Below, in pieces: positions 1-64,000 of a stretch of 64,000 bases of DNA. This DNA is from a virus, in the IMG/VR virus record IMGVR_UViG_3300017917_004222, positions 83,840 to 147,839 of that record; one strand, given 5' to 3'. The notes under the pieces are model-generated. The model saw nothing but the letters and a program-made list of their open reading frames with translations, did no database searches and was not told where the DNA came from. The first letter of the stretch is position 1. Each line of letters starts with the position of its first letter. The translations under genes and the position numbers were made by a program.

Positions 1-1040
1 ACACCTCTTACTTTGTGGTGGGCGTGAGCGGGCAAGATGCCACACTGAGCCGATCGTACGGCGGCGCACCTGTGACGAACTTGACTTCGGGAACCAGTCT
101 CACACAGAGCGTGCGAGTCAACTCAGGCGTGGGCGCCACACTCACCAGCAACACCAACGGTGCACTGGTTGTGGACGGTGTGACCTTGAGCACAAACGAT
201 CGTGTGCTGGTATACAATCAGACTCCAGCATACCAAAACGGTGTGTATGTGGTTACTGATGCAGGTTCGGTCAGCACACCCTGGGTCTTGACACGTGCCA
301 CCGATGCCGACAGTTACATCCCCGACAACATCACCGGCATGGACTCGGGCGACTACTTCTTTGTTCAGCAAGGTGTTACTGGTGCAGGCGAAAGCTATGT
401 GCTCACTGCACCTCCGGGACCAATCCTTATCGGTTACGACTCGATTACATATACCCAGTTCAGCGCCAGCCAGGTGTACAGCGCCGGCAGCGGTATTGCA
501 CTAACTGGTACCACATTCTCGGCCAACGTTGACAACGTCACCACAGCTATTGTGAGCGGCAACATTGTGGTCAAAGCTAGTGCACAGCTGACCACTCCCA
601 ATATTGGTGCTGCAACCGGTACCAGCTTGAACGTTACCGGATCAGTCACAGCCACCAGCGTGGATGCAGGTTCGGGCAACATTGCAACCACTGGTAATGT
701 GCTGGCTGGTACAGTAACTGCTACCACAGTGTCTTCGGGCACAGTGACAGCTTCGGGTAATGTTGCTGGCGGAAATCTTACCACAGCAGGCCAAGTAGCC
801 GCAACTGGCAACATCACTGGTGGCAATATTGCAACCACTGGCACAGCCAACGTGGCAACGCTGATTGTGACCACGGTGGCCAATATCACATCAACAACTC
901 CCAGCTCAAATACCACCACAGGTGCGTTGATTGTGGCAGGTGGTTTGGGTGTAGCAGGCAACATTTATGCTGGTGCACTGTATGACAACGGCACAGCGGT
1001 ATTAACTATCAACTCGATTGTGGACGGTGGTACATACTAA
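1..1040 (+). CDS. Tail fibre or adhesin protein, N terminus outside window
   Basis: The frame is open from the first bases of the window, so the gene starts upstream; the GTG at 15 is only an internal codon. About 346 residues are visible. The first part holds a module (motifs DRVLVYNQT, NGVYVVT, STPWVLTRATDAD) that I know from many phage fibres. The second half is a low-complexity series of glycine-asparagine-threonine repeats such as GNVAGGNLTTAG and GNITGGNIATTG, typical of trimeric beta-helical fibre shafts. It heads a run of fibre-like genes on the same strand. Role as a virion surface protein is inferred from composition and context; the receptor is unknown. Confidence 0.75.
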   Translation, partial: TSYFVVGVSGQDATLSRSYGGAPVTNLTSGTSLTQSVRVNSGVGATLTSNTNGALVVDGVTLSTNDRVLVYNQTPAYQNGVYVVTDAGSVSTPWVLTRATDADSYIPDNITGMDSGDYFFVQQGVTGAGESYVLTAPPGPILIGYDSITYTQFSASQVYSAGSGIALTGTTFSANVDNVTTAIVSGNIVVKASAQLTTPNIGAATGTSLNVTGSVTATSVDAGSGNIATTGNVLAGTVTATTVSSGTVTASGNVAGGNLTTAGQVAATGNITGGNIATTGTANVATLIVTTVANITSTTPSSNTTTGALIVAGGLGVAGNIYAGALYDNGTAVLTINSIVDGGTY

Positions 1041-1054
1041 TTTAAAGACCACAC

Positions 1055-2095
1055 ATGACAAATAGGGTACTTATAAAGCGCTCGGGAACGGCAAACGCTG
1101 TTCCTGGGGCAGCAAATCTTGAGCTGGGCGAGTTGGCCATCAACTATGCCGACGGTAACCTGTTTTACAAGGATGCTGCCGGAAACGTGGCTGTGATTGC
1201 CAGCAACCGATCTGCAGTCTACAGCGGCAACGTCACTGCACAGTATTTTATTGGCAACGGTAGCCAACTGACTGGCGTCACAGCCACTGGTTGTGTTGTG
1301 GTCAGTTCAAACTCACCTGGGTCGCCTAAAATTGGCGACATCTGGATTGATTCCGACGATGGTACTGAATACTTGTATTTCAATGATGGCACCAGCAATG
1401 TGTGGGCCGAAATGGCATCGGTCTACAGCTTCAGCTCGGGTGGCGGCGGTGCTAGTGTAGCTGGGGCAAACACTCAAGTTCAGTACAATTCCGACGGCGT
1501 GCTGGCAGCATCGGCCAACTTCACATTCAACGGGTCTAGTGTCACAGTTTCGGGCAACATCAATGGCGGAAATCTAGTCACTGCAGGCGCTGTAACAGCC
1601 ACAGGCAACGTGTCTGGTGGCAACATCATCACCGCAGGCGCAGTATCAGCAACAGGCAACGTCACTGGCAACTACTTCATTGGCAATGGCTCACAACTGA
1701 CTGGTATAGTTTCCAGCGCATATTCGGCCCAGTACACCCTTACTGCCACAACCTCTAACAACACCGAAACCGAAGCGTTTGTAGGCGGAGTAGCTGGGAC
1801 CAGAATCCCTGTACCGCTCAACACAACCGTTTATTACACAGCCGACATCGCCTGCCGCAGAACTGATACAGCAGGAGATCATGCAGCATGGTTCCTCAAA
1901 GGTGTGGCCACCAACAACGCAGGCAACGTGACCGACGTGGGCTCGTTGTATGAAGTGATTGTGTCACGAACAGACACATCATTGACCGTGGATTTGCGAG
2001 CCGACAACACCAATGACAGCGTGGGTGTGTTTGTGACTGGTGCAACGGGTAAAACACTGTCGTGGCGTGTTGCAATAACTACAGTGGAGGTATAA
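1055..2095 (+). CDS. Tail fibre protein with tropism-determinant-like N terminus
   Basis: 346 residues. The N terminus (KRSGTANAVPGAANL, then LELGELAIN and ADGNLFYKD) matches the short repeat at the head of many phage receptor-binding fibres, like the N-terminal domain of the Bordetella phage tropism protein. The centre has glycine/asparagine shaft repeats with FIGNGSQLTG occurring twice (about residues 65-75 and 210-220). The last 120 residues form a distinct beta-rich domain (TRIPVPLNTTVYYTADIACRR) probably carrying the tip. It starts 14 bases after the previous gene and is followed by a gene one base downstream, so the fibre genes form one transcript. No reverse transcriptase or template repeat was seen, so diversity generation is not supported. 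Confidence 0.75.
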   Translation: MTNRVLIKRSGTANAVPGAANLELGELAINYADGNLFYKDAAGNVAVIASNRSAVYSGNVTAQYFIGNGSQLTGVTATGCVVVSSNSPGSPKIGDIWIDSDDGTEYLYFNDGTSNVWAEMASVYSFSSGGGGASVAGANTQVQYNSDGVLAASANFTFNGSSVTVSGNINGGNLVTAGAVTATGNVSGGNIITAGAVSATGNVTGNYFIGNGSQLTGIVSSAYSAQYTLTATTSNNTETEAFVGGVAGTRIPVPLNTTVYYTADIACRRTDTAGDHAAWFLKGVATNNAGNVTDVGSLYEVIVSRTDTSLTVDLRADNTNDSVGVFVTGATGKTLSWRVAITTVEV

Positions 2096-2096
2096 C

Positions 2097-2570
2097 ATGC
2101 CAAGAACAAGAAGTGTGCTGGTTGACAACACAATCGGACGAATTTTTAGAAACGTGACCACAGTTGCACAAGCCAGTGCAGCCAGTGTGATTGCAGGTGA
2201 CCGTTTGACCACACGATCCATTGGGTCTGGGCAAGCCGCATTGATAAAAATTGCCAACAACATCGGTGGCAAGGGTTTGTTTTTTGTTACAGGTGCGTCT
2301 GTGACTCAGTTGCGAGTAAGTTTGATTCGTGCTCCGCGTGGGCGCGATGCATTGATCCAAGTGCGCAAAGGTCTCACGTATGCCACCTCTACCACAGTTG
2401 GAGAACCATACGCTATTCCTGCTGGCAATGTCAATGTTGCAGCCACAGCCACTTATACCGTTGCTATTACTCTAGCAGCTGGCGAATCGTTGTATTTCGA
2501 TGTGGTTCAAGTGGGCAGTATGTTCGCCGGCACCGGGTTAACAGTCACTGTGAACCTTTATACAGTATAA
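2097..2570 (+). CDS. Small virion-type protein of unknown function
   Basis: 157 residues with a strong ribosome site (GGAGG, about 6 bases upstream of the ATG). No signal peptide or membrane segment is visible. The sequence is rich in Val, Ala and Thr and reads as beta-strand with a jelly-roll-like rhythm (VNVAATATYTVAITLAAGES). It lies between a fibre gene and a 62-residue gene in a tight run, so a fibre tip or fibre-associated role is likely. I do not recognise a family. Confidence 0.6.
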   Translation: MPRTRSVLVDNTIGRIFRNVTTVAQASAASVIAGDRLTTRSIGSGQAALIKIANNIGGKGLFFVTGASVTQLRVSLIRAPRGRDALIQVRKGLTYATSTTVGEPYAIPAGNVNVAATATYTVAITLAAGESLYFDVVQVGSMFAGTGLTVTVNLYTV

Positions 2571-2573
2571 AAC

Positions 2574-2762
2574 ATGGAACAACAACTCAAACAACATTTT
2601 GGCGACGTTGACATTTACCGCTTCAATGGGCACCGCAGCCGCATTGGGGAATTGGGTATCGCTGTCAACTACGTGATTGTAGAAAACGAAATCTACTTTG
2701 TATCCGAACAAGTCAGTACCGACATTCGTGTTGAACTTGTGTATCCGAAAGGAACTGAATAA
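2574..2762 (+). CDS. 62-residue hypothetical protein in fibre operon
   Basis: Short gene whose TAA overlaps the ATG of the next gene by one base (TAATG), which argues for translation coupling and for the frame being real. The product has alternating polar and hydrophobic residues (VNYVIVENEIYFV), suggesting a small beta-sheet protein. No family recognised. Function could be a fibre chaperone or connector, but that is guesswork from position. Confidence 0.5.
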   Translation: MEQQLKQHFGDVDIYRFNGHRSRIGELGIAVNYVIVENEIYFVSEQVSTDIRVELVYPKGTE

Positions 2763-3790
2763 TGTATGCAAAACTCGTGGTAGGCGCAACTGCCATCAAC
2801 GTGCATCAAGCCATGCGAGACATTGGCCGCTTGATCACATCTGAAACTCCATCAACTGCCCTGCTGGGCGCATTCAGTCAAGTCAACTCGGTGATTGTGG
2901 ATGACACCCCAGCAGGCTGGACCTATGTGGGCAGTGTGAGTGCAGATGATCGTCCCACCATAGCCGCGGTGGGCGCAGCCATCAACTATACCATTGATAC
3001 CCACTGGAATCTGGCATTTTCAGCCCCGTGCCTGGAAGGAGAAGCCCTCAAGTACATGACACTGAACGTGGCCTGGCGCGGACTCACTGCCAATAACAAC
3101 CGCAACTTTACCATGACTGGTGCAGAGAGCGTGACTTCATTGGGTGTGGCCACTAACGAAGGCGGACGATACTTTTGGGGTTCTGCCGAAGGTGTAACCG
3201 AGCCAGACGCAGTGTCGCTACAGACCACAGCAGGATCTATCATTCATGTGATTGCCACACCGCGACATGTGACTTTGATCAATGAAGGTCGTGGCATGCA
3301 GGCCATCTGGGAAACCACCATGACTGATGTGCATCGTTTTTACGGTACAGCACCTTTTGTGCATTTTAGCAATGCCAGCAGCGTGACTGGCTTGGCCGGT
3401 GCAATCATCCCCACAGTGCAGACCACTGCAGCGGCCAACTCATTCCATGCCACTGTGTTTGCAATTACTGATCTAACCACAAGCACATTGTATGGCACAT
3501 ACGGCCCCACAGTGAATGACACACTGAATCAGACCTACTTCCGTCAGCAGTCGTCGAGTCTGCGTCGAGCCACAATCTCTGATACCGGAGCACCGCGATA
3601 CCAAATCAGTCCATGCTTTTTCCAACTGGGCAACTTTGGGTATCCTACCCAATACGTCACCGGAGTGGTGCCCATGTACTGGACTGCTCCACAAATAGGA
3701 ACCACTGGCGACACAATTGACATCAATGGCGACAGTTACACATTTTTCAACTCCGGCACCATATTTGGTGTTGCAATGAAGACTTCGTAA
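2762..3790 (+). CDS. Putative virion structural protein of the fibre block
   Basis: 342 residues. Starts at the ATG overlapping the previous stop codon. Composition is Thr/Ala/Val-rich with regular beta-type segments and a glycine-aromatic C terminus (DSYTFFNSGTIFGVAMKTS). It is co-directional and two bases from the next gene, which carries a lectin-like fold. I do not recognise a specific domain; minor virion protein or fibre is the best reading. Confidence 0.6.
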   Translation: MYAKLVVGATAINVHQAMRDIGRLITSETPSTALLGAFSQVNSVIVDDTPAGWTYVGSVSADDRPTIAAVGAAINYTIDTHWNLAFSAPCLEGEALKYMTLNVAWRGLTANNNRNFTMTGAESVTSLGVATNEGGRYFWGSAEGVTEPDAVSLQTTAGSIIHVIATPRHVTLINEGRGMQAIWETTMTDVHRFYGTAPFVHFSNASSVTGLAGAIIPTVQTTAAANSFHATVFAITDLTTSTLYGTYGPTVNDTLNQTYFRQQSSSLRRATISDTGAPRYQISPCFFQLGNFGYPTQYVTGVVPMYWTAPQIGTTGDTIDINGDSYTFFNSGTIFGVAMKTS

Positions 3791-3792
3791 TC

Positions 3793-4707
3793 ATGGCCAC
3801 CAACGCAGGACTTGTTTCATACATCAACTCTCTATCGCCAGCTGTGTACTGGCGACTGGACGAAGCCAGCGGCACCTCTTTTGCGCAAACTGGTTCCAGC
3901 ACAGCTGGGGCCATGACCGCATCGGGCACAGTCACTGCCAGCGACGCCACACTGATCCCAGGCGATGCAACAGAGTTTGTGACGTTCGGGGTAGGTGGGT
4001 ATGCCAGCGCAGCTCGCGGCAACATCACAGTGCCCTTGACTGACGTGACCATTTCCTACTTGATTCGTTTCTATCCGCCCTACACTTCCTCGGCCAACAT
4101 CTTTGCACTGAGTCTCATGGGCTCAGGCGACTCGTCGTCAACCACCAACGTGCAGACCTATCAGTATTTCACACCCACCACCGGCATATTCAACGAAATC
4201 ATGGAATATGGCACAGGTGTGAACGAGTTGATTGAATCCATCAGCCCCATGGATCCAAGATTTGCGGTGAATGGCATTGACAACACTTTCATGATCACAA
4301 CTGTGCGCAACAGCGTGGCCAAGCAACTGTCTACCTATGTGAATGGTGTGCTGTTTGACCGTCAAACATATGTCAACAATGCCACAGGCGGTACTGCAGC
4401 AGGTGTGGTATGGAGTCTAGGCAACAACACCGCTGTTGGTATTGCAGCTGGCGGCAGTGCTACCAGCATGGGTCATGTGTGTGTGTTTACTCGATTGTTG
4501 AGTGAGCAAGAAATCCGTGACATGGCAGATGCCGCCGGACGTTTGGATGCCAGCCCAGGCCAGTTGAGATTTGACATGTCTGCAGCAACGGGCCCAGCAA
4601 GCAATTTCCTTGAAACCAATGTAGTCAAAACCTTACTGTGTGCAGTTGATCCGTTGGTGGACATCAGTGTGGCATTTCCGAGCGAAGCCTACACAACCGA
4701 AGAATAA
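3793..4707 (+). CDS. LamG/concanavalin A-like carbohydrate-binding virion protein
   Basis: 304 residues. The opening AVYWRLDEASGT, the run of beta-strands, the TYVNGVLFDRQTYVN strand pair and the closing VFTRLLSEQEIRDMAD are hallmarks of LamG-like (concanavalin A-like) jelly-roll domains, covering roughly residues 15-245. Such domains bind sugars, which suits attachment to cell-surface glycans. The last 55 residues extend beyond the domain and may anchor it to the tail. Next gene starts 27 bases downstream behind a late-type promoter, so this gene closes the first fibre transcript. Confidence 0.7.
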   Translation: MATNAGLVSYINSLSPAVYWRLDEASGTSFAQTGSSTAGAMTASGTVTASDATLIPGDATEFVTFGVGGYASAARGNITVPLTDVTISYLIRFYPPYTSSANIFALSLMGSGDSSSTTNVQTYQYFTPTTGIFNEIMEYGTGVNELIESISPMDPRFAVNGIDNTFMITTVRNSVAKQLSTYVNGVLFDRQTYVNNATGGTAAGVVWSLGNNTAVGIAAGGSATSMGHVCVFTRLLSEQEIRDMADAAGRLDASPGQLRFDMSAATGPASNFLETNVVKTLLCAVDPLVDISVAFPSEAYTTEE

Positions 4708-4710
4708 ATA
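4703..4710 (+). promoter_or_regulatory. T4-type late promoter (AATAAATA)
   Basis: AATAAATA, one base off the T4 late consensus TATAAATA, ends 24 bases before the ATG of the long fibre gene. It overlaps the end of the preceding gene. Spacing leaves room for a short leader. Confidence 0.55.
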
Positions 4711-4734
4711 CAAGATCAACAACGGTAACACAGT

Positions 4735-7044
4735 ATGGCTCTAAGTTTTCCAATTTCCCCAACCCCAGGTCAAACCTATACCTACAGTGGTAGAACCTGG
4801 GTATGGACCGGGTCAGCCTGGAAGGTCAACGACACCGGCGCCATCAACGGCATCATAATTGGCAACACAACTCCAGCAGCTGGCTCGTTTACCACGCTCA
4901 CAGCCAACGGAGAAGTCAATCTTGGCAACGTGGGCAACATTACCATACTGGGCGGCACCAGCGGCCAAGTGCTCAGTACAGACGGAGCAGGAAACTTGAG
5001 TTGGGCCGACGGCGGCGGAGGCAGCAACGTCACTTCTATTGTGGTGGACAATTTTACCGGCAATGGAGTGGCCAACAGCTTTGTGCTCACTACCACCCCC
5101 ATCAGTGAAGACTGGGTCTCTGTGAACTACAATGGTGTGATGCAACAAACTGATGCATACAGCGTGAGTGGTAACACCATAACATTTGTTACCACCCCGG
5201 CCAACACCGCTGCTATTGAAATTCGCACAGTGACATTTGGGGGCACTGTGGCCCTGGCCAACACAGCCGAAACCGTGACTGGCAACGCACAGGCCAACAT
5301 CACCAGTGTGGGTACATTAACCAGTTTGACAGTGTCGGGCAATGTCACGGTGTCAGGTACCGGAAGTCGTATTGTTGGCGACTTCACATCCGCGGCCAAC
5401 AACCGTCTTGCGTTTCAAACCAGCACAGCCAACTCACTTTCAATTGTGGCTGCATTGCCGTCTGGTACGGGTACCACATCAATTTTGCGGGCCTACTGCG
5501 GCTCAACCCCGTCTACAGCATCTTTCCTTGACATACGTGCCACATCCACTGCCACACAACTGTGGTCTGGCCGCGAAATCTCGTCCACATTTGGCTTCTT
5601 GCCACTGACTTTTCACACCAACAATGCGGAGCAGATGCGATTGGACACATCGGGTAACCTGGGTGTTGGTACCAATGCACCGTCGCAGCGTCTAGATGTA
5701 AATGGTAATGTTGCAATCACTGGCTCGGCGCGCCGGATCATTGGCGACTTTAGTGACGCTACATTCTCAAATCGGCTTTTGTTTCAGACCAGTGTTGCAA
5801 ACACAAACACAATAGTAGGAGCTGTACCGAGTGGAACCGGACAAATTGCCGGGTTCCGTGTGTTCAACAGCTCTGATTCGGTCAACGCATCTTTTGCCAC
5901 ACTGGCTTGCAATGCCACAGTGGCCTACATTGATTCATCTCTTTCGGGTACTGGGTCATACTTGCCTTTAGCGTTCTTCACAGGTGGCAGCGAGCGCATG
6001 CGTATTGACACTGGTGGTAACTTGATTATTGGCGGCAGTTTTAGCAGCGATGCCGGCGCAGTCACACTAACAGGGGACGGAACTGTTCGGGCAATCCTTG
6101 CCAATGCAGCTGGCGGACAATCAATTATTGGTGCAGTTGGCGGGGTTTCAAACGGGTTTGAGGTATCAGTTGCTGCAACCAACGCAACAACATATAGGTG
6201 GAACAACCCTGCGGGCACAGTAATGACACTGGACGCCGCTGGCAACCTCGGCCTTGGAACGGTTCCGAGTGCGTGGTCTGCGCCCGCGCGGGCGATCCAT
6301 CTCGGTAATTTTGGGGCAGTCTACCAGAACGCATCAGGCTATCCAGAACTGGCGTTCAACACCTTCCAGAACACATCCAACGTCTACACCTACCGAAATA
6401 CGGACGTAGCTACGCGTTACAGCCAAACCAACGGTCAACACCAATGGTTTACCGCCCCCTCCGGCACCGCGGGAAGCCCAATCACATTCACACAGGCGAT
6501 GACGCTGTCTGCCGCTGGAGACCTGTTGGTGGGAACAACAGATACTGGTCTTACCACAGGCAACGGCTTTAAACTCTTAACCAGCGCAACTGGTCGAAAC
6601 TTGGTCATAAATGCCCCAGCAAGCACAAACGCCAACGAAGGTTTTATGATGTACTCCACTGGCGCAGGTGCATATCGATTCTATGTACAATGGAACGGGC
6701 AAATTAATGCAACCAACACCAGTATTACAGCCATTTCAGATGTATCGCTTAAAGAGAACATCCGCGATCTCGAAACTGGACTTGATGAAATCATGGCCTT
6801 GCGCCCTCGCCGGTTTGATTGGAAAGAAGAAACACACCTCGGTGAAAAAAATGTTGCTGGCTTCGTTGCTCAAGAGCTTGAGCAAGTCTTGCCAGATCTG
6901 GTGTACGAATACAAGTACAATGAAACTGGAACAAAAAAGTCAATCAAGATGGGCGACATTTTGCCTACGCTAGTAAAAGCGGTACAAGAACAACAGGCCA
7001 TCATCCAACAATTACAAGCCCGTCTCGACGCCGCCAATCTTTAA
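4735..7044 (+). CDS. Long tail fibre with C-terminal S74 chaperone domain
   Basis: 769 residues. N terminus (FPISPTPGQTYTYSGRTW) is a common fibre attachment module. The middle has repeated fibre motifs including two copies of a unit with RLDVNGN/MRLDTSGNLGVGT and the phrase FTAPSGTAGSPITFTQAMTL. The last 110 residues are an intramolecular chaperone of the endosialidase type (peptidase S74): SDVSLKENI with the self-cleavage Ser-Lys pair, then GFVAQELEQVLPDLV, then a helical tail (VQEQQAIIQQLQARLD). These domains trimerise the fibre and cut themselves off. This is probably a major receptor-binding fibre. Confidence 0.85.
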   Translation: MALSFPISPTPGQTYTYSGRTWVWTGSAWKVNDTGAINGIIIGNTTPAAGSFTTLTANGEVNLGNVGNITILGGTSGQVLSTDGAGNLSWADGGGGSNVTSIVVDNFTGNGVANSFVLTTTPISEDWVSVNYNGVMQQTDAYSVSGNTITFVTTPANTAAIEIRTVTFGGTVALANTAETVTGNAQANITSVGTLTSLTVSGNVTVSGTGSRIVGDFTSAANNRLAFQTSTANSLSIVAALPSGTGTTSILRAYCGSTPSTASFLDIRATSTATQLWSGREISSTFGFLPLTFHTNNAEQMRLDTSGNLGVGTNAPSQRLDVNGNVAITGSARRIIGDFSDATFSNRLLFQTSVANTNTIVGAVPSGTGQIAGFRVFNSSDSVNASFATLACNATVAYIDSSLSGTGSYLPLAFFTGGSERMRIDTGGNLIIGGSFSSDAGAVTLTGDGTVRAILANAAGGQSIIGAVGGVSNGFEVSVAATNATTYRWNNPAGTVMTLDAAGNLGLGTVPSAWSAPARAIHLGNFGAVYQNASGYPELAFNTFQNTSNVYTYRNTDVATRYSQTNGQHQWFTAPSGTAGSPITFTQAMTLSAAGDLLVGTTDTGLTTGNGFKLLTSATGRNLVINAPASTNANEGFMMYSTGAGAYRFYVQWNGQINATNTSITAISDVSLKENIRDLETGLDEIMALRPRRFDWKEETHLGEKNVAGFVAQELEQVLPDLVYEYKYNETGTKKSIKMGDILPTLVKAVQEQQAIIQQLQARLDAANL

Positions 7045-7059
7045 TTAAGGAACTCAGCA

Positions 7060-7404
7060 ATGGCAACATTCAAATGGATTATTTCTGCGCTGGATTGCGT
7101 GCCCTCACTTGACGGTCGCACCAACGTGGTACGCACAGTACACTGGCGCTGCACAGGGCACGGCACTGTGGCGGATCGCGAATATATTGGCACAGTGTAC
7201 AGCACTTGCACTCTTCCTGATCCCGCTGGTTCGGGCGATTTTGTTGCGTATGCAGACCTAACGCAAGAACAGGTGTTGGCGTGGATTTGGGATAACGGAG
7301 TTGATCATGTGGCTACAGAAGCTTTGGTACAGCAACAACTGGATCTGCAAATCAATCCGCCTGTTGTACAACCACCGTTGCCATGGAATTCTACTGCCGA
7401 CTAA
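7060..7404 (+). CDS. Conserved small phage protein, function unknown
   Basis: 114 residues with a clear AAGGA ribosome site. The opening FKWIISALDCVPSLDG and the phrase TVHWRCTG belong to a small protein family I know from many phages next to fibre genes. The C terminus ends in a proline-rich stretch. Co-directional with the fibres; a role in fibre assembly or virion decoration is possible but unproven. Confidence 0.6.
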   Translation: MATFKWIISALDCVPSLDGRTNVVRTVHWRCTGHGTVADREYIGTVYSTCTLPDPAGSGDFVAYADLTQEQVLAWIWDNGVDHVATEALVQQQLDLQINPPVVQPPLPWNSTAD

Positions 7405-7440
7405 AAAGCGGTGTAAATATTCCCGTCAACGGAGACACAC

Positions 7441-7602
7441 ATGAACACTGAATCCACAATCTCAATCCAACTCACAGTGAACGAAGTCAATTTTGTTCTG
7501 CAAGTGCTAGGCGAGCTACCTACCAAATCTGGCGCCTGGCCTCTAGTTACCAAAATTCAAGGTCAAGCACAGAGCCAGGTAGAATCCCCTGCAGCAGAAT
7601 AA
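7441..7602 (+). CDS. 53-residue phage protein
   Basis: ATG at 7441 has a good GGAGA ribosome site 6 bases upstream. The product (LTVNEVNFVLQVLGELP near residues 11-27, then a Gln-rich tail QGQAQSQV) matches a very common small phage protein that lies beside tail or fibre genes. A helical N terminus with a short polar tail is the only visible structure. Function unknown. Confidence 0.6.
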   Translation: MNTESTISIQLTVNEVNFVLQVLGELPTKSGAWPLVTKIQGQAQSQVESPAAE

Positions 7603-7631
7603 GTCTGGCAACCCAGCAGGGTCGAGATCAG

Positions 7632-7639
7632 CATAAATA
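7632..7639 (+). promoter_or_regulatory. T4-type late promoter (CATAAATA)
   Basis: CATAAATA lies 19 bases before the ATG of the 144-residue structural gene at 7659. One mismatch from TATAAATA. Confidence 0.5.
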
Positions 7640-7658
7640 CACCAAACAGTGAATATCT

Positions 7659-8093
7659 ATGTCTATCACCCTAGTTCAACCATTCAACATCGACACCAGC
7701 AAGACGTTTGAGTTTGCCAATGTATCAGTAACAGGCAACACAGTGATTGGTTCACAATCTGCTAATGCTAAACTAGACGTCAGTGGCAGCATTGCAGTCA
7801 ACGTGGTAGCGGTGCCTGCGCTAGACATTGATTGTTCGCAAGGCACATTTTTCACAAAAACCATCAGCAGTGCGTCGGAATTCACATTCAGTAATCCGCC
7901 AGCTGATCGCGCATATGGGTTTGTGCTTGAACTCACACTTACTAGTGGCACAGTGACTTGGCCAGCGTCGGTTCGTTGGCCTGGCGGCACCGCCCCCACA
8001 CTCTCAACTGGCAAAGTTCAGATTTTGATTTTCATTACTGACAACGGCGGCACCACCTGGTATGGTGCATCTAGCATCAATTACAACACGTAA
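7659..8093 (+). CDS. Small fibre or tail-tip protein
   Basis: 144 residues. First half repeats fibre style (SVTGNTVIGSQSANAKLDVSG). Second half (FTFSNPPADRAYGFVLELTL then VTWPASVRWPGGTAPTL) is a widespread short beta-sandwich module at fibre ends. It is followed 10 bases later by the giant propeller gene and probably shares its transcript, so it might be the attachment partner of that protein. Confidence 0.6.
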   Translation: MSITLVQPFNIDTSKTFEFANVSVTGNTVIGSQSANAKLDVSGSIAVNVVAVPALDIDCSQGTFFTKTISSASEFTFSNPPADRAYGFVLELTLTSGTVTWPASVRWPGGTAPTLSTGKVQILIFITDNGGTTWYGASSINYNT

Positions 8094-8103
8094 AGGCAGG
8101 TGA

Positions 8104-11100
8104 ATGCTTACTATTCCAAGTCAATTGCTTTTGGGTGCAGGAGCATCTGAACCCGCACCGACCCCGGGGCAAAACTGGATACCCCGAATGCCCGGGGTAT
8201 CGGCTTTCAACGTCAAGTCTACATATTCGCCCGAGCTGGGTATTTTTGTTGTTGTAGGCGCCAACGGAACAGTACTGACATCCCCGGATAATTTGGCCTG
8301 GACCAGGCAAATATCCGGAACCTCATTTCAATTGAACGATGTGGTCTGGTCAGGCACTCAGTTTGTAGCAGTGGGCAACACAGGTACAATCATCACCAGT
8401 CCCGATGGCGTTACATGGACCGCCAGAACTTCGGGTACCACTGTTACGTTGAACGGGGTGTCTTGGTCGGGTACTCAGTTTGTGATAGCAGAAGCCTTTA
8501 GCGCACGTTTTATCACATCAACTGACGGCATCACATGGCAACGAGTGCAGTTTTCACAGCCCTATGCTGGCATGGTATATGTGTCATCATCTAACCTGTT
8601 TGTGTCAGTAGGTACTTTCGGGGTAATTCAAACCTCGCCTGATGGCGACACTTGGACTATACGCACCAGTCCAACTTCGCAGACGCTTAACTCAGTTGCA
8701 TGGAATGGAAGCATTCTAGTAGCAGTGGGCAACTCGGGCACAATCGTCACCAGTCCCGATGGTGTCACTTGGACGGCTAGAACCTCAAATACCAACGTCA
8801 CATTGTCGTCGGTCACATGGTCAAGCTCCAACAATCAGTTTGTGGTTGTGGGCAACAGTGGTACAGTGTTAACGTCACCCGACGGAGTATCTTGGACATC
8901 ACAGTTGCTTGGCCAATCTATATTGGATGTGACCTACGCACCAACATTGAATACGTTTTTGGCAGTGGGCACAATTGGGCTAATTGCAACCAGCACCGAC
9001 GGCGCCACCTGGACGCCGCAACAACCGGCCACACTCAACCAATTGAACGGGGTCACCTGGAGTGGCAGCCAGTTTGTGGCTGTAGGCAACTCGGGCACAA
9101 TTTTGACCAGTCCCGATGGCACCACGTGGACTTTGAGGACCTCGGGCACAACTGCCATCTTGACTTCGGTAGTTTGGGGCAACAACATATTTGTCGCAAC
9201 TGCGTTTGGTCAGGTGTTTACTTCTCCAGACGGCATCACTTGGACCCCACGAACAGTAAGCAGTGGTAATCAATTCACCAACATCACTTGGTCTGGGACT
9301 CAGTTTGTGGCTGTGGGCAACACTGGCATCGTGGCCACCTCGCCTGACGGAGTCACATGGAAAGTAGTAGGCCATAGCAATACGCTTTTGGGCAATATAG
9401 CATATTCATCCTCGCTGGGTGTGTTTGTGTCAGTGGGTGCAAACGGCACAATATTACGATCAACCGATGGCAATTTCTGGGAAAGACAGGTATCGGGCAC
9501 TGCCAACCAATTGAACTCAGTCATATGGAACGGTACAAATTTTGTAGCGGTGGGAAACACCAGCACGGTGCTGATCTCGCCTGACGGTATAACATGGACC
9601 CTTAGGGGTGCCGCCGCACAGGATGTTCTGTGGATTGCACAATCGCCCAGTTTAATGGTTGCTGTGGGAACAACTGGCATGATTTCGACCAGCACCGACG
9701 GGCAGGCTTGGACTGGAAGAGTAACGGGCACTACCAACCGAATGACCTCGGTGGCCTGGAGTGGCAGCCAGTTTGCGGCAGTAGGAGCCGGGGGTACAGT
9801 TCGCACCAGTCCTGATGGCATCACGTGGACCGCACAAACTTCGGGAACCACTAGTCAATTTCAGGGCGTGGTGTCATCTGGAAGTCAGTTTGTGGCCGTG
9901 GGAGCCGGGGGTATGATTTCCACCAGTCCCGATGGCGTCACATGGACTGTACGAACTTCGGGAACTGCTAACCAATTGAACAGTGTGACCTGGTCAGGAA
10001 CTCAGTTTGCGGCAGTGGGTGCCACAGGCACAATTGTTACCAGTCCAGATGGCATCACGTGGACCACCAGAACTTCGGGCACCACTGTTTCGTTAAACGG
10101 GGTATCTTGGATCGGCAGCCAGTTTGTGGCAGTGGGTGCCACAGGCACAATCCTTACCAGTACCGATGGTGTGACCTGGACACTAAAATACCAAGGCATT
10201 ACCAACAACCTTTTGGGAATCACTTGGGACGGTGCTCAGTTTGTAGCGGTGGGAGCCACCGGTATTATTCGTACCAGCCCCGACGGTGTCACCTGGACCA
10301 CCCAGTCGTCGGGGGTTAGTACTCAGTTAAGTGGTATAGCTTGGACTGGAACCACTCTTGTGGCTGTGGGGGCCCCGGGTGTGATTCGCACCAGTCCCGA
10401 TGGCATCACCTGGAGTGGGCGAGCCAGCGCCACAACCACAACATTGAACCGAGTCGTTTGGTCGCCACAGCAGTTTCTTCTTGTGGCTGTGGGCGCCCTG
10501 GCAGTTACCACAAGGTCGCCCACATCTAACGGAGACGGATGGATTGCCCAACCCACTGGTACCTCTAGCAACTTGGTGGGAGTGACATGGTCAGGCACTC
10601 AGTTTGTGGCTGTGGGCGCGTCAGGTACAGTTAGCACCAGTACTGATGGTGCCGCGTGGATTTTGAGAACGTCGGGTACTACTAGCCAATTGAACAGTGT
10701 GGTCTGGTCAGGCACTCAGTTTGTAGCAGTGGGCAACACAGGTACGATTGTTACCAGTACTGATGGTGCCGCGTGGATTTTGAGAACGTCGGGTACTACT
10801 AGCCAATTGAACAGTGTGGTCTGGACTGGCACCCGGTTTGTGGCAGTGGGCGTCAGCGGTGTCATACGTGCTAGTGACGATGGCAGTACCTGGACTGGTC
10901 CTTTTTACTCGCAAAACTTAACATACACCCCGGTGTATGCAAGTTCTCTAGGTTTGTATGTTGCAACTGGAGCCGGTGGAACAATAATCACATCTCCGGA
11001 CGCAACGTCTTGGACCACACGTACAGTTGCCACCACGCTTGAACTATACATGACTGCATGGTCAGGTACCACACTAGTGGTGGTGGGGCAAAGCGGTGTA

Positions 11101-13116
11101 ATTTTTACATCAACTGATGGCATCACATGGACCAGCCGCACTTCGGGCACCACCAACAACTTGTTGGCAGTGACTTGGAGTGGAACACAGTTTGTGGCGG
11201 TGGGTGTGTCGGGCACAATTCGTACTAGTCCAGACGGCACCACCTGGACCACTAGAACCTCGGGTACCACTACAACATTTCAGTCAGTAACATGGTCAGG
11301 CAGTTTATTTGTGGCCGTAGGCAACTCGGGAATGATTCGTACCAGTCCCGATGGCATCACTTGGACAGTTCGCACGTCGGGGACCTCTAACACTTTGACA
11401 TCAGTGGTGTGGACTGGCAGCCAGTTTGTGGCAGTTGGCGCTTCGGGCACGGCTCTCACCAGCACTAACGGCATCTCTTGGACCATTAGATCCACAGGAA
11501 CCACCAACCAATTGAACGGTGTGGCTTGGAGTGGAAGTCAGCTGGTGGCAGTGGGATCACTGTCTACAATAATAACATCCACCGATGGCATCACATGGCA
11601 ACGTGTAAATCTCGGTAGTGAAGCGTCTGGTACTGGTGTGGCATGGGTCAACAGTCAATTCTTAACTGTGGGGCCCAGCGGGTTCGTTGCCACATCAGCC
11701 AACGGGTCTAGTTGGACAGTGAGGTCCTACAATCCCAGCCTCAGTACGCTGAACACAGTTGTGTGGTCAGGATCGAAGTTGGTAATTGGAAGCGTAAACG
11801 GGCGGGTATCAAACAGCAGTAATGGAATCAACTGGCAAACCACGTTCTTGGGTTATCCAACTGACACTAGAGACATAGCGTTTGGTAACGGTCTTTATGT
11901 TGCTGTTAATGTTGGATCTGTTTTCACAAGCACTGATGGTGTAAATTGGACATTTGTGCCTATTTTTGGGACCTCATCCACCAACCTAAATGCAGTGGTC
12001 TGGAGTGGCACTCAGTTTGTGGTTGTGGGTTCCACAGGCACAATTGTCACCAGTACCGATGGTGCCACCTGGACCATTAGAACCTCGGGCACTGTGCAGA
12101 ATCTCAGCGGGGTGGTATGGAGTGGTACTCAATTTGTGGCCGTGGGGGTTAGCACTATTCTCACCAGCCCCGATGGTGTCACTTGGACTTCAAGAACCCC
12201 GGCTGCTTCCACTAGTTTTTTTGATGTATCGTGGTCAGGCAACCGATTCATAGCGGTGGGTCTCGACACGCTTATCACCACCAGCACTGACGGCATCTCT
12301 TGGATTGTAACCAAAACCAATCAGTCTTTGCTGGATACTGCTTATGCATCCTCTCTTGGTCGTATTGTGTCTGTGGGCAGCAACGGTGATGTGATGACCT
12401 CTGCTGACGGAATCACATGGACTGGTCGCGTGTCGGGCACAACCAATCAGTTGAGAAGATTGACCTGGACCGGCAGCCAGTTTGTGGCAGTAGGCGCGTC
12501 GGGCACAATTCGCACCAGTCCCGATGGCATCACTTGGACAGCTCAAACATCGGGAACTGCCAACTCTTTGATCGGAATTGCTTGGAGTGGTAGTTTATTC
12601 GTGGTTGTGGGCAACACAGGTACAATCATTACCAGTCCAGATGGCGTGACCTGGACCACCAGAACTTCAGGTACCACTGCCCAATTGTTTGATGTGGCCT
12701 GGGGCGGCGGCCAATTTGTAGCAGTGGGAGTAGCAGGGACAGTGCTTACCAGTCCAGACGGTGTGACCTGGACGTTACGAAATTCGGGATTAGCCAACGC
12801 GGCCCTGTCAAGAATAATTTGGGACGGTACTAGATTTTTAGCAGTGGCTTCCATATTGTATTACAGTACTGATGGTATCACATGGCAAACATCAGCACCT
12901 CAAGACTCGGCATCGATAATATTGGGAGGCCTAACAAGTGGCAATCAGATTGTTGCCGTGGGCAGTAGTGGTCGCATTTATGTGTATACCGGAGTCTCAT
13001 CCTGGACCAGGACACTAGCAACGCTCACTGGCGGCGAACTCAACTCAGTTCTCTGGACTGGTACACAATACGTAGCCACTGGACAAACTGCTGCAATACT
13101 AACCAGCAACAACTAA
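8104..13116 (+). CDS. Giant beta-propeller repeat protein (about 41 blades)
   Basis: 1670 residues made almost wholly of a repeat of about 39-40 residues. Each unit reads roughly: WSGTQFVAVGNTGTI, then TSPDGVTWT, then ART SGTT and a linker. I count about 41 'S(P/T)DGxxW' or degenerate equivalents. Related repeats (BNR/sialidase, Ycf48-like, GLUG) fold as propeller blades. No catalytic sialidase Arg triad or RIP motif is visible, so an adhesin or ligand-binding role is more likely than an enzyme. The first 35 residues are a non-repeat leader. It follows fibre genes directly, so it is probably part of the virion. Strong internal DNA similarity makes the gene prone to copy-number change. Confidence 0.8.
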   Translation: MLTIPSQLLLGAGASEPAPTPGQNWIPRMPGVSAFNVKSTYSPELGIFVVVGANGTVLTSPDNLAWTRQISGTSFQLNDVVWSGTQFVAVGNTGTIITSPDGVTWTARTSGTTVTLNGVSWSGTQFVIAEAFSARFITSTDGITWQRVQFSQPYAGMVYVSSSNLFVSVGTFGVIQTSPDGDTWTIRTSPTSQTLNSVAWNGSILVAVGNSGTIVTSPDGVTWTARTSNTNVTLSSVTWSSSNNQFVVVGNSGTVLTSPDGVSWTSQLLGQSILDVTYAPTLNTFLAVGTIGLIATSTDGATWTPQQPATLNQLNGVTWSGSQFVAVGNSGTILTSPDGTTWTLRTSGTTAILTSVVWGNNIFVATAFGQVFTSPDGITWTPRTVSSGNQFTNITWSGTQFVAVGNTGIVATSPDGVTWKVVGHSNTLLGNIAYSSSLGVFVSVGANGTILRSTDGNFWERQVSGTANQLNSVIWNGTNFVAVGNTSTVLISPDGITWTLRGAAAQDVLWIAQSPSLMVAVGTTGMISTSTDGQAWTGRVTGTTNRMTSVAWSGSQFAAVGAGGTVRTSPDGITWTAQTSGTTSQFQGVVSSGSQFVAVGAGGMISTSPDGVTWTVRTSGTANQLNSVTWSGTQFAAVGATGTIVTSPDGITWTTRTSGTTVSLNGVSWIGSQFVAVGATGTILTSTDGVTWTLKYQGITNNLLGITWDGAQFVAVGATGIIRTSPDGVTWTTQSSGVSTQLSGIAWTGTTLVAVGAPGVIRTSPDGITWSGRASATTTTLNRVVWSPQQFLLVAVGALAVTTRSPTSNGDGWIAQPTGTSSNLVGVTWSGTQFVAVGASGTVSTSTDGAAWILRTSGTTSQLNSVVWSGTQFVAVGNTGTIVTSTDGAAWILRTSGTTSQLNSVVWTGTRFVAVGVSGVIRASDDGSTWTGPFYSQNLTYTPVYASSLGLYVATGAGGTIITSPDATSWTTRTVATTLELYMTAWSGTTLVVVGQSGVIFTSTDGITWTSRTSGTTNNLLAVTWSGTQFVAVGVSGTIRTSPDGTTWTTRTSGTTTTFQSVTWSGSLFVAVGNSGMIRTSPDGITWTVRTSGTSNTLTSVVWTGSQFVAVGASGTALTSTNGISWTIRSTGTTNQLNGVAWSGSQLVAVGSLSTIITSTDGITWQRVNLGSEASGTGVAWVNSQFLTVGPSGFVATSANGSSWTVRSYNPSLSTLNTVVWSGSKLVIGSVNGRVSNSSNGINWQTTFLGYPTDTRDIAFGNGLYVAVNVGSVFTSTDGVNWTFVPIFGTSSTNLNAVVWSGTQFVVVGSTGTIVTSTDGATWTIRTSGTVQNLSGVVWSGTQFVAVGVSTILTSPDGVTWTSRTPAASTSFFDVSWSGNRFIAVGLDTLITTSTDGISWIVTKTNQSLLDTAYASSLGRIVSVGSNGDVMTSADGITWTGRVSGTTNQLRRLTWTGSQFVAVGASGTIRTSPDGITWTAQTSGTANSLIGIAWSGSLFVVVGNTGTIITSPDGVTWTTRTSGTTAQLFDVAWGGGQFVAVGVAGTVLTSPDGVTWTLRNSGLANAALSRIIWDGTRFLAVASILYYSTDGITWQTSAPQDSASIILGGLTSGNQIVAVGSSGRIYVYTGVSSWTRTLATLTGGELNSVLWTGTQYVATGQTAAILTSNN
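8230..13110 (+). repeat. Tandem coding repeat, about 117-126 bp unit
   Basis: Array of about 41 units inside the propeller gene. Recurrent DNA words include the codons for TSPDG followed by a Val/Ile-Thr-Trp-Thr triplet set, and for FVAVG. Most units diverge at many positions, but one pair is nearly identical (see 10636-10824). The array is a coding repeat, not CRISPR: there are no unique spacers and the reading frame is kept throughout. Confidence 0.85.
10636..10824 (+). repeat. Recent exact blade duplication
   Basis: The 72 bases from 10636 to 10707 recur identically at 10753-10824, an offset of 117 bases (39 codons), and code for STDGAAWILRTSGTT plus the start of the next blade. All other blade pairs I compared differ at many synonymous positions, so this is a young duplication. 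Confidence 0.8.
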
Positions 13117-13130
13117 TTTAAGGACAAAGC

Positions 13131-13688
13131 ATGTATCTAAAGATCACACAAAACCAAATGGTATACCCGTATGATGTTTCGCTCCTGCGAACTGAACACC
13201 CAAATGTGTCATTTCCGTCGGACTACAAAACCAATTATGCACTGCTGGCAGAGTTTGGAATACACTGGGCGACCGAAACCCCGCCGCCCCAAGTTGACAA
13301 ATTCACCCACCGGGTTCAAGCAACAGACCCAGCCGAAGTCAACGGTGAGTATGTTCAGCAGTGGCAGGTTATAGAACTCTCGGAGCAAGAACAGCAAGAC
13401 AAAATACGTGCGGCTCAGCGTGAGTTTGAAGCACTGGTGCAAGAACGGCTGAATGCATGGGCCATGCAGAAGGGCTACAACGGCATTGAGTCAGCTGTGT
13501 CTTACGTGTACAGCAAAGTAGCTAAATTCGCCGAAGAAGCAAGATATGCAGTTGATATGCGAGATGCTATGTGGGCTAAATTGTACGAGATATTTGATCA
13601 AGTGAATCAGGGCCAACGAGCCATGCCGCGATCACTTGCTAAAATCGAATCTGAGTTGCCAACCTTGACCTGGGACACCGCAGAATAA
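13131..13688 (+). CDS. Phage protein with helical C terminus, possible fibre assembly protein
   Basis: 185 residues; AAGGA site upstream of ATG. N-terminal 75 residues are beta-type (MYLKITQNQMVYPYDVSLLR, with PSDYKTNYALLAEFGIHW). The C-terminal half is a long amphipathic helix region (QEQQDKIRAAQREFEALVQERLNAW) then SYVYSKVAKFAEEA. This architecture resembles small fibre-end proteins that hold a DUF4376-like helical domain and often follow fibre genes as tail fibre assembly or hinge proteins. It is the last + gene before a convergent minus-strand block. Confidence 0.55.
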   Translation: MYLKITQNQMVYPYDVSLLRTEHPNVSFPSDYKTNYALLAEFGIHWATETPPPQVDKFTHRVQATDPAEVNGEYVQQWQVIELSEQEQQDKIRAAQREFEALVQERLNAWAMQKGYNGIESAVSYVYSKVAKFAEEARYAVDMRDAMWAKLYEIFDQVNQGQRAMPRSLAKIESELPTLTWDTAE

Positions 13689-13700
13689 CTGCCACAGTGG

Positions 13701-14117
13701 TCAACTGATGCTGTGTTCCACCTGTTGCAGCTTGGCCTGCACAGCATCCACATTCACAGTGTTCCACAGGCCTGGGTGCAAGGGCCTGGGCCAATGCCCA
13801 CGATCTATCCAAGCCCAGCCCAGGTGCTCGTGATTGAGAACCGGCACAAACTCCGAATCCACCACGCACACCCAGGTGTGATATTCAAACATGCCATCGG
13901 CGCTGGTGAATTTTTCCAGGGGAACCAAGCGTTGGTAATCGGGGAAGAAGCCCAGCTCTTCTGTGCACTCTCGCTCCATGCCGCCCAGCAGGGTTTCGTT
14001 GAGTTCCAGTTTGCCCCCGGGCAAGGCCCAGGTGCTGGGGTGCCGTGGATCGTTGCGCAACAAGAACAGGTAGCGTCCGGTTGCTGCGCTCTTGAACAGC
14101 ACACCAACCGCTTTCAA
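13701..14117 (-). CDS. Nudix hydrolase
   Basis: Complete Nudix box: G35, E41, R49-E50, E53-E54, G56 in the pattern Gx5Ex7REUxEExGU, preceded by TWALPGGKLE. Such enzymes cleave nucleoside diphosphates linked to another group (oxidised dNTPs, NAD-type or sugar nucleotides). I chose a TTG start at 14117 that overlaps the gp15 stop codon (TTGA) and has GGAG about 9 bases upstream; this gives 138 residues, a normal Nudix size. In-frame ATG codons lie upstream (to 14264) but would extend the protein far into gp15 with basic, unrelated residues. Likely translationally coupled to gp15. Substrate cannot be read from sequence. Confidence 0.8.
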   Translation of the reverse strand: MKAVGVLFKSAATGRYLFLLRNDPRHPSTWALPGGKLELNETLLGGMERECTEELGFFPDYQRLVPLEKFTSADGMFEYHTWVCVVDSEFVPVLNHEHLGWAWIDRGHWPRPLHPGLWNTVNVDAVQAKLQQVEHSIS

Positions 14118-15517
14118 AGTACCAGACTCCAAAGGCCGCCGGGATAGACTCCTTGGTAACTCTTGATCCATGCCTCTCCGGTCCATTTGTATTGTGTTCC
14201 TGTGGTGATGTTGGTAACGTATTGAATGTCTTGCTGGTTTGTGCTGGCAAACACCACACGCCATCTTGTGCCATCGTACTCGATGATGTCGTTGGCCTGG
14301 GCCACCAAGGGCTGCCCTAGATCCCCGCGCCAGGCTTGGGGATTGTATGCGTTTATTGTAGCACCAGTGGGTTCAGTTAGCAAGTATCGTGTGCCAGCCG
14401 CAGCAGGCGGCAGCCCGTTGTCGGGTCCACTCACTTGAGGATCAATAATGGCATCAATTGGTGCCAGGGTATTTTGCGGAGCAGTATCTGGATCTGGCGA
14501 GAATATGATCAAGCGGGTGTCATTGGGATCCACAACAAACGTACCCACAATGGGAGACTCGTCGTTTTGGTCTCTGAACAGTCGAATTTGACTCACACCT
14601 GGGCGGTATACCCCGTATGCATCCAGCAGCGCTGGCCACAACAGCGGACTGTCGCCCACAATTTCGGTGGGAGTCAGTGTGTCTAGGCTGCCGTTGGGTA
14701 CCACAGCAGGGGCATACAAGCACTGAATCTTGTTGTCAATCACCACCAGTTTGTAGTTCCAGGGAGTGACCATGACTCGAGTGCCCAGCAACAGATCATT
14801 GTTGGTGATGGCGTCGCGCAGGTCGCCTTGAGCATCGTAGATGCCGGCCACGATGCGCTCTACCACACCCAGCTTCTTGACCTTGGCCGGAGCGCTGATC
14901 CAAATGGGAATGTTGAATCTCAGGGTGGCAATGTCAATGGGATTTTCAGTACCAGTGGGTATGGTTCTTGACGTCCAGGTTGTGGATTCAAGCTCAACTA
15001 CCGAGAGACTGGTCCAGTCAATATAGTTGTCGGTGCTCTGTACTTCCAGGCTGGGGTTGAACAAGGTCACAATCTGTTCCAGCAGTTGAAACTTTTGATT
15101 GGTGTTTGAAGTCCAAATATCCAAATTGATGGTGAGTTTGTAAGGCACTGGCATCAGCCGCTCGATTGTGAATGCATTGCCCTGTGTGGTTTCGTATGTT
15201 TCGGTCACGGGATCGTAAGTTCGCTGCCGTACATGCATCTTGCTCACATGATACGGCTCTTGCATCCTGGGGCGATCGTAGTCAAACCCAGTGATGTAGA
15301 AAGTCATGAGCGGTGTACTGGGCAGGTTGTTGGCCGAGTTTTCTTGCAGAATAGTTTGCGCATTGCGGCTGGCATCGCCGTAGCGAATGGGCACACGAAT
15401 CAGTGCAGCAGCCTGGGTATTGGGATCGATGCCATACTCCACTTGAAACCCGCTGAAGATTCGAGTGAACTGCAGCAGGAAACGTCGGATTTGTTCGTCG
15501 TAAAAGAAGGCTTGAAT
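14114..15517 (-). CDS. gp15: Tail sheath stabiliser / tail completion protein gp15
   Basis: T4 gp15 caps the tail sheath and joins tail to head. Here the likely N terminus QAFFYDEQIRRFLLQFTRIF parallels T4 gp15 (FGYFYNSSFRRYATLMGDLF), and LIRVPIRYGD parallels its IRVPITYAS. Further matches: VPYKLTINLDIWTSN, FQLLEQIVTLFNPSL and the TLRFNIPIWISAP strand. These conserved first residues are encoded upstream of the first standard start (GTG at 15442). The frame opens after a TAG, and the only codon with a proper ribosome site (AAGGAG, 7 bases) is ATT at 15517, giving 467 residues. T4 gp15 is 272, so there is a C-terminal extension of nearly 200 residues. It lies 20 bases downstream of gp14 on the minus strand. 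Confidence 0.8.
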   Translation of the reverse strand: MQAFFYDEQIRRFLLQFTRIFSGFQVEYGIDPNTQAAALIRVPIRYGDASRNAQTILQENSANNLPSTPLMTFYITGFDYDRPRMQEPYHVSKMHVRQRTYDPVTETYETTQGNAFTIERLMPVPYKLTINLDIWTSNTNQKFQLLEQIVTLFNPSLEVQSTDNYIDWTSLSVVELESTTWTSRTIPTGTENPIDIATLRFNIPIWISAPAKVKKLGVVERIVAGIYDAQGDLRDAITNNDLLLGTRVMVTPWNYKLVVIDNKIQCLYAPAVVPNGSLDTLTPTEIVGDSPLLWPALLDAYGVYRPGVSQIRLFRDQNDESPIVGTFVVDPNDTRLIIFSPDPDTAPQNTLAPIDAIIDPQVSGPDNGLPPAAAGTRYLLTEPTGATINAYNPQAWRGDLGQPLVAQANDIIEYDGTRWRVVFASTNQQDIQYVTNITTGTQYKWTGEAWIKSYQGVYPGGLWSLVL

Positions 15518-15537
15518 TTTGATTCTCCTTGATAGTG

Positions 15538-16908
15538 TCAGCTACTGGGCTGCCCAGGCTGTGTACCCGGCCTTGGTCTAGACGGCTTGTTGCCGCCTGC
15601 ATCGCCGTTGTCAGCACGAGGCTTGAGAATTTCGCTGAGACTCTGACGGCTGGGAATGTTGCCCTGGTCAGTAGTGGGCACTGTGTAACTGTTGTTCACA
15701 AAGCCCGAACGCAAGGTGTTGTTGTTTGGACCGTTGTCAAGATTGGTTCGCACCTTTTCTTCGATCTTGATCCAAGTGGATCCGTTGTAACGGAACAGAC
15801 GATTGGGGAAGTAATCCAAACGCAAGCAGTAGTCGCCGGCCACTGCATTGGGCGGAAAGCTCACACCTGGAGTCACTGGCAATCCGTTGGGAGGAATGCC
15901 GTCGCCTGTGAGGTAACCGGCTGTGTAACCATCGCTGCGCGGAGTCACGTTCATACCGCCCTGTGTGCCATCCACTGTGTCGGTATCTTCAGTTGTGAGA
16001 GAAACAGGGTTAGCCGGCTGCCCATCCACTGTGGTGGGCTCGATGTAGAACGACACAGTGTCGTAGCCACTTAGTGGTACCTCCACGTTGGCTTGTGTGA
16101 CAATGGCATCGTTCAGTGCAGTGTCTTTGGCTCTGGTACCTTGCACTTCGCTGATGGTGGGCGGAGTGTATTCAGTCCAGTAACTGGGGTTGGAGATTTC
16201 AACGCCGGCAGGTACGTTTTGTGTGGCACGATAGTACACATCGCTGGAGTTCACAATGCTGCCAGCAGGATAGTAGTCACCCGGATCCCAGATGTATTCG
16301 CTCACAAACGGGCGATTGGTAATGGAGTTGTATTCTTGCGAGTCTGTCAATGGCGTGGCCTTTACTCTCCACAGGTGCGGAAGCCATGTTTGCGAGAACC
16401 CCTCGCTGGCAAATGCAGCATCCTGTATCACATAGTATTTGGGCAGGGGCAGCATGGCAGGGTTCAAGGGATTGTAATCCTTGAGATTGGGCAGTTCCAG
16501 CACATCACCGTTCATGAGCTTGCGCCCAATGGTGTCGATCATGCTGTTGTAGTGGAATGTGATAAACAGGGTGTCGTTGTTGAGAAACAGGCCAAACTGA
16601 CTGAGGTCAAAGTCCACGTCTTGTTGGTTGTAAACACCTCGCATGACATACACATCAGGCGCATACACCCGATCGCGGTTTTCCAACAGCAGCAAGTCTT
16701 GGATGTTCAACACGCTTTGTTCTTCGTACACCGGCTGTGTGGCATCAGCATTGCCCGAAAATGCCGAATCCTCGCCCCCAGTTTGTGGACCTATGTAGCG
16801 ATGAACATAGATATCCAGTCCGCCCACGGTGTATTGTTCTCTTATCGTCCGGTCAAGAAACTGGTAGTCTCTTGTGCGGTTAGGCCGCCACAAACTTAAT
16901 CTTGGCAT
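15538..16908 (-). CDS. gp14: Neck protein gp14
   Basis: 456 residues. The N-terminal 270 residues follow the gp14 neck-protein pattern: MPRLSLWRP, a beta region with GLDIYVHRYIG, VYAPDVYVMRGV, FGLFLNNDTLFITF, GDVLELPNLKDYNPLN and WLPHLWRVKATPLTDSQEY. gp14 forms a ring above the connector together with gp13 and seals packaged DNA. T4 gp14 is 256 residues; the extra C terminus here includes a chitin-binding-like W/Y segment (DPGDYYPAGSIVNSSDVYYRATQ) and a Pro/Gly/Ser-rich end. The ATG lies inside the last codons of the upstream HNH gene. In T4 gp13 directly precedes gp14; here gp13 is about 3 kb away on the other strand. Confidence 0.75.
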   Translation of the reverse strand: MPRLSLWRPNRTRDYQFLDRTIREQYTVGGLDIYVHRYIGPQTGGEDSAFSGNADATQPVYEEQSVLNIQDLLLLENRDRVYAPDVYVMRGVYNQQDVDFDLSQFGLFLNNDTLFITFHYNSMIDTIGRKLMNGDVLELPNLKDYNPLNPAMLPLPKYYVIQDAAFASEGFSQTWLPHLWRVKATPLTDSQEYNSITNRPFVSEYIWDPGDYYPAGSIVNSSDVYYRATQNVPAGVEISNPSYWTEYTPPTISEVQGTRAKDTALNDAIVTQANVEVPLSGYDTVSFYIEPTTVDGQPANPVSLTTEDTDTVDGTQGGMNVTPRSDGYTAGYLTGDGIPPNGLPVTPGVSFPPNAVAGDYCLRLDYFPNRLFRYNGSTWIKIEEKVRTNLDNGPNNNTLRSGFVNNSYTVPTTDQGNIPSRQSLSEILKPRADNGDAGGNKPSRPRPGTQPGQPSS

Positions 16909-17600
16909 GTTGGATCCTTTGCTCGCATGCAGTTATTATTGTGCCATCTTTCAAGATTTGATTTCCCGCCAACAGTCTTGCCACAATGCTGGCAGACATA
17001 TTTTGGTTTTGGTGCACGAAGTTTCATTAGGGTGGCATCGGTGTGTGTTTTTCCGAAAAACGAATTATCGACCCCAGTTTTTCTTACACCGTAAAAATGA
17101 TTGTTCACCCCGGATTGATGTGGTCTTTTCTCTCCCTTGCGTCGCTGGTTGATCGCAATCATGTTATTGCGTCTAATGGCTTTTTTGTCATCGCCTTCAC
17201 TTTGGGCGCGGGCTTGTGCAGAGATTTTTAACTTTTCAATCCATTCGTCGGTGAATTTTCTGCCTTTAAGAGATGAGTTTAACGACTCTCTAAGGTTCTG
17301 ATAAACTCGAGAACCAACTTTGTATCTGTCTTGTTTGGTGTTATTGCTATGCATCATTTTCTTGCATGCGTACACCATTTTTCTTTTAGGTTCCCCAGTT
17401 ACCATCTTAGTAAGCAACCAGTGAGCAATAAAATGCTCGCGAGCTGTTAACCTAACCAAATTCTCTGTATTATCGCTACCACCAAGTGACTTGGGGATGA
17501 TGTGATGGCACTCGGAATAACACTCGTTGGGCAACTGACGTCCTTGTGCTCGGACAATTATTTGGTAGTACCACTGAGTATATTTGTTATCACTGAACAT
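16896..17600 (-). CDS. HNH homing endonuclease, freestanding
   Basis: ATG at 17600 gives 234 residues beginning MFSDNKYTQWYYQII. The HNH core is ECHHIIPKSLGGSDNTENLVRLTAREHFIAH, here split for length: catalytic HH, PKSLGG, then the NLVxLTAREH block. A Cys/His finger closes the protein (YVCQHCGKTVGG, then ERWHNNNC). Two other genes in the window (45276 and 55255) share the same N-terminal half. Its last 13 bases overlap the gp14 start, so gp14 is probably reached by translation coupling. Codon and base use are richer in A and T than gp14. Known role of the family: double-strand cuts in intron- or intergene-free relatives, followed by gene conversion. Confidence 0.88.
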   Translation of the reverse strand: MFSDNKYTQWYYQIIVRAQGRQLPNECYSECHHIIPKSLGGSDNTENLVRLTAREHFIAHWLLTKMVTGEPKRKMVYACKKMMHSNNTKQDRYKVGSRVYQNLRESLNSSLKGRKFTDEWIEKLKISAQARAQSEGDDKKAIRRNNMIAINQRRKGEKRPHQSGVNNHFYGVRKTGVDNSFFGKTHTDATLMKLRAPKPKYVCQHCGKTVGGKSNLERWHNNNCMRAKDPTCQD

Positions 17601-17607
17601 AGTGGTG

Positions 17608-17614
17608 TATTTAG
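17608..17614 (-). promoter_or_regulatory. Late-type promoter element before HNH gene (CTAAATA)
   Basis: On the minus strand CTAAATA ends 7 bases before the ATG at 17600. It resembles the core TAAATA of T4 late promoters. With this spacing the mRNA would have almost no leader. Confidence 0.35.
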
Positions 17615-17625
17615 CAACCGCTTGG

Positions 17626-17654
17626 TTGCTCAAAATCCTCACATGCGCTATAAT
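17626..17654 (+). promoter_or_regulatory. Sigma70-type promoter, TTGCTC-17-TATAAT
   Basis: TTGCTC (17626-17631), 17-base spacer, TATAAT (17649-17654). The spacer ends in CGC. It lies 32 bases before the ATG at 17687 and starts the early-gene cluster. Confidence 0.75.
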
Positions 17655-17686
17655 ATGGTTTTGCAGCAACAAACCCCAGGATCACC

Positions 17687-17923
17687 ATGCCACAGTTCTA
17701 CACAGACCAACAGGTGCGTGATCACGCACAGGCACAGGGCCTGCATGCCCGCAGCACTGAACAGGAAATCCGTGCAGCGTTCCCCGATCTGCCAGCTGAA
17801 AGCGAAGTTTTTGGGCCCGAGGGGCGCCTGCGCATGGTTGACGGCATTCCGGGTTGGGTCAGCCCCCGTGCCGCACGCCCGGTTGACCATAAATCCGCCC
17901 TGTGCTACAATACAAGTTACTAA
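17687..17923 (+). CDS. 78-residue hypothetical early protein
   Basis: Small gene directly behind a strong sigma70 promoter with an AGGA ribosome site. Product begins MPQFYTDQQVRDHAQAQGL and is helical in the first 35 residues, with no known domain. The -35/-10 of the next promoter lies inside its 3' end, so the two genes are separately controlled. Expected to be an early host-takeover type protein by promoter class only. Confidence 0.6.
   Translation: MPQFYTDQQVRDHAQAQGLHARSTEQEIRAAFPDLPAESEVFGPEGRLRMVDGIPGWVSPRAARPVDHKSALCYNTSY
17883..17911 (+). promoter_or_regulatory. Sigma70-type promoter, TTGACC-17-TACAAT
   Basis: TTGACC (17883-17888), 17-base spacer ending TGTGC, TACAAT (17906-17911), giving an extended -10 (TGC before the hexamer). 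It lies within the previous gene and 39 bases before the ATG at 17951. Confidence 0.78.
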
Positions 17924-17950
17924 ACAACTGAACCCTTTCAAGGAAACCAC

Positions 17951-18493
17951 ATGACACTGCGTTCTTTCTCCCACCCTGGTCTGGTTGATTACAAGTATGA
18001 CACTGAAAAGCGTCAGGTCATCAGCTACAAGGTCAATGCCGCCGGTCAACCCCGCGCCTGGAGCTTTGACAACAGTCGCATCGCTCGCATGGGCCTGCGC
18101 ACTCGCAGCGGCAGCACGGTGAACATCCGTCGGGACCAGATCGAGCAACACCTTGTTCCGGAAGCTCGCAAAACCACTGTGACCCGCATTGGCAGCGCCA
18201 CCCAGCGCCAGATCAACGAAGCCCGCGACATCCGTGCCAAGATCAACTCTGGTGCCACTGTGACCAACAACCTGGACTTGCTCAAGCCCGACTTTGAATA
18301 CGTGCTGTTCAGCGTGAAAAACCAGTGCAGCCAGTATTTCTTCCGTGGCACTTCGGTGGGCGATGCTCTGCGCATGTTTGCACGTCGTGGCGAACACATC
18401 GCGCCCAGCGACATTCGCATCCTCAACACCCGCACCAACACGGTGACGGAACTGCAAACCCAGGTGATCACCACCTACGTGCTGGCTGCGTGA
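17951..18493 (+). CDS. 180-residue hypothetical early protein
   Basis: AAGGAAA ribosome site. Basic product (many Arg) with a predicted beta N terminus (VDYKYDTEKRQVISYKVN), a basic middle (RIGSATQRQINEARDIRAKI) and C terminus YVLFSVKNQCSQYFFRGTSV then IRILNTRTNTVTEL. No family recognised. The basic middle could bind nucleic acid. Its own promoter lies inside the previous gene and a strong stem-loop follows at once, so it is likely monocistronic. Confidence 0.6.
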   Translation: MTLRSFSHPGLVDYKYDTEKRQVISYKVNAAGQPRAWSFDNSRIARMGLRTRSGSTVNIRRDQIEQHLVPEARKTTVTRIGSATQRQINEARDIRAKINSGATVTNNLDLLKPDFEYVLFSVKNQCSQYFFRGTSVGDALRMFARRGEHIAPSDIRILNTRTNTVTELQTQVITTYVLAA

Positions 18494-18496
18494 TAC

Positions 18497-18523
18497 ACAC
18501 TGCCCGGAGATCCCGGGCAGTGT
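18497..18523 (+). terminator. Strong stem-loop, terminator-like
   Basis: Perfect 11-bp stem ACACTGCCCGG / CCGGGCAGTGT with a 5-base loop (AGATC), starting 4 bases after the stop codon. There is no run of T after it. The next promoter begins 7 bases later, so it would insulate the two genes. Confidence 0.6.
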
Positions 18524-18529
18524 CACGAC

Positions 18530-18558
18530 TTGACCCAAAATGGCAGGTGTGCTATAAT
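18530..18558 (+). promoter_or_regulatory. Consensus sigma70 promoter, TTGACC-17-TATAAT
   Basis: TTGACC (18530-18535), 17-base spacer ending TGTGC, perfect TATAAT (18553-18558), extended -10. Leader of about 24 bases with an AAGGAG ribosome site before the ATG at 18589. One of the strongest promoters in the window. Confidence 0.85.
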
Positions 18559-18588
18559 TACAGTGTTGACAACAAGGAGCCATCAAAC

Positions 18589-19731
18589 ATGAAAAGCACT
18601 GCAACAGTTCGAGCCCTGAATCCCCGCAATCCGGACACCAAATACATGGGCAACGAGCCCACTTGGGAAGTCCAGCCCACTGCGGGCCGCATCACTGCCA
18701 TGAGCCGTGCCTTCAACTGGTACAACTACTTCTACGGCAAAAAGGATGCCAAGGACTTTGTGGCAGCTTGGTTGGACAGCCAGGGTCGCACTGCAGATGC
18801 CAAGAAGATTCGTGCACTGTCTGACAGCCAGGTGCGAGCCACCACTGGCTGGTTGTGCCGCATGGTCATGGTGGGTCTGGAACTGACTGAAGCGGAAAAG
18901 GTCAAGCTGTTGGCATCTGTGTCTGAACTCCTGATCAAGCACGATGAGCCCGCTGCAGAGGCTGAAGTGGTCAGCACCGAACCCGAAACACCGCGAGTGA
19001 CCATTCAGGATCGCCTGCGTGAAAAGGTCAGTGAGTGCCTGGGCGAGCTGGACGGCTTGTTTGATGACTTTTTGGCGGCAGGCGCCAAGATGAGTGCAGA
19101 TTACAAGCCCATTGCCACCATCCGTGGCATGAACGTGGCTCCGCAAATGATCAGCATGATCAGCGATCGTTGGAAGCAACGCCTGGCTGAATTCGAAGCG
19201 GTGCAAGCGGGCAAAGATGCCCAACTGGCGGAAGGCTATGGCAACTGGAGCAAGATCCAGGTGCGCAACATTGTCAAGTTCTGCGAGACTGTGGTGTCTG
19301 ACTGCGGCGCATACGTGCAGATCAAGAAGGTGGAACGCAAGCCCCGCAAGGTCAAGCCCATCACTCCGGAAAAACAAGCCAGCCGATTCAAGATCTGCGC
19401 TGAGTTTGCCGAACTCAAGCTCCGCAGCCTGCCAGCTGCACAGTTGGTGGACAAGACCGAAGCCTGGTTGTATGACAGCAAAAAGCGCAAGTTGATCCAC
19501 TTGGTGGCTGACGAATACACCAAGACCTTCACTGTGAAAAACAACGCGGTGATTGGGTTCAGCACCACCGAAACTCAGCAGAAGACGCTGCGCAAACCTG
19601 CAGAAACGCTCAAATCCATCATGACCAGTGGCAAGCCCAGCTGCCGCAAGGTGTTCAAAGACATCAAGGCCACTGAAACTGCCTGGAACGGGCGTGGCAC
19701 TGAGAATCTGCTGGTGCTGCGAGTCTGGTAA
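18589..19731 (+). CDS. 380-residue early protein of unknown function
   Basis: ATG at 18589 is chosen because the consensus promoter and AAGGAG site sit just upstream; the open frame runs further 5' through the previous gene. The product is Lys/Arg/Glu-rich and mostly helical: an N-terminal FNWYNYFYGKKDAKDF region, an acidic linker (HDEPAAEAEVVSTEPE) near residue 120, then a long helical part and a compact C terminus (KLIHLVADEYTKTF). No known domain. Abundant expression is predicted from the promoter, and the gene is bracketed by stem-loops on both sides. Confidence 0.65.
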   Translation: MKSTATVRALNPRNPDTKYMGNEPTWEVQPTAGRITAMSRAFNWYNYFYGKKDAKDFVAAWLDSQGRTADAKKIRALSDSQVRATTGWLCRMVMVGLELTEAEKVKLLASVSELLIKHDEPAAEAEVVSTEPETPRVTIQDRLREKVSECLGELDGLFDDFLAAGAKMSADYKPIATIRGMNVAPQMISMISDRWKQRLAEFEAVQAGKDAQLAEGYGNWSKIQVRNIVKFCETVVSDCGAYVQIKKVERKPRKVKPITPEKQASRFKICAEFAELKLRSLPAAQLVDKTEAWLYDSKKRKLIHLVADEYTKTFTVKNNAVIGFSTTETQQKTLRKPAETLKSIMTSGKPSCRKVFKDIKATETAWNGRGTENLLVLRVW

Positions 19732-19748
19732 GGTTGGGTGTTTTACAA

Positions 19749-19772
19749 AGTGGCGCTGAATTCAGCGCCACT
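19749..19772 (+). terminator. Perfect 24-bp palindrome, terminator-like
   Basis: AGTGGCGCTG - AATT - CAGCGCCACT forms a 10-bp GC-rich stem 17 bases after the stop codon at 19731, followed by TCTC rather than a T run. Placed between an early gene and the late gp13 gene, it would stop early transcripts. It could instead be an mRNA-stabilising hairpin. Confidence 0.65.
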
Positions 19773-19799
19773 TCTCACATGTGTTCGGACAGGCACTCC

Positions 19800-19807
19800 C
19801 ATAAATA
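19800..19807 (+). promoter_or_regulatory. T4-type late promoter (CATAAATA) for gp13
   Basis: CATAAATA ends 17 bases before the gp13 ATG; a TTGGAG ribosome site lies between. One mismatch from consensus. Confidence 0.65.
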
Positions 19808-19824
19808 TAACATTGGAGCGCAAC

Positions 19825-20595
19825 ATGGCCGAGCAACAACAGGATACCCTATCTGTACTGAAACAACAACTGATTGACTACGTCAAGCTACAGCTGGGCG
19901 ATCAAATCGTAGACATCGAACTGGACCCAGCCCACTACGAGGCTGCATACCAGCGCACCATTGGCACTTATCGCCAACGGGCTAACAATGCATATGAAGA
20001 AAGCTACAGCTTCTTCATGCTGGTCAAGGATCAAAACGTTTACCAACTGCCGCAGGAAGTCATGAGTGTGCGCCAGATTTTCCGCCGTACATTTGGTGAT
20101 GCAACCGGACCCTACGCTTCAAACTTTGACCCGTTTGCACAGGCCAGTATCAATGTTTATCTCATGAACTTCAACGTGGCTGGCGGTCTTGCCACATACG
20201 ACTTCTACAGTCAATACGTGGAACTGGCAGCCCGCATGTTTGGCGGTTATGTGAACTACACTTTCAACCCAGTGACCAAAATGTTGCAAATCATTCGTGA
20301 CCCCAAAGCCACTGGTGAAACTGTGTTGTTGTGGACCTACAACCTCAAGCCTGAAATTCAACTGTTGAGCGACATGCAAATCCGGCAATGGATTCGTGAC
20401 TACATGGTGGCCAACTGCAAGTTGATCATTGGTGAAGCTCGCGAGAAGTTTGCCAGCATTGCGGGCCCACAAGGTGGAACCAGCCTCAACGGTGCAGCAA
20501 TGAAAGCTGAAGGCCAGGCGCAGATGGATGCCCTGATCGAACAGCTCAAAATGTATGTAGACGGAAGCCAGCCGCTGACCTGGGTGATTGGATAA
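19825..20595 (+). CDS. gp13: Neck protein gp13
   Basis: 256 residues (T4 gp13 is 309). Start at 19825 follows a late promoter and GGAG site. N terminus matches the gp13 style (LKQQLIDYVKLQLGDQIVDIELDP, AYQRTIGTYRQRANNAYEES), with YQLPQEVMSVRQIFR in the middle. The C-terminal half is the clearest match: RDYMVANCKLIIGEAREKF, GGTSLNGAAMKAEGQ and QPLTWVIG, equivalent to the T4 end KDYATALAKELNGQIL... and PFGILVG. gp13 with gp14 forms the neck ring that closes the packaged head and accepts the tail. It is separated from gp14 and gp15 and runs in the opposite direction. Confidence 0.8.
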   Translation: MAEQQQDTLSVLKQQLIDYVKLQLGDQIVDIELDPAHYEAAYQRTIGTYRQRANNAYEESYSFFMLVKDQNVYQLPQEVMSVRQIFRRTFGDATGPYASNFDPFAQASINVYLMNFNVAGGLATYDFYSQYVELAARMFGGYVNYTFNPVTKMLQIIRDPKATGETVLLWTYNLKPEIQLLSDMQIRQWIRDYMVANCKLIIGEAREKFASIAGPQGGTSLNGAAMKAEGQAQMDALIEQLKMYVDGSQPLTWVIG

Positions 20596-20598
20596 TTC

Positions 20599-21045
20599 AT
20601 GTACCCATTGACATTTTACATCAAGTCCAAGCAGGTTCTTCGTGGTTTTGCAGGACTGACTTTTGGTCCTGTGGTGCTGATTGACGAAGCATATCGCAGC
20701 GATCGCGGCCTGCTGGTGCATGAACTCACACATGTTCAACACTGGGCAGTGCTCACAGCATTGTGTTGGGCTGTGTTGTGGTGGTTCATGCCTTACACCA
20801 GCCCTTGGATTTTGGCAGCCGGTGCCAGTTCAGGTTATGGAATCTTGTATCAGTTTGTGGCCCCATTCCGCATGTGGGCTGAAATACATTGCTACCGCCG
20901 ACAGTTGGCAGTGTATCGGGATGAGGGCGCCAGCGCGGCCGAATTGGCACGCCGCAAGAGTCGCCTGGCCCAGATCATCATGACCAAATATGATGATGCT
21001 CACGGCAGCCGCTCGCAGTCGTGGATTGAATCTCAACTGCAATGA
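20599..21045 (+). CDS. Putative membrane-linked zinc metalloprotease (HELTH motif)
   Basis: 148 residues. The motif HELTH at about residues 41-45 (LLVHELTHVQHW) fits the HExxH zinc site of gluzincin-type peptidases. It is followed by a hydrophobic stretch (ALCWAVLWWFMPYTSPWILAA, cut here) that looks like one or two membrane segments, then EIHCYRRQLAVY, where a Glu in a helix could be the third zinc ligand. It begins three bases after gp13 and overlaps the next gene (ATGA), so it belongs to the gp13 late transcript. Role may be processing of a virion or envelope protein; substrate unknown. Activity is inferred only from the motif. Confidence 0.5.
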   Translation: MYPLTFYIKSKQVLRGFAGLTFGPVVLIDEAYRSDRGLLVHELTHVQHWAVLTALCWAVLWWFMPYTSPWILAAGASSGYGILYQFVAPFRMWAEIHCYRRQLAVYRDEGASAAELARRKSRLAQIIMTKYDDAHGSRSQSWIESQLQ

Positions 21046-21575
21046 GAGCCACGGAGTTTGCCAAAAACACTTGGCACATGTTGCTGAGCACCAGTGACAA
21101 AGAGGATGCAAGCGACCAGCTGATTGATCTGGTGCAAACTGCCTATGCCGCTGCACCACGTGGCAGCTTTGTTGCCAGTCTCGGTGATGTGTTGCCCAGC
21201 GACTGGCATGTGCTGGACTGGGACCAAGATCCCGACCTGGATTGTGCTGTGTTTTATCGTGGACCCCGGGCTCGGGAAACCTGGCGTGGATTCAAAATAC
21301 AGGGCATTGGACACGATGGGCAGCCGGGCAGTCGCCGACGTGTGATCGAGCGTGTGCAGGATCTGTTGAACCGCTCAGGCTGGTGGATTGAAACCTCAGA
21401 TGCCATGCGATCGGCACTGTTGCGAGTGAACCAAACTCCTGTGACCGATGTGCGTGTGCTGCGGCGCCTGTTTCGTGATCCCGAGCTGGCGATGATTGAC
21501 CGCGTGACCTACCGACGCAGGCTCAGTGACGGCAGCTCAGTGCTGGAAACTGTGTTCGGACGGCCTGAGTTCTAA
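21042..21575 (+). CDS. 177-residue hypothetical protein
   Basis: Starts at an ATG overlapping the previous stop (ATGA). The motifs DQLIDLVQTAYAAAPRGSF and VLPSDWHVLDWDQDPDLDCAVFYR recall a conserved phage family annotated only as hypothetical; the first half has an acetyltransferase-like rhythm but no clear acyl-CoA loop. Basic C-terminal helices (VRVLRRLFRDPELAMIDR). No firm function. Expressed with gp13 by coupling. Confidence 0.55.
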   Translation: MRATEFAKNTWHMLLSTSDKEDASDQLIDLVQTAYAAAPRGSFVASLGDVLPSDWHVLDWDQDPDLDCAVFYRGPRARETWRGFKIQGIGHDGQPGSRRRVIERVQDLLNRSGWWIETSDAMRSALLRVNQTPVTDVRVLRRLFRDPELAMIDRVTYRRRLSDGSSVLETVFGRPEF

Positions 21576-21590
21576 CACTTGCCTATTGTG

Positions 21591-21619
21591 TTGATCTCCC
21601 CTGTGATGTTTGCTACAAT
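21591..21619 (+). promoter_or_regulatory. Sigma70-type promoter, TTGATC-17-TACAAT, leaderless geometry
   Basis: TTGATC (21591-21596), 17-base spacer ending TTTGC, TACAAT (21614-21619). Only five bases separate the -10 from the ATG at 21625, so transcription would start at or next to the A of ATG. No Shine-Dalgarno sequence is present. Confidence 0.65.
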
Positions 21620-21624
21620 GCAGC

Positions 21625-22146
21625 ATGCACTTGATGATCGACCTCGAAGGACTGGCAACTGGTCCCGACGCAACCATATTGACCATTGCTGCTCAGGCGT
21701 TTGACCCGTTTGGCAACAGCTATTACGATCAGCACTACTATGCTCGAATCACCTTGGAAAGCCAGGAAAATCGAGTCATTGACCAAGACACCATAGACTG
21801 GTGGGCCACACAACCAGCTGTGGTGCGCGATGAAGCCTTTGCCGAAGATGGGCGCATTCCCTTGGACCAGGCCCTGGACGAACTGGGGCGCTTGATTTGG
21901 CGCTCCCAAATGATCTGGAGTCAAGGCCCCACATACGACATGAACATCCTGGAGCATGCCTACAAGAGCTATCACAAGTCCTTGCCCTGGAAATACTACA
22001 TGGTTCGAGACAGCCGCACTGTGTTCAGTTTGTGGCCAGATCAGCCCATCCCACCCACCACTCACCATGCGTTGGAAGACTGCCGCAGACAGATCGGTAT
22101 GCTGCAGAGAACCCTGCGCCATCTCAAAGTAACAGCACTCAAATGA
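21625..22146 (+). CDS. DEDDh 3'-5' exonuclease (DnaQ/DexA-like)
   Basis: 173 residues. Exo I: MIDLEGL with D6 and E8; Exo II region: SQGPTYDMNILEHAY with D105; Exo III: H147-x-A-x-x-D152 (HHALEDC). The spacing and the phrases TIDWWATQP and VRDSRTVFSL place it near the Rv2179c-like / T4 DexA exoribonuclease-exodeoxyribonuclease group. T4 DexA degrades DNA 3'-5' and an ADP-ribosyltransferase may switch the host; here the target may be RNA or DNA. ATG at 21625 chosen because the catalytic Asp lies 5 residues in and the promoter lies just upstream. Overlaps the next gene by ATGA. Confidence 0.85.
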   Translation: MHLMIDLEGLATGPDATILTIAAQAFDPFGNSYYDQHYYARITLESQENRVIDQDTIDWWATQPAVVRDEAFAEDGRIPLDQALDELGRLIWRSQMIWSQGPTYDMNILEHAYKSYHKSLPWKYYMVRDSRTVFSLWPDQPIPPTTHHALEDCRRQIGMLQRTLRHLKVTALK

Positions 22147-22712
22147 CCCTACCCAAGCTACTAATCATTGGCCACGGACGCCACGGCAAGGATACCGTGT
22201 GCGAGATCTTGCGAGACCAGTTCGGATTCCGATTCCAAAGCAGCAGCGAGTTCTGCGCTCGGCAGTTCATCTACCAAGAGCTGGCACCCAAATACGGTTA
22301 CACCAGCTATGAACAGTGTTATGCAGATCGACACAACCACCGTGCCGAGTGGTTTGACATGATCTACAACTACTGCCGCGAAGACAATGCCCGGCTGGGC
22401 CGCGAGATCTTCGCTGAATACGACATCTACTGCGGCCTACGCAACCGGGCTGAGTTTCATGCCATGCGCAACACCGGTGTGTTTGACCATTGCATCTGGG
22501 TGGACCGTAGCAACCATTTGCCCCCAGAAAACGCCAACAGCATGAACTTGGAAATCTGGATGGCTGACTATGTGATCGACAACAACGGCACCCTACAAGC
22601 TCTTGAACGCAACGTGTGCGACTTGGCTAGGCATCTGGTGTCAAATCACCTCGCCGCCACACAGAATCAGACTTTGATAAATCGATCTCGCAGTTACGGC
22701 ACACAGTTTTGA
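22143..22712 (+). CDS. P-loop nucleotide kinase, dNMP kinase-like (T4 gp1 type)
   Basis: 189 residues. Walker A GHGRHGKDT at about residues 10-18, then helix ICEIL-type core (VCEILRDQFGF). The lid and substrate region includes RAEWFDMIYNYCRED and CGLRNRAEF; WVDRSNHLP and DYVIDNNGTL are typical of phage deoxynucleoside monophosphate kinases, which supply dNTP precursors. ATGA overlap with the exonuclease couples the two. Its last 86 bases overlap a convergent minus-strand gene. Adenylate- or dephospho-CoA-type kinase is the main alternative. Confidence 0.7.
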   Translation: MTLPKLLIIGHGRHGKDTVCEILRDQFGFRFQSSSEFCARQFIYQELAPKYGYTSYEQCYADRHNHRAEWFDMIYNYCREDNARLGREIFAEYDIYCGLRNRAEFHAMRNTGVFDHCIWVDRSNHLPPENANSMNLEIWMADYVIDNNGTLQALERNVCDLARHLVSNHLAATQNQTLINRSRSYGTQF

Positions 22713-22974
22713 GATTCTTGGCTTCGCAGTTGTTGAGATTGCCGTCCACATGATACACCAGGGTCTGCGCTGAATAACGTGCCCTGAAGCCACAGCGGTC
22801 ACACACCATCTTTTTTCGATACCCAGCTGATTCCCAGTTGGGTTTTCTTTTGGGCAAATTTTTGTTCTTGCGAATGCAGTTCTCGCAACGGCTGCGATAG
22901 TGTACTACATCGCCCTTGCGATAGTTCACAGCACATGGTCGCTGGTTACAAACTGGACATGTGGGGCGGCTCAT
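22627..22974 (-). CDS. Small zinc-finger HNH-like protein
   Basis: 115 residues with four Cys pairs: CPVCNQRPC, CENC, CDRCGF and CRNC. The end (VYHVDGNLNN, then NLKTVCRNCE) is the His-Asn-Asn HNH signature in a zinc-ribbon context, so this could be a small nuclease or a DNA-binding protein. Similar short proteins occur in many aquatic phages. It is tail-to-tail with the kinase gene and overlaps it by 86 bases. ATG at 22974 lies four bases after a perfect late promoter. Confidence 0.65.
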   Translation of the reverse strand: MSRPTCPVCNQRPCAVNYRKGDVVHYRSRCENCIRKNKNLPKRKPNWESAGYRKKMVCDRCGFRARYSAQTLVYHVDGNLNNCEAKNLKTVCRNCEIDLSKSDSVWRRGDLTPDA

Positions 22975-22978
22975 CAGG

Positions 22979-22986
22979 TATTTATA
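22979..22986 (-). promoter_or_regulatory. Perfect T4 late promoter (TATAAATA), minus strand
   Basis: TATAAATA on the minus strand, four bases before the ATG at 22974. The expected transcript would begin at or inside the start codon, so it should be leaderless. Confidence 0.6.
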
Positions 22987-23008
22987 GTCCGGACCTTGGC
23001 AAAGGGCA

Positions 23009-23026
23009 CCCTAACAGGGGTTTTTT
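23009..23026 (+). terminator. Short stem plus T-run
   Basis: CCCT-AAC-AGGG followed by G and six T. The stem is only 4 bp but the T run is good. It would end transcripts coming from the kinase gene before the sheath promoter. Confidence 0.4.
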
Positions 23027-23036
23027 ACAAGAACCC

Positions 23037-23044
23037 AATAAATA
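23037..23044 (+). promoter_or_regulatory. T4-type late promoter (AATAAATA) for tail sheath
   Basis: AATAAATA ends 27 bases before the sheath ATG; a GAAAGGGA ribosome site lies between. Confidence 0.65.
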
Positions 23045-23071
23045 TCAATAACTTGAAAGGGAACCCATAAC

Positions 23072-26000
23072 ATGGCTCTAATATCACCTGGCGTAGAAGT
23101 TAGCGTAGTTGACGAAAGTCAATTCATTCCTTCTGCTGTTAACTCAGTACCATACTTCTTGGTCGCTACAGCGCAGAACAAAGTATCCAGCGACGGCGTC
23201 ACTGTCGCAGCAGGAACCTTGGCTGCAAACGCAAACAAAACATACCTGATCACCAGTCAGCGAGATCTGGCTGCAACATTCGGCGTGCCATTCTTCTACA
23301 ACACCACTACTGGTACTCCAATCAACGGTTACGAACTCAACGAGTACGGCTTGTTGGCTGCATACAGCGCCCTGGGCGTTACCAATCGTGTGTATGTGCA
23401 ACGTGTTGACGTTGATCTGACCCAACTGTCAGCAACACTGACTCGTCCAACTGGCAATCCTGCAAATGCAACTGCCTGGGTTGACCTGGGCGCAAGTCGT
23501 TGGGGTATTCAGGAATGGAACCGCGATACCAACACATTCACAGTCAAGACTCCACTGTTGATCACCGAAGCAGCTGACATGGTTGATGCAGTCGGTGGTG
23601 ACTTTACACCGCTGACCACTATTGGCAGCATTGGCGACTACGCACTGTCGTTCTATGATCCCAGCATTGTGGGCTACTACAAGAACAACAGCAACGTCTG
23701 GGTGAAAATTGGTAGCGATGCTTGGAAATTGAGCTGGCCAACTGTGCAGGGCTCGGCTACCCCCAACTCACTCACAATTGGCGCCAACCTCCTGATCAAC
23801 GGTGTGTTGTGCACCGTGGGCGTGACAAACACCGTGAGCGGGTTTGTCGCAGTAGTCAACGGACTGTCCATTCCTGGTGTCACCGCAGCCAACGTGGGCG
23901 GCAAGTTCACTCTGTATGCAGACAGCACAGCAACCAACGATGGATCTTCAGCAGATGGCGGCATTGTCAGCATCGAAGCTGGCCCCAACAGCGGTGCTGC
24001 ATTGTTGACCGAACTGGGCATGACTGCCAACGAATATGGTGCACCTGAGTATCTGCCCAGCTACAGCTATCAAGCTCCGCGCTGGCGCCTGACTGACACT
24101 CTGCCCAAGCCAACTGGCTCTGTGTGGAACAACATGAGTGCAGCCAACAACGGTATCAATCTGGTGTTCAAGCGCTATGATTCTACCTTGGGTGCATGGG
24201 TAGCACAGTCTACTCCGGCATACTACGACGATGCTGATGCATTGTTTGGCCTTGCTCCTGGATCTGGCGGCGCCACACTGGCAGTGAATTCCACATATGT
24301 GTCGTTTGACGCCTACAGCCTAGGCGACACCGACGCCACACTGGGCTTCCGAATTCTGTCTCGCACAGCATCGGGTCCAACTGTGATCACCGGCAACGAG
24401 CAATTGAGCGGTACCCCGTTCATCGCTGGCAACCAGTTCACTCTATCTGCCACAGCAGCAGGGCAAGCAGCTCTGAACACAGCCACAGTCACAATTGGTG
24501 GCACTTCGGCGTCTGACTTTGTGGCAGCAGTGAGCGCAGCCAACGTGCCGTTTGTCAGCGCCAGCGTCAACAGCGATGGTTACATGGTTCTCACACACAG
24601 CCAAGGTGGCAACATGTACCTGGACAACATCCAGGGTCAAGGAACTCCAATTGAGGACGCAGGCTTTGTGGGCGGTCTTCCTGGTGTGCGCGTTGACACC
24701 CAGCTGAGTGCTTCTCCTGGCAGCTTGATTCTGTCCAACTGGGGTACTGCACCATATGTGCAATGGACCGCTGGCACAAGCGAGCCAACTGTGAACCCAG
24801 CTGACGGAACCCTGTGGTACTACAGCACCGCAACCGAAGCTGACATCATGATTCAGAACAATGGTTCCTGGGTGGGATACAAGACTGTGACCAACGATGT
24901 TCGTGGTTACAACCTGAGCTTGACCAACGCAACTGGCCCAATCTTTGCAACCAGTGCCCCAACCACACAAACCAACACAGCAGCAAGTCCGCTGGTACCT
25001 GGCGATCTCTGGATCGACACCAGCGACCTTGAAAACTATCCCAAGCTGTATCGCTGGGAATTGGTGGATGCTGTGGGACAGTGGGTCGCTGTGGATGTTG
25101 CTGATTCTGTGACACAGAACGGCGTGCTGTTTGCCGATGCACGTTGGGGCACAAACGGGTCTGTAAACCCAATTGAAGACCCAATCCCCACCATCACAAG
25201 CCTGCTGACCAGCAATTATCTGGACCTGGACGCACCCGATGCTGACTTGTATCCACAAGGTATGCTGTTGTGGAACACTCGTCGCAGTGGCTACAACGTC
25301 AAGAGCTTCCGTAGCAACTACTTCACACAGGCCAACTTCCCTGATGCGCCATCGTTGCCTGCTGAAGCCAACGCTTGGGTCACTGCCAGCGGCAACCGCC
25401 CCGACGGTGCAATGTATGCAGGACGCCTGGCTCAGCGACAAATGATCGTGAAAGCCATGCGAGCCGGTATCGACGGCAGCGCAGGAGCCCGAGAAGAATC
25501 CACAGAGTTCAACTTGCTGGCTTGCCCTGGCTATCCAGAGTTGATCACCAACATGGTTGCACTCAGCAACGAGCGCAACAACACTGTGTTTGTGGTTGGT
25601 GACACCCCCATGCGCTTGCCTGGCGATGCAACTGCTATCACCAACTGGAGAAACAACAACGGTGGTGATGGATTGCCATCCGGTGACGGCCTTGATGTGT
25701 CTGGATCTACATCATTCAGTCAGTATCTGGCCACTTTCTGGCCCAGCTGCCAGACCAACGACCTCAACGGCAACACTGTTGTGGCTCCTCCAAGCCACAT
25801 GATGGTACGCACAATTCTGCGCAACGACGAGATTGCATATCCGTGGTTGGCTCCGGCTGGTACACGTCGCGGTGTTGTGGACAATGCAAACGCTATTGGC
25901 TACATCGATGCAGCTACTGGCGAATTTGTGCAAGTGGGTGTGAACCAAGGCTTGCGCGATGTGCTGTACAACTTGTCGATCAACCCAATCACATTCGTGC

Positions 26001-26383
26001 CTGGTGTTGGTATCACCAACTTTGGTAACAAGACATCGACCACAATTGACAGTGCGCTGAATCGCATCAACGTGGCACGATTGGTTGCGTTCCTGAGACA
26101 GCGTCTGGACCAAATTGGCAAGCTGTACCTGTTCGAACCCAACGATCAGATCACACGCAACGAGATCACAAACACCATCAACAGTTTGATGATCGACTTG
26201 ATTGCCAAGCGAGCAATTTATGACTACCTGGTGGTTTGCGACTTGAGCAACAACACACCAGCACGCATTGACCGCAACGAACTGTGGGTGGACATTGCTA
26301 TTGAACCTGTCAAGGCCGTGGAATTTATCTATATTCCGCTGCGCATCAAGAACACAGGTGAGATCTCGGGAACAGTGGCCTAA
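23072..26383 (+). CDS. gp18: Tail sheath protein gp18
   Basis: 1103 residues. Opens MALISPGVEVSVVDES, the standard phage sheath start (PGVxVxExD), and continues with YFLVATAQNK. The C-terminal 330 residues hold the conserved sheath core: CPGYPELITNMVALS, VFVVGDTPMRLP, FWPSCQTNDLNGN, APAGTRRGVVDNAN, NINPITF-like NLSINPITFVPGVGI, then LYLFEPNDQITRNEI and IYIPLRIKNTGEI. T4 gp18 is 659 residues, so about 440 residues of extra surface domains lie in the middle. The Thr/Ser/Gly-rich middle (residues 230-620) with repeats of PxWW-type patterns is typical of such decorations. The sheath contracts to drive the tube through the cell wall. Confidence 0.92.
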   Translation: MALISPGVEVSVVDESQFIPSAVNSVPYFLVATAQNKVSSDGVTVAAGTLAANANKTYLITSQRDLAATFGVPFFYNTTTGTPINGYELNEYGLLAAYSALGVTNRVYVQRVDVDLTQLSATLTRPTGNPANATAWVDLGASRWGIQEWNRDTNTFTVKTPLLITEAADMVDAVGGDFTPLTTIGSIGDYALSFYDPSIVGYYKNNSNVWVKIGSDAWKLSWPTVQGSATPNSLTIGANLLINGVLCTVGVTNTVSGFVAVVNGLSIPGVTAANVGGKFTLYADSTATNDGSSADGGIVSIEAGPNSGAALLTELGMTANEYGAPEYLPSYSYQAPRWRLTDTLPKPTGSVWNNMSAANNGINLVFKRYDSTLGAWVAQSTPAYYDDADALFGLAPGSGGATLAVNSTYVSFDAYSLGDTDATLGFRILSRTASGPTVITGNEQLSGTPFIAGNQFTLSATAAGQAALNTATVTIGGTSASDFVAAVSAANVPFVSASVNSDGYMVLTHSQGGNMYLDNIQGQGTPIEDAGFVGGLPGVRVDTQLSASPGSLILSNWGTAPYVQWTAGTSEPTVNPADGTLWYYSTATEADIMIQNNGSWVGYKTVTNDVRGYNLSLTNATGPIFATSAPTTQTNTAASPLVPGDLWIDTSDLENYPKLYRWELVDAVGQWVAVDVADSVTQNGVLFADARWGTNGSVNPIEDPIPTITSLLTSNYLDLDAPDADLYPQGMLLWNTRRSGYNVKSFRSNYFTQANFPDAPSLPAEANAWVTASGNRPDGAMYAGRLAQRQMIVKAMRAGIDGSAGAREESTEFNLLACPGYPELITNMVALSNERNNTVFVVGDTPMRLPGDATAITNWRNNNGGDGLPSGDGLDVSGSTSFSQYLATFWPSCQTNDLNGNTVVAPPSHMMVRTILRNDEIAYPWLAPAGTRRGVVDNANAIGYIDAATGEFVQVGVNQGLRDVLYNLSINPITFVPGVGITNFGNKTSTTIDSALNRINVARLVAFLRQRLDQIGKLYLFEPNDQITRNEITNTINSLMIDLIAKRAIYDYLVVCDLSNNTPARIDRNELWVDIAIEPVKAVEFIYIPLRIKNTGEISGTVA

Positions 26384-26389
26384 ACTGTA

Positions 26390-26411
26390 GGGGGCCGGGA
26401 AACCGGCTTCC
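26390..26411 (+). terminator. GNRA-loop hairpin after sheath gene
   Basis: GCCGG-GAAA-CCGGC stem with a GAAA tetraloop, extended by wobble pairs from GGGG with TTCC. It sits 10 bases after the sheath stop, with no T run. Terminator or 3' mRNA-protecting hairpin between gp18 and gp19. Confidence 0.55.
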
Positions 26412-26417
26412 ACAATA

Positions 26418-26425
26418 GGTAAATA
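26418..26425 (+). promoter_or_regulatory. Late-type promoter element (GGTAAATA) for tail tube
   Basis: GGTAAATA, two mismatches from TATAAATA, 19 bases before the tube ATG, followed by a TAGGAGA ribosome site. Confidence 0.45.
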
Positions 26426-26444
26426 AAGATATAGGAGATAACAA

Positions 26445-27086
26445 ATGGCAGTTTCATCACTACAGAGAATGACAGTGCCCTTGGCAAGTGACCAGAGTGC
26501 AAGCACTCAGGGCTTGCTGATGCCCAAACTGAGATATCGCTTCCGCGTGTCCTTTGAGAACTTTGGTGTAAGCAAACCCACAACTGAACTTACCAAGCAG
26601 GTTGTGAGCTTTGCTCGTCCCAACTTGAACTTTGAGCAGATTGCTCTTCCAGTTTACAACTCGACCCTGAAGTTGGCCGGACGTCACAGCTGGCAGCCAG
26701 TGCAGTGCGAAGTTCGCGACGATGCCAGCAACGCAGTTGCCAAGCTGGTGGGCGAACAGTTGCAGAAGCAGATGGACTTCTTGGAAATGAGCTCGGCCAG
26801 CTCGGGTATTGATTACAAGTTCCTGACCAAAGTTGAGATTCTCGACGGTGGCAACGGAGCTAACGAGCCGGTTGTGTTGGAAACCTGGGAACTGTACGGT
26901 TGCTACCTGGCCAGTGTGGACTACGGTCCCCTGAACTACGGTGCTAACGAAGCCGCTGCAATCACCATGACCATCGAATATGACAATGCCAACCAGACTC
27001 CTAACGGAACTGGTGTTGGTACTGCAATTGGTCGTACCCTGGGTGACGTTGTAACTGGTGCTGGTACCACTCAGACTCAGGTCTAA
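26445..27086 (+). CDS. gp19: Tail tube protein gp19
   Basis: 213 residues (T4 gp19 is 163). Typical tube fold: YRFRVSFENFG early, then ELTKQVVSFARPNLNFE, IALPVYNSTLKLAGRHSW, and DYKFLTKVEILDGG. The C-terminal region VVLETWELYGCYLASVDYG and AITMTIEYDNA is the standard tube ending. Forms the inner tube of the contractile tail. Strong AGGAGA ribosome site behind a late promoter, directly after the sheath gene as in T4. Confidence 0.88.
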   Translation: MAVSSLQRMTVPLASDQSASTQGLLMPKLRYRFRVSFENFGVSKPTTELTKQVVSFARPNLNFEQIALPVYNSTLKLAGRHSWQPVQCEVRDDASNAVAKLVGEQLQKQMDFLEMSSASSGIDYKFLTKVEILDGGNGANEPVVLETWELYGCYLASVDYGPLNYGANEAAAITMTIEYDNANQTPNGTGVGTAIGRTLGDVVTGAGTTQTQV

Positions 27087-27101
27087 CACAAGGGGTAGCC
27101 C

Positions 27102-28241
27102 ATGAACGGTGGCGGCCCTTTCGGTCAACAAATTCTACAAGGGTTTTTTGGGTCAAGTAACTTGCGTGATTACACTCACGCAAGCAAGACCTTTCTTACC
27201 AACAGCTACGAACTTAAACCTCGGTTCAAGTTCTTGTTTCACGTCAAATTTGTGCTCAACGTGGGTGAGATTCGCGGACTGCAAAATGCTGGCATTTTTC
27301 AACAGCAAGAAATAACAAATTTGAGCTTGGCAGTCAAGACCATTGATCTGCCCAAGTATTCGGTTGATACCGAAGTCATGAATCAATACAACCGCAAGCG
27401 ACTGATTCAGACCAAGATCAACTACGATCCCATCAACATCACATTTCACGATGATGGTGGAGACAACATTCGTGAACTTTGGTATCAGTACTACAGCTAC
27501 TATTACAAAGATCCCAGCTACAAACTGGACACCACTCCCAACACCAACGGGTCCATAGGCGAGATACAGCAACAACAGACTGGATTTGGCTATCAGCCGC
27601 GAGACATCTACTCTCAGCAGCGAACAGGCAATGTCAACGACTGGGGCTTTATTGGTGAAAACTACGGCGATGCCAGCAGCGGCACCAGCGGCAAGCCACC
27701 TTTTTTCAAGCAGATTGAAATCTACGGTTTCGATCAGCACAAGTACGCCAAGTATGTGTTGTTCAATCCGCTGATTACCAACTGGTCGCATGACACTTAC
27801 GACTACAGTCAAGGCAACGGTATCATGCAAAACTCCATGACTGTGCGATATGAGACTGTCAAATATTTCAGCGGTGCACTGAGTGAGTCCAAGCCTGATG
27901 TCAACATTGGAACCTTCCCGGATCCAGCACACTACGACACCACCACAAGCCCAATTTCCCGTCCTGGCTCAACTGCCACAGTGTTTGGTCAGGGTGGAGT
28001 GTTGGAAACCGCAGATGGTATTCTCAAGGACTTGCAATCGAACAGTGTCATGGGCCTGCTGGGCGCTGCACAAAAGGCCGGAACAGCATACAACACTTAC
28101 AAAAACAAAAATCTTGCGGCCATTGCCAAGAGCGAAACAGTCAAATTGGGCACCAATGTGTTGATCAACAACTTGCCTGCAGCCACAAGAGCCATGACAA
28201 ACAAAGCTGATGGGGTATTCTTCCCCAAGGAGAAAAAGTGA
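27102..28241 (+). CDS. Tail tube-fold protein (possible tube initiator or second tube)
   Basis: 379 residues. The core mimics the tube fold: LKPRFKFLFHVKFVLN, LSLAVKTIDLPKYSV, YNRKRLIQTKINYDPINITFHDD and WYQYYSYYYKD, then FKQIEIYGFDQHKYAKYVLFNPLITNW and MTVRYETVKYFSG. A long C-terminal tail (about 90 residues) is Ala/Thr/Asn-rich. This could be the gp54-like initiator that joins tube and baseplate, or a minor tube subunit. Its stop overlaps the next start (GTGA). T4 assignments beyond the fold are uncertain. Confidence 0.7.
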   Translation: MNGGGPFGQQILQGFFGSSNLRDYTHASKTFLTNSYELKPRFKFLFHVKFVLNVGEIRGLQNAGIFQQQEITNLSLAVKTIDLPKYSVDTEVMNQYNRKRLIQTKINYDPINITFHDDGGDNIRELWYQYYSYYYKDPSYKLDTTPNTNGSIGEIQQQQTGFGYQPRDIYSQQRTGNVNDWGFIGENYGDASSGTSGKPPFFKQIEIYGFDQHKYAKYVLFNPLITNWSHDTYDYSQGNGIMQNSMTVRYETVKYFSGALSESKPDVNIGTFPDPAHYDTTTSPISRPGSTATVFGQGGVLETADGILKDLQSNSVMGLLGAAQKAGTAYNTYKNKNLAAIAKSETVKLGTNVLINNLPAATRAMTNKADGVFFPKEKK

Positions 28242-28597
28242 GCACAGTAAACAACACCAACTATCAGTTGGATCAGAGCGTGAGAATCTTTGACGAATTC
28301 TACAACTACGATGCTCTGGTTCCGTCTGCCGAGTATGACCTGGTGTACAGTTTCTTCAAGAAAGAAATGCCCAGCGACACGGTGGCAGCAAACTTTGCTG
28401 CCAACTTGTTTAGGGTAGCAGACACCACTGGAGTTCCAGTCATGGATCTGCTCAAGAGCATACAAGGATCCACAGGACTGCAACTCACTGCCAGCTTGGC
28501 CTACTATCTCAACAACATTCGAAGCAATGCTACTCTGCTGGGCGTGAACACCGCCACCAGCCCCAATCTCTATGCTGCACGGGCTGTGATCACATGA
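28238..28597 (+). CDS. 119-residue conserved phage protein, late
   Basis: GTG start with AAGGAG at the right distance, overlapping the previous stop. The product reads DQSVRIFDEFYNYDALVPSAEYD then VYSFFKKEM and VPVMDLLKSIQGS; it is largely helical. I recall small proteins of this style between tail tube and head-completion genes in T4-like aquatic phages, but no function. Its end overlaps the gp4 start (ATGA). Confidence 0.55.
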   Translation: MSTVNNTNYQLDQSVRIFDEFYNYDALVPSAEYDLVYSFFKKEMPSDTVAANFAANLFRVADTTGVPVMDLLKSIQGSTGLQLTASLAYYLNNIRSNATLLGVNTATSPNLYAARAVIT

Positions 28598-29028
28598 GCA
28601 ACAACTGGGCACAGGGCTTTTACGAAGTCATGAACCCGCAAAAATATGTGGGCAATCGCCGCCCACGATATCGTTCGGGCTGGGAACTGGGATTCATGCG
28701 CTTCTGTGACACCAACGATCACATACTGCAATGGGCCAGCGAAGCCATCCAAATCCCATATCGACACCCGCTCACTGGCAAACAAACCATCTATGTGCCG
28801 GACTTTTTGATCACTTACCGAACTCGCAACAACACAGTTCGTGCCGAATTGATCGAAATCAAGCCCAAAAAACAGAGCGTGCTAGAGTCAAAAATGAGCA
28901 GTCGAGACCGTGCTGTGGTTGCAGTCAACTACGCCAAGTGGGATCAAGCTGCCAAGTGGTGTGCTGCACAAGGCATTCACTTTAGAATCCTAACCGAAGA
29001 CCAGTTGTTTCACCAAGGCCGAAAATAA
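28594..29028 (+). CDS. gp4: Head completion nuclease gp4
   Basis: 144 residues. PD-(D/E)xK-type nuclease motifs as in T4 gp4 (gp50) and the TnsA fold: Glu in RSGWELGFMRF, Asp in YVPDFLITY, and Glu-x-Lys in LIEIKPKKQ. T4 gp4 finishes the DNA-filled head before the tail attaches. Coupled to the previous gene by ATGA. Placement beside gp16/gp17 and tail genes supports the call. Confidence 0.82.
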   Translation: MSNNWAQGFYEVMNPQKYVGNRRPRYRSGWELGFMRFCDTNDHILQWASEAIQIPYRHPLTGKQTIYVPDFLITYRTRNNTVRAELIEIKPKKQSVLESKMSSRDRAVVAVNYAKWDQAAKWCAAQGIHFRILTEDQLFHQGRK

Positions 29029-29033
29029 TATCC

Positions 29034-29041
29034 TATAAATA
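29034..29041 (+). promoter_or_regulatory. Perfect T4 late promoter (TATAAATA), leaderless geometry
   Basis: TATAAATA lies inside the palindrome-like TCCTATAAATATAGGA. It ends four bases before the ATG of the small terminase at 29046, so the start codon would be at the extreme 5' end of the mRNA. Confidence 0.7.
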
Positions 29042-29045
29042 TAGG

Positions 29046-29543
29046 ATGACTTTATCCAACAAACGACTCGAACAATTGTTTGATCTGCCTCCCACAGAGT
29101 CAACTGATCAGGACAATGCACCTGCGCTGCCGCCCTCAACTGAGACTATCGAAGCCATTGACCAAGCCATTGACAAGATCGACAGTGCATTGCCTGCAGT
29201 GCGCGGTCTAGATGCCAGTGACAGTGAGATGGACGAATTGGCGCAGTTGGCCACTGGCAGCTACAAAGATCTCATGGAGCTAGGCATGCAAGTTGACTCG
29301 AGATTTGCGTCAGACATATTCAGCGTGGCATCCAACATGCTGGGTCATGCCATCACTGCCAAAACAGCCAAGCTGGACAAAAAGCTCAAAATGATTGACC
29401 TGCAGTTGAAAAAGGCTCGTCTGGATCAATCACAGCCGGAAGGTGCTGCACAGCCGCAGCAGGGCACTGGTCATGTGCTGAGTCGCAATGAACTGTTGGA
29501 AAAAATACTGGCCGGTACCCGTCAAAACGGTACAAATGAATAA
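29046..29543 (+). CDS. gp16: Small terminase subunit gp16
   Basis: 165 residues (T4 gp16 is 164). Acidic N terminus; central helices DLMELGMQVDSRFASDIFSV and MLGHAITAKTAKLDKKLKMI, forming the coiled-coil oligomerisation core; C terminus GHVLSRNELLEKILAG. Small terminase forms rings that load DNA for packaging by gp17. It stands eight kilobases from the large subunit because a group of internal-head genes and a fibre gene lie between. Confidence 0.75.
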   Translation: MTLSNKRLEQLFDLPPTESTDQDNAPALPPSTETIEAIDQAIDKIDSALPAVRGLDASDSEMDELAQLATGSYKDLMELGMQVDSRFASDIFSVASNMLGHAITAKTAKLDKKLKMIDLQLKKARLDQSQPEGAAQPQQGTGHVLSRNELLEKILAGTRQNGTNE

Positions 29544-29546
29544 ATA
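29539..29546 (+). promoter_or_regulatory. T4-type late promoter (AATAAATA)
   Basis: AATAAATA overlaps the gp16 stop codon and ends 17 bases before the ATG at 29564. Opens the internal-head gene cluster. Confidence 0.6.
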
Positions 29547-29563
29547 TAAAACAGGATACTGAT

Positions 29564-30172
29564 ATGAAACCATTTGCAAAATATCTTGCCGAGAGCGAAC
29601 GCACATACGATTACAGGATCAAAATCCTGGGCCGTGTCGGCGACGATCTTGTGCGACAACTCAAACAAAAACTGGCACAATTTGATCCAGTCTCGGTGGG
29701 GGAGTTGAAATCAACTCCCATACAAAAAGTACCTACCGATTTCCCGGGCAGTCAAAACGAAGCAGTGAGCATGTTTGACGTCAAGTTCAAGTATCCTGCA
29801 ATTGACGCACAGATCAAACAGTTGTGGCAGTTGCTGGGCCAGAACCCCAACCACATCATCATGGGCACGGTCAAGCATGCTGAAGGTCTTGCAAAAGAAT
29901 ATCAACGCATCGAAGATGAAAACAAAGACCTGATCAACGATACTGATTACCCCGAACCCGATAGCGAGCAAAAATCACTCAGCCGTGACTATGCTGCAGA
30001 ACCGCATGACCATGTGGTACTAAAAAATGCTTATCGAAGTGATTTCACCATTGCCGGCGGCCGCACTCCTGCTGCCAAAACCACCAATGACATTGCGCAA
30101 GGTACCAAGAGTCCAATGACCAATGTCAAGCGTCCAGCCAAGCCAGCTACTGGCCGTAACCCAAGAGGATAA
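29564..30172 (+). CDS. Internal head/core protein with capsid-targeting-like N terminus
   Basis: 202 residues. The first ten residues MKPFAKYLAE followed by Ser match the form of the T4 capsid-targeting sequence (MKTYQEFIAE then Ala/Ser), which is cut by the prohead protease. The body has a ferredoxin-like beta-alpha pattern (YRIKILGRVGDDLVRQL, TPIQKVPTDFPG, VKFKYPAIDAQIKQLW). The tail is basic with Pro/Lys (NVKRPAKPATGRNPRG). Similar proteins in aquatic T4-like phages are labelled capsid or scaffold. Part of a run of probable core proteins; not recognisably gp22. Confidence 0.6.
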   Translation: MKPFAKYLAESERTYDYRIKILGRVGDDLVRQLKQKLAQFDPVSVGELKSTPIQKVPTDFPGSQNEAVSMFDVKFKYPAIDAQIKQLWQLLGQNPNHIIMGTVKHAEGLAKEYQRIEDENKDLINDTDYPEPDSEQKSLSRDYAAEPHDHVVLKNAYRSDFTIAGGRTPAAKTTNDIAQGTKSPMTNVKRPAKPATGRNPRG

Positions 30173-30177
30173 ACCAA

Positions 30178-32682
30178 ATGTCATTTTTTTACGATCTCAA
30201 CAAAAAACTACAGCAAGTGCTGGAATCCCCCAAGAGCGAGCACAAACAACTGAACGAGGGCTGGAAGGGCGGCGCAGCTGGTGCTGGCGTGGGTGCAGTG
30301 GCTGGCGGGCCAGTTGGTGCTGCCATTGGCTCGGTGCTGGGCGACAAAATTGGCGATGAGCTGGGCGAAACTGGCTACAGCGCCCGGGCAGCCAGTGCTG
30401 GACGAGACATTGGCAAACCCGGCAAGAACTTTGCCAAAATTGCCAAAAGTGCTGGCGAGCGCTACGGCTCTAAAGAACGCGGCGAAGCTGTGGCAGGCGC
30501 TGTGCTCAAGAAGCTGCGAGCCAAAAACGAAGGTGTTGATTCTGACGCTGGCGATGACAACCGAGTGTCCACAGTGGTCCGACTGTTGAAGCGATTGCTG
30601 ACTTCGGAAGCACTACGTGACGCCTACGACATTGGCGAAGATGATGTGTTCCAAATTGAAGAGCTGGCAGCTGCATTGGAAAACAATGACATGGAAGCAG
30701 CACAAGACGCATGGAGCGTGTTTGATGTGAACGAGCTGGACAATGCATTGGACAGTTATGTGGCCGACAATGGGCTCGAAACCGGTTACTTGTTTGACCT
30801 ACTGGGCCACAATGTGAACGAAGGCTCCAAAGTTCCAACAGACTGGATGGGAGTCCCTACTAAGCTGGGCAAAAATGACAAGAAGCCAATCCAGTTCCCA
30901 GCAGGGTATGATGAATATATCAAGCAGGGTGCCAAGCATGGATTCCAAGATGATCCCAACAATCCTCTGCGTAAACGAGTCAAAAAAGCAGGCGTAGCAG
31001 AAGGCCGCCATACTCAATCCAACGCACTGGAACTGAACCCTGACCTCCGGGCCCAGGCCAACAAGCCCACAGTGGCCGGCCGCATTGGCAGCGCAGCCAA
31101 GCGGGTGGCAAACGCCATCACTGGTGGCAGCGATGAAGACGCCAAGAATCGTTTGCTGAACCGCATGGGCGGCCGCCGCACTCCCCTGGCACGTGATGAC
31201 ATGTCCGAAGCCACTAAAGAAATCCCGGGCGGTCGTCGTCACACATCTGAGCCAGGTGGCTACGGTCGCAAGGACGACGACGAAGCCCCCAAGGCAAAAA
31301 CTCAGCGTGGTCGTGGTCGTCCCAAGAAGGGCGGCGACAGCGAAACAGGTGAAGTCAAGAAGTACGACTGGAGCGCATTTGGTGCAACTGGCAAGGATGT
31401 CAAGTTGCCCAAGCACTCGGGTACCGTTACCAAGCACAAAATGAGCGACGAAGAACCCAAAAAGAAAGTCAAAGAAGCCACCAAGGAAATCCCAGGTGGA
31501 CGTCGTCACACTGCTGATGCAGGCGGCTATGGTCGCCGAGACGACGAAGATGACAAGGGCAAGCGAGTCGCAGCTCAAGTCAAACGTGGCCGTGGTCGTC
31601 CCAAGAAGGGCGGCGATAGCGAAACAGGCGAAGTCAAGAAATATGACTGGAGCGCATTTGGCGCCACAGGCAAAGAAGTCAAACTGCCCAAGCACAAGGG
31701 CAATGTTACTCGGCACAAGATGGACGAGGCTGTGAGTGAAGATGATCTTGCAGTTCTTGAACGACTCATGGACCAGGCGTTTGCCGAAGGCAACACTGCC
31801 CTAGGCAATGATATTCAGGGTGTGATCGAGCGCATCCAGGGCGATCAAGACGAAGGCCAATACGATGACGAGCCGGTGAACGAAAAAGCTGTGAGTAAAA
31901 AGCAGCAACGGTTCATGGGCATGGTGCATGCTGCACAAAAAGGTGAAAAGCCTGCGTCAAAAGAAGTGGCCAAAGTGGCCAAGGAAATGCCCAAGAAGGA
32001 AGCTGAAAAGTTTGCCAAGACCAAACAAAAAGGCCTGCCCGAGAAAAAACAAGCCACTGACGAAACATCAGACAGCAAGCCAGCCAAAGGCGGCATGACT
32101 TTTGGCAAGGGCATTTATGACAGCATGAATCGTGAGCTAGAGAGCATGATTGCTGAAAGCATGAGTGTTAACTTGAGCATGAATGATGACGGCCATGGCG
32201 GTCCACGCCGCAGCCTCACAGTGACTGCCACTGACGACGATGCAACCAAGCTGGCTGAACTACTGAAAATGGCTGGCATTGGCGACGAATCATCTGCTGA
32301 GTCAAGTGACTGTGGCTGCGACGAGCTTGAGGAAAACCAAGCCGATTGGCCAACTGATGCTGAAACCAGCAATGATCCGTTCCAGTACTCGGGAGGACTC
32401 AATGGTCCCAAGAGCACAGGACAGACCACTGGTGCTCCGTTCAACCGTCAACCGCAGCGCCAGGGCGCCATGGTAGACGAAGAGGACGAATTGGCTCGCA
32501 TGATGGAAATGGCTGGTGTCAAGAAAGGCAGCAAGCCCGACTATGTTGACCTTGACAAAGACGGCAACAAAACCGAGCCCATGAAGCAAGCGGCCAAAGA
32601 CGCCAAGGAAGACAGTGCAGATCAAGTGGACGAAGGCATCCTCGGCGCCACTCGCAATCTGTGGAAAACCTATCAAGGCTGA
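30178..32682 (+). CDS. Modular internal-head polyprotein with AT-hooks
   Basis: 834 residues, few Cys or Trp. Order: helical leader to residue 27 (LNE|G); Gly/Ala zipper (GAAGAGVGAVAGGPVGAAIG) near 30-60; acidic helical module about 118-215 (VNE|G); basic segment to 275 (VAE|G); tandem modules starting after MSE (residue 344) and VKE (433), each with EIPGGRRHT, an AT-hook RGRGRPKKGG and YDWSAFGATGK; MDE|A at 517; DUF3008-like module (KKQQRFMGMVHAAQKGE) about 565-620; IAE|S at 660; acidic segment; DYVDLDKDGNKTEPM module near 785-800; VDE|G at 819. Bars mark sites like the T4 prohead-protease consensus. DNA binding is inferred from the AT-hooks. Confidence 0.65.
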   Translation: MSFFYDLNKKLQQVLESPKSEHKQLNEGWKGGAAGAGVGAVAGGPVGAAIGSVLGDKIGDELGETGYSARAASAGRDIGKPGKNFAKIAKSAGERYGSKERGEAVAGAVLKKLRAKNEGVDSDAGDDNRVSTVVRLLKRLLTSEALRDAYDIGEDDVFQIEELAAALENNDMEAAQDAWSVFDVNELDNALDSYVADNGLETGYLFDLLGHNVNEGSKVPTDWMGVPTKLGKNDKKPIQFPAGYDEYIKQGAKHGFQDDPNNPLRKRVKKAGVAEGRHTQSNALELNPDLRAQANKPTVAGRIGSAAKRVANAITGGSDEDAKNRLLNRMGGRRTPLARDDMSEATKEIPGGRRHTSEPGGYGRKDDDEAPKAKTQRGRGRPKKGGDSETGEVKKYDWSAFGATGKDVKLPKHSGTVTKHKMSDEEPKKKVKEATKEIPGGRRHTADAGGYGRRDDEDDKGKRVAAQVKRGRGRPKKGGDSETGEVKKYDWSAFGATGKEVKLPKHKGNVTRHKMDEAVSEDDLAVLERLMDQAFAEGNTALGNDIQGVIERIQGDQDEGQYDDEPVNEKAVSKKQQRFMGMVHAAQKGEKPASKEVAKVAKEMPKKEAEKFAKTKQKGLPEKKQATDETSDSKPAKGGMTFGKGIYDSMNRELESMIAESMSVNLSMNDDGHGGPRRSLTVTATDDDATKLAELLKMAGIGDESSAESSDCGCDELEENQADWPTDAETSNDPFQYSGGLNGPKSTGQTTGAPFNRQPQRQGAMVDEEDELARMMEMAGVKKGSKPDYVDLDKDGNKTEPMKQAAKDAKEDSADQVDEGILGATRNLWKTYQG
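31207..31728 (+). repeat. Tandem AT-hook module duplication inside core polyprotein
   Basis: Two copies of an 84-89 residue module (codons from about 31210 to 31476 and 31477 to 31728). Shared words at protein level: ATKEIPGGRRHT, GGYGR, RGRGRPKKGGDSETGEVKK, YDWSAFGATGK and VKLPKH. At DNA level several stretches are identical, for example around the CGTGGTCGTCCCAAGAAGGG block. Each copy starts right after a cut-site-like Glu. Confidence 0.85.
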
Positions 32683-32684
32683 TC

Positions 32685-34328
32685 ATGAAATCATTTCGCG
32701 AACATCTAAGAGAGACACAAGAAACATTTGATCGCCCGGCAACGGGCGATGACTTCGCCATCAACATTCGTGAAGAATGCTTGATCGAAACCTATGTGGT
32801 CGACGAGACAGCCGACGGCATTGTGCTGCATGCTGACGAGCGCATGATGCGATTGCTAGAATCTTACGGTTACGTGCAAGAAGGTGGCGTCAAGGAAATG
32901 TTGATTGGTGCTGCCGAGCGCATGACACTTGATGAGTTCATTGATGCCTACGGCAGCCAGTTTGGACCCGACGAAGCAGAAGAATTCTGGCACACTGTGA
33001 ACGACGAAAATGAAGTTGAACAGTCTGGTCCGGGACACTGGATGCACGAGGAAACTTTTGTTGCGGCAAACAGTGATGGTATATCACACCAGGATGCTGG
33101 CGAGTACGATTACGAAGGCGACATGGCCAAGGATGACTTGAGCACAATCATTCGTGCTGCTCGTCGACTCACAGGCATGCTGGACGACAACGAAAACATG
33201 CCCGAGTGGGTGCAGAGCAAAATCAACAAAGCCGCTGACTATGTGGACACAGCCGCCGATTACATCGAGTCCAACAAAGAACGCGGTGTCATGGAAGGCG
33301 GTGATCCTGCAACTTACCGGGCAAAAGCCCAAGAGGCACACGCCAAATATCTCAAGTACGAAGACTTGGTTGATCAGGAGTTGAGAAAACTAGGTGAGCG
33401 TCTGCCTCGGTCCTGGGATGCCAACGCCTTTCAAAACAAGTTGTCCAGCGACCCCAAGTATGCCCAGGCCTTGAAGTATTACAAACTCAGCGAAAAATTT
33501 GGCGGCCTAGCCGTTCGTTATAAAGAACTGTCCAAGAAGCGGGGCATGGCAGAAGGTCAGTTGGCCAACCCAGACAACCAAGACTCGCCTGTGGCCCGAG
33601 CAATCACACACCGCATCCTTATGCAACACACTGGCCTGTTGGCCAAATACGGCCCCGAGCGGGTCATGGACGCTGTGGATGAAGTGGCTGATTTTGTCGG
33701 CGATGTAGAAGAAATTGGGTCAAGCGATGTGTCGGGCTGGGTGCGTCATGTGGAACAGATGCTGACCAACATGCCCGACAGCTTGGATGAACAATATGGC
33801 GACGAGTTTGACAACGAAGAGGACGAAGAAGACGAAGCAAACGGATTCTACGTGGTAATTGCCAGCGAAACCAATGGCGTGTTTATTGGCCAAGTGATCA
33901 AGGACGGCAGCAAGTGGCGCGAAATGGGCGGGGTTGGTAAACAGCCCTACAGCTGGGGCGGAAACTACATGGGCTATCTTTCCCCGGATGACGTGATCAG
34001 CTGGATACGTAAAGACTACCGCAATGCTGAGGTGGACGGCCCGTTCTCAAGCGAGGACGAAGCACAACAAGCTGCTGACAATTTGAGCGAAGCCAAATAC
34101 CAAGGACGTGAAGTTCCACTAGGCAAACCCATGCAGGGCGATGTCAAGAAGAGCAAAGTCTACGTCCGCGGACCCAAGGGCAACGTGGTCAAGGTCAACT
34201 TTGGCGACCCCAACATGCGCATCAAGAAAAGCAACCCCGAGCGTCGCAAGAACTTCCGTGCGCGCCACAACTGCGACAATCCAGGTCCACGTTGGAAAGC
34301 ACGCTACTGGAGTTGCCGCGCCTGGTAA
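32685..34328 (+). CDS. Modular internal-head protein
   Basis: 547 residues. ATG at 32685 gives MKSFREHLRE, close to the T4 capsid-targeting form. Modules: INIREECLIETYVVDET-type beta domain to about residue 80; acidic helical part; site VME|G at 204; helical DPATYRAKAQEAH segment; MAE|G at 290; VARAITHRILMQHTGLL module 300-360; an acidic linker; a WW-rich module (GFYVVIASETNGVFIG, WREMGGVGKQPYSWGG) to LSE|A at 469; and a basic C terminus (VKVNFGDPNMRIKKSNP, RARHNCDNPGP, ARYWSCRAW) seen in many aquatic phage head genes. Starts two bases after the previous gene. Function: probably a prohead core protein. Confidence 0.6.
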   Translation: MKSFREHLRETQETFDRPATGDDFAINIREECLIETYVVDETADGIVLHADERMMRLLESYGYVQEGGVKEMLIGAAERMTLDEFIDAYGSQFGPDEAEEFWHTVNDENEVEQSGPGHWMHEETFVAANSDGISHQDAGEYDYEGDMAKDDLSTIIRAARRLTGMLDDNENMPEWVQSKINKAADYVDTAADYIESNKERGVMEGGDPATYRAKAQEAHAKYLKYEDLVDQELRKLGERLPRSWDANAFQNKLSSDPKYAQALKYYKLSEKFGGLAVRYKELSKKRGMAEGQLANPDNQDSPVARAITHRILMQHTGLLAKYGPERVMDAVDEVADFVGDVEEIGSSDVSGWVRHVEQMLTNMPDSLDEQYGDEFDNEEDEEDEANGFYVVIASETNGVFIGQVIKDGSKWREMGGVGKQPYSWGGNYMGYLSPDDVISWIRKDYRNAEVDGPFSSEDEAQQAADNLSEAKYQGREVPLGKPMQGDVKKSKVYVRGPKGNVVKVNFGDPNMRIKKSNPERRKNFRARHNCDNPGPRWKARYWSCRAW

Positions 34329-34338
34329 GGAGAAACAC

Positions 34339-34509
34339 ATGGAACATTACAAACCCTACAACCCTGCACCACTCACAACACCTCCGGTGCAAAACCCGCA
34401 CTCGCCTGCTGGCAGCGGATATCGTCAACAGCCAGTGAACATCCCGGGTGTGCTGGACCAAACACGAAACATGTTTCAACCATACCAACCCAAGGATCCT
34501 AACAAATGA
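34339..34509 (+). CDS. 56-residue proline-rich peptide
   Basis: ATG at 34339 follows AAGGAG, 7 bases away, and its stop overlaps the next ATG (ATGA). Sequence is Pro/Gln/Asn-rich (HYKPYNPAPLTTPPVQ, FQPYQPKDPNK) and probably unstructured. Likely a small virion or core component by position. An earlier in-frame start inside the previous gene lacks a ribosome site. Confidence 0.5.
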   Translation: MEHYKPYNPAPLTTPPVQNPHSPAGSGYRQQPVNIPGVLDQTRNMFQPYQPKDPNK

Positions 34510-34793
34510 GCAGTCAAGCCAACGTTTACACCTCGGTCAGCAGCCAAACTTGGTTCACTGACAAAGTTTTGATATCAACTGGCAACACCGCAGTCACATA
34601 CAACGTGGCTCTGGCCCCAGCTTTCTCCGACACCATTTATTCCAATGCTGTGAGCGTGCCGGCATTTGACAGCACCTATGCCTATGTTGGTGTGGGCAAC
34701 AAGCTCACTATCACTGGCAGCAATTTCACAGCAGCCGAAGCTGGCACAGCATCGTCGGGCACAGCCGGTGTGTCGGGCGGCGGCAGCTACTAA
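34506..34793 (+). CDS. 95-residue small beta protein
   Basis: Starts at ATG overlapping the previous stop. Sequence is Ser/Thr/Val-rich with strands (TDKVLISTGNTAVTYNVALA, VGNKLTITGSNFT) and a Gly/Ser C terminus (SGTAGVSGGGSY). Fibre- or decoration-like composition. No family recognised. Confidence 0.5.
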   Translation: MSSQANVYTSVSSQTWFTDKVLISTGNTAVTYNVALAPAFSDTIYSNAVSVPAFDSTYAYVGVGNKLTITGSNFTAAEAGTASSGTAGVSGGGSY

Positions 34794-34799
34794 GGAGTC

Positions 34800-35177
34800 A
34801 TGGTGCGAGCAAGAGAATTTTTAGGCGAAGAAAAGGTTGGAAAAATTTCCAAACGACTGCAATCGGCCACCCGCGGTCTCAACAAGTTTAGAGACCGCTC
34901 ATTCTCTGACCGCGTGTACGAACTGAACCGTGTGATGATGGCAGCCGCATGCAACGACGGTGATGATTTTGCCCATCCAGTTGACGCTGAATCCTGGGCT
35001 GGACGCCACGACATTGCGGCACCTTATACCGAGGTTGAGCAACGCATGCTGGAAAAAGCATACAAGGCTGTTGGATCTTTGTATCAAGACATCAACCACG
35101 GCAACATGGACAGTGAAGAGCACCCAGCTGTGAACAAAACAAGTCCTATAAATAGTTTCAAAGGATACCCAAGATGA
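34800..35177 (+). CDS. Small core-type protein with capsid-targeting-like start
   Basis: 125 residues. MVRAREFLGE then Glu-Lys resembles the Met...FLxE targeting form. The rest contains a module known from several aquatic phage head proteins: YELNRVMMAAACNDG, DAESWAGRHDIAAPYTEVEQ and KAYKAVGSLYQDINHGNM, ending in SPINSFKGYPR. Its stop overlaps the next ATG. Likely an internal-head peptide; enzymatic function is not suggested. Confidence 0.55.
   Translation: MVRAREFLGEEKVGKISKRLQSATRGLNKFRDRSFSDRVYELNRVMMAAACNDGDDFAHPVDAESWAGRHDIAAPYTEVEQRMLEKAYKAVGSLYQDINHGNMDSEEHPAVNKTSPINSFKGYPR
35147..35154 (+). promoter_or_regulatory. Perfect T4 late promoter (TATAAATA)
   Basis: TATAAATA ends 19 bases before the ATG at 35174, with AAAGGA as ribosome site. 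It lies in the 3' end of the previous gene. Confidence 0.7.
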
Positions 35178-35554
35178 AAATTGCTGAAGTGCTTAGAGCA
35201 TTGCTTGATGTTATTGATCGTGCAGAAGTTGCTGGCTCAGTGCCACAAATGCGCAACGATGTGCAGAATCTGTCAAGTCCAGAACAGGTAGAACCTGCCA
35301 ATGTTGAAGACCCGCACGACCTGTTCATGCCCCCTTTGCAAATGAAACTGGAACTGTTGAAAAAAGCAGTGGGTGTGGAAAACGTGTACGATGATGGTAC
35401 CGATGCTGATCGTGATGAATGCAACGAAGTTGGTGATCCCAGTAGTGAAACCGAAACTGACTTTGAAGTGGAATTGAACAACATCAAAAAAGCTGCAGGT
35501 ATCAATCCTGTGGTGCTATCTGATCTTGGCGACGATGAGCCATTGGACAACTGA
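35174..35554 (+). CDS. 126-residue acidic protein, late
   Basis: Late promoter and AAAGGA site directly upstream; ATGA overlap with the previous gene. Strongly acidic (TDADRDECNEVGDPSSETETDF region, shortened here to its theme) with two helical parts: IAEVLRALLDVIDRAEVAG and MKLELLKKAVGVENV; then FEVELNNIKKAAGINPVV. Paired KKA(V/A)G motifs suggest a small repeated helix. Possibly a scaffold or core peptide. No family recognised. Confidence 0.5.
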   Translation: MKIAEVLRALLDVIDRAEVAGSVPQMRNDVQNLSSPEQVEPANVEDPHDLFMPPLQMKLELLKKAVGVENVYDDGTDADRDECNEVGDPSSETETDFEVELNNIKKAAGINPVVLSDLGDDEPLDN

Positions 35555-35559
35555 TACAC

Positions 35560-37050
35560 ATGGCCATTCAGAATTTCTTTACCAGTCGCGACAACAAACT
35601 TGACGGCAACACGTATGTGGGGCAGTTGGGTCGCCTTTGGTACAACCCCGATACCAACAGCATATATGCCAGCGATGGCAGCACCGTGGGCGGAATCCCA
35701 GTAGCGCTGGCCACCAACGCCAACATCTTGGCCAACAATATCACTGTGAGCACAGTGACGTCCACCAGTGGCAACATCACCGTCAACGGCAACTTGGTCA
35801 TCAATGGCAACATTTCGCCAGCCACCGACGTCAAGATTGGCGGCATCAAGGCCGGCCCAGGCGCCAACATATCAAATGATGGCACACTCACGATTGATAC
35901 CACTGGCTTGCCACTCAGCTTTGGCAACTTCACAGCCAACAACAACATACTCACTATTGTCAACGTAGACGAGGACATGATTCTCGAAACTTCGGGCAAT
36001 GCCGAAATACAATTGGTGGGCAACATCGGGTTCTACAAACCCAACGGTGGCGGAGTTCCTGAACCCAGTGCAAAATATTTCTTTGCCCGAGACGATGGGC
36101 AGATTACTATCTTGGTTCCTGTCGAAGACCCATTTTTGGGCGCAGTGGAGATCATAGGATCTTCCACAGGCAATGTTATATCGCCTGGCGCGCCTGGCGC
36201 CATGCTGCATCTCACTGGCAATCCTAGTGTACCAACTCGCCTGTACATGGACGGCAACAACAGCTATGCCAGTATTGTGGGCCGCCGTTGGAACGGAAAT
36301 GTAGCCACGCCCACACAGGTTTTGGCCGGCCAAGATGTGTTGCGTATCAATGCCACCGCAGCCACTGATGCAGGCAGCAGCAATGTGGGCAACGTGGCAT
36401 TTGCTCAAGTGCGTATGACAGCCTTGGAAACCCAAACTGCCGCAGCACAGGGTTCACAAATAGTGTTTACAGTGACTCCGGTGGGGCAGCCTGCTACCAG
36501 TCGTGTGGATGTGGCCAACATCACAGTGGCTGATGGAGTATGGGCTACTAAGTTTACCACCACAGGCAATGTGTCAGCGGCCAATGCCATAATCTCGGGC
36601 AACATTTCGGTTGCCGGCAGCATTCTAGGCAATGCAGTGACCACCACCGCCACAATTGGGACTGGCAACATCACCACATTGAATGTGAGCGGCAACGCCA
36701 CTGTGGGCGGCAACATTCGTTACAACATTGCCAACAACAACGCCACGGTGACTCAGGCCACCAGCAAGGCCACTGCAGTGACCTGCAACGGCAGGACTGG
36801 CCAAATCACCACCAGCAACAGCTCAATCGCCAAGGGCGAAGCAATTACATTCACTGTGAACAACAGTTACATCACAGCAGCAACCGACGTTCCTGTTGTG
36901 GTTTTGCAGTCTGGTGCCACCGCCAACAGTTACTCAGTGTCGGTCACGCGGGTTCAGCCCGGCAGTTTTGCCATCACATTGGTCAACAACGGCACAGGCC
37001 CTTTGTCTGATACCATTGTCATCAACTTTGCTGTGATCAAGGTGAGCTAA
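35560..37050 (+). CDS. Fibre-type virion protein in the head/packaging cluster
   Basis: 496 residues. The first part AIQNFFTSRDNKLDGNTYVGQLGRLWYNPDTN, split for length, is a fibre N-terminal attachment module known from aquatic T4-like phages. The centre has GN repeats (ITVNGNLVINGNISPATDVKIGG). The C terminus (CNGRTGQITTSNSSIAKGEAI, SYSVSVTRVQPGSFAI, VINFAVIKVS) is a knob-like beta domain. It sits between core-protein genes and the large terminase, far from the other fibres, and shares fibre repeat motifs with genes at 1-2095. Probably a short fibre or head/neck fibre (whisker-like). Confidence 0.65.
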   Translation: MAIQNFFTSRDNKLDGNTYVGQLGRLWYNPDTNSIYASDGSTVGGIPVALATNANILANNITVSTVTSTSGNITVNGNLVINGNISPATDVKIGGIKAGPGANISNDGTLTIDTTGLPLSFGNFTANNNILTIVNVDEDMILETSGNAEIQLVGNIGFYKPNGGGVPEPSAKYFFARDDGQITILVPVEDPFLGAVEIIGSSTGNVISPGAPGAMLHLTGNPSVPTRLYMDGNNSYASIVGRRWNGNVATPTQVLAGQDVLRINATAATDAGSSNVGNVAFAQVRMTALETQTAAAQGSQIVFTVTPVGQPATSRVDVANITVADGVWATKFTTTGNVSAANAIISGNISVAGSILGNAVTTTATIGTGNITTLNVSGNATVGGNIRYNIANNNATVTQATSKATAVTCNGRTGQITTSNSSIAKGEAITFTVNNSYITAATDVPVVVLQSGATANSYSVSVTRVQPGSFAITLVNNGTGPLSDTIVINFAVIKVS

Positions 37051-37094
37051 ATTGCTCACTGGGCAGCAGCCCTAGCACACGTTTGGAGATTCTC

Positions 37095-38681
37095 ATGATC
37101 GCTAACAAAGCCAGTTCACTAGAAACGGTATTGGTCAAAACCCCACACCGTCGTGAAACCTATACAGACCAAGAATTGATGGAGTTTGCCCGATGTGCAG
37201 ACCCAGTCAACGGCCCCATGTATTTCATGGACCACTACTTTCACATTCAGCATCCCACACGTGGCAAGATGCTGTATCAGCCGTTTCCGTACCAAAAAAA
37301 GCTGATTGAAACCTATCACCGTTATCGCTACAGCATCAGTCTCATGCCGCGACAGACTGGTAAATCAACATCAGCTGCAGGCTATCTGTTGTGGTACGCC
37401 ATGTTTGTGCCCGACAGCACCATTCTCATTGCGGCACACAAGTACACAGGTTCACAAGAAATCATGCAGCGCATTCGATTTGCCTACGAGCTGTGCCCCA
37501 ACCACATACGTGCAGGTTGTACCAGTTACAACAAAGGCAGCTTGGAATTTGAGAACGGCAGTCGTATTGTGTCGGCCACCACAACAGAAAACACTGGTCG
37601 TGGTATGAGTATTTCGCTGTTGTACGCTGACGAATTTGCGTTTGTGCGACCCACCATTGCGCAAGAGTTCTGGACTTCTATTTCGCCCACGCTGGCCACA
37701 GGTGGTAAGGCCATCATCACATCAACTCCCAACAGTGACGAAGACAAGTTTGCTGAGATTTGGAAAAGCGCCAACAAGTGTCTTGACGAAAACGGCAACA
37801 CCACTGAACTGGGCATCAACGGCTTCAAGGCTTATCGTGCTTACTGGAATGAACATCCGGATCGTGATGAAAAGTGGGCTGCAGAGCAGCGGGCTCAGCT
37901 GGGCGAAGAACGTTTTCGTCGTGAGATGGATTGCGAATTTGTTATCAATGATGAGACCTTGATTTCGCCTATCAAACTGTTGGATCTTGAGGGCGTGGAA
38001 CCTCGATACAAAACCGGACAGGTGCGCTGGTACAAACCATTGTCCAAGGACCGGATGTACATTGTGGCCCTGGATCCCAGCCTGGGCACTGGCGGCGACC
38101 CAGCAGCCATACAAGTGTTTGAAGCTGAAACAACCGAACAGGTGGCCGAGTGGAAACACAATCGAACTGACATTCCCACGCAGATTCGCATCATGGCCGA
38201 CATAGTGAAAGAAATCCACGACGTGGTCAAGGACAGCAAAAAAATCTACTACAGTGTGGAAAACAATACCCTGGGCGAAGCTGCACTGATATCTATTGCT
38301 GAGTACGGGGAAGAAAGCATTCCGGGATACTTTCTAAGTGACAACTCGGTCACAGGCTCGGGAACTCAACGATTCCGCAAAGGCTTTAACACCACCCACA
38401 AGGCCAAGGTCACTGCCTGTAACAAGTTCAAGATTCTTGTGGAATCGGGGCGTATGAAACTGCACAGCAAGCCCTTGATCAGCGAACTCAAAAACTTCGT
38501 GGCCAAGGGCAACAGTTTTGCTGCCAAACCTGGCGAGACTGACGACCTTGTGATGGCCAGCCTCTTGATTATTCGCATGTTGATGTTGTTGCAAACTTAC
38601 CATGCCGAATTGGACCAGCACATCAAAGATCACAATGATGTCATTGTGGAACCTTTTCCCTTTATATCTGTCATGCGCTAA
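37095..38681 (+). CDS. gp17: Large terminase subunit gp17
   Basis: 528 residues. ATPase motor: adenine-binding Q-region near 60, Walker A PRQTGKST (residues 85-92), Walker B LLYADE (175-180). Nuclease: VALDPSLGTGGD with D327, then YSVENNTLGEA near 395 and TDDLVMAS near 495. T4 gp17 is 610 residues. It translocates DNA into the prohead and cuts concatemers. Start at ATG 37095 with TTGGAG upstream. Isolated from small terminase by 7.5 kb. Confidence 0.93.
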   Translation: MIANKASSLETVLVKTPHRRETYTDQELMEFARCADPVNGPMYFMDHYFHIQHPTRGKMLYQPFPYQKKLIETYHRYRYSISLMPRQTGKSTSAAGYLLWYAMFVPDSTILIAAHKYTGSQEIMQRIRFAYELCPNHIRAGCTSYNKGSLEFENGSRIVSATTTENTGRGMSISLLYADEFAFVRPTIAQEFWTSISPTLATGGKAIITSTPNSDEDKFAEIWKSANKCLDENGNTTELGINGFKAYRAYWNEHPDRDEKWAAEQRAQLGEERFRREMDCEFVINDETLISPIKLLDLEGVEPRYKTGQVRWYKPLSKDRMYIVALDPSLGTGGDPAAIQVFEAETTEQVAEWKHNRTDIPTQIRIMADIVKEIHDVVKDSKKIYYSVENNTLGEAALISIAEYGEESIPGYFLSDNSVTGSGTQRFRKGFNTTHKAKVTACNKFKILVESGRMKLHSKPLISELKNFVAKGNSFAAKPGETDDLVMASLLIIRMLMLLQTYHAELDQHIKDHNDVIVEPFPFISVMR

Positions 38682-38684
38682 ATA
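38677..38684 (+). promoter_or_regulatory. Late-type element (GCTAAATA) close to ATG
   Basis: GCTAAATA overlaps the gp17 stop codon and ends 7 bases before the ATG at 38692. No ribosome site lies in the gap, so any transcript from it would be nearly leaderless. Two mismatches make it only a candidate. Confidence 0.4.
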
Positions 38685-38691
38685 ACTGACT

Positions 38692-41600
38692 ATGGCAACA
38701 AGCAACAATATTGGCAAAGATCTCGTGGATTTGCTGGCCACCCACAACTTTGATGTTGAAACATCCAGCGCCAAAAACCCATCGGCCACCCCCGACGAAG
38801 CCACAGTGTTCAAGTTTGATTACGTGAGTCAACACAATCGCAACTACGGCACTGCAGTTATCGTGATTGGTGACGACAATGACCTCATTTTGTTCTACGG
38901 TGACAATCTGGGACGGGGCATGGAACCCGAGGACAAGGACGAATGGTTTGCGTTCATGAAAGAGCTCAAGGATTTTTCAGTACGCCACAACTTCAAAACA
39001 TTCAGCCCCAAAAACCTCAATCAACTCAAGCACACCATGCAAGGCATGGCAGCCATCAAAGAAGGCTTGTTTGAAGGCTACTATGGATCTCGACGGGTCA
39101 GCTACATGGGTCCGGCTACCGAAGCACGACTGGTGATCAATCACAATCGGCTGATTGGCGAAAATGACAAGCGATTCCGTTATATCGAAAGCCTGTTTAT
39201 CGAGACTGTGGAGGGCGAACGATTCCGCTTGCCGTTCAAGCACATGGCCGGAGCTCGAGCCATGCTGGAGCATGTGCGCCAAGGTGGTCGTCCGTATGAC
39301 ATTCGGGGCCAGCACATTGCTGATGTTGTGAACGAGATGTCGGTGTTGTCACGTTTTCGACGTGCGCAACAAGGACGAGTGTTTGAGGGAGTGACACGGG
39401 AGTTGGTAGAGCAGGCCAACCAGTATTACCAGTCGTTGCACACCAATCTCAAGCACATGTCCAGCAATCGCGGGTACCGTTCGTATTTTGAATCCTGGAC
39501 TCCGGCCGACATTGGGCCAGAAGAATCCCTAGTGGAAGATCTGCGAACCATGTTTGTGGAACAAACCATAGACAGCAGAATTGAACAAGCATTGCCTACC
39601 CTGGCCAAGCTAAAAGGAAAAACAATGAAAGAAGCTGATATTTTTGAATCATGGGCCAACCGGTTGACCGAAGGCACTTGGGCACTGCCCGACAATCCCG
39701 AAGCACAAGAAAAGCTCAATCAACTCATGAGCAGTGAGCTGATTGTGGGGCCAGATGCAACCAATGCCACAGAACTGTTGTACGATGTTGTGGGCGACGA
39801 TGAGCTGTATGACATCCTTGACGATTTGGCCGCAAGGAACCCTAGAGCCAACATCTGGGACGATTCTGATGTGATTCAGCGCATGCAAGAACTAGGCATT
39901 CAGCTGCCCAACGGCGATGAAGAACCCAACACCAACATGGATATGCCAGCGCCTGGCGACGCTGCCGAGGTCAGAGAAGGCGACAACCTGGCGACATTTG
40001 TCGAAGGCAGCTGCAATCACACCCGGGAAGGCGAATACTGCCCCGAGCATGGACTCATGGAATGCGGCATGTACGAAAGCATGGGCGGCACAGTGGCTGG
40101 CGCTGTTGCTACTGGAGTGCCGCATGCGTCAGAAGGTGTGGAGGAAGGCTCCGCAAAGTATATCAAGCGCAGCGTGGCAGGTTGGGGCTGGTACGACAAA
40201 GACAAGCCTAAAGATGTGGTGAATAAAGTCAAGGGTCAAGACACAGATGTGCTAAAAAGGCTGCATGAACCTGACACCAAAAAAGGCAAGGGTTCTCCTG
40301 CTGAACTACAACAAAAAGCCATCAGTCGTGAGTTGAAGAGGCGTGGTAAGCAAGGTGTAGGGGAAGCTGAATATGATTCTAGAAAACCCTATGGGGTTCG
40401 TTATAGAGTATTTGCCGGGCGTGACGGCAGATTAACTACTAAAGAATTTTGGACTACCTCGTCGGAAAAATTAAAAAAGGCCGTTGCCAAAATTGAAGCC
40501 TTGGGCAACTTCTACGAAATTGACGGATATAGCTATCCCAAAGAACAGCCGGGCGTGTCAGAAGAATATACGCAAGTTCACGAACTAAGTAAAGACACTC
40601 TGCAATCATATCGTGACCGGACAAAAGAAAAGCGAGCTGCATACAACGCTGCAATCCGGCACGCCGGCGATCCGCCACTGGGCATGACATCTACCCACTC
40701 TAGTGATGAAGTAGACCGGTGGATTAAAAAGTATGATAAAATGGGCGGCGGTATGAAAAAGGCTGCCAACAGAATCAAAAATTTAGATAAGCAAGGCGTG
40801 TCGGAAACCAATGTTGCAAAATACCGAGACCTGGGCGCTACTGCAGACACTACCCACTTTGTCAAGAACGTCACCACAGGCAAGATTGTGAGTCCACATC
40901 GCAGCCGTCAAGATGCCGAAGACGCCCTGGTTGCGTTGCAGCGTCGCCCTGACGGCAACGAATACAAGATTGTTCGTGCCAGAAAAGATGTGACCGAAGG
41001 TGATGATCGTGGCGATTATCACTCTACTGCCCGCGCTGCCGAACAAGCCACAAGGCAAGCCAAGGACCCTGCAGGCCACCGAAAGGCAGCAGGTTTGCAT
41101 GACCGTGCAGCAACTTATGCGCTATCGGCCGGTCACGACAGCAGTGTTGTCCACGATCACCAAATGGCAGCACGGGAACACACCCGAGCAGCCCGAGGAT
41201 TGACTAAAAGCTCGTTGGAAGAAGCCGGCGGAGCAAAACAATACAATGAATTCAAGCGTGAATGGCGTGCAAAACACGGTGCTGATGCCAAAGTTCCCGG
41301 CTATGATAGCCGAGAATATACATCCTACTGCTATCGTCAACTTGATAAAAAGCATGGTGTGTCAGAAACCCGAGCTGATCCCACCAGCACCTGGGTGGTG
41401 TATGACGGCAAAAAAGTTCAGCGTTTCAAAACCCACGCTGGTGCCAAGGCCTATGCTGAAAAGCACGGCGGCAAAGTTGCAAGCTCGGCGCACTATGCCG
41501 ATCGCATCCAAAAGTCCGAAGTAAAGGAAGGCTTGGACATCGAAGCCGCTCGTGAACGACTTGCATCACTGCAGAGGGACCTGAAGGCAGTGACCGGCAA

Positions 41601-42159
41601 TTATCCCGGCGATGATCGTAATCGCATGATCCTGCGCAGGCAAATATTTGATCTGAAGGCACAAATCAAATCAGCAGGCAGCAAGAAATCTGAGGTGAAG
41701 GAAGGCCAACTCAACGAATATCTAGTGAACGAAGGAGAACCGTTTTCTGAGGTATTGAATCTGAATGTGTTTATGGACACCAGCCCAGATGGTCAAGTAG
41801 GGATGGATCATGATCCTCAATGGCAACAACTAATGGCAAAATATCAACCCATTGCCAAACAGTTAGAGCAACAAATACAAGCACTTGACGAGTACGAACT
41901 CTCGCCCAAAGAAGTAGACGCAATTCACAATGTTTGGTATGATGGATCAGACGCCTATGATGACATGGAAGTTGATGTTCTAGCCAGGCTCTACGACCAG
42001 CAAATCAAGTTGGTCAAACGAATGATAACCGTTAGATTGAGAAAGCAAGGTGTGTCTGAAGACTCAACTGACCCCATGGACCATCGTGGTGCTGTGACCG
42101 ACAGCTTCCGTGAAAGTCTGGATCGCATAAAAACTCTGGCACAGATTCGCAAGAGCTAA
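38692..42159 (+). CDS. Large modular internal-head polyprotein
   Basis: 1155 residues. The N-terminal 300 residues form a larger domain (IVIGDDNDLILFYGDNL, IKE|G at 124, FRLPFKHMAGARAML). From residue 314 the chain is a series of modules ending in cut-site-like motifs: MKE|A314, LTE|G327, VRE|G429, VEE|G485, VGE|A558, VSE|E624, VSE|T705, VTE|G769, LEE|A844, VSE|T892, VKE|G946, VKE|G1004 and VSE|D1123. Module lengths are mostly 48-81 residues. A Cys/His cluster (SCNHTREGEYCPEHGLMEC) may bind zinc near 440-465. Many modules are Lys/Arg-rich and suited to DNA contact. By analogy with T4 internal proteins, the prohead protease would cut it into peptides. Confidence 0.62.
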   Translation: MATSNNIGKDLVDLLATHNFDVETSSAKNPSATPDEATVFKFDYVSQHNRNYGTAVIVIGDDNDLILFYGDNLGRGMEPEDKDEWFAFMKELKDFSVRHNFKTFSPKNLNQLKHTMQGMAAIKEGLFEGYYGSRRVSYMGPATEARLVINHNRLIGENDKRFRYIESLFIETVEGERFRLPFKHMAGARAMLEHVRQGGRPYDIRGQHIADVVNEMSVLSRFRRAQQGRVFEGVTRELVEQANQYYQSLHTNLKHMSSNRGYRSYFESWTPADIGPEESLVEDLRTMFVEQTIDSRIEQALPTLAKLKGKTMKEADIFESWANRLTEGTWALPDNPEAQEKLNQLMSSELIVGPDATNATELLYDVVGDDELYDILDDLAARNPRANIWDDSDVIQRMQELGIQLPNGDEEPNTNMDMPAPGDAAEVREGDNLATFVEGSCNHTREGEYCPEHGLMECGMYESMGGTVAGAVATGVPHASEGVEEGSAKYIKRSVAGWGWYDKDKPKDVVNKVKGQDTDVLKRLHEPDTKKGKGSPAELQQKAISRELKRRGKQGVGEAEYDSRKPYGVRYRVFAGRDGRLTTKEFWTTSSEKLKKAVAKIEALGNFYEIDGYSYPKEQPGVSEEYTQVHELSKDTLQSYRDRTKEKRAAYNAAIRHAGDPPLGMTSTHSSDEVDRWIKKYDKMGGGMKKAANRIKNLDKQGVSETNVAKYRDLGATADTTHFVKNVTTGKIVSPHRSRQDAEDALVALQRRPDGNEYKIVRARKDVTEGDDRGDYHSTARAAEQATRQAKDPAGHRKAAGLHDRAATYALSAGHDSSVVHDHQMAAREHTRAARGLTKSSLEEAGGAKQYNEFKREWRAKHGADAKVPGYDSREYTSYCYRQLDKKHGVSETRADPTSTWVVYDGKKVQRFKTHAGAKAYAEKHGGKVASSAHYADRIQKSEVKEGLDIEAARERLASLQRDLKAVTGNYPGDDRNRMILRRQIFDLKAQIKSAGSKKSEVKEGQLNEYLVNEGEPFSEVLNLNVFMDTSPDGQVGMDHDPQWQQLMAKYQPIAKQLEQQIQALDEYELSPKEVDAIHNVWYDGSDAYDDMEVDVLARLYDQQIKLVKRMITVRLRKQGVSEDSTDPMDHRGAVTDSFRESLDRIKTLAQIRKS

Positions 42160-42213
42160 ATAAAACACTCAAGCAAGGGGTGGCAACACCGCTTGCACAG
42201 GCAGCATACTTGG

Positions 42214-42269
42214 CAACACTGGCAGGAACAATCTTGCCAGTTGCCTAGGAAACACAGGCAAGGCTGTGT
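42214..42269 (+). promoter_or_regulatory. Two stem-loops in the leader before gp32
   Basis: First hairpin: ACTGGCAGGA-ACAA-TCTTGCCAGT with one wobble pair (42218-42241), extended outward by GGCA/TGCC. Second: ACACAG-GCAAGG-CTGTGT (42252-42269). They lie about 75-130 bases before the gp32 ATG, inside the 183-base gap from 42160 that has no gene. T4 gp32 represses its own mRNA through leader structure, so these may serve the same use. A weak late-type GCTAAATA also lies at 42155-42162. Confidence 0.5.
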
Positions 42270-42342
42270 AAAATAACCTTGAAGGCAGCATTTAAGTAAA
42301 TCTTAAATTCAAACATATTAACACTTTGAAAGGCAACATAAT

Positions 42343-43380
42343 ATGGCATCCTTAGCAGAAATTCGCGCAAGACTTCAGGCAGCTGAAAACAAACAAGGTG
42401 GGCAATCCACCGGTGGTGACAACTCAATCTATCCGCACTGGAACATGGAAGAAGGGCAAAGTGCAAGCCTGCGATTCCTGCCAGACGGCAACAGCAAAAA
42501 CACATTCTTCTGGGTGGAACGAGCCATGATTCGTCTCCCATTCAACGGCATCAAGGGCGAAATGGACTCCAAGCAAGTCATGGTCCAAGTGCCATGTGTG
42601 GAGATGTGGAACGAAACCTGTCCTATCCTGACCGAAGTTCGCACCTGGTTCAAAGACAAGAGTCTGGAAGACATGGGTCGCAAATACTGGAAAAAGCGCA
42701 GCTACCTCATGCAGGGCTTTGTGCGTCAAAACCCCATCGCAGATGACGCCACCAAGGCACCTGAAAATCCAATCCGTCGCTTCATCATGGGTCCTCAGAT
42801 CTTTACCCTGATCAAGAGTGCACTGATGGATCCCGAACTGGAAGAACTGCCCACTGACTACATGCGTGGTCTGGACTTCCGCATTGCCAAGACCAGCAAG
42901 GGCGGCTATGCTGACTACAACACCAGCCAGTGGGCTCGCAAAGAGTCGGCCCTGACCGAAGCTGAACAGGCAGCGATCGAAACTCATGGTCTCTACGACC
43001 TCAGCACTTTCTTGCCCAAGCGACCTGGCGAAGTGGAACTGCGTGTGATCAAGGAAATGTTCGAAGCCAGCGTGGACGGTCAACCCTATGACCCTGATCG
43101 TTGGGCACAATACTTCCGTCCGCCTGGCGTGGCAGCACCTGGTGGCGCAGCCAGCGGCAGCGCTGATGTGGACGAAGACTCGGCTCGTGTCCCAGCTCGT
43201 GCACCTGCACCACGTCCTGCACCTGCTCCGGCTCCTGCAGCAGAGTCGGCACCCTGGGAAGGCGAAGATGACACCGCAGTGGCCACAGCACCTGTTGCTG
43301 CCCCTGCTCCTGCAGCCCGCGCAGGTGGCCAGAATGCACAAGACATCTTGGCCATGATCCGCAGCCGTCAACAAAAGTAA
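42343..43380 (+). CDS. gp32: Single-stranded DNA-binding protein gp32
   Basis: 345 residues (T4 gp32 is 301). N-terminal MASLAEIRARLQAAENK is the basic cooperativity helix (LAST-like region). The OB core has SIYPHWNMEEGQSASLRFLPDG, TFFWVERAMIRLPF, VPCVEMWNETCPI (Cys pair for zinc) and RKYWKKRSYLMQGFV. The C terminus is Pro/Ala-rich with an acidic patch (WEGEDDT), then a QDILAMIRSRQQ end. Coats DNA during recombination-dependent replication. A consensus terminator follows, so gp32 forms its own unit before uvsX. Confidence 0.9.
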   Translation: MASLAEIRARLQAAENKQGGQSTGGDNSIYPHWNMEEGQSASLRFLPDGNSKNTFFWVERAMIRLPFNGIKGEMDSKQVMVQVPCVEMWNETCPILTEVRTWFKDKSLEDMGRKYWKKRSYLMQGFVRQNPIADDATKAPENPIRRFIMGPQIFTLIKSALMDPELEELPTDYMRGLDFRIAKTSKGGYADYNTSQWARKESALTEAEQAAIETHGLYDLSTFLPKRPGEVELRVIKEMFEASVDGQPYDPDRWAQYFRPPGVAAPGGAASGSADVDEDSARVPARAPAPRPAPAPAPAAESAPWEGEDDTAVATAPVAAPAPAARAGGQNAQDILAMIRSRQQK

Positions 43381-43389
43381 TGTTGATTC

Positions 43390-43424
43390 AGCATGGCGCC
43401 TGGCGCGCCATGCTTTCTGTTTTT
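43390..43424 (+). terminator. Rho-independent terminator after gp32
   Basis: AGCATGGCGC-CTGGC-GCGCCATGCT, a perfect 10-bp stem, followed by TTCTGTTTTT. It lies 10 bases after the gp32 stop and 14 bases before the uvsX ATG. Confidence 0.88.
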
Positions 43425-43437
43425 AAGGCAAAACCTC

Positions 43438-44502
43438 ATGGGAAAACCATTTGACATTTCCAAGTTCCGTAAGGAAATTACCAAGAGCATTGATGGCCTC
43501 AGCATTGGCTTCAATGACCCAACTGACTGGATCAGCACCGGCAACTATGCGTTGAATTACCTCATTAGCGGAGACTTTCACCGGGGTGTGCCCCTGGGCA
43601 AGGTCACTGTGTTTGCAGGCGAGTCGGGCGCAGGCAAGAGCTACATCTGTTCGGGCAACATCATCAAGAACGCACAAGAGCAAGGCATCTATGTGGTCTT
43701 GATTGACAGTGAAAACGCACTGGACGAGGCATGGCTGCATGCCCTGGGCGTGGACACCAGCGAGAGCAAACTGCTCAAACTCAGCATGGCCATGATCGAT
43801 GATGTGGCCAAGACCATCGCCACGTTCATGAGCGACTACAAGGCCCTGCCCGATGGCGAGCGCCCCAAGGTGTTGTTTGTGATTGACAGCTTGGGCATGC
43901 TGTTGACTCCCACCGACATCAACCAGTTCGAAAGCGGTGACATGAAGGGTGACCTGGGTCGCAAGCCCAAGGCACTGACTGCACTGGTTCGCAACTGTGT
44001 GAACATGTTCGGCAGCTACAACGTGGGCCTGGTTTGTACCAACCACACATACGCATCGCAAGACATGTTCGACCCTGATGACAAGATCTCAGGTGGTCAA
44101 GGCTTCATCTACGCCAGCTCGATTGTGGTGGCCATGAAAAAGCTCAAGCTCAAAGAGGACGAGGCCGGCAACAAGATCTCGGACGTGATGGGTATTCGAT
44201 CTGCTTGTAAGGTCATGAAAACTCGCTATGCCAAGCCGTTTGAAGGTGTGCAGGTCAAGATCCCCTACAGCACAGGCATGAGCCCCTACTCGGGTCTGAC
44301 TGACTTGGCTGAAAAGAAGGGTCTGTTGAAAAAGGACGGCAACCGTTTGATGTTTGTGACCAGCGATGGCGAGATCATCAAATACTTCCGCAAGGGTTGG
44401 GAAGCCAACGAAGATGGCTGCCTGGATCGACTCATGGCTGACTTTGCCAACCACAAAGACGAAGCCGAAGTTGCTGCTGAAACTGCCACAGGAGAAGAAT
44501 GA
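43438..44502 (+). CDS. uvsX: RecA-like recombinase UvsX
   Basis: 354 residues (T4 UvsX is 391). Walker A GESGAGKS (61-68), Walker B VLFVID (145-150), FNDPTDWISTGNYALNYLIS as the N-terminal motif, and CTNHTYASQDMFDPDDKISGG for the L2 region. An acidic C terminus (KDEAEVAAETATGEE) is typical. UvsX catalyses strand exchange and recombination-driven replication with UvsY and gp32. It overlaps the next gene by the ATGATG at 44499. Confidence 0.93.
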   Translation: MGKPFDISKFRKEITKSIDGLSIGFNDPTDWISTGNYALNYLISGDFHRGVPLGKVTVFAGESGAGKSYICSGNIIKNAQEQGIYVVLIDSENALDEAWLHALGVDTSESKLLKLSMAMIDDVAKTIATFMSDYKALPDGERPKVLFVIDSLGMLLTPTDINQFESGDMKGDLGRKPKALTALVRNCVNMFGSYNVGLVCTNHTYASQDMFDPDDKISGGQGFIYASSIVVAMKKLKLKEDEAGNKISDVMGIRSACKVMKTRYAKPFEGVQVKIPYSTGMSPYSGLTDLAEKKGLLKKDGNRLMFVTSDGEIIKYFRKGWEANEDGCLDRLMADFANHKDEAEVAAETATGEE

Positions 44503-44756
44503 TGTCAGACAACTTACTGGTACCAAGCGAAATCTGGGGCGAGATCAAGCGCTACATCAGTCCAGTTGATCGAGAGGAAGCTGCGGATGCCGTGGTCAAC
44601 ATCTTGATCGACCATGACTTCGATGCCGAGCAGATTCGCGACGCATTCAAAGGCGACAGCGACATCCGCACAGCCCTGGGTCACCATGCCGACGACGAAG
44701 AAGAGCTGGACGAAGATCTGGACTGCGACGACGCAGACAACGGAGATTGGGACTAA
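44499..44756 (+). CDS. 85-residue acidic protein next to uvsX
   Basis: ATG at 44499 (or 44502) overlaps the uvsX stop. First half EIWGEIKRYISPVDREEAADAVV with VNILIDHDFDAEQIRDAF; second half extremely acidic (EEELDEDLDCDDADNGDWD). Small acidic proteins of this kind follow uvsX in related phages. A DNA-mimic or protein-binding role is possible. No known function. Confidence 0.6.
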   Translation: MMSDNLLVPSEIWGEIKRYISPVDREEAADAVVNILIDHDFDAEQIRDAFKGDSDIRTALGHHADDEEELDEDLDCDDADNGDWD

Positions 44757-44765
44757 GGAAACAAC

Positions 44766-45218
44766 ATGTGGTACAACCGAGTGACGGCAGATCTGGCTCG
44801 CATACCAGACTTCATTGCCCACTACGAGTCCGAGTTGGTTCAGGCCAAGGCTGAATGTCGCATTGGTGGTTTGGTTGAGCGCAACATCAAAGAACTGCCA
44901 GGAGTAACCGAGCACCGTTTCAATCAACTGCAAGAGATTGAGGCGGTGCTGAATTACTTGAACATTCAGCTGCGAAAGATTCGTAGAAAGCATTTTCAAA
45001 AGTACCTGGAAAACTATGCCCGTGCTCTGACCAGTCGTGATGCCGAAAAGTATGTGGACGGCGAGGACGAAGTGATTGACTTTGAAACCTTGATCAACGA
45101 AGTTGCACTGTTGCGCAACCGGTGGTTGGGTATCATGAAGGGCCTGGAAACCAAACAGTGGCAAATGGGACACATCACCCGATTGCGCACCGCAGGCATG
45201 GAAGATATCTCAGTGTGA
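44766..45218 (+). CDS. UvsY-like recombination mediator, tentative
   Basis: 150 residues, mostly helical and charged. C terminus (VALLRNRWLGIMKGLETKQW, MGHITRLRTAGMEDI) parallels the end of T4 UvsY (GILLDFCSGALDAIKSRGF and IKHIQDMRAFEAGK). UvsY loads UvsX on gp32-coated DNA. Position just after uvsX supports it. The N-terminal half does not match T4 UvsY clearly, so another replication accessory protein is possible. An HNH gene starts 57 bases downstream. Confidence 0.5.
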   Translation: MWYNRVTADLARIPDFIAHYESELVQAKAECRIGGLVERNIKELPGVTEHRFNQLQEIEAVLNYLNIQLRKIRRKHFQKYLENYARALTSRDAEKYVDGEDEVIDFETLINEVALLRNRWLGIMKGLETKQWQMGHITRLRTAGMEDISV

Positions 45219-45250
45219 TGGTTGTTACTGGTGGGTTTGCTTCTAAGTAA

Positions 45251-45258
45251 TATAAATA
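45251..45258 (+). promoter_or_regulatory. Perfect T4 late promoter (TATAAATA) for HNH gene
   Basis: TATAAATA ends 17 bases before the ATG at 45276 with a TAGGAGG ribosome site between: the best late-expression signals of any gene in the window, on a homing endonuclease. Confidence 0.75.
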
Positions 45259-45275
45259 AACATATAGGAGGATAT

Positions 45276-45965
45276 ATGTTTATTGACAACAAATACTCAA
45301 AGTGCTACTACAGAATTATCGAAAATAGAAAAAATAACCCATTTGATGGTTACGTTGAGCGCCATCATATTGTTCCAAAAAGTCTTGGCGGTAGCAATAA
45401 AAAAGAAAATATTGTCGCGTTGACAGCAAGAGAACATTTTATCTGTCATCGACTGTTGGTTAAGATGACATCAGGAAGAGATAAGATGAAGATGTCTTAC
45501 GCTATTAGATGCTTAGTCAATCAGGAAAACAAACATCAACAGCGTCACAAAATTAGCGCTCGTACATACGCTTCTATAATTTCAATTACAAAAGATAGTA
45601 TTTCTAAGTATCAAGCTGGCGAAAATAATCCGTATTATGGACGAAAACACTCTGACGAAGTTAAAGCAAAAATGAGAGTAAAGCGAGCACTTCAAGAGCC
45701 GCCCCTACTAGGTAAAACTCACTCTGCAGAAACAAAAGAAAAACTTCGCCTAGCAAACAAGAAGCAATTTCAAGATCCGGCACAAACTGAGATGCGCAAA
45801 AAATGCACATTGGAGCAAATGAAAGATCCTTTGCGACGACACGCCGCTGGTAATGGCAAGCGCGGGAAAAAATGGTATTATTGTCCTGTGACAAAAAACT
45901 GTTCTACCTTTTTTCCTGACAACGTTCCACCAGGATATATAGAAGGAAGGATTATTAAAAAATGA
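45276..45965 (+). CDS. HNH homing endonuclease with NUMOD-like repeats
   Basis: 229 residues, A/T-rich. MFIDNKYSKCYYRII then ERHHIVPKSLGG, ENIVALTAREHFICH and KMTSGRDKMKM: same N-terminal half as genes at 16896 and 55255. Followed by NUMOD3-type motifs (GRKHSDEVKAKMR, GKTHSAETKEKLR), which bind the DNA target. Its stop overlaps the ATG of the cytidylyltransferase (ATGA). Late promoter and AGGAGG site are intact, so it should be well expressed. Confidence 0.88.
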   Translation: MFIDNKYSKCYYRIIENRKNNPFDGYVERHHIVPKSLGGSNKKENIVALTAREHFICHRLLVKMTSGRDKMKMSYAIRCLVNQENKHQQRHKISARTYASIISITKDSISKYQAGENNPYYGRKHSDEVKAKMRVKRALQEPPLLGKTHSAETKEKLRLANKKQFQDPAQTEMRKKCTLEQMKDPLRRHAAGNGKRGKKWYYCPVTKNCSTFFPDNVPPGYIEGRIIKK

Positions 45966-46726
45966 AAATTGTACTTTGCACTGGGGGGTACGATCCAGTG
46001 CACTCGGGTCACCTGTCTTATTTTGAAGCTGCACGAGCACTTGGCGATCGCTTGATTGTGGGACTCAATTCAGATGCATGGCTGACCCGTAAAAAAGGTC
46101 GGCCATTCATGCCTTTGAGCGAGCGTCTAGCAGTGATTGGTAATCTACGCTGTGTGGACGAAGTTGTGGTCTACAATGACGATGATGGCTCCAGCTCAGA
46201 CGCCATTCGTGTGGTTCGCGGCAGATACCCCACTGCAGATATTGTGTTTGCCAACGGTGGCGATCGCACTCAGGACAACATCCCTGAAATGAGTGTGCAA
46301 GATCCACGCCTGACATTTGAGTTTGGAGTTGGAGGATTTGACAAACGCAACTCCAGCAGCTGGATTCTGGAAGATTGGAAAAAGCCCCGAACTCCACGAG
46401 CCTGGGGTGAATATCGTGTGTTGCACGAAGTAGGCAGTCATACCAAGGTCAAAGAGCTCACTGTGGCACCTGGTTCCTGCCTCAGCATGCAACGACATGA
46501 CCGTAGAGCAGAGTTCTGGTTTGTGGCCGAAGGTGTTGCTACTGTGTACACGCTTGACTCTGCATCCACTGATGTGGAAGTCACTGCCACGCTGCAAGCC
46601 CACGAACACACTCACATCAGATGCCACGAATGGCACCAGTTGTGCAATGAAACTGACCAACCTCTGCGCCTGATTGAAATTCAATACGGCACAGATTGTG
46701 TGGAGGAAGATATCGAACGCCGATGA
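45962..46726 (+). CDS. Cytidylyltransferase-like domain fused to cupin
   Basis: 254 residues. Domain 1 (1-135): nucleotidyltransferase fold with GGYDPVHSGH (HSGH at 14-17), GLNSDAWLTRKKGRPFMP and FANGGDRTQDN, as in glycerol-3-phosphate, ADP-heptose or choline-phosphate cytidylyltransferases. Domain 2 (about 150-250): cupin of the mannose-6-phosphate isomerase type (KVKELTVAPGSCLSMQRHD, EFWFVAEGVATV, HIRCHEWHQLCN). It would make an activated sugar or polyol and may also isomerise it. Heads the glycan block; ATGA overlaps join it to the HNH gene before and the glycosyltransferase after. Confidence 0.78.
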   Translation: MKIVLCTGGYDPVHSGHLSYFEAARALGDRLIVGLNSDAWLTRKKGRPFMPLSERLAVIGNLRCVDEVVVYNDDDGSSSDAIRVVRGRYPTADIVFANGGDRTQDNIPEMSVQDPRLTFEFGVGGFDKRNSSSWILEDWKKPRTPRAWGEYRVLHEVGSHTKVKELTVAPGSCLSMQRHDRRAEFWFVAEGVATVYTLDSASTDVEVTATLQAHEHTHIRCHEWHQLCNETDQPLRLIEIQYGTDCVEEDIERR

Positions 46727-47409
46727 AACCTATTCCTGTATTTGTTGGCTATGACCCACGTGAGGCCATAGCCTATCACACCTGTGTGAACTCTATTATT
46801 CGCACGGCATCGGCGCCAGTTGCAATCATGCCCCTGGCGTTGAACTTGTTCACAGACTACACTGAAACGCACTCAGACGGTAGCAACCAGTTCATCTACA
46901 GCCGTTTTCTTGTGCCCTGGCTCATGGAGTACACCGGTCATGCCATCTTTATTGATGGTGACATGCTTCTGCGCGGCGACATTGTGGAACTGTGGAACCT
47001 GCGCGATGCCACCAAGGACGTGCAAGTGGTCAAGCATGATTATCAAACCTGCATGCCAGTCAAGTATCTAGGTGCTCCAAACGAGGACTATCCCAGAAAG
47101 AACTGGTCCAGTGTGATCTTGTGGAACTGCAACAGCTACCCCAATCGCCGACTCACTCCTGAGTTTGTGCAGGCAGCATCGGGTGCCCAGCTGCATAGAT
47201 TCACTTGGTTGGACGATGATCGCATTGGCGAGCTGCCGCCTGAATGGAACTGGCTGGACATCGAATACGATGCCAACCCCAACGCCCGACTGGTGCACTA
47301 CACCCTGGGCACTCCGTGCTTTCGAGAGTTTGCCGATCAAGGCAGTTTTGCTAACGAGTGGCATCGCGAACGCATACTAACCGAACACTGTCAACAGAGG
47401 AACACATAA
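46723..47409 (+). CDS. Glycosyltransferase, GT-A fold (GT8-like)
   Basis: 228 residues. PVFVGYDPREAIAYHTCVNSI at the N terminus, a DGD metal-binding motif (IFIDGDMLLRGD, near residue 80) and VVKHDYQ, WLDDDRIGELPPEWNW near the C terminus. These fit the GT-A fold of LPS-type galactosyl/glucosyltransferases. Overlaps with previous (ATGA) and next (TAATG) genes indicate an operon. Acceptor unknown. Confidence 0.75.
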   Translation: MKPIPVFVGYDPREAIAYHTCVNSIIRTASAPVAIMPLALNLFTDYTETHSDGSNQFIYSRFLVPWLMEYTGHAIFIDGDMLLRGDIVELWNLRDATKDVQVVKHDYQTCMPVKYLGAPNEDYPRKNWSSVILWNCNSYPNRRLTPEFVQAASGAQLHRFTWLDDDRIGELPPEWNWLDIEYDANPNARLVHYTLGTPCFREFADQGSFANEWHRERILTEHCQQRNT

Positions 47410-47957
47410 TGGGATATAGTCTTAGAGGTGGCAAGCCCGAAACTGCCAAGTGGTTTGCCGATAACCAAGCCAACATCAAACGAGTATTAGACATCGGTGC
47501 TGGCTCGGGCACATATGTCAAGCTGATCAAGCAGGAGTTTGGTATCTGCCAAGACACCGAGTGGACCGCAGTTGAAGCCTGGGAGGACTACATCAAGCGA
47601 TTTGACCTTGAGTCCTTGTATGACCGTGTGTTGCATCAAGATGTTCGCACACTGGACTGGTCTCAACTGGGGTACTTTGACGTGGCCATTGCTGGCGATG
47701 TGCTTGAACACATGACCAAACAGCAGGCTCAAGACTTGGTTGACCAAGTGTTGAATCATGCTACCACTTTGATTGTGAGCATTCCCATTGTGTACATGCC
47801 CCAGGACGAGATCGAAGGCAATCCGTACGAAGTGCACGTCAAGCCTGATTGGTCACACGACGAAGTCATGGAAACATGGGGTGCAGACATACGCACATTC
47901 TATCGCAAAAGCCCCAAGAGCAAAATTGCAGTGTATTGGTTGTCGCGGCATGCTTGA
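47409..47957 (+). CDS. SAM-dependent methyltransferase
   Basis: 182 residues. Motif I VLDIGAGSGTY (residues 25-35), then ECVEAW-like WTAVEAWEDY, IAGDVLEHM for motif IV and LIVSIPIVY for motif V. Class I methyltransferase of small-molecule type. In a glycan block it may methylate a sugar or an end group. No DNA-target domain is visible, so it is not a DNA methylase of the usual sort. Confidence 0.75.
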   Translation: MGYSLRGGKPETAKWFADNQANIKRVLDIGAGSGTYVKLIKQEFGICQDTEWTAVEAWEDYIKRFDLESLYDRVLHQDVRTLDWSQLGYFDVAIAGDVLEHMTKQQAQDLVDQVLNHATTLIVSIPIVYMPQDEIEGNPYEVHVKPDWSHDEVMETWGADIRTFYRKSPKSKIAVYWLSRHA

Positions 47958-48591
47958 TGTGGTATGTGTGCTTAGGTCAGGAGGCAAGGTAGGCTACTGT
48001 GCCGACTGGGTTCATCGCCTGCAACGAGCAGTTGACCGTAATCTCACGCTGCCGCACAGATTTGTATGCCTTACTGATACTCCAGTTGAATGTGAGTCAA
48101 TACCACTTGCACATGATCACGAGGGTTTTTGGAGCAAACTGGAACTGTTTCGTCCCGGGCTGTTCGCTGGCCCAACCCTGTACATTGACCTAGACACTGT
48201 GATATGCAACAACATCAACGATGTGGTGCATCGGGCCAGCGGCCACGAATTTGTGATGTGGATGGAACCTGACAAAGGCATACACTCCAGTGCACTCATG
48301 TATTGGCAAGGCGATCAGAGTCGCATCTGGGACGTGTATTGCAGTAAACCGTTTGAGTATTGGAAAAGCCTATACGCATCACCGCCGCTGTATGGGGATC
48401 AAGCAGTGGTCAGCGAGCATGTGTCGCATGTGGTGTTTCAGGACATTTGTCCCCCTGAGTGGTTCCACATAGCATCCAAACACGACCATGACATGGATTT
48501 GTCAAACATTCGCATGTTGATGTTCAGGAAAACAAAACAAAAACCATCAACCATGCAGCACCATGCTCTAGTACAACAACATTGGATCTAA
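47950..48591 (+). CDS. Glycosyltransferase-like protein (DLD motif)
   Basis: 213 residues. ATG at 47950 overlaps the methyltransferase end by 8 bases. VCVLRSGGKVGYCADWVHRLQRAV at the start, FVCLTDTP, and the metal-binding YIDLDTVI motif at about residue 75. ENP-type phrase SALMYWQGDQSRIWDVYC and PPLYGDQAVVSEH near the end. GT-A fold. Paralogue of the gene at 51880 (same YIDLDTVI). Confidence 0.7.
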   Translation: MLDVVCVLRSGGKVGYCADWVHRLQRAVDRNLTLPHRFVCLTDTPVECESIPLAHDHEGFWSKLELFRPGLFAGPTLYIDLDTVICNNINDVVHRASGHEFVMWMEPDKGIHSSALMYWQGDQSRIWDVYCSKPFEYWKSLYASPPLYGDQAVVSEHVSHVVFQDICPPEWFHIASKHDHDMDLSNIRMLMFRKTKQKPSTMQHHALVQQHWI

Positions 48592-48592
48592 C

Positions 48593-49348
48593 ATGAAAGC
48601 ATTTGTAATCTATTTGCCCAGCCGTGAGCACAGTGTAAATCATGCCACAGGCATGATCGAAACCCTGACTTCGTATGGAATTGACGCCGAGCTGTTTGAA
48701 GGCACACCGGGAGACCGGGCAGTGGAACTGGCACAGCGAGCCAAGAAAACACTGTACCCTTACAGCATCAAGAATCGTGTGCTGGATGCACAGGATGTGC
48801 AGAACCTCATACGGCCTGAGTTGTATGACGATTTTGTCAAACGCCACCGATTTGAAATCATTGAACGGCAGTTGATTGGTGAAAAAGACATAGGCAAACT
48901 CAGTCGCCCGGGAGTAATTGGCTGCTTCTACAGCCACTATGCGCTGTGGCAACGCTGTGTTGATCTTGGCGAGCCCATCATGATTTTCGAAGACGATGTC
49001 AAGTTCTATCGTGGCTGGCATCCAGTGGAGTTTGAGGGCGTGTTGATACTGAGCCTGGGCAAGAGCAGTTTCATGAGTGATCCTCAAAAAACCTATCTTG
49101 AAAACCCCACTGGAGTGCCCATGGCACGACGGTGGCAGAACTTTAGCATGCCTGGCGCCAGCGGTTATGCCATCAAACCAGACGCTGCCCTGGCTCTGAC
49201 CAAATTTTATCGACCCTATTGGTATCCCGCTGACAACGCAATCAATCAGTTTGTTTGCCCAATTGAAATCAGCACCTATATCATGGGACGCAACACCTTG
49301 CCAGAAGAAGGCAATGTGTCAATGACCAAAGCCAAAGATTGGATTTGA
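48593..49348 (+). CDS. Glycosyltransferase family 25-like
   Basis: 251 residues. FVIYLPSREHSVNHATGM at the start, GVIGCFYSHYALWQ in the middle and IMIFEDDVKF with the EDD motif, all standard for the LPS GT25 group (galactosyl or glucosyl transfer). The C-terminal part has GASGYAIKPDAALAL and CPIEISTYIMGR. The gene begins one base after the preceding stop and is followed by one base before the next. Confidence 0.8.
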   Translation: MKAFVIYLPSREHSVNHATGMIETLTSYGIDAELFEGTPGDRAVELAQRAKKTLYPYSIKNRVLDAQDVQNLIRPELYDDFVKRHRFEIIERQLIGEKDIGKLSRPGVIGCFYSHYALWQRCVDLGEPIMIFEDDVKFYRGWHPVEFEGVLILSLGKSSFMSDPQKTYLENPTGVPMARRWQNFSMPGASGYAIKPDAALALTKFYRPYWYPADNAINQFVCPIEISTYIMGRNTLPEEGNVSMTKAKDWI

Positions 49349-49349
49349 A

Positions 49350-50261
49350 ATGAAAGTCGGGATATTCTATAACTCCATATCCAACCCTGCCAAGTTCAGC
49401 AACAAAGTGATGTTGATGAACAACTTTGCGGCAGGGGTGCGAGCACACGGAGATCAAGTGATTGAGTATCACAGCAACGTGCTGCCTGATCAACCGCTTG
49501 ACGCAGGGTTTGTGCTGGGCTATACTCTGGAAGACAACTTCCGCCGCAAGATCATTGACCAGCTGCGGGCACGAAACACACCAGCGGTGTTTGTGGACAG
49601 CAACATCCTGCACTATTCGCGCCCCGAACATGAGTGGCATCGCTACAGCATTGGCTCAGTGTATCCCGACTCGGGCACATACTTTTTCAGTGATCCCGAC
49701 CCTGATCGCTGGCAGCAATACAGCAGTTGGCATGGTGTGGAGTTGAAACCCTGGCGCACACAAGGCAGGCATGTGCTGGTGCTGGCTCAGCGTCCCAAGG
49801 GCTTCAACATGTTTACAGATCAAGACACCTGGCTGGAGCAAGCGATCAACAGCATTCGTGCTCACACAGACCGACCCGTTGTGCTGCGCATGCATCCAGG
49901 TGATGGTGCTCGGGACAAACAGATTGACAAGATTCGCAAACGCTACGGCAGTGGGGTTGCCATTGATCAAAACACCATCATTCGTGATGCCTTGGTTGAT
50001 TGCTGGTGCACTGTGGGCTACAACTCCACCCCCAACGTGGTTGCACGAATTGAAGGCATACCGGGCTACGTGCAGGATCCAGTGCACAGCTGGGCAGCTG
50101 ATGTCAGTTTTGGCGATTTGTCACAGCTGGAAACACCGCCCTTGCCTGATCGCAGTGAGTGGATTCACCGCATTGCCAACATCCACTGGAGCAACCAACA
50201 GGTGACATCAGGACAGTTGTGGGCAGCCATCAAGCAGCATATTTCTGTTGCTCGCGGATAA
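49350..50261 (+). CDS. Capsule/GT-B type sugar transferase, KpsC-like
   Basis: 303 residues. FYNSISNPAKFSNKVMLMNNF start, VLVLAQRPKGF, then SIRAHTDRPVVLRMHPG and VDCWCTVGYNSTPNVVARIEGIP. This style (HP motif, Gly-rich loop before a conserved Ser/Thr) is seen in capsule polysaccharide biosynthesis proteins of the KpsC group. Paralogue of the gene at 51026; the segment IRAHTDRP(V/I)VLR is nearly identical, also at DNA level. Its end overlaps a minus-strand gene by 32 bases. Confidence 0.65.
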   Translation: MKVGIFYNSISNPAKFSNKVMLMNNFAAGVRAHGDQVIEYHSNVLPDQPLDAGFVLGYTLEDNFRRKIIDQLRARNTPAVFVDSNILHYSRPEHEWHRYSIGSVYPDSGTYFFSDPDPDRWQQYSSWHGVELKPWRTQGRHVLVLAQRPKGFNMFTDQDTWLEQAINSIRAHTDRPVVLRMHPGDGARDKQIDKIRKRYGSGVAIDQNTIIRDALVDCWCTVGYNSTPNVVARIEGIPGYVQDPVHSWAADVSFGDLSQLETPPLPDRSEWIHRIANIHWSNQQVTSGQLWAAIKQHISVARG

Positions 50262-50985
50262 AGATTTCCAGTTCCTTGCGTTGGCCTTTGGCAGTCCACA
50301 CAGCACTGTCGGGTCGCATTTCCCAATCAATCCATGACATGGGCAGTTGTGCCACACGGTAGTGTGGCACCACATGTTCCAGCACGTCTTGATCCAGCCC
50401 CCAATACAAGCGGTCGTTGGCCAATTTGAGCTCTAGCTCATGTGCATACTGTGTGATGAATTGGTATGCGGAGTCAGTTCCTGGTAGGTAGATGCCGCCT
50501 GCAAGGTATCTGGCTCGACGGCCTGAAATGTAGTGGATGTAGAAGTCTGGACCTGGCGGCAACGGCTGCAACTGGGATCGAACCACAGCATCCGAATCAA
50601 TGGCCAACACCTGGTGGTTGGGTTGCATGCATTGTTGCAGGCGAATGAATCGGGCACAAGCATAGTAGGTCTTTTGCAGTCGCTCCAGTAGACTTTGATC
50701 GTGACCTTTTTGCATGGCTGTGTGAGTGCGCCGCAGCTGATCTGCCTGCACCGGGTCTAGGTCACTCTGTTGCCAATACTGGGCAGCAGCAGCAAATGCC
50801 ATTGGATCCACATGTTCATACGTGAGCGACACCTGCGGTTGCGATTCGCACCAGCACACCTGTTCGGCTGTGGGATTGTAAAGGTGCAGGTGTATGCCCA
50901 TTGTGGTATTGCGCTGAATGCTACGCACAATGATGCGGCCAAATTCTTCAAAGTAGTGAGTGTCGCAAGCGGTGTAGACGAACAT
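50230..50985 (-). CDS. Glycosyltransferase, minus strand
   Basis: 251 residues from ATG 50985: MFVYTACDTHYFEEFGRII is the usual start of small GT-A enzymes. Metal site VLAIDSDAVV near residue 130, then FYIHYISGRRARYLAGGI, and GLDQDVLEHVVPHY near the end, the conserved C-terminal region of capsule-type GTs. A 14-residue longer form starts at 51027. It is the only minus gene in the glycan block and sits between two paralogous gene pairs. Confidence 0.7.
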   Translation of the reverse strand: MFVYTACDTHYFEEFGRIIVRSIQRNTTMGIHLHLYNPTAEQVCWCESQPQVSLTYEHVDPMAFAAAAQYWQQSDLDPVQADQLRRTHTAMQKGHDQSLLERLQKTYYACARFIRLQQCMQPNHQVLAIDSDAVVRSQLQPLPPGPDFYIHYISGRRARYLAGGIYLPGTDSAYQFITQYAHELELKLANDRLYWGLDQDVLEHVVPHYRVAQLPMSWIDWEMRPDSAVWTAKGQRKELEIFIREQQKYAA

Positions 50986-51025
50986 GCCTGACTGTTCGAT
51001 TTTTCCGTGTAGGGGTGGGAGTTGC

Positions 51026-51883
51026 ATGGTTAAATATTTAGTGATCACCAGCGCCAGTATTTTTCCTTCCCAATGTGCTTTGAATTCAGCCCCAGTCATG
51101 GCAGCCATGATGTCGGCTTTGAGCCATCGTGGCATCCAGACTCCAGTCAACAGCATGACAGCAGATGCAGCCATCATCTGGAGCGTGTTGTGGTCAGGTC
51201 GTATGGCCGCCAATCGCCAAGTGTACCAGCACTATCGCAGTCAAGGCCGGCCAGTGATCATAGTGGAAGTGGGCGCACTACAGCGTGGCCACACCTGGCG
51301 AGTGAGTGTGAATCATGTGACCGCACAGGGCTATTATGGGCACAAGGATCTCTTAGATTGGGATCGCCCCAAGCGTCTAGGCCTTGCGCTGCAACCGGTT
51401 GTGAATCGAAGCAGGCACATCACAGTGGCCCTGCAACATCCTCGCAGTCTGCAGGTGGAACACATACACAATTGGAATCAATGGATTCACAACACCGTAG
51501 ACAGCATACGTGCTCACACAGATCGACCCATTGTGCTGCGACCGCACCCGCGTGGGCGCGTGGCCATGCCCGAAATTGCAGGAGTCACAGTGAGCCACCC
51601 TCAACAGCTATTGGGCACCTACGACAGTTATGACTTTGACTTCAACTGTCATGCAGTGGTTAATGTCAATTCGGGCCCGGGTGTGCAGGCAGCCATTGCT
51701 GGTGTGCGACCCATTGTGGAATCTTCGAGCCTGGCTCATCCTGTTGCAATAGGTTTTGATCAAATCGAGAAACCCTATGAGGTTGACCGCGACCTGTGGT
51801 TTACTCAAATCTGTCACACTGAATACACTGTGCCGGAATTGCAACAAGGTGTGTGGCTGGATCGTTTGGAGGCAGTGCTGTGA
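51026..51883 (+). CDS. KpsC-like sugar transferase, paralogue
   Basis: 285 residues. ATG at 51026 (GGTGGGAG upstream). SIRAHTDRPIVLRPHPRG and VNVNSGPGVQAAIAGVRPIVE (conserved Gly-rich region before substrate loop) link it to the gene at 49350. N terminus differs: VITSASIFPSQCALNSAPVMAA. Divergent from the minus-strand glycosyltransferase across about 40 bases. The ATG overlaps an element TTAAATATTTA that could be a two-way late promoter. Overlaps the next gene by GTGA. Confidence 0.6.
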   Translation: MVKYLVITSASIFPSQCALNSAPVMAAMMSALSHRGIQTPVNSMTADAAIIWSVLWSGRMAANRQVYQHYRSQGRPVIIVEVGALQRGHTWRVSVNHVTAQGYYGHKDLLDWDRPKRLGLALQPVVNRSRHITVALQHPRSLQVEHIHNWNQWIHNTVDSIRAHTDRPIVLRPHPRGRVAMPEIAGVTVSHPQQLLGTYDSYDFDFNCHAVVNVNSGPGVQAAIAGVRPIVESSSLAHPVAIGFDQIEKPYEVDRDLWFTQICHTEYTVPELQQGVWLDRLEAVL

Positions 51884-52587
51884 TTGATTGTGCATGTGTG
51901 ATACACGGTACAGCCTATGATTGGATCTACGTAGAACGGTTGTACAACATGTTGCAAAAACATGTGCCCCAAGGAGCAAGATTGCATGTGTATACCGAAG
52001 CTGATCGCCAGGTTCCGTCGCACATGATCAAGCACGAACTACAGCAGTGGCCTGGTGTTGCTGGGCCCAAAAAGTCCTGGTGGTACAAAATGCAGTTGTT
52101 CAACCCCGAACATCACACAGGAGACTTGTTCTATATTGACCTAGACACTGTGATTGTGGATGACCTGGGATGGATTTTCAACCACTCCACCCAGTACTTT
52201 TGGACCATTAGGGATTTTAGATACCTGCAGCACAGCACAATCAGCACCATGAACTCCAGTGTGATGTGGTTCAATGTAGATGCCATGTCATGGGTGTACC
52301 ACAAGTTTTCTCAAGAGCATCTGCCCACCATAATGCGAACGTATCACGGAGATCAGGATTACATTGAGGCAGTGGTGCCACACCAGCAACGCAGGTTTCT
52401 AGACATCTCAAAGTTCGCAAGTTTCAGATGGCAGGCATATCAAGGCGGCATGAATTGGCAAACACGCCGTCCACATGACACACAGGCCAACACCAACATT
52501 CCTCCAGGTACCAGTGTGCTGGTGTTTCATGGGCACCCCAAGCCGCACGAAGTCAACTGCCCATTGGTAAAACAGTTGTGGCAGTAA
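51880..52587 (+). CDS. Glycosyltransferase-like protein, paralogue of 47950
   Basis: 235 residues from a GTG overlapping the previous stop. CVIHGTAYDWIYVERLYNMLQ start, YIDLDTVIVDD metal site near residue 90, SVMWFNVDAMSWVYHKF and HGHPKPHEVNCP at the end. Same YIDLDTVI core and neighbourhood as the gene at 47950. Last gene of the glycan block; the next promoter begins 23 bases downstream. Confidence 0.7.
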   Translation: MIDCACVIHGTAYDWIYVERLYNMLQKHVPQGARLHVYTEADRQVPSHMIKHELQQWPGVAGPKKSWWYKMQLFNPEHHTGDLFYIDLDTVIVDDLGWIFNHSTQYFWTIRDFRYLQHSTISTMNSSVMWFNVDAMSWVYHKFSQEHLPTIMRTYHGDQDYIEAVVPHQQRRFLDISKFASFRWQAYQGGMNWQTRRPHDTQANTNIPPGTSVLVFHGHPKPHEVNCPLVKQLWQ

Positions 52588-52610
52588 CACTCAAGTACTA
52601 ATTTCTAAAT

Positions 52611-52639
52611 TTGCTCAAAATGACGCCTGGTGTTATACT
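52611..52639 (+). promoter_or_regulatory. Sigma70-type promoter, TTGCTC-17-TATACT
   Basis: TTGCTC (52611-52616), 17-base spacer, TATACT (52634-52639), 30 bases before the ATG at 52670. Leader includes TAGGAG ribosome site. Confidence 0.65.
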
Positions 52640-52669
52640 GTGTGAACAGTAACACATAGGAGCCACAAC

Positions 52670-52804
52670 ATGCCTGCAACTGACATCAAACAGCGAATTC
52701 TGGAACTGTATCGTGGTGGGGCCGAGGACTCGGAAATTGCCGAACAACTTGGCATCGACGAGAGCTTTGTGTCCAACGTGATCGACGCTTTTGAGGAGGC
52801 TTGA
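52670..52804 (+). CDS. 44-residue helix-turn-helix peptide
   Basis: ATG at 52670, 7 bases after TAGGAG. Sequence IKQRILELYRGGAEDSEIAEQ, then LGIDESFVSNVIDAF: a helix-turn-helix unit of the resolvase/HTH23 kind where the second helix is IAEQLG and the third SFVSNVI. Tiny DNA-binding regulators of this form appear in phages. Immediately upstream of a membrane peptide gene, under an early promoter. Confidence 0.7.
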   Translation: MPATDIKQRILELYRGGAEDSEIAEQLGIDESFVSNVIDAFEEA

Positions 52805-52805
52805 A

Positions 52806-52976
52806 ATGTTGTTTACCGCTTACTACATCTTGACCGCATTGTTCACAGCATTCATCAGCTTTGCTTGGAGCGGTCGATTTGGGGTCAACCTCCTGATCAA
52901 ACTCACCGCGTTCGCACTGTGCATCTCCAGCATTCTCATGCTGTTGCGCGAACAAGGCTTCTTGGTCCAGATTTGA
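52806..52976 (+). CDS. 56-residue small membrane protein
   Basis: ATG at 52806 lies two bases after the previous stop. Sequence has two hydrophobic helices: MLFTAYYILTALFTAFISFA and LLIKLTAFALCISSILMLL, with a short polar loop (WSGRFGVN). Could be an inner-membrane protein for host takeover or a superinfection barrier. No family recognised. Ends inside the -35 region of the next promoter. Confidence 0.6.
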   Translation: MLFTAYYILTALFTAFISFAWSGRFGVNLLIKLTAFALCISSILMLLREQGFLVQI

Positions 52977-53001
52977 CCGAAATTCACCCCTGTGCTATAA
53001 T
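52973..53001 (+). promoter_or_regulatory. Promoter copy A, TTGACC-17-TATAAT
   Basis: TTGACC (52973-52978), 17-base spacer, TATAAT (52996-53001). Shares GAAATTC after -35, an extended TGC before -10 and downstream CAACATA(G/A)CGTAA with the promoter at 53252. Leader about 30 bases with AGGAG. Confidence 0.85.
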
Positions 53002-53033
53002 ATCAACATAGCGTAACAAAACAGGAGTTGACG

Positions 53034-53255
53034 ATGGGCTGGATCAAAGACAACAACCAAGTTCGTGCACTGTATCTGGGTCGTGTGGAAGTGCAGGGCC
53101 GGGTGACCGAAAGCCGTGTGCGTTACGGTGGCAAGGTGTGCTACACCCTGCAGCTGAACTCTCCGGTGATGTTGCCCTGGCGCAGTGAGCCCACCGACGT
53201 GGTCATCGTTGACGAACAAGAAATCCTGGAAGAAACGGTTGTGGCAATTGCTTGA
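53034..53255 (+). CDS. 73-residue small protein, early
   Basis: ATG at 53034 has CAGGAG 6 bases upstream. The product (MGWIKDNNQVRALYLGR, VEVQGRVTESRVRYGGKVCY, PTDVVIVDEQEI) is beta-rich and resembles the small barrel at the start of the AAA+ protein next door. Both genes carry nearly the same promoter, so they may be products of an old duplication. Function unknown. Confidence 0.6.
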   Translation: MGWIKDNNQVRALYLGRVEVQGRVTESRVRYGGKVCYTLQLNSPVMLPWRSEPTDVVIVDEQEILEETVVAIA

Positions 53256-53280
53256 CCGAAATTCGTGCTTCTGCTATAAT
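53252..53280 (+). promoter_or_regulatory. Promoter copy B, TTGACC-17-TATAAT
   Basis: TTGACC (53252-53257), 17-base spacer, TATAAT (53275-53280). Near-copy of the promoter at 52973. Leader about 42 bases, TGGAG ribosome site before ATG 53323. Confidence 0.85.
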
Positions 53281-53322
53281 AACAACATAACGTAAACGAT
53301 CAACCGCACAACTGGAGCCAAC

Positions 53323-54354
53323 ATGAGTGCTAACACTGTTCGAATCATTTCCGGCAAATACCGTGGCTATGTCATCGAGAACACAGAGTTTGAGCTGGTG
53401 GCTGAACTGACCACGGGCGCTCGTGGTTCTTATGTGACCGTGAAAAACAACGGTGCCTTCCCCAAATTTGGCGATACGATTCGCATCACTGTTGACGGTC
53501 CCGAGCAGGTGCTGTATAATCAGCCCATGACTGACACTGTTGACACTGCCCCTGCTCGTGCCGCTGCACCTGCAGAAACTGAAGAACAAGCCATCGAGCG
53601 CATTCGTGAGCGCTTTGAGATCCTGACTGAAATGAGTCGTGCCTGCGTGAGCGGCGACATCCGTGCCATGATTGTGAGTGGCCCTCCTGGCGTGGGCAAG
53701 AGCTTTGGCGTGGAGCAAGAGATCGAAAAGGCCACCATGTTTGACAAGATCGCTGGCAAACGCCTGCGAGCCGAAGTGGTCAAAGGTTCGGCCACTCCCA
53801 TTGGTCTGTACCAAACTCTCTACAAATACTCGGACCCCAACTGTGTGGTGGTGTTTGACGACTGCGATAGCATCCTGCTGGACGATGTCAGCTTGAACCT
53901 GTTGAAGGGTGCCCTGGACTCGGGCAAGAAGCGCAAGATTTCCTGGTTGAGCGAAAGCCGTGTGCTGCGTCAAGAAGGCATTCCTGACAGCTTTGAATTC
54001 AAAGGCAGTGCCATCTTCATCACCAACCTCAAGTTTGACAAGATGAAGAGCCAGAAACTGCGTGATCACTTGGACGCACTGCAGAGTCGCTGCCACTACT
54101 TGGACCTGACCCTGGACAGCATGCGTGACAAGATCCTGCGCATCAAGCAAATTGCCAAAGATGGCGTGCTGTTCGCAGACTACGATTTTGATCAGGCAGC
54201 CCAAGACGAGATCATTGACTTCATGGACGCCAACAAGCATCGCCTGCGTGAAATGAGCCTGCGCATGGCGCTGAAGATTGCAGACCTCCGCAAGTTGAGT
54301 GCCACTACTTGGAAGCGCTTGGCCGAAACCACTTGCATGCGAACCCCCGACTGA
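53323..54354 (+). CDS. AAA+ ATPase with small N-terminal barrel
   Basis: 343 residues. N-terminal 65 residues: VRIISGKYRGYVIENTEFEL, beta-barrel (SH3/KOW-like). Linker with Ala/Pro (APARAAAPAETEEQ). AAA+ core: Walker A GPPGVGKS (120-127), Walker B VVVFDDCD (175-182), sensor-1-like IFITNLKFDK, arginine-finger region RCHYLDLTLD, and a helical lid (MDANKHRLREMSLRMAL). Phage AAA+ proteins of this type are common but functionally uncharacterised; remodelling of a replication or head-assembly complex is possible. A consensus promoter at 53492 could express a shorter form from Met69. Confidence 0.8.
   Translation: MSANTVRIISGKYRGYVIENTEFELVAELTTGARGSYVTVKNNGAFPKFGDTIRITVDGPEQVLYNQPMTDTVDTAPARAAAPAETEEQAIERIRERFEILTEMSRACVSGDIRAMIVSGPPGVGKSFGVEQEIEKATMFDKIAGKRLRAEVVKGSATPIGLYQTLYKYSDPNCVVVFDDCDSILLDDVSLNLLKGALDSGKKRKISWLSESRVLRQEGIPDSFEFKGSAIFITNLKFDKMKSQKLRDHLDALQSRCHYLDLTLDSMRDKILRIKQIAKDGVLFADYDFDQAAQDEIIDFMDANKHRLREMSLRMALKIADLRKLSATTWKRLAETTCMRTPD
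53492..53520 (+). promoter_or_regulatory. Internal promoter, TTGACG-17-TATAAT, leaderless geometry
   Basis: Inside the AAA+ gene: TTGACG (53492-53497), 17-base spacer, TATAAT (53515-53520), then six bases and ATG at 53527 (Met69 of the long form). No ribosome site lies in between. A leaderless mRNA would give a 275-residue ATPase without the N-terminal barrel. Confidence 0.55.
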
Positions 54355-54365
54355 AAGGAACCGAC

Positions 54366-54476
54366 ATGTACGAAATCTGGGATGGTGATTTGATGCTGTA
54401 CGCTACCGACAGCCAGTATGAGGCCGACGAGGCCGACGAGGCTGGTTTCACTGTACGGGTGCGCGATGACCGCTAA
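54366..54476 (+). CDS. 36-residue acidic peptide
   Basis: ATG at 54366, with GAAAGGAA upstream and stop at 54474-54476. Product MYEIWDGDLMLYATDS then QYEADEADEAGFTVRVRDD. Acidic and repetitive (ADEADEA). Its end overlaps the next gene by 11 bases. The ribosome site and overlap argue for it being real, but short genes are uncertain. Confidence 0.45.
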   Translation: MYEIWDGDLMLYATDSQYEADEADEAGFTVRVRDDR

Positions 54477-54843
54477 CACCAAGGCCCCGGTGTTCACCGA
54501 TGTTGCCGAGGTTGTCGCCAAGCGCACCCGGGCCCGAACAGTCAAGGAAGAAAAGCTGGTGTTCCGGCCTGAGCTGCCCGGTTACCGAGCCGAGGTTGAA
54601 CTGCAGTTGGTAGGCGGGCTTGTGATGGAAATGATCGCAGCATTGGCTGAAGTCAGTCCTGACCATGCACTGCTGAAACACCCAGTGGTGCGGGGCATTC
54701 AGAAACGTGCAGAGGATCATGCAGAGAAGCAACGCCAGGCTCGAATAGCCGACCTGGCCCGACGTGAAAAACGCAAACAGGACCGCGCCGCTGCGCTGGC
54801 CAAACTGACTCCAGAAGAACGCAAAGTGTTTGGATTTGAATAA
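54466..54843 (+). CDS. 125-residue basic helical protein
   Basis: ATG at 54466 chosen as the first Met after the peptide gene; the longer frame lacks a ribosome site. Sequence: KAPVFTDVAEVVAKRTRAR, ELPGYRAEVELQLVGGLVM and a strongly basic C-terminal helix (EKQRQARIADLARREKRKQD). It could bind nucleic acid or coat a partner. No family. Next gene starts two bases after the stop. Confidence 0.55.
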   Translation: MTANTKAPVFTDVAEVVAKRTRARTVKEEKLVFRPELPGYRAEVELQLVGGLVMEMIAALAEVSPDHALLKHPVVRGIQKRAEDHAEKQRQARIADLARREKRKQDRAAALAKLTPEERKVFGFE

Positions 54844-54844
54844 C

Positions 54845-55165
54845 ATGGAACGAGATCAACTGCTGGAATTGATGACTCAGCGAGTGAGTCGGGTGCGTCT
54901 CAATCAGGGTCGCTACGCCATCATGGCCATGCTGGAACTGGAACGCAACGGCATGGCAGACTTTGTGTTGTTGCGCAACGATGATCTGCGCAACTGGTGG
55001 CTCCAGCTGATGGCAGACTTCGAAAAGAACTGGCAGCGATACCTGCAGGAACAGTCAGAGTTTCACATCCGCCTGGCAGTGTGGAAGAGATTGAGCATTG
55101 GCGAGCGCAGAGTGTTGAACATTACCAAGCCCCGCGAACCGACAGAACCCGACTTGGTCCCGTAA
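54845..55165 (+). CDS. 106-residue helical protein
   Basis: ATG at 54845, one base after the previous stop. Helical with many aromatic and charged residues: MERDQLLELMTQRVSRVRLNQ, MADFVLLRNDDLRNWWLQLM and FHIRLAVWKRLSIGE. No known domain. Last gene before the UUCG terminator. Confidence 0.55.
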   Translation: MERDQLLELMTQRVSRVRLNQGRYAIMAMLELERNGMADFVLLRNDDLRNWWLQLMADFEKNWQRYLQEQSEFHIRLAVWKRLSIGERRVLNITKPREPTEPDLVP

Positions 55166-55186
55166 GCTTCTTGATCAAACAGTTTT

Positions 55187-55216
55187 CCTGAGCATCACGG
55201 TTGGCTCCGGCTCAGG
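55187..55216 (+). terminator. Stem-loop upstream of main terminator
   Basis: CCTGAGC ... GCTCAGG, a 7-bp stem with a 16-base loop, 22 bases after the previous stop codon. It precedes the stronger UUCG hairpin. Confidence 0.5.
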
Positions 55217-55222
55217 CTTTAC

Positions 55223-55249
55223 AGTAGGCGCTTCGGTGCCTACTTTTTT
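55223..55249 (+). terminator. Strong terminator with UUCG loop
   Basis: AGTAGGCGC-TTCG-GTGCCTACT, a 9-bp stem with one wobble pair and a CUUCGG tetraloop, followed by six T. It closes the + strand early block, in front of the minus-strand HNH gene. Confidence 0.92.
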
Positions 55250-55254
55250 GGCCG

Positions 55255-55878
55255 TTACTTGTCCCGTCTTCTTGCTTCGCTAATCTTCAGTTTGGTTTCG
55301 GGCGACAGTTTCGACCCTAATCTTGCAGCCCTTATTTTTTCGCCAAATCCCTCGGGCTTGGGTTTCCTCATCCGGTGTTTAGTTTCTTCAGACTTTGGTC
55401 TGCCTTTACCTGCCTTGCTGATTTTAAGCTTCTGATCCTCGCTGAGTGGCTTGCCCTTTTTAGCTTCGCTTATTTTTCGCTTTGTCTCTTCACTCATCGG
55501 TCCTCGTTTCTTCCCCAAGTTATACGTATTCCCTCTGAGAAAATCAGACCTTGCAGCAGAAACTAAGCGTCTTACAGTTTCGTATTGCCTTCCTGATATT
55601 TCTCTTTCCTGGTTGCTACTGGAACGCCTAAACGAGTTGAATGCAAAGCACATCTTGTAATAAGATTGCCCTGAAGTCATCTTGGTTAGTAAATAATGAC
55701 AAAGAAAGTGTTCCTTCGCAGTTAACCTGACCAAGTTTTCTTTTGAGTCTGATCCGCCAAGGCTCTTAGGAACAATGTGGTGGTTTTCTGTGTAGGCATC
55801 AGAAACAGTCCGTTGTCTTGCATTTGAGACAATGTTCATGTACCATCTCGTATACTTGTTTTCAATAAACGTTGACAT
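55255..55878 (-). CDS. HNH homing endonuclease with NUMOD3 repeats
   Basis: 207 residues. FIENKYTRWYMNIV, then ENHHIVPKSLGG, ENLVRLTAKEHFLCH and KMTSGQSYYKM. Four NUMOD3-type repeats (MSEETKRKISEAKKGKPL, LSEDQKLKISKAGKGRP, and similar) lie at about 125-205. Closest in layout to the gene at 45276. It lies just after the + strand terminator and before uvsW, pointing away from uvsW. Homing endonucleases beside uvsW and uvsX suggest those genes are common targets. Confidence 0.88.
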   Translation of the reverse strand: MSTFIENKYTRWYMNIVSNARQRTVSDAYTENHHIVPKSLGGSDSKENLVRLTAKEHFLCHYLLTKMTSGQSYYKMCFAFNSFRRSSSNQEREISGRQYETVRRLVSAARSDFLRGNTYNLGKKRGPMSEETKRKISEAKKGKPLSEDQKLKISKAGKGRPKSEETKHRMRKPKPEGFGEKIRAARLGSKLSPETKLKISEARRRDK

Positions 55879-55892
55879 TTGTGTATGCTTTC

Positions 55893-55898
55893 TTTATA
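55893..55898 (-). promoter_or_regulatory. Weak late-type element before HNH gene
   Basis: On the minus strand TATAAAGA (core 55893-55898), 14 bases before the ATG at 55878, preceded by CTAAATAG. Only a partial match. Confidence 0.35.
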
Positions 55899-55928
55899 CT
55901 ATTTAGTCAAGTTAGAAAAAAGTAACCT

Positions 55929-57398
55929 ATGAAAACCTGCACCATTGTTATCAAAGACGAAGTTAATATTCGACTTATTGGGCTTGATTTGGATGTGCGC
56001 AAGACCCTAGTCAACACATTCAAATACGAGAATCCCGCAGCAAGATACATTCCATCAGTTCGTCTGGGACGTTGGGACGGCAAAGTGGCGTATGCACAGT
56101 TGGGCGGCAGCACCTACACCAACCTGTTGCCTGAAATCTTGCCCATACTGGAACGCTACAACTATGACGTGGAAGTGGATGATCAGCGTGACTACTCCAC
56201 CACATTTGAGTTCCAAGAGGTAACTGAACAGAGCTGGGCACATCGTTGTTGGCCCGATGGACACCCTGCAGCAGGGCAACCCATACAGTTGCGTGACTAC
56301 CAGGTGGAGATCGTCAACAATTTCTTGGCCAACCCGCAGTGTGTGCAAGAAGTGGCCACAGGTGCAGGCAAGACCATCATGACAGCCACACTCAGTGCCG
56401 CTGTGCAACAGCACGGGCGAAGCATTGTGATTGTGCCCAACAAGGATCTGGTGCGCCAAACCGAGCGAGATTATCGCAACGTAGGACTAGACGTTGGTGT
56501 GTATTTTGGCGATCGCAAAGAGCATGGCCACCAACACACCATCTGCACCTGGCAGAGTCTCAACGTGCTGCTCAAGAACACCCAGAGCGGCAGTGCCGAA
56601 ATTACCATTCAAGACTTCATTGAGGGTGTGGTCTGTGTCATGGTGGACGAAGTGCACATGGCCAAGGCCGATGCACTCAAGACCCTGTTGACCGGAGTCA
56701 TGAGCCGCATTCCCATTCGCTGGGGCTTGACTGGCACAGTGCCCAAGGAAAAGTTTGAAAGCCAAGCACTGCTGGTCAGTCTGGGACCTGTGGTGGGGCG
56801 ACTCAGTGCCAATGAACTGCAACAGCAAGGTGTGTTGGCTCAGTGCCATGTGAACATTGTGCAACTGCAGGATCATGTTGAGTTTCCGGACTATCAGAAA
56901 GAGCTCAAGTATCTCTTGGAAGAGCGTGGCCGCTTGGACACCATGGCCCAGCTGATTCAGCAGGTGAACGAGACTGGTAACACCCTGGTGCTGGTGGATC
57001 GTGTGAGTGCCGGACATGCGCTGTTGGAACGCTTGGGGGACCGTGCTGTGTTTGTGTCAGGAGCAACCAAAGGCACCAAGCGTCAAGAAGAATACGATCA
57101 AGTGGCCGAGTCTGACGACAAGATCATCATAGCCACATATGGTGTGGCCGCTGTGGGTATCAACATTCCCAGGATCTTTAACCTGGTGCTGATTGAACCT
57201 GGCAAGAGCTTTGTGCGTGTGATTCAAAGCATCGGGCGTGGCATTCGCAAGGCCGAAGACAAGGACCATGTGGAAATCTGGGACGTGACCAGCACCTGCA
57301 AGTTTGCCAAGCGCCACTTGACCAAGCGCAAGGCCTACTATCGCGAAGCCAACTACCCATTCAGTCAGGAAAAACTCGACTGGATGAAGGTGGCTTGA
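55929..57398 (+). CDS. uvsW: RNA-DNA and DNA helicase UvsW
   Basis: 489 residues. Small N-terminal domain to about 105 (IPSVRLGRWDGKVAY). SF2 motifs: RDYQVEIV near 122, motif I ATGAGKT (143-149), Ia VPNKDLVRQTERDY, motif II DEVH (240-243), motif III LTGT (267-270), IV LVLVDRVSAG, V ATYGVAAVGIN, motif VI QSIGRGIRK (433-441). UvsW resolves R-loops and branched DNA and shifts replication to the recombination-dependent mode. Isolated from uvsX by the glycan block. Confidence 0.93.
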   Translation: MKTCTIVIKDEVNIRLIGLDLDVRKTLVNTFKYENPAARYIPSVRLGRWDGKVAYAQLGGSTYTNLLPEILPILERYNYDVEVDDQRDYSTTFEFQEVTEQSWAHRCWPDGHPAAGQPIQLRDYQVEIVNNFLANPQCVQEVATGAGKTIMTATLSAAVQQHGRSIVIVPNKDLVRQTERDYRNVGLDVGVYFGDRKEHGHQHTICTWQSLNVLLKNTQSGSAEITIQDFIEGVVCVMVDEVHMAKADALKTLLTGVMSRIPIRWGLTGTVPKEKFESQALLVSLGPVVGRLSANELQQQGVLAQCHVNIVQLQDHVEFPDYQKELKYLLEERGRLDTMAQLIQQVNETGNTLVLVDRVSAGHALLERLGDRAVFVSGATKGTKRQEEYDQVAESDDKIIIATYGVAAVGINIPRIFNLVLIEPGKSFVRVIQSIGRGIRKAEDKDHVEIWDVTSTCKFAKRHLTKRKAYYREANYPFSQEKLDWMKVA

Positions 57399-57400
57399 TA

Positions 57401-57429
57401 TTGACTTTTGTAACGCAATCAAGTAACAT
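57401..57429 (+). promoter_or_regulatory. Weak sigma70-type promoter, leaderless geometry
   Basis: TTGACT (57401-57406), 17-base spacer, TAACAT (57424-57429), then six bases and ATG 57436. The -10 has two mismatches, but no ribosome site precedes the ATG, so this resembles the other leaderless-style promoters. Confidence 0.45.
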
Positions 57430-57435
57430 AGTCAC

Positions 57436-57939
57436 ATGAGAATACTCAACCTTGACCATAACCAATTTTACGACCTTGACCACCTGCCAGACGAAATCGA
57501 CGACATGCGGTTTGCTATTCTGGACAACAGTGACCCCAAAGAGCCCGACTATCACTTTATTCCCTTGATCTTTCTTGAAAGCTTCACAGCACCTGCCCTG
57601 GTTCTCAAGATAGGCGATAACACCATCAAAATGCCTGTGGACTGGCAGGTGCTGATTGGTGAACCCGAAGTGGGTGACTTGGAAATGCTGCCGCTCACAT
57701 CCATCAATGATCGCGGCTTCAAGGTGTTTGAATTCAATCCCATCAGCAGCTACCGGCCCAGCTTTTTGCCCATTGAGATAGTGGATGTGTATCACGAAGT
57801 CACATGGTACGCACCCAAACTCAAGAACGGGCAGATGTTGGCGGTGCCCATCAACAACGATCCCCAACCGGCCTGTGTGTACTTTGTCAAAGACATCAGC
57901 CGCAACTGCGAGATCGTGGACTACAACCAAGCATGGTGA
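57436..57939 (+). CDS. Conserved phage protein, 167 residues
   Basis: The phrases ALVLKIGDNTIKMPVDWQVLI and GEPEVGDLEMLPLTSINDRGF belong to a family I know from T4-like aquatic phages, always near replication and late-expression genes and never functionally assigned. The core looks like a compact beta sheet. C terminus VYFVKDISRNCEIVDYNQAW. Followed three bases later by a small gene. Confidence 0.6.
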   Translation: MRILNLDHNQFYDLDHLPDEIDDMRFAILDNSDPKEPDYHFIPLIFLESFTAPALVLKIGDNTIKMPVDWQVLIGEPEVGDLEMLPLTSINDRGFKVFEFNPISSYRPSFLPIEIVDVYHEVTWYAPKLKNGQMLAVPINNDPQPACVYFVKDISRNCEIVDYNQAW

Positions 57940-57942
57940 CCC

Positions 57943-58092
57943 ATGGCACACTACACTGAACCCCAGATGTTTGAACAGCTGGACCGCATGGTCCGCATCT
58001 ACTTGGAAAGCTGGCCCAACGATCGCGAGCAATTGGAACGCTTCTTGCGCTGGGCCCACAGTCAATACGGATACGAGTATGGGAAGTCTTAA
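57943..58092 (+). CDS. 49-residue small protein
   Basis: ATG at 57943. Sequence MAHYTEPQMFEQLDRM, then VRIYLESWPNDREQLERFL and WAHSQYGYEYGKS. Helical, amphipathic. It overlaps the next gene by 14 bases. Conserved context with a known family upstream makes it likely real. Function unknown. Confidence 0.5.
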   Translation: MAHYTEPQMFEQLDRMVRIYLESWPNDREQLERFLRWAHSQYGYEYGKS

Positions 58093-58327
58093 GCCTGGCG
58101 CTACCCTGATCTACGAGCATTCAGGCGGCATAACCTATGCTCGTGAGTTCGGGCAGACTCAGAGACGAGTGGTTGTCATTGACATCGACTCTGCCCAGCG
58201 CGGCTCACAGGCCCAGGAAATTGCCGAGTGGTTGGACGTGCTCGCAGCAGCAAAGGCCAATCCTGCATTGCAAGATGCTGTGGATCGTGTTAAAGTGCTG
58301 TACAACCTGAGCAAAACACATGAGTGA
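58079..58327 (+). CDS. 82-residue hypothetical protein
   Basis: ATG at 58079 inside the 3' end of the previous gene. MGSLKPGATLIYEHSGGITYA is a typical start for small conserved phage proteins; the rest is helical (AQEIAEWLDVLAAAKANPAL, DRVKVLYNLSKTHE). It overlaps the next gene by 8 bases. Function unknown; expression depends on coupling. Confidence 0.5.
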   Translation: MGSLKPGATLIYEHSGGITYAREFGQTQRRVVVIDIDSAQRGSQAQEIAEWLDVLAAAKANPALQDAVDRVKVLYNLSKTHE

Positions 58328-58763
58328 CAAACTTTCAATCGCCAACGAAATGCGGCAACTGGATAGCAAGAACCGCGACTTTTACGACGAACTCACGCCC
58401 GAGGAACGCAAGAAGTTCAGCACATTCCTCATGCTGCGCTGGGGCTCGGCAGTGGAAGGCAGTCGTGAACTGCAGGAATACTATGTGCAGAGCTGCAACC
58501 ACTATCTCAACCGGCATTTCTTTGCCATGAGCCGTCATCCCAAACTGCAGTGGCTGATGGCCACTGCAGTGAGTCCGGGCATGGGCACCATGCGGCACAA
58601 CTGGATTGCACCCAAGAAGAAAGAATCTGGTGCCAGCGCCCGTCGTCGCGCCCTGCAAGAAATCTTCCCGCACTACAAGGACGACGAGATAGATGTCATG
58701 ATGTCCTTGACCACTCAGAAAGAAATTGACCAATACCTCAAGCAAGCCGGACAGGAAAAATGA
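58320..58763 (+). CDS. Conserved replication-region protein, possibly clamp-loader small subunit-like
   Basis: 147 residues. The phrases EERKKFSTFLMLRWGSAVEG, YVQSCNHYLNRHFF and LQWLMATAVSPGMG are shared with a widespread aquatic T4-phage family near replication genes. Weak resemblance to gp62-type clamp-loader A subunits (FLxxRW pattern) but no firm match. It lies between uvsW and a zinc-finger protein. If right, it would work with gp44 and gp45 outside the window. Confidence 0.4.
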   Translation: MSDKLSIANEMRQLDSKNRDFYDELTPEERKKFSTFLMLRWGSAVEGSRELQEYYVQSCNHYLNRHFFAMSRHPKLQWLMATAVSPGMGTMRHNWIAPKKKESGASARRRALQEIFPHYKDDEIDVMMSLTTQKEIDQYLKQAGQEK

Positions 58764-59434
58764 GCTTTCAGTGTGAGTTTTGTTCCAAGACCTTTGCCAA
58801 AGAAAGCACAGTGGTCAGCCACATGTGCGAAGCCAAACGCAGACGCATGGAGCAACACGAGCGAGGTGTGCAACTGGGTCTCAACGCATATTTGCAGTTC
58901 TATCGCACCATGAATCGTTCGGGACGTGCCCGAACCTTTGATGACTTTGCTGCATCGCCCTACTACAAGGCCTTTGTGAAGTTTGGTAGATACTGTGTGG
59001 ACATACGTGCTGTCAACCCCGCACGGTTCATTGACTGGCTGTTGAAGAATCAAAAGCGTATCGACAACTGGTGCAGCGATCGCATGTATTCGGACTACCT
59101 AGTGGATCTTTTGCAGAGCGAGGCAGTGAGCGATGCCCTGATTCGCAGCATTGAGTCCAGTGTGGAATGGGGCGAGCGCAACGGCTACCCGCCGCATGAT
59201 TGGTTGAGATACGGCAACCGCAGCGCTCTTTGCCACTCCGTTGTGACTGGCAAACTCAGTCCCTGGGCAGTGTATTGCTCGGAGTCAGGACAAGCGCTGC
59301 TCAACGACTTGGACAGCCAACAGCTGACCATGATATGGCCCTACATTGACTCAGATCGCTGGCAAAAAATTCTGGCTGACTCCCAAGGCGATCGAGCATA
59401 CGCAACAGAAATTTTGAAACAAGCAGGATGGTAA
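58760..59434 (+). CDS. Conserved protein with N-terminal C2H2-like finger
   Basis: 224 residues. The start FQCEFCSKTFAKESTVVSHMCE is a zinc finger (Cys-x2-Cys ... His-x1-Cys). The rest is widely conserved in aquatic T4-like phages: NAYLQFYRTMNRSGRARTF, DDFAASPYYKAFVKFGRYC, WSDRMYSDYLVDLL-like and LSPWAVYCSESGQ, LTMIWPYIDSDRWQK. No enzymatic motif. Overlaps the previous gene by ATGA. Function unknown; DNA binding is plausible from the finger. Confidence 0.65.
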   Translation: MSFQCEFCSKTFAKESTVVSHMCEAKRRRMEQHERGVQLGLNAYLQFYRTMNRSGRARTFDDFAASPYYKAFVKFGRYCVDIRAVNPARFIDWLLKNQKRIDNWCSDRMYSDYLVDLLQSEAVSDALIRSIESSVEWGERNGYPPHDWLRYGNRSALCHSVVTGKLSPWAVYCSESGQALLNDLDSQQLTMIWPYIDSDRWQKILADSQGDRAYATEILKQAGW

Positions 59435-59435
59435 C

Positions 59436-59789
59436 ATGGTAAACAACATCACAGGAGGCCCAGGCATACATGTGTCGGGCAATGGCTATTCCATGCCCTA
59501 CATCAACATGGGCGCACCAGACGCTGGACGAGTGCGATACAACGGTGCTTCGTTTGAGGTCTATGATGGCAATGGATGGCGACAATTGACAACAACATTT
59601 CCGCAGATCGGCTTGGATAGCGAAGTACAGTCGGTAATTCAGTGGGTTCGGAATCAAATGGCCCGTGATCAACAGCGTCAGGCGCTGGCCCGAACCAGTC
59701 CTGCAGTGGCCGATGCCTTGGCTGCACTGGAACAAGCTGAACAACAGCTTGACATTGTGATGGCCTTGGTACAGAAGAACACACCATGA
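59436..59789 (+). CDS. Small virion-like protein
   Basis: 117 residues. ITGGPGIHVSGNGYSMPYINM and VRYNGASFEVYDGNGWRQL match a common phage virion module; helices then follow (SVIQWVRNQMARDQQRQAL, AALEQAEQQLDIVMALV). Could be a small tail or fibre component. It follows the zinc-finger gene by one base and overlaps the next by ATGA. Confidence 0.55.
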   Translation: MVNNITGGPGIHVSGNGYSMPYINMGAPDAGRVRYNGASFEVYDGNGWRQLTTTFPQIGLDSEVQSVIQWVRNQMARDQQRQALARTSPAVADALAALEQAEQQLDIVMALVQKNTP

Positions 59790-60373
59790 GCGCAGATATT
59801 GACATTGACGTGCCCGACCGGGATGCTGTGCTGAAGTTGATTCAGCACACTCCGGCGCGCATTGTGGTAGATGGGCAGCCGCGCCGTCACAACTCGGGCA
59901 TCTATGTGACTGAAATTCCCCGGGATCCTGTGCATGGCTGTGCTGCCTTGGACTACAAGACAGCAGAACAGCGTGGCTATTTCAAGATTGACTTGTTGAA
60001 CATGAGTGTGTACAGCTTGATCCGCGATCCTGCACACTATGAGCAACTGCTGGCAACAGAGCCTCCCTGGGATCGATTGTGGACTGATCCCGTCTGGACT
60101 GGTCAACTGGTTCACGTGGGCAATTATGCGGATCTACTGCAAAGCATGCGACCAGATTCCATACCCAGAATGGCAGCGTTTATATCAGTGATTCGTCCGG
60201 GCAAAGCACACCTACAACGACGCCCGTGGAACGAAGTGTTTGCTAGTGTATGGGATGGGGACGACAGCCGAGGCTATACCTTCAAGAAGGCGCATGCGAT
60301 TTCTTATGCAGCCCTTGTGGCTCTGCACATGAATCTCCTGAACTCAGTTGATTCGTCGCACCAGCGTGATTGA
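59786..60373 (+). CDS. Miniature DnaE (C-family polymerase)-like protein
   Basis: 195 residues. Three segments follow bacterial DNA polymerase III alpha in order: DIDIDVPDRDAVLKLI near residue 4 (like the palm's catalytic DIDIDF), GYFKIDLLNMSVYSLI near 65 (like LLKFDFLGLKTLTVI), RPDSIPRMAAFISVIRPGKA near 118 (like the KPDxFEDIIAxxALYRPG block), and FKKAHAISYAALVALHMNLL near 170 (like FNKSHAxAYxxxxxxxAYLK of the fingers). The normal enzyme is about 1100 residues, so most domains are gone. It may be an inactive regulator or binding decoy. Overlaps a convergent gene by 30 bases. Confidence 0.6.
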   Translation: MSADIDIDVPDRDAVLKLIQHTPARIVVDGQPRRHNSGIYVTEIPRDPVHGCAALDYKTAEQRGYFKIDLLNMSVYSLIRDPAHYEQLLATEPPWDRLWTDPVWTGQLVHVGNYADLLQSMRPDSIPRMAAFISVIRPGKAHLQRRPWNEVFASVWDGDDSRGYTFKKAHAISYAALVALHMNLLNSVDSSHQRD

Positions 60374-60721
60374 TTTTCGTTTGGATTTTTTGCGGGATAT
60401 GTCCAACAAACTGCACACTGGTCCGTGGACAATTTCAAGGTCTTTGTTGTTGAACGTGCGCAGTGTGTGACGAAATTGATCCCATTCACCGCGTAGAAAA
60501 ATGTTTATGGGCAGGCTGCGATTGCTTTCCCACCACCATACCGAAGCCAGCTGCAAAAATTCAGCTTTTTGTTCAGCCGTAACTAGCACACCAATGTCAT
60601 ACATGGTGGTCACGTAGTCGTCTCGATTCTGTATAATGCCCACGTACTCTTCGTTGGCATACACACAGAGAGTTATGAACGGATACTTTTCAGCTAGTTT
60701 TGTTATAATGTCAGGGCCCAT
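60344..60721 (-). CDS. 125-residue conserved phage protein, minus strand
   Basis: Phrases FITLCVYANEEYVGIIQNRDD, VWWWESNRSLPINIFLRG and FNNKDLEIVHGPVCSLLDI are shared by a family seen in aquatic T4-like phages. Basic C terminus (KKSKRKSITLVRRIN). No function known. Its ATG lies back to back with the late promoter for the gene at 60743; its tail overlaps the DnaE-like gene by 30 bases. Confidence 0.6.
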   Translation of the reverse strand: MGPDIITKLAEKYPFITLCVYANEEYVGIIQNRDDYVTTMYDIGVLVTAEQKAEFLQLASVWWWESNRSLPINIFLRGEWDQFRHTLRTFNNKDLEIVHGPVCSLLDISRKKSKRKSITLVRRIN

Positions 60722-60726
60722 AAATA
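60719..60726 (+). promoter_or_regulatory. T4-type late promoter (CATAAATA)
   Basis: CATAAATA ends 16 bases before the ATG at 60743; TTGAGGA ribosome site between. A TATAAT also lies upstream at about 60704 but without a good -35. Confidence 0.6.
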
Positions 60727-60742
60727 TTGTTTTGAGGATATC

Positions 60743-61816
60743 ATGTATTCCACCACCGTTTACTTATACCAACAGATAGTTCGGGTACTTTTGATTGACA
60801 CCGGCGGTGGGTATTTTACTGCGAGGTACGATCCCGTGTATGCAAAACAACTGACCGTCAACAAGGGCGTAGACAATGTTCTACTGTTTGAGTTCATCAA
60901 CCAAGATCAAAAACCAGTCAATGTGACTGGGTCAACATTTGTGTTTAGAATGGTGAGCCAAGATGGCAACCAGCTGTTGCTAGAGAAGCCCATGGAAATT
61001 CTCAGTGCCAGTCTGGGCCGTGCCAAAGTGGTGCTGGACACTGCTGACACCATAAACTTGGTAGCACAGCCAGCCAGCTACAGCATTCAACGCACCAGCG
61101 GCTCATATGTGCAGGCAGTGTATGTGGATGCCAACAGCCAAGCTCGTGCTGACTGCAATATTGTGGATTCGATACTGCCTGAGTTTGTGCCCAGCTCTCC
61201 GCTGACCATACCCACCATCTACGGCAAGGCCCAGGCCATGCAACCCGGGCCCACCAACTGGCCAGACTGGGCGCAGTATCCGCAACCGCAGAATTCAGTT
61301 CAACGCACCGAGTTCTACAGCAGTGAAATCCCCACCAACGGGCAGAGCCTGACCACCATAAAAATGGACATGGACCACTTTACTGGTACCGTGAAATTTC
61401 AGGCAGCAGAGAACTACCTGTCTGATTGGTTTGATGTAACACCCAGCCAAACATTCTTGAACGAAACCTCCACTCAGTACTTCAACGTGGTGGGCTTCTT
61501 CCCGCTGATTCGTGCAGCATTCAACAATCAATTTGGTTTCGGTGCAACTGCCACCGCACAGGTTTCGCCCGAAGGCGTACTTACTGGCATTGAGATTGGC
61601 AACCCTGGTTCGGGATACATTGCCCCGCCCCGAGTACAAATACTTGGACCTGGTGCAGGTGCTGTGGTAGAAGCGTCGGTGGGGGCCGACGGTGCTGTGG
61701 CGCAGTTCACAGTGATCAACGGCGGATCTGGATACTGGCCCATACAGTATCAGAGCTCGCAACGTGCCACTGTGTTGATTGACAACGGTACCATTACCAA
61801 CCTCCAATATCGTTGA
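60743..61816 (+). CDS. Baseplate or fibre protein, BppU-like N terminus
   Basis: 357 residues. N-terminal 110 residues (LTVNKGVDNVLLFEFINQDQKP, NVTGSTFVFRMVSQ, AKVVLDTADTINL) match the baseplate upper-protein N-terminal module used as attachment handle. The middle (EFYSSEIPTNGQSLTTIKMD, FKFQAAENYLSDW-like FTGTVKFQAAENYL) and C terminus (GVLTGIEIGNPGSGYIAPP, VINGGSGYWPIQYQ) are repeated beta modules. Virion protein in a late unit inside the replication cluster. Confidence 0.65.
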   Translation: MYSTTVYLYQQIVRVLLIDTGGGYFTARYDPVYAKQLTVNKGVDNVLLFEFINQDQKPVNVTGSTFVFRMVSQDGNQLLLEKPMEILSASLGRAKVVLDTADTINLVAQPASYSIQRTSGSYVQAVYVDANSQARADCNIVDSILPEFVPSSPLTIPTIYGKAQAMQPGPTNWPDWAQYPQPQNSVQRTEFYSSEIPTNGQSLTTIKMDMDHFTGTVKFQAAENYLSDWFDVTPSQTFLNETSTQYFNVVGFFPLIRAAFNNQFGFGATATAQVSPEGVLTGIEIGNPGSGYIAPPRVQILGPGAGAVVEASVGADGAVAQFTVINGGSGYWPIQYQSSQRATVLIDNGTITNLQYR

Positions 61817-61848
61817 TTTGTTTTAGCTGTTAAATGATAAGTAGGTGT

Positions 61849-62496
61849 ATGAAGTACATCTACCTTATAACCTCGCCTTCGGGAAAACAATATATTGGAA
61901 AAAGTACAGTGTCGCCAGAAGAAAAATCAACACTGTATCAATCTGCAGCCAAATACCATACGGATATAAAACGTCCAATCTTAGAAGCGATTCGCAAGTA
62001 TGGGTGGGGCAACATGTCTTTCGAGATGATTGAACGAAATGATAGTTGGACATCGGCGGAACTGAATGAACGAGAAAAGTATTGGATAAAGAACTACAAT
62101 ACATTAGAAAATGGGTACAATGTTACGTCAGGTGGCGACGGGCACGATTCAGAATCTGCAAAGTTATTCTGGAAAACCGTTTCAGCAGAGTGGAAAGCCA
62201 GGAGATCCATAAACTGCAGCATAGGTCAAAAAAGAAGATACGAAAAATCAACGGACTCTGAAGTAACAAAAAAACGAAAAAGCGACTCGCACAAAGGATC
62301 TTATAGGGTAACATCGCCTGACGGGAGAGAGTGGATTACCAATCTCGGGCTTAAAGAATTTGCCGAAACACATCAAGACGAGCTAAAAATAACTTACTGG
62401 CAGTTGTTTTCTGCATACAGAAAGTGTTATAGTAACAAACAAATTTCAGTCAGACGAAATAACGAAAATCTTTGGAAAGTAGAACGGCTTGATTGA
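61849..62496 (+). CDS. GIY-YIG homing endonuclease
   Basis: 215 residues from ATG 61849; another in-frame ATG lies at 61834. YIYLITSPSGKQYIGKS is the GIY...YIG core; EAIRKYGWGNMSFEMIE carries the conserved Arg and Glu region; NEREKYWIKNYNTLENGYNV with TSGGDG is the usual end of the nuclease domain. The rest (KSDSHKGSYRVTSP, WITNLGLKEFAETHQ) is DNA-binding. A/T-rich compared with neighbours. Its last 8 bases overlap the primase TTG start, so it sits in an intergenic spot and couples to the primase. Confidence 0.88.
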   Translation: MKYIYLITSPSGKQYIGKSTVSPEEKSTLYQSAAKYHTDIKRPILEAIRKYGWGNMSFEMIERNDSWTSAELNEREKYWIKNYNTLENGYNVTSGGDGHDSESAKLFWKTVSAEWKARRSINCSIGQKRRYEKSTDSEVTKKRKSDSHKGSYRVTSPDGREWITNLGLKEFAETHQDELKITYWQLFSAYRKCYSNKQISVRRNNENLWKVERLD

Positions 62497-63502
62497 CATA
62501 CTATCGTATTGGAGAACCGGCAGAAAAACCAAGACCACACCGTCGGGCTGGGTGTCGGGCAATGCGCCGTGCTGCCAGCACAACGGCCAGAGTCCTGACC
62601 ACAGAGGTCGCGGAGGTATCAAGGTAACCGACGGCGCCTGGAGTTATTCGTGCTTCAACTGCGGCTACACTGCCAGCTTTGCTCTGGGCCGAGCCGTGAG
62701 TTTCAAAGCACGTCGATTGCTGACCTGGTTGGGTGTGCCCGAGCAGGAAATTGAACTGTTGTCTTTGGAAACTCTAAGGCATCGCAGTGTGCATGGCATC
62801 CTGGATGACCGTGCCCGAGCATACAACATCTTGGCTGGGTTTGACTTTGAAGAGCGCGAACTGCCACCCGGCTGCGAAGTGATCACCCCAGAACTGCCGC
62901 TGTATTGGAACTACTGTCGCGACCGTCAACTGCCCCTGGACTTTCCCTTGCTCACGCCCATACGCAATGATGGCATACACTGGACCAGGCCATTTGTGGT
63001 CATACCGTTCACCTATGACAATCGTGTGGTGGGCTACACAGCACGGGCTTTGGACGGACGTGCACCCAAATACTTGTCCAACTCACAGCCGGGCTATGTG
63101 TTTGGCATTGACCTACAGGGCACAGACTGGACACATGTGCTGGTCATGGAGGGTGTGATTGATGCACTGTGTATAGGTGGCACCGCAGTCATGCACAACA
63201 CCATTTCGGATGAGCAGGCACGACTGATTCGCAGCCTGGGCCGTGAAATCACTGTGGTGCCCGACCATGACCGTGCAGGCTTGGAACTGATAGACCGAGC
63301 CATGGAACTGGGTTGGGCAGTGAGCATACCCGACTGGCCAGACGATGTCAAAGATGTGAACGATGCAGTAAAGAAATATGGTCGCCTGGCCACACTGCTA
63401 ACTATCATGCAGGCCCGGGAAACCAGCCGAATCAAAATCGAACTAAGGAAGCGTCAACTTGTTAAACGAATACAACATCGAGATCCAAAAGCTGTTTCTT
63501 GA
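62489..63502 (+). CDS. gp61: DNA primase gp61-like
   Basis: 337 residues from a TTG at 62489 (T4 gp61 is 342). N-terminal zinc ribbon: Cys28-Cys29-x-His31, His38, then CFNC at 55-58. Toprim fold: MEGVIDAL with Glu221 and VPDHDRAG with Asp259 and Asp261, the usual catalytic residues. Makes RNA primers with helicase gp41, whose gene overlaps the end of this one. No ATG fits before the zinc ribbon; TTG has GGAAAG upstream. An HNH-type origin of the odd start is the GIY-YIG insertion just upstream. Confidence 0.85.
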   Translation: MIDILSYWRTGRKTKTTPSGWVSGNAPCCQHNGQSPDHRGRGGIKVTDGAWSYSCFNCGYTASFALGRAVSFKARRLLTWLGVPEQEIELLSLETLRHRSVHGILDDRARAYNILAGFDFEERELPPGCEVITPELPLYWNYCRDRQLPLDFPLLTPIRNDGIHWTRPFVVIPFTYDNRVVGYTARALDGRAPKYLSNSQPGYVFGIDLQGTDWTHVLVMEGVIDALCIGGTAVMHNTISDEQARLIRSLGREITVVPDHDRAGLELIDRAMELGWAVSIPDWPDDVKDVNDAVKKYGRLATLLTIMQARETSRIKIELRKRQLVKRIQHRDPKAVS

Positions 63503-64000
63503 AATGATGCTGGAGGACGCACAGAGTTTTGTGCGTGTGGCCAACATCTACAACCCTGACAACTTTGACCGCAGTCTCAAGCCCGCTGCAGAGTTTCTCA
63601 AAGAGCACAGCACCAAATACGGCACCTTGCCCGAGCGTGTGCAGATTGCAGCCACCACAGGCGTCAAGCTGGAGGCTGTGCCCGAACTCAACGAGGGACA
63701 CTATGAGTGGTTCATGCGTGAGTTCGAGGGCTTTACCAAGCGCAAAGAACTGGAACGTGCTATTCTCAAGAGTGCAGACCTGCTGGACAAGGGCGAGTTT
63801 GAACCCGTGGAAAAGCTGATCAAGGATGCAGTGCAGATCAGCTTGACCAAGGACCTGGGCACTGACTATTGGGCAGATCCTGCAGATCGTATCAACCGCT
63901 ACTTCAACTCAGGCGGTCAGGTGTCGACAGGCTGGCCACAACTGGATCGACTGTTGTACGGTGGTTTCAGTCGTGGCGAACTCAACATCTTTGCAGGTGG
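63459..64000 (+). CDS. gp41: Replicative DnaB-type helicase gp41, 3' end outside window
   Basis: Partial, about 180 residues visible from a TTG at 63459 (AAGGA nine bases upstream), overlapping the primase by 44 bases. Sequence MLNEYNIEIQKLFLEM (if TTG is read as Met), FVRVANIYNPDNFD, YGTLPERVQIAATTG and KLIKDAVQISLTKDLG match phage gp41 N-terminal domain; SGGQVSTGWPQLDRLLYGGFSRGELNIFAGG leads into the RecA-like core where Walker A would follow. Pairs with the primase as primosome. Confidence 0.85.
   Translation, partial: MLNEYNIEIQKLFLEMMLEDAQSFVRVANIYNPDNFDRSLKPAAEFLKEHSTKYGTLPERVQIAATTGVKLEAVPELNEGHYEWFMREFEGFTKRKELERAILKSADLLDKGEFEPVEKLIKDAVQISLTKDLGTDYWADPADRINRYFNSGGQVSTGWPQLDRLLYGGFSRGELNIFAG

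Follow-up and report, generated by a model that had tools for sequence, protein, structure and literature searches.

Long genes of a T4-related phage encode putative head polyproteins with prohead-protease-type motifs at the borders of exchangeable modules

Results

Genes at the locus

The DNA analysed here, a window of 64,000 nt, comprises positions 83,840-147,839 of the 147.8-kb IMG/VR record IMGVR_UViG_3300017917_004222; gene and module coordinates are given in window numbering, in which position 1 is the first letter of the window. The source is an uncultured, T4-related phage that, like hundreds of relatives, appears to chain small proteins into long products with internal cut sites for its head-maturation protease. 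Four open reading frames that a first-pass annotation had singled out as polyproteins with repeated protease cut motifs are present, here denoted gene A (29564-30172, 202 aa), gene B (30178-32682, 834 aa), gene C (32685-34328, 547 aa) and gene D (38692-42159, 1155 aa). These genes, their modules and the 125-aa ORF described below lie on the plus strand.

Gene A encodes one chain whose N-terminus, MKPFAKYLAE/S (slashes mark cut sites), is a T4-like capsid-targeting sequence with a predicted cut after residue 10. Its orthologues retain MK.F..YL.E/S with the Glu as residue 10, and the chain matches PHROG 14802 ‘virion structural protein’ (E 3.7e-5). Comparison with the T4 ipII/ipIII N-terminus (MKTYQEFIAE/A) places a targeting sequence of ~10 residues with a cut-type Glu in A and C; the first site of B is Glu 16 and D has no such N-terminus. 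By the T4 definition of an internal protein as a small single-domain cargo gene, A alone fits, B, C and D being chains of 547-1155 aa. Motif Glu peaks at ORF residues 8-10 in these loci. A 125-aa ORF (34800-35177) that begins MVRAREFLGE (MRAxEFIxE in orthologues) is probably a further head protein bearing a capsid-targeting sequence.

Gene B is a putative polyprotein with 12-13 predicted cut sites, and its orthologues differ in length and module content. Module 216-275 (30823-31002), bounded by VNE/G and GVAE/G, is 77% identical to residues 126-185 of a related chain, L091; the homology starts and stops at cut motifs and the following module differs. Modules 345-433 (31210-31476, bounded by MSE/A and VKE/A) and 434-517 (31477-31728, bounded by VKE/A and MDE/A) are the two copies of an in-frame duplication, the first with an AT-hook-like RGRGRPKK. 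Module 571-625 (KKQQRFMGMVHAAQKGE; 31888-32052) is DUF3008-like (PF11450, E 0.0036, below cut-off; PHROG 30268, E 1.2e-18) and has as its counterpart a separate 69-aa gene, ORF93 of cyanophage S-SCSM1, annotated as a virion protein. The earlier proposal that the peptides contact DNA finds support only in some modules, such as the duplicated B module with its AT-hook-like element; the net charge of modules across D runs from +9 to -19.

Gene C is 547 aa long from an internal ATG start and 555 aa if translated from the GTG at 32661; the 555-aa numbering is used for its modules. Behind a targeting-like N-terminus (MKSFREHLRE/T) lie modules 137-212 (33069-33296), which terminates at GVME/G, 299-382 (33555-33806), which begins after GMAE/G, and the C-terminal 478-555. 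Sequences with homologues of the first comprise 10 of class C, 20 of class B and 27 others. The second is predicted to be compact and all-helical (AF2 pLDDT 89) and recurs in proteins of classes D, C and B and in others; a search of the cultured-phage collection with the C module gave no homologue at E 0.01.

Gene D is divided into a conserved N-terminal part (residues 1-429, 38692-39978) and a variable module arm (430-1155, 39979-42156) with ~12 predicted cut sites. The front part (~400 aa) has 126 relatives in IMG/VR. Its cut-motif Glu 128, 314, 319 and 327 are invariant in 45 orthologues (128, 314 and 327 keep at least 90% conservation in sequences as distant as 22% identity) and fall within two stretches, 113-131 and 290-328, that AF2 models with low confidence. 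Family searches with the front part gave no link to gp22 or gp67, and a GNAT-like identity was rejected (E >0.1, TM (query) ~0.13). The orthologues span 464-1391 aa, with different modules following the conserved front in arms of ~60 to ~990 residues. Of the 13 Glu listed in the first-pass annotation, 12 fit its pattern exactly; Glu624 (GVSE) breaks the P1' rule because E, not a small residue, comes next. Further motif Glu beyond that list include 124, 128, 282, 319, 462 and 1014, among others.

Three modules of the D arm have counterparts elsewhere. Module 706-769 (40807-40998, bounded by GVSE/T and DVTE/G) is also found in the D orthologue L085, at a different position, and in L171 and L172, with differing flanks. 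Module 893-946 (41368-41529, bounded by GVSE/T and EVKE/G) has a 68% identical counterpart in the otherwise unlike L156 chain, where the downstream border is QGMAE/G. Module 1015-1123 (41734-42060), which contains YDGSDAYDD and terminates at GVSE/D, has a 33% identical counterpart in a GVAEG-linked chain of L342.

Pfam searches of the four proteins and 72 related chains gave no informative domain; weak matches to THP2, DotI/IcmL, BRE1 and HcyBio were dismissed as chance. Neither 38 D arms nor 34 chains that carry modules yielded a convincing enzyme family, and the modules showed no recognised effector domain. Searches of the PDB by sequence and by fold with the helical module and the D front part returned nothing significant.

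Excess and spacing of the cut motif

Shuffle tests of [VLIM]xE[GASTD] give 19 occurrences in D (6.3 expected; reached in 0 of 2000 shuffles), 12 in B (4.6 expected, p 0.0005) and 8 in C (3.6 expected, p 0.03); A is not enriched (1 against 0.7 expected). Motif density therefore exceeds that of shuffled sequences clearly in D and B and weakly in C, and the claim of repeated motifs in all four proteins fails for A, which has a single N-terminal site. When all ORFs of at least 100 aa in the 147.8-kb record are ranked by [VLIM]xE[AGS], a strong excess is seen only in the gp22-like scaffold (14 vs 2.45), D (15 vs 3.9) and B (9 vs 3.0). With the strict T4 form [LI]xE[AGS], B is not significant and D is borderline; the excess of T4-type sites holds once V and M are also permitted at P3.

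Spacing was examined in 48 non-redundant, de-duplicated D arms, a control that replaces a pooled-orthologue test in which conserved sites were counted repeatedly. The proportion of Glu with V/L/I/M at -2 and a small residue at +1 is 21%, against 4.5-10.7% with the hydrophobic residue at other offsets. Substituting Asp for Glu gives 5.9% and substituting Lys 14%, so part of the spacing signal is not Glu-specific. The shortness of the motif and this smaller rise at -2 for Lys would suit a chance origin, Glu-rich proteins holding many such motifs anyway, but the shuffles, the offset and mirror controls, the whole-proteome ranking and the border test (below) contradict it. We regard composition as a scarcely credible explanation overall; the shuffle, offset, ranking and border tests rule it out for D and B, and it stands for repeats in A.

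A candidate protease and its expected substrates

The gene for an S77 (gp21-type) protease (PF03420, E 7.1e-24, 80.8 bits against a cut-off of 27; G000:C1 75359-76000) lies upstream of the window, between gp67-like and gp22-like/MCP (gp23-like) genes. Orthologues of gp22 show the same spacing peak (35% at -2), and the MCP propeptides of this phage group carry LLE/S, LLE/G, ILE/N and LKE/N. Judged by sequence, the polyprotein motif matches the pattern in the protease's expected substrates, gp22 and the capsid propeptide; the P3 preference is L>I>V>M in gp22 orthologues and V>L>I>M in the polyproteins.

Cut motifs coincide with module borders

The helical C module 299-382 has 46 unrelated contexts on its upstream side and 45 on its downstream side. 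A cut motif is found at its border in 89% of the former and 84% of the latter, against ~20% in shuffled sequences (the sequences are mutually related, and shuffle-based figures overstate independence even with flanks de-duplicated), and the module interior is empty of motifs. An automatic search, in which just eight module families had enough unique flanks, gave border motifs in 66% of cases upstream and 66% downstream vs 14-17%; these figures are conservative because some of the families come from the collinear front part of D. Modules are kept as folded units across contigs of widely differing size and move among classes B, C and D from border to border, which bears out the expectation that they are reshuffled between genes.

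GVAEG, the most frequent linker, shows conservation that extends to synonymous DNA positions and is a near-constant DNA word in relatives, which suggests a recombination joint. Such a joint needs no cut, and linkers lie naturally at module borders; [VLIM]xE might then be an interdomain linker of proteins that stay intact, like beads on a string, with GVAEG a recombination linker of no proteolytic role. Most border sites, however, are not GVAEG and lack DNA conservation, yet they keep the pattern of gp22 and the MCP propeptide; the 1025 non-GV sites without DNA conservation likewise led us to reject a mere DNA repeat as the full explanation of the motif. Signal-like hydrophobic segments in the chains point the same way: 29 of 59 begin within 20 residues behind a cut-motif Glu, compared with 22% of random positions (p 4e-6), and all four internal Tat signals lie 2-6 residues behind one. 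Signals inside a chain would be useful only where a new N-terminus forms, which argues against uncut chains, and we consider that reading improbable.

Relatives of the modular proteins in virions

In phage PA5oct, ranking 118 ORFs by motif excess places the D homologue first, gp22 second and MCP third; the D homologue is marked as detected in virions by mass spectrometry and gp22 has no such mark. Database records list PA5oct EST35_0206 and S-SCSM1 ORF92/93 (virion protein mass spectrometry: PMC9602691) as virion components. A further virion component, phAPEC6 gp205c, lies beside SSB, and its identity as a relative is deduced from gene order. Detection in PA5oct, phAPEC6 and S-SCSM1 concerns presence, not chain ends. 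Phages 121Q and phAPEC6 contain protein bodies within the head (PMC5646251, PMC7247149).

These data bear on whether B, C and D are extra scaffolds that are chopped to clear room for DNA, their modules being functionless afterwards. In T4, gp22, gp67 and gp68 are cut into multiple fragments that are mostly expelled (PMC9026906), gp22 has the strongest motif excess here, and D has invariant cut motifs within its conserved part. Against such a disposable core stand the arm length of ~60 to ~990 residues behind a conserved front, the conservation of modules as folded units, some with signal-like segments, and the detection of homologues in mature virions, unlike PA5oct gp22. We judge it unlikely, although less so than intact chains.

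Discussion

We think it likely that genes B, C and D encode head polyproteins cut by the gp21-like protease, with part of the modules retained and injected as a variable payload. The protease gene, the gp22/MCP-type motif, its position at module borders and the relatives' proteins in virions lend partial support to the polyprotein reading first put forward for all four genes; A falls outside it, as one internal-protein-like chain. Tempering the payload proposal, C is weakly enriched and A not, and T4 precedent also allows expulsion of most core-protein fragments.

C and A would enter the prohead core via the T4-like 10-residue targeting N-terminus, and D would be built in, probably through its conserved 400-aa part. 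The protease would then cleave after the Glu of [VLIM]-x-E/small and free many small folded modules, some of which may remain with the packaged DNA and pass into the host on infection, like T4 internal proteins. Modules would be swapped in frame, border to border, among genes and phages, with GVAEG probably the recombination joint. Cutting, retention, injection and module function are putative, deduced from sequence. More tentatively, one in-frame DNA word may serve as both joint and cut site, so that phages could build, duplicate and trade chains of small injected proteins, some with Sec or Tat signals that would be active only once cut free in the prohead and would direct the peptide to the envelope of the freshly infected cell; this is possible rather than probable.

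The whole resembles a variation on the T4 internal-protein and prohead-protease system in which cargo is chained into long genes. T4 IPI-IPIII and Alt carry capsid-targeting sequences and are cut by gp21 (PMC9026906, PMC3012670); shared features are the 10-residue N-terminus (A, C), a gp21-type protease and a varied cargo that follows a conserved assembly part. Processing of T4 IPIII is inhibited when residue 10 of its targeting sequence is Asp (PMC9026906). T4 cargo, however, is encoded by separate genes with an N-terminal cut, whereas here a single gene can carry as many as a dozen modules or more, each border marked by a motif. The T4 core proteins gp22, gp67 and gp68 share the motif type and are cut into many fragments by gp21, but gp22-like and gp67-like genes are present separately here and the D arm is a swap-prone module array. 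In phiKZ, 201phi2-1 and SPN3US, head and ejection proteins are processed after xxE (PMC10052503, PMC9026906); there too a prohead protease cuts many head proteins, long propeptides several times, but what is cut off there are propeptides of a single mature protein, and these papers describe no exchangeable module chain. Polyvalent proteins of phages and plasmids are likewise mosaic and multi-domain and are thought to enter the host with DNA (PMC5512222), as the present modules may. They have recognisable enzyme domains, some their own peptidase, whereas here the domains are small, with none that is recognised, and cutting would fall to the head protease. In T4-type phages, module shuffling is mediated by PeSL elements, which lie between genes. 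They too are repeated DNA elements tied to shuffling; GGTGTGGCGGAAGG, by contrast, sits in frame within genes, where it codes for a predicted cut site.

Cultured relatives (PA5oct, phAPEC6/121Q and cyanophages) are suited to a cheap test. If the proposal is true, the head protease of T4-related phages also unpacks a modular payload, and many unannotated viral-metagenome sequences would become, via [VLIM]xE/small, a parsed list of candidate injected proteins. It would explain the quick change of internal proteins and provide a sequence rule for host-takeover or counter-defence peptides.

Genomic setting of the motif-rich genes

The capsid genes of this record (147,839 bases, of which the window is C1:83840-147839) lie upstream of the window and comprise, in T4 order, a portal-like gene, an acidic gp67-like gene (at 74575), a gene for an S77 protease of 213 aa [75359-76000; PF03420, E 7.1e-24], a gp22-like scaffold gene (at 76013) and the major capsid protein (MCP) gene (at 77128); the portal-like, gp67-like and gp22-like names come from sequence and gene order. 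The MCP is closest to that of PA5oct-like Pseudomonas phages (66%), followed by jumbo phages of Vibrio, Sinorhizobium, Xanthomonas, Erwinia, Serratia and E. coli. In the window, genes A (202 aa, 29564..30172, + strand), B (834 aa, 30178..32682, +) and C (547 aa, 32685..34328) are located behind a head-closure gene (PHROG 218, E 1.8e-40) and gene D (1155 aa, 38692..42159) behind the large terminase gene (PHROG 36964, E 7e-118). Mechanical ORF calling starts C at GTG 32661 (555-aa numbering); ATG 32685 is the better start and yields a T4-like targeting sequence. In the N-termini of ORFs from all loci compared, the motif Glu described below peaks at residues 8-10 (39, 70 and 54 vs roughly 15 elsewhere), pointing to many further proteins with putative capsid-targeting N-termini.

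By eye, ORFs at window 45222-45965, 16896-17672, 55255-55878 and 61834-62496 are HNH- or GIY-YIG-like (VERHHIVPKSLGG, KYIYLITSPSGKQYIGKS); dispersed among late genes, they are candidate homing endonucleases. A cluster at window 45962-49348 resembles, again by eye, nucleotidyltransferase plus glycosyltransferase-like genes and possibly serves surface or DNA sugar modification.

Motif excess and likeness to classical substrates

The first-pass annotation described repeats of (V/L/I/M)-x-E before a small residue, a predicted gp21-type cut site (the cut, after Glu, is written '|'), in all four proteins. Tested against shuffled sequence, three of all the record ORFs of ≥ 100 aa stand out strongly in motif density, the gp22-like scaffold, D and B, so the repeats in D and B are well founded. 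The excess is weak for C, and a single site is present in A. That a classical gp21 substrate heads the list provides a useful internal control. In the arms (the variable module arrays) of 48 non-redundant D orthologues, the motif is matched by 21% of Glu once repeated Glu contexts are reduced to one, against 4.5-10.7% for a hydrophobic residue at any other offset, 9.6% for the mirror image, 5.9% with Asp and 14.2% with Lys replacing Glu; the Lys value indicates some background tendency in the signal, and kinship among the compared sequences inflates significance figures.

Orthologous gp22 scaffolds have their hydrophobic offset peak at -2 (35%), with S, A or D most often following Glu, and the MCP propeptides carry the sites LLE|S, ALLE|G, VILE|N and YLKE|N. 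The polyprotein sites are alike in form, but V at P3 and G at P1' are more frequent. The proposal that a gp21-like protease cuts the polyproteins gains from the S77 protease gene and from the same motif in gp22 and MCP propeptides, the cutting itself being predicted from sequence.

Modules exchange with the motif at their borders

Conservation or reshuffling of modules in relatives had been predicted, and reshuffling was seen: modules are shared across gene classes, with Glu at the edges of homology. For the C module 299-382, contexts were collected by sequence search alone and similar flanks removed, leaving 46 upstream and 45 downstream. The motif marks the upstream border of 89% of contexts and the downstream border of 84%, compared with ~20% for shuffled flanks and 24% and 13% for windows 20-40 residues off. 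The ~65-residue core has zero motifs except at its extreme edges. The module as a whole is predicted to fold compactly, with helices throughout (pLDDT 89). The border sequences differ (GVAE, GLAE, GMHE, IKE, IPE, VIE, LEE), so the pattern is kept rather than the exact sequence. Counted across the gene classes, C 299-382 occurs in at least 23 D-class, 9 C-class and 2 B-class sequences plus 28 others, and C 137-212 in at least 10 C-class, 20 B-class and 27 others. Since C 299-382 is also carried by huge-phage IMG/VR contigs of 300-350 kb (L091, L100, L140, L159), the module system is not confined to 150-kb genomes.

The B module 216-275 is flanked by VNE|G and GVAE|G in this phage and by VAE|G and GVAE|G in L091, where it adjoins the C module; the neighbour differs in this phage, and homology begins and ends at Glu. 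B 345-433 and 434-517 form an in-frame duplication, which contains an AT-hook-like RGRGRPKK and has a cut motif at either end of each copy.

D orthologues have ~400 N-terminal residues in common (47-71% identity) and diverge beyond them in content and length (totals 464-1391 aa). Motif Glu 128, 314, 319 and 327 of the common part are invariant in 45 orthologues, and Glu 128, 314 and 327 remain ≥ 90% conserved even across a set widened to PA5oct-like homologues of 22% identity. In the AF2 model (mean pLDDT 75, pTM 0.40) the conserved motif Glu fall in low-confidence stretches (113-131 and 290-328) between better-folded parts; at these confidence values the model is supportive only. Long-armed phages of the D type are all uncultured contigs among those found, except the distant Sinorhizobium phage Phosso (976 aa). 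A Cys/His-rich element at D 439-462 (window 40006-40077; CNHTREGEYCPEHGLMECG), present in ~35 orthologues at variable distance from the conserved part, is possibly zinc-binding.

A conserved DNA linker

GV[AST]E is coded by CAAGGTGTGGCGGAAGG-like DNA in 79 contexts with unrelated flanks. At GVAEG sites Ala is GCG in 65/91, although in the ORFs concerned GCG accounts for 6% of Ala codons; Gly is GGT in 88/91 vs 40%. The 1025 other motif sites have no DNA conservation of this kind. When viral contigs were scanned blind for GGTGTGGCGGAAGG, the longest frame gave GVAEG for 93/103 among the matches listed; three or four copies, spaced by multiples of three, occur in several genes. The exact word is absent from this phage, and a related AAGCA[AT]GG[TC]GTG is found at D 705, 892 and 1123. 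The simplest reading is that the linker is a putative shared recombination joint.

Predicted buried signals and virion proteins of relatives

A simple hydropathy rule, rather than a trained signal-peptide program, found 59 unique internal hydrophobic segments in motif-rich chains, 29 of which begin ≤ 20 residues behind a motif Glu vs 22% of random positions (p 4e-6); under an earlier, stricter rule, 19/29 lay ≤ 15 residues behind one vs 17%. Those nearest to a motif Glu resemble signal peptides, e.g. LDE|GWKSNLAGAAMVGLSALGGAGHAQA. A motif Glu, a predicted cut site, precedes each of the four internal Tat signals (RRGFLRG or RRGFLKG; L020 residue 1014, L095 158, L244 219, L420 464, protein coordinates) by 2-6 residues; Pfam TAT_signal matches one chain. 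Other segments, B 28-64 of this phage included, are of a glycine-zipper-like membrane type (Pfam). A signal peptide buried in a chain would work only once the chain has been cut. No other indirect argument for processing, which we infer to be probable, is as strong. The signals also hint that the next host's envelope may be where some modules act.

Virion evidence comes from relatives other than the close ones, for which no proteomic data were found. The D homologue of PA5oct, EST35_0206, lies immediately downstream of the terminase region and is annotated as structural from ESI-MS/MS. It ranks first in motif excess among 118 ORFs, ahead of gp22 (second) and the MCP (third); gp22 is not marked as detected, so the D homologue does not merely share the fate of gp22. 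In S-SCSM1, ORF92 and ORF93 contain B modules and carry a virion-protein annotation, the virion list of that record being MS-derived; virion proteins ORF89, 90 and 92 take first, third and fifth place in motif excess among 53 ORFs. The phAPEC6 virion protein gp205c, which adjoins SSB gp204c, would by gene order be the D counterpart. Bubblegrams revealed a phiKZ-like inner body in 121Q, and phAPEC6 gives a similar pattern.

Already known are gp21 specificity and core proteins cut at multiple sites (PMC9026906), varied T-even internal proteins that follow a targeting sequence (PMC3012670), propeptides cut several times (PMC10052503) and polyvalent injected proteins (PMC5512222). The open-access literature yielded no description of exchangeable module chains parsed by a prohead protease, weak evidence given that subscription literature was outside its scope; what appears new is such chains with prohead-protease motifs at the module borders. 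With the elements known separately, the system is a variant on the gp21/internal-protein theme.
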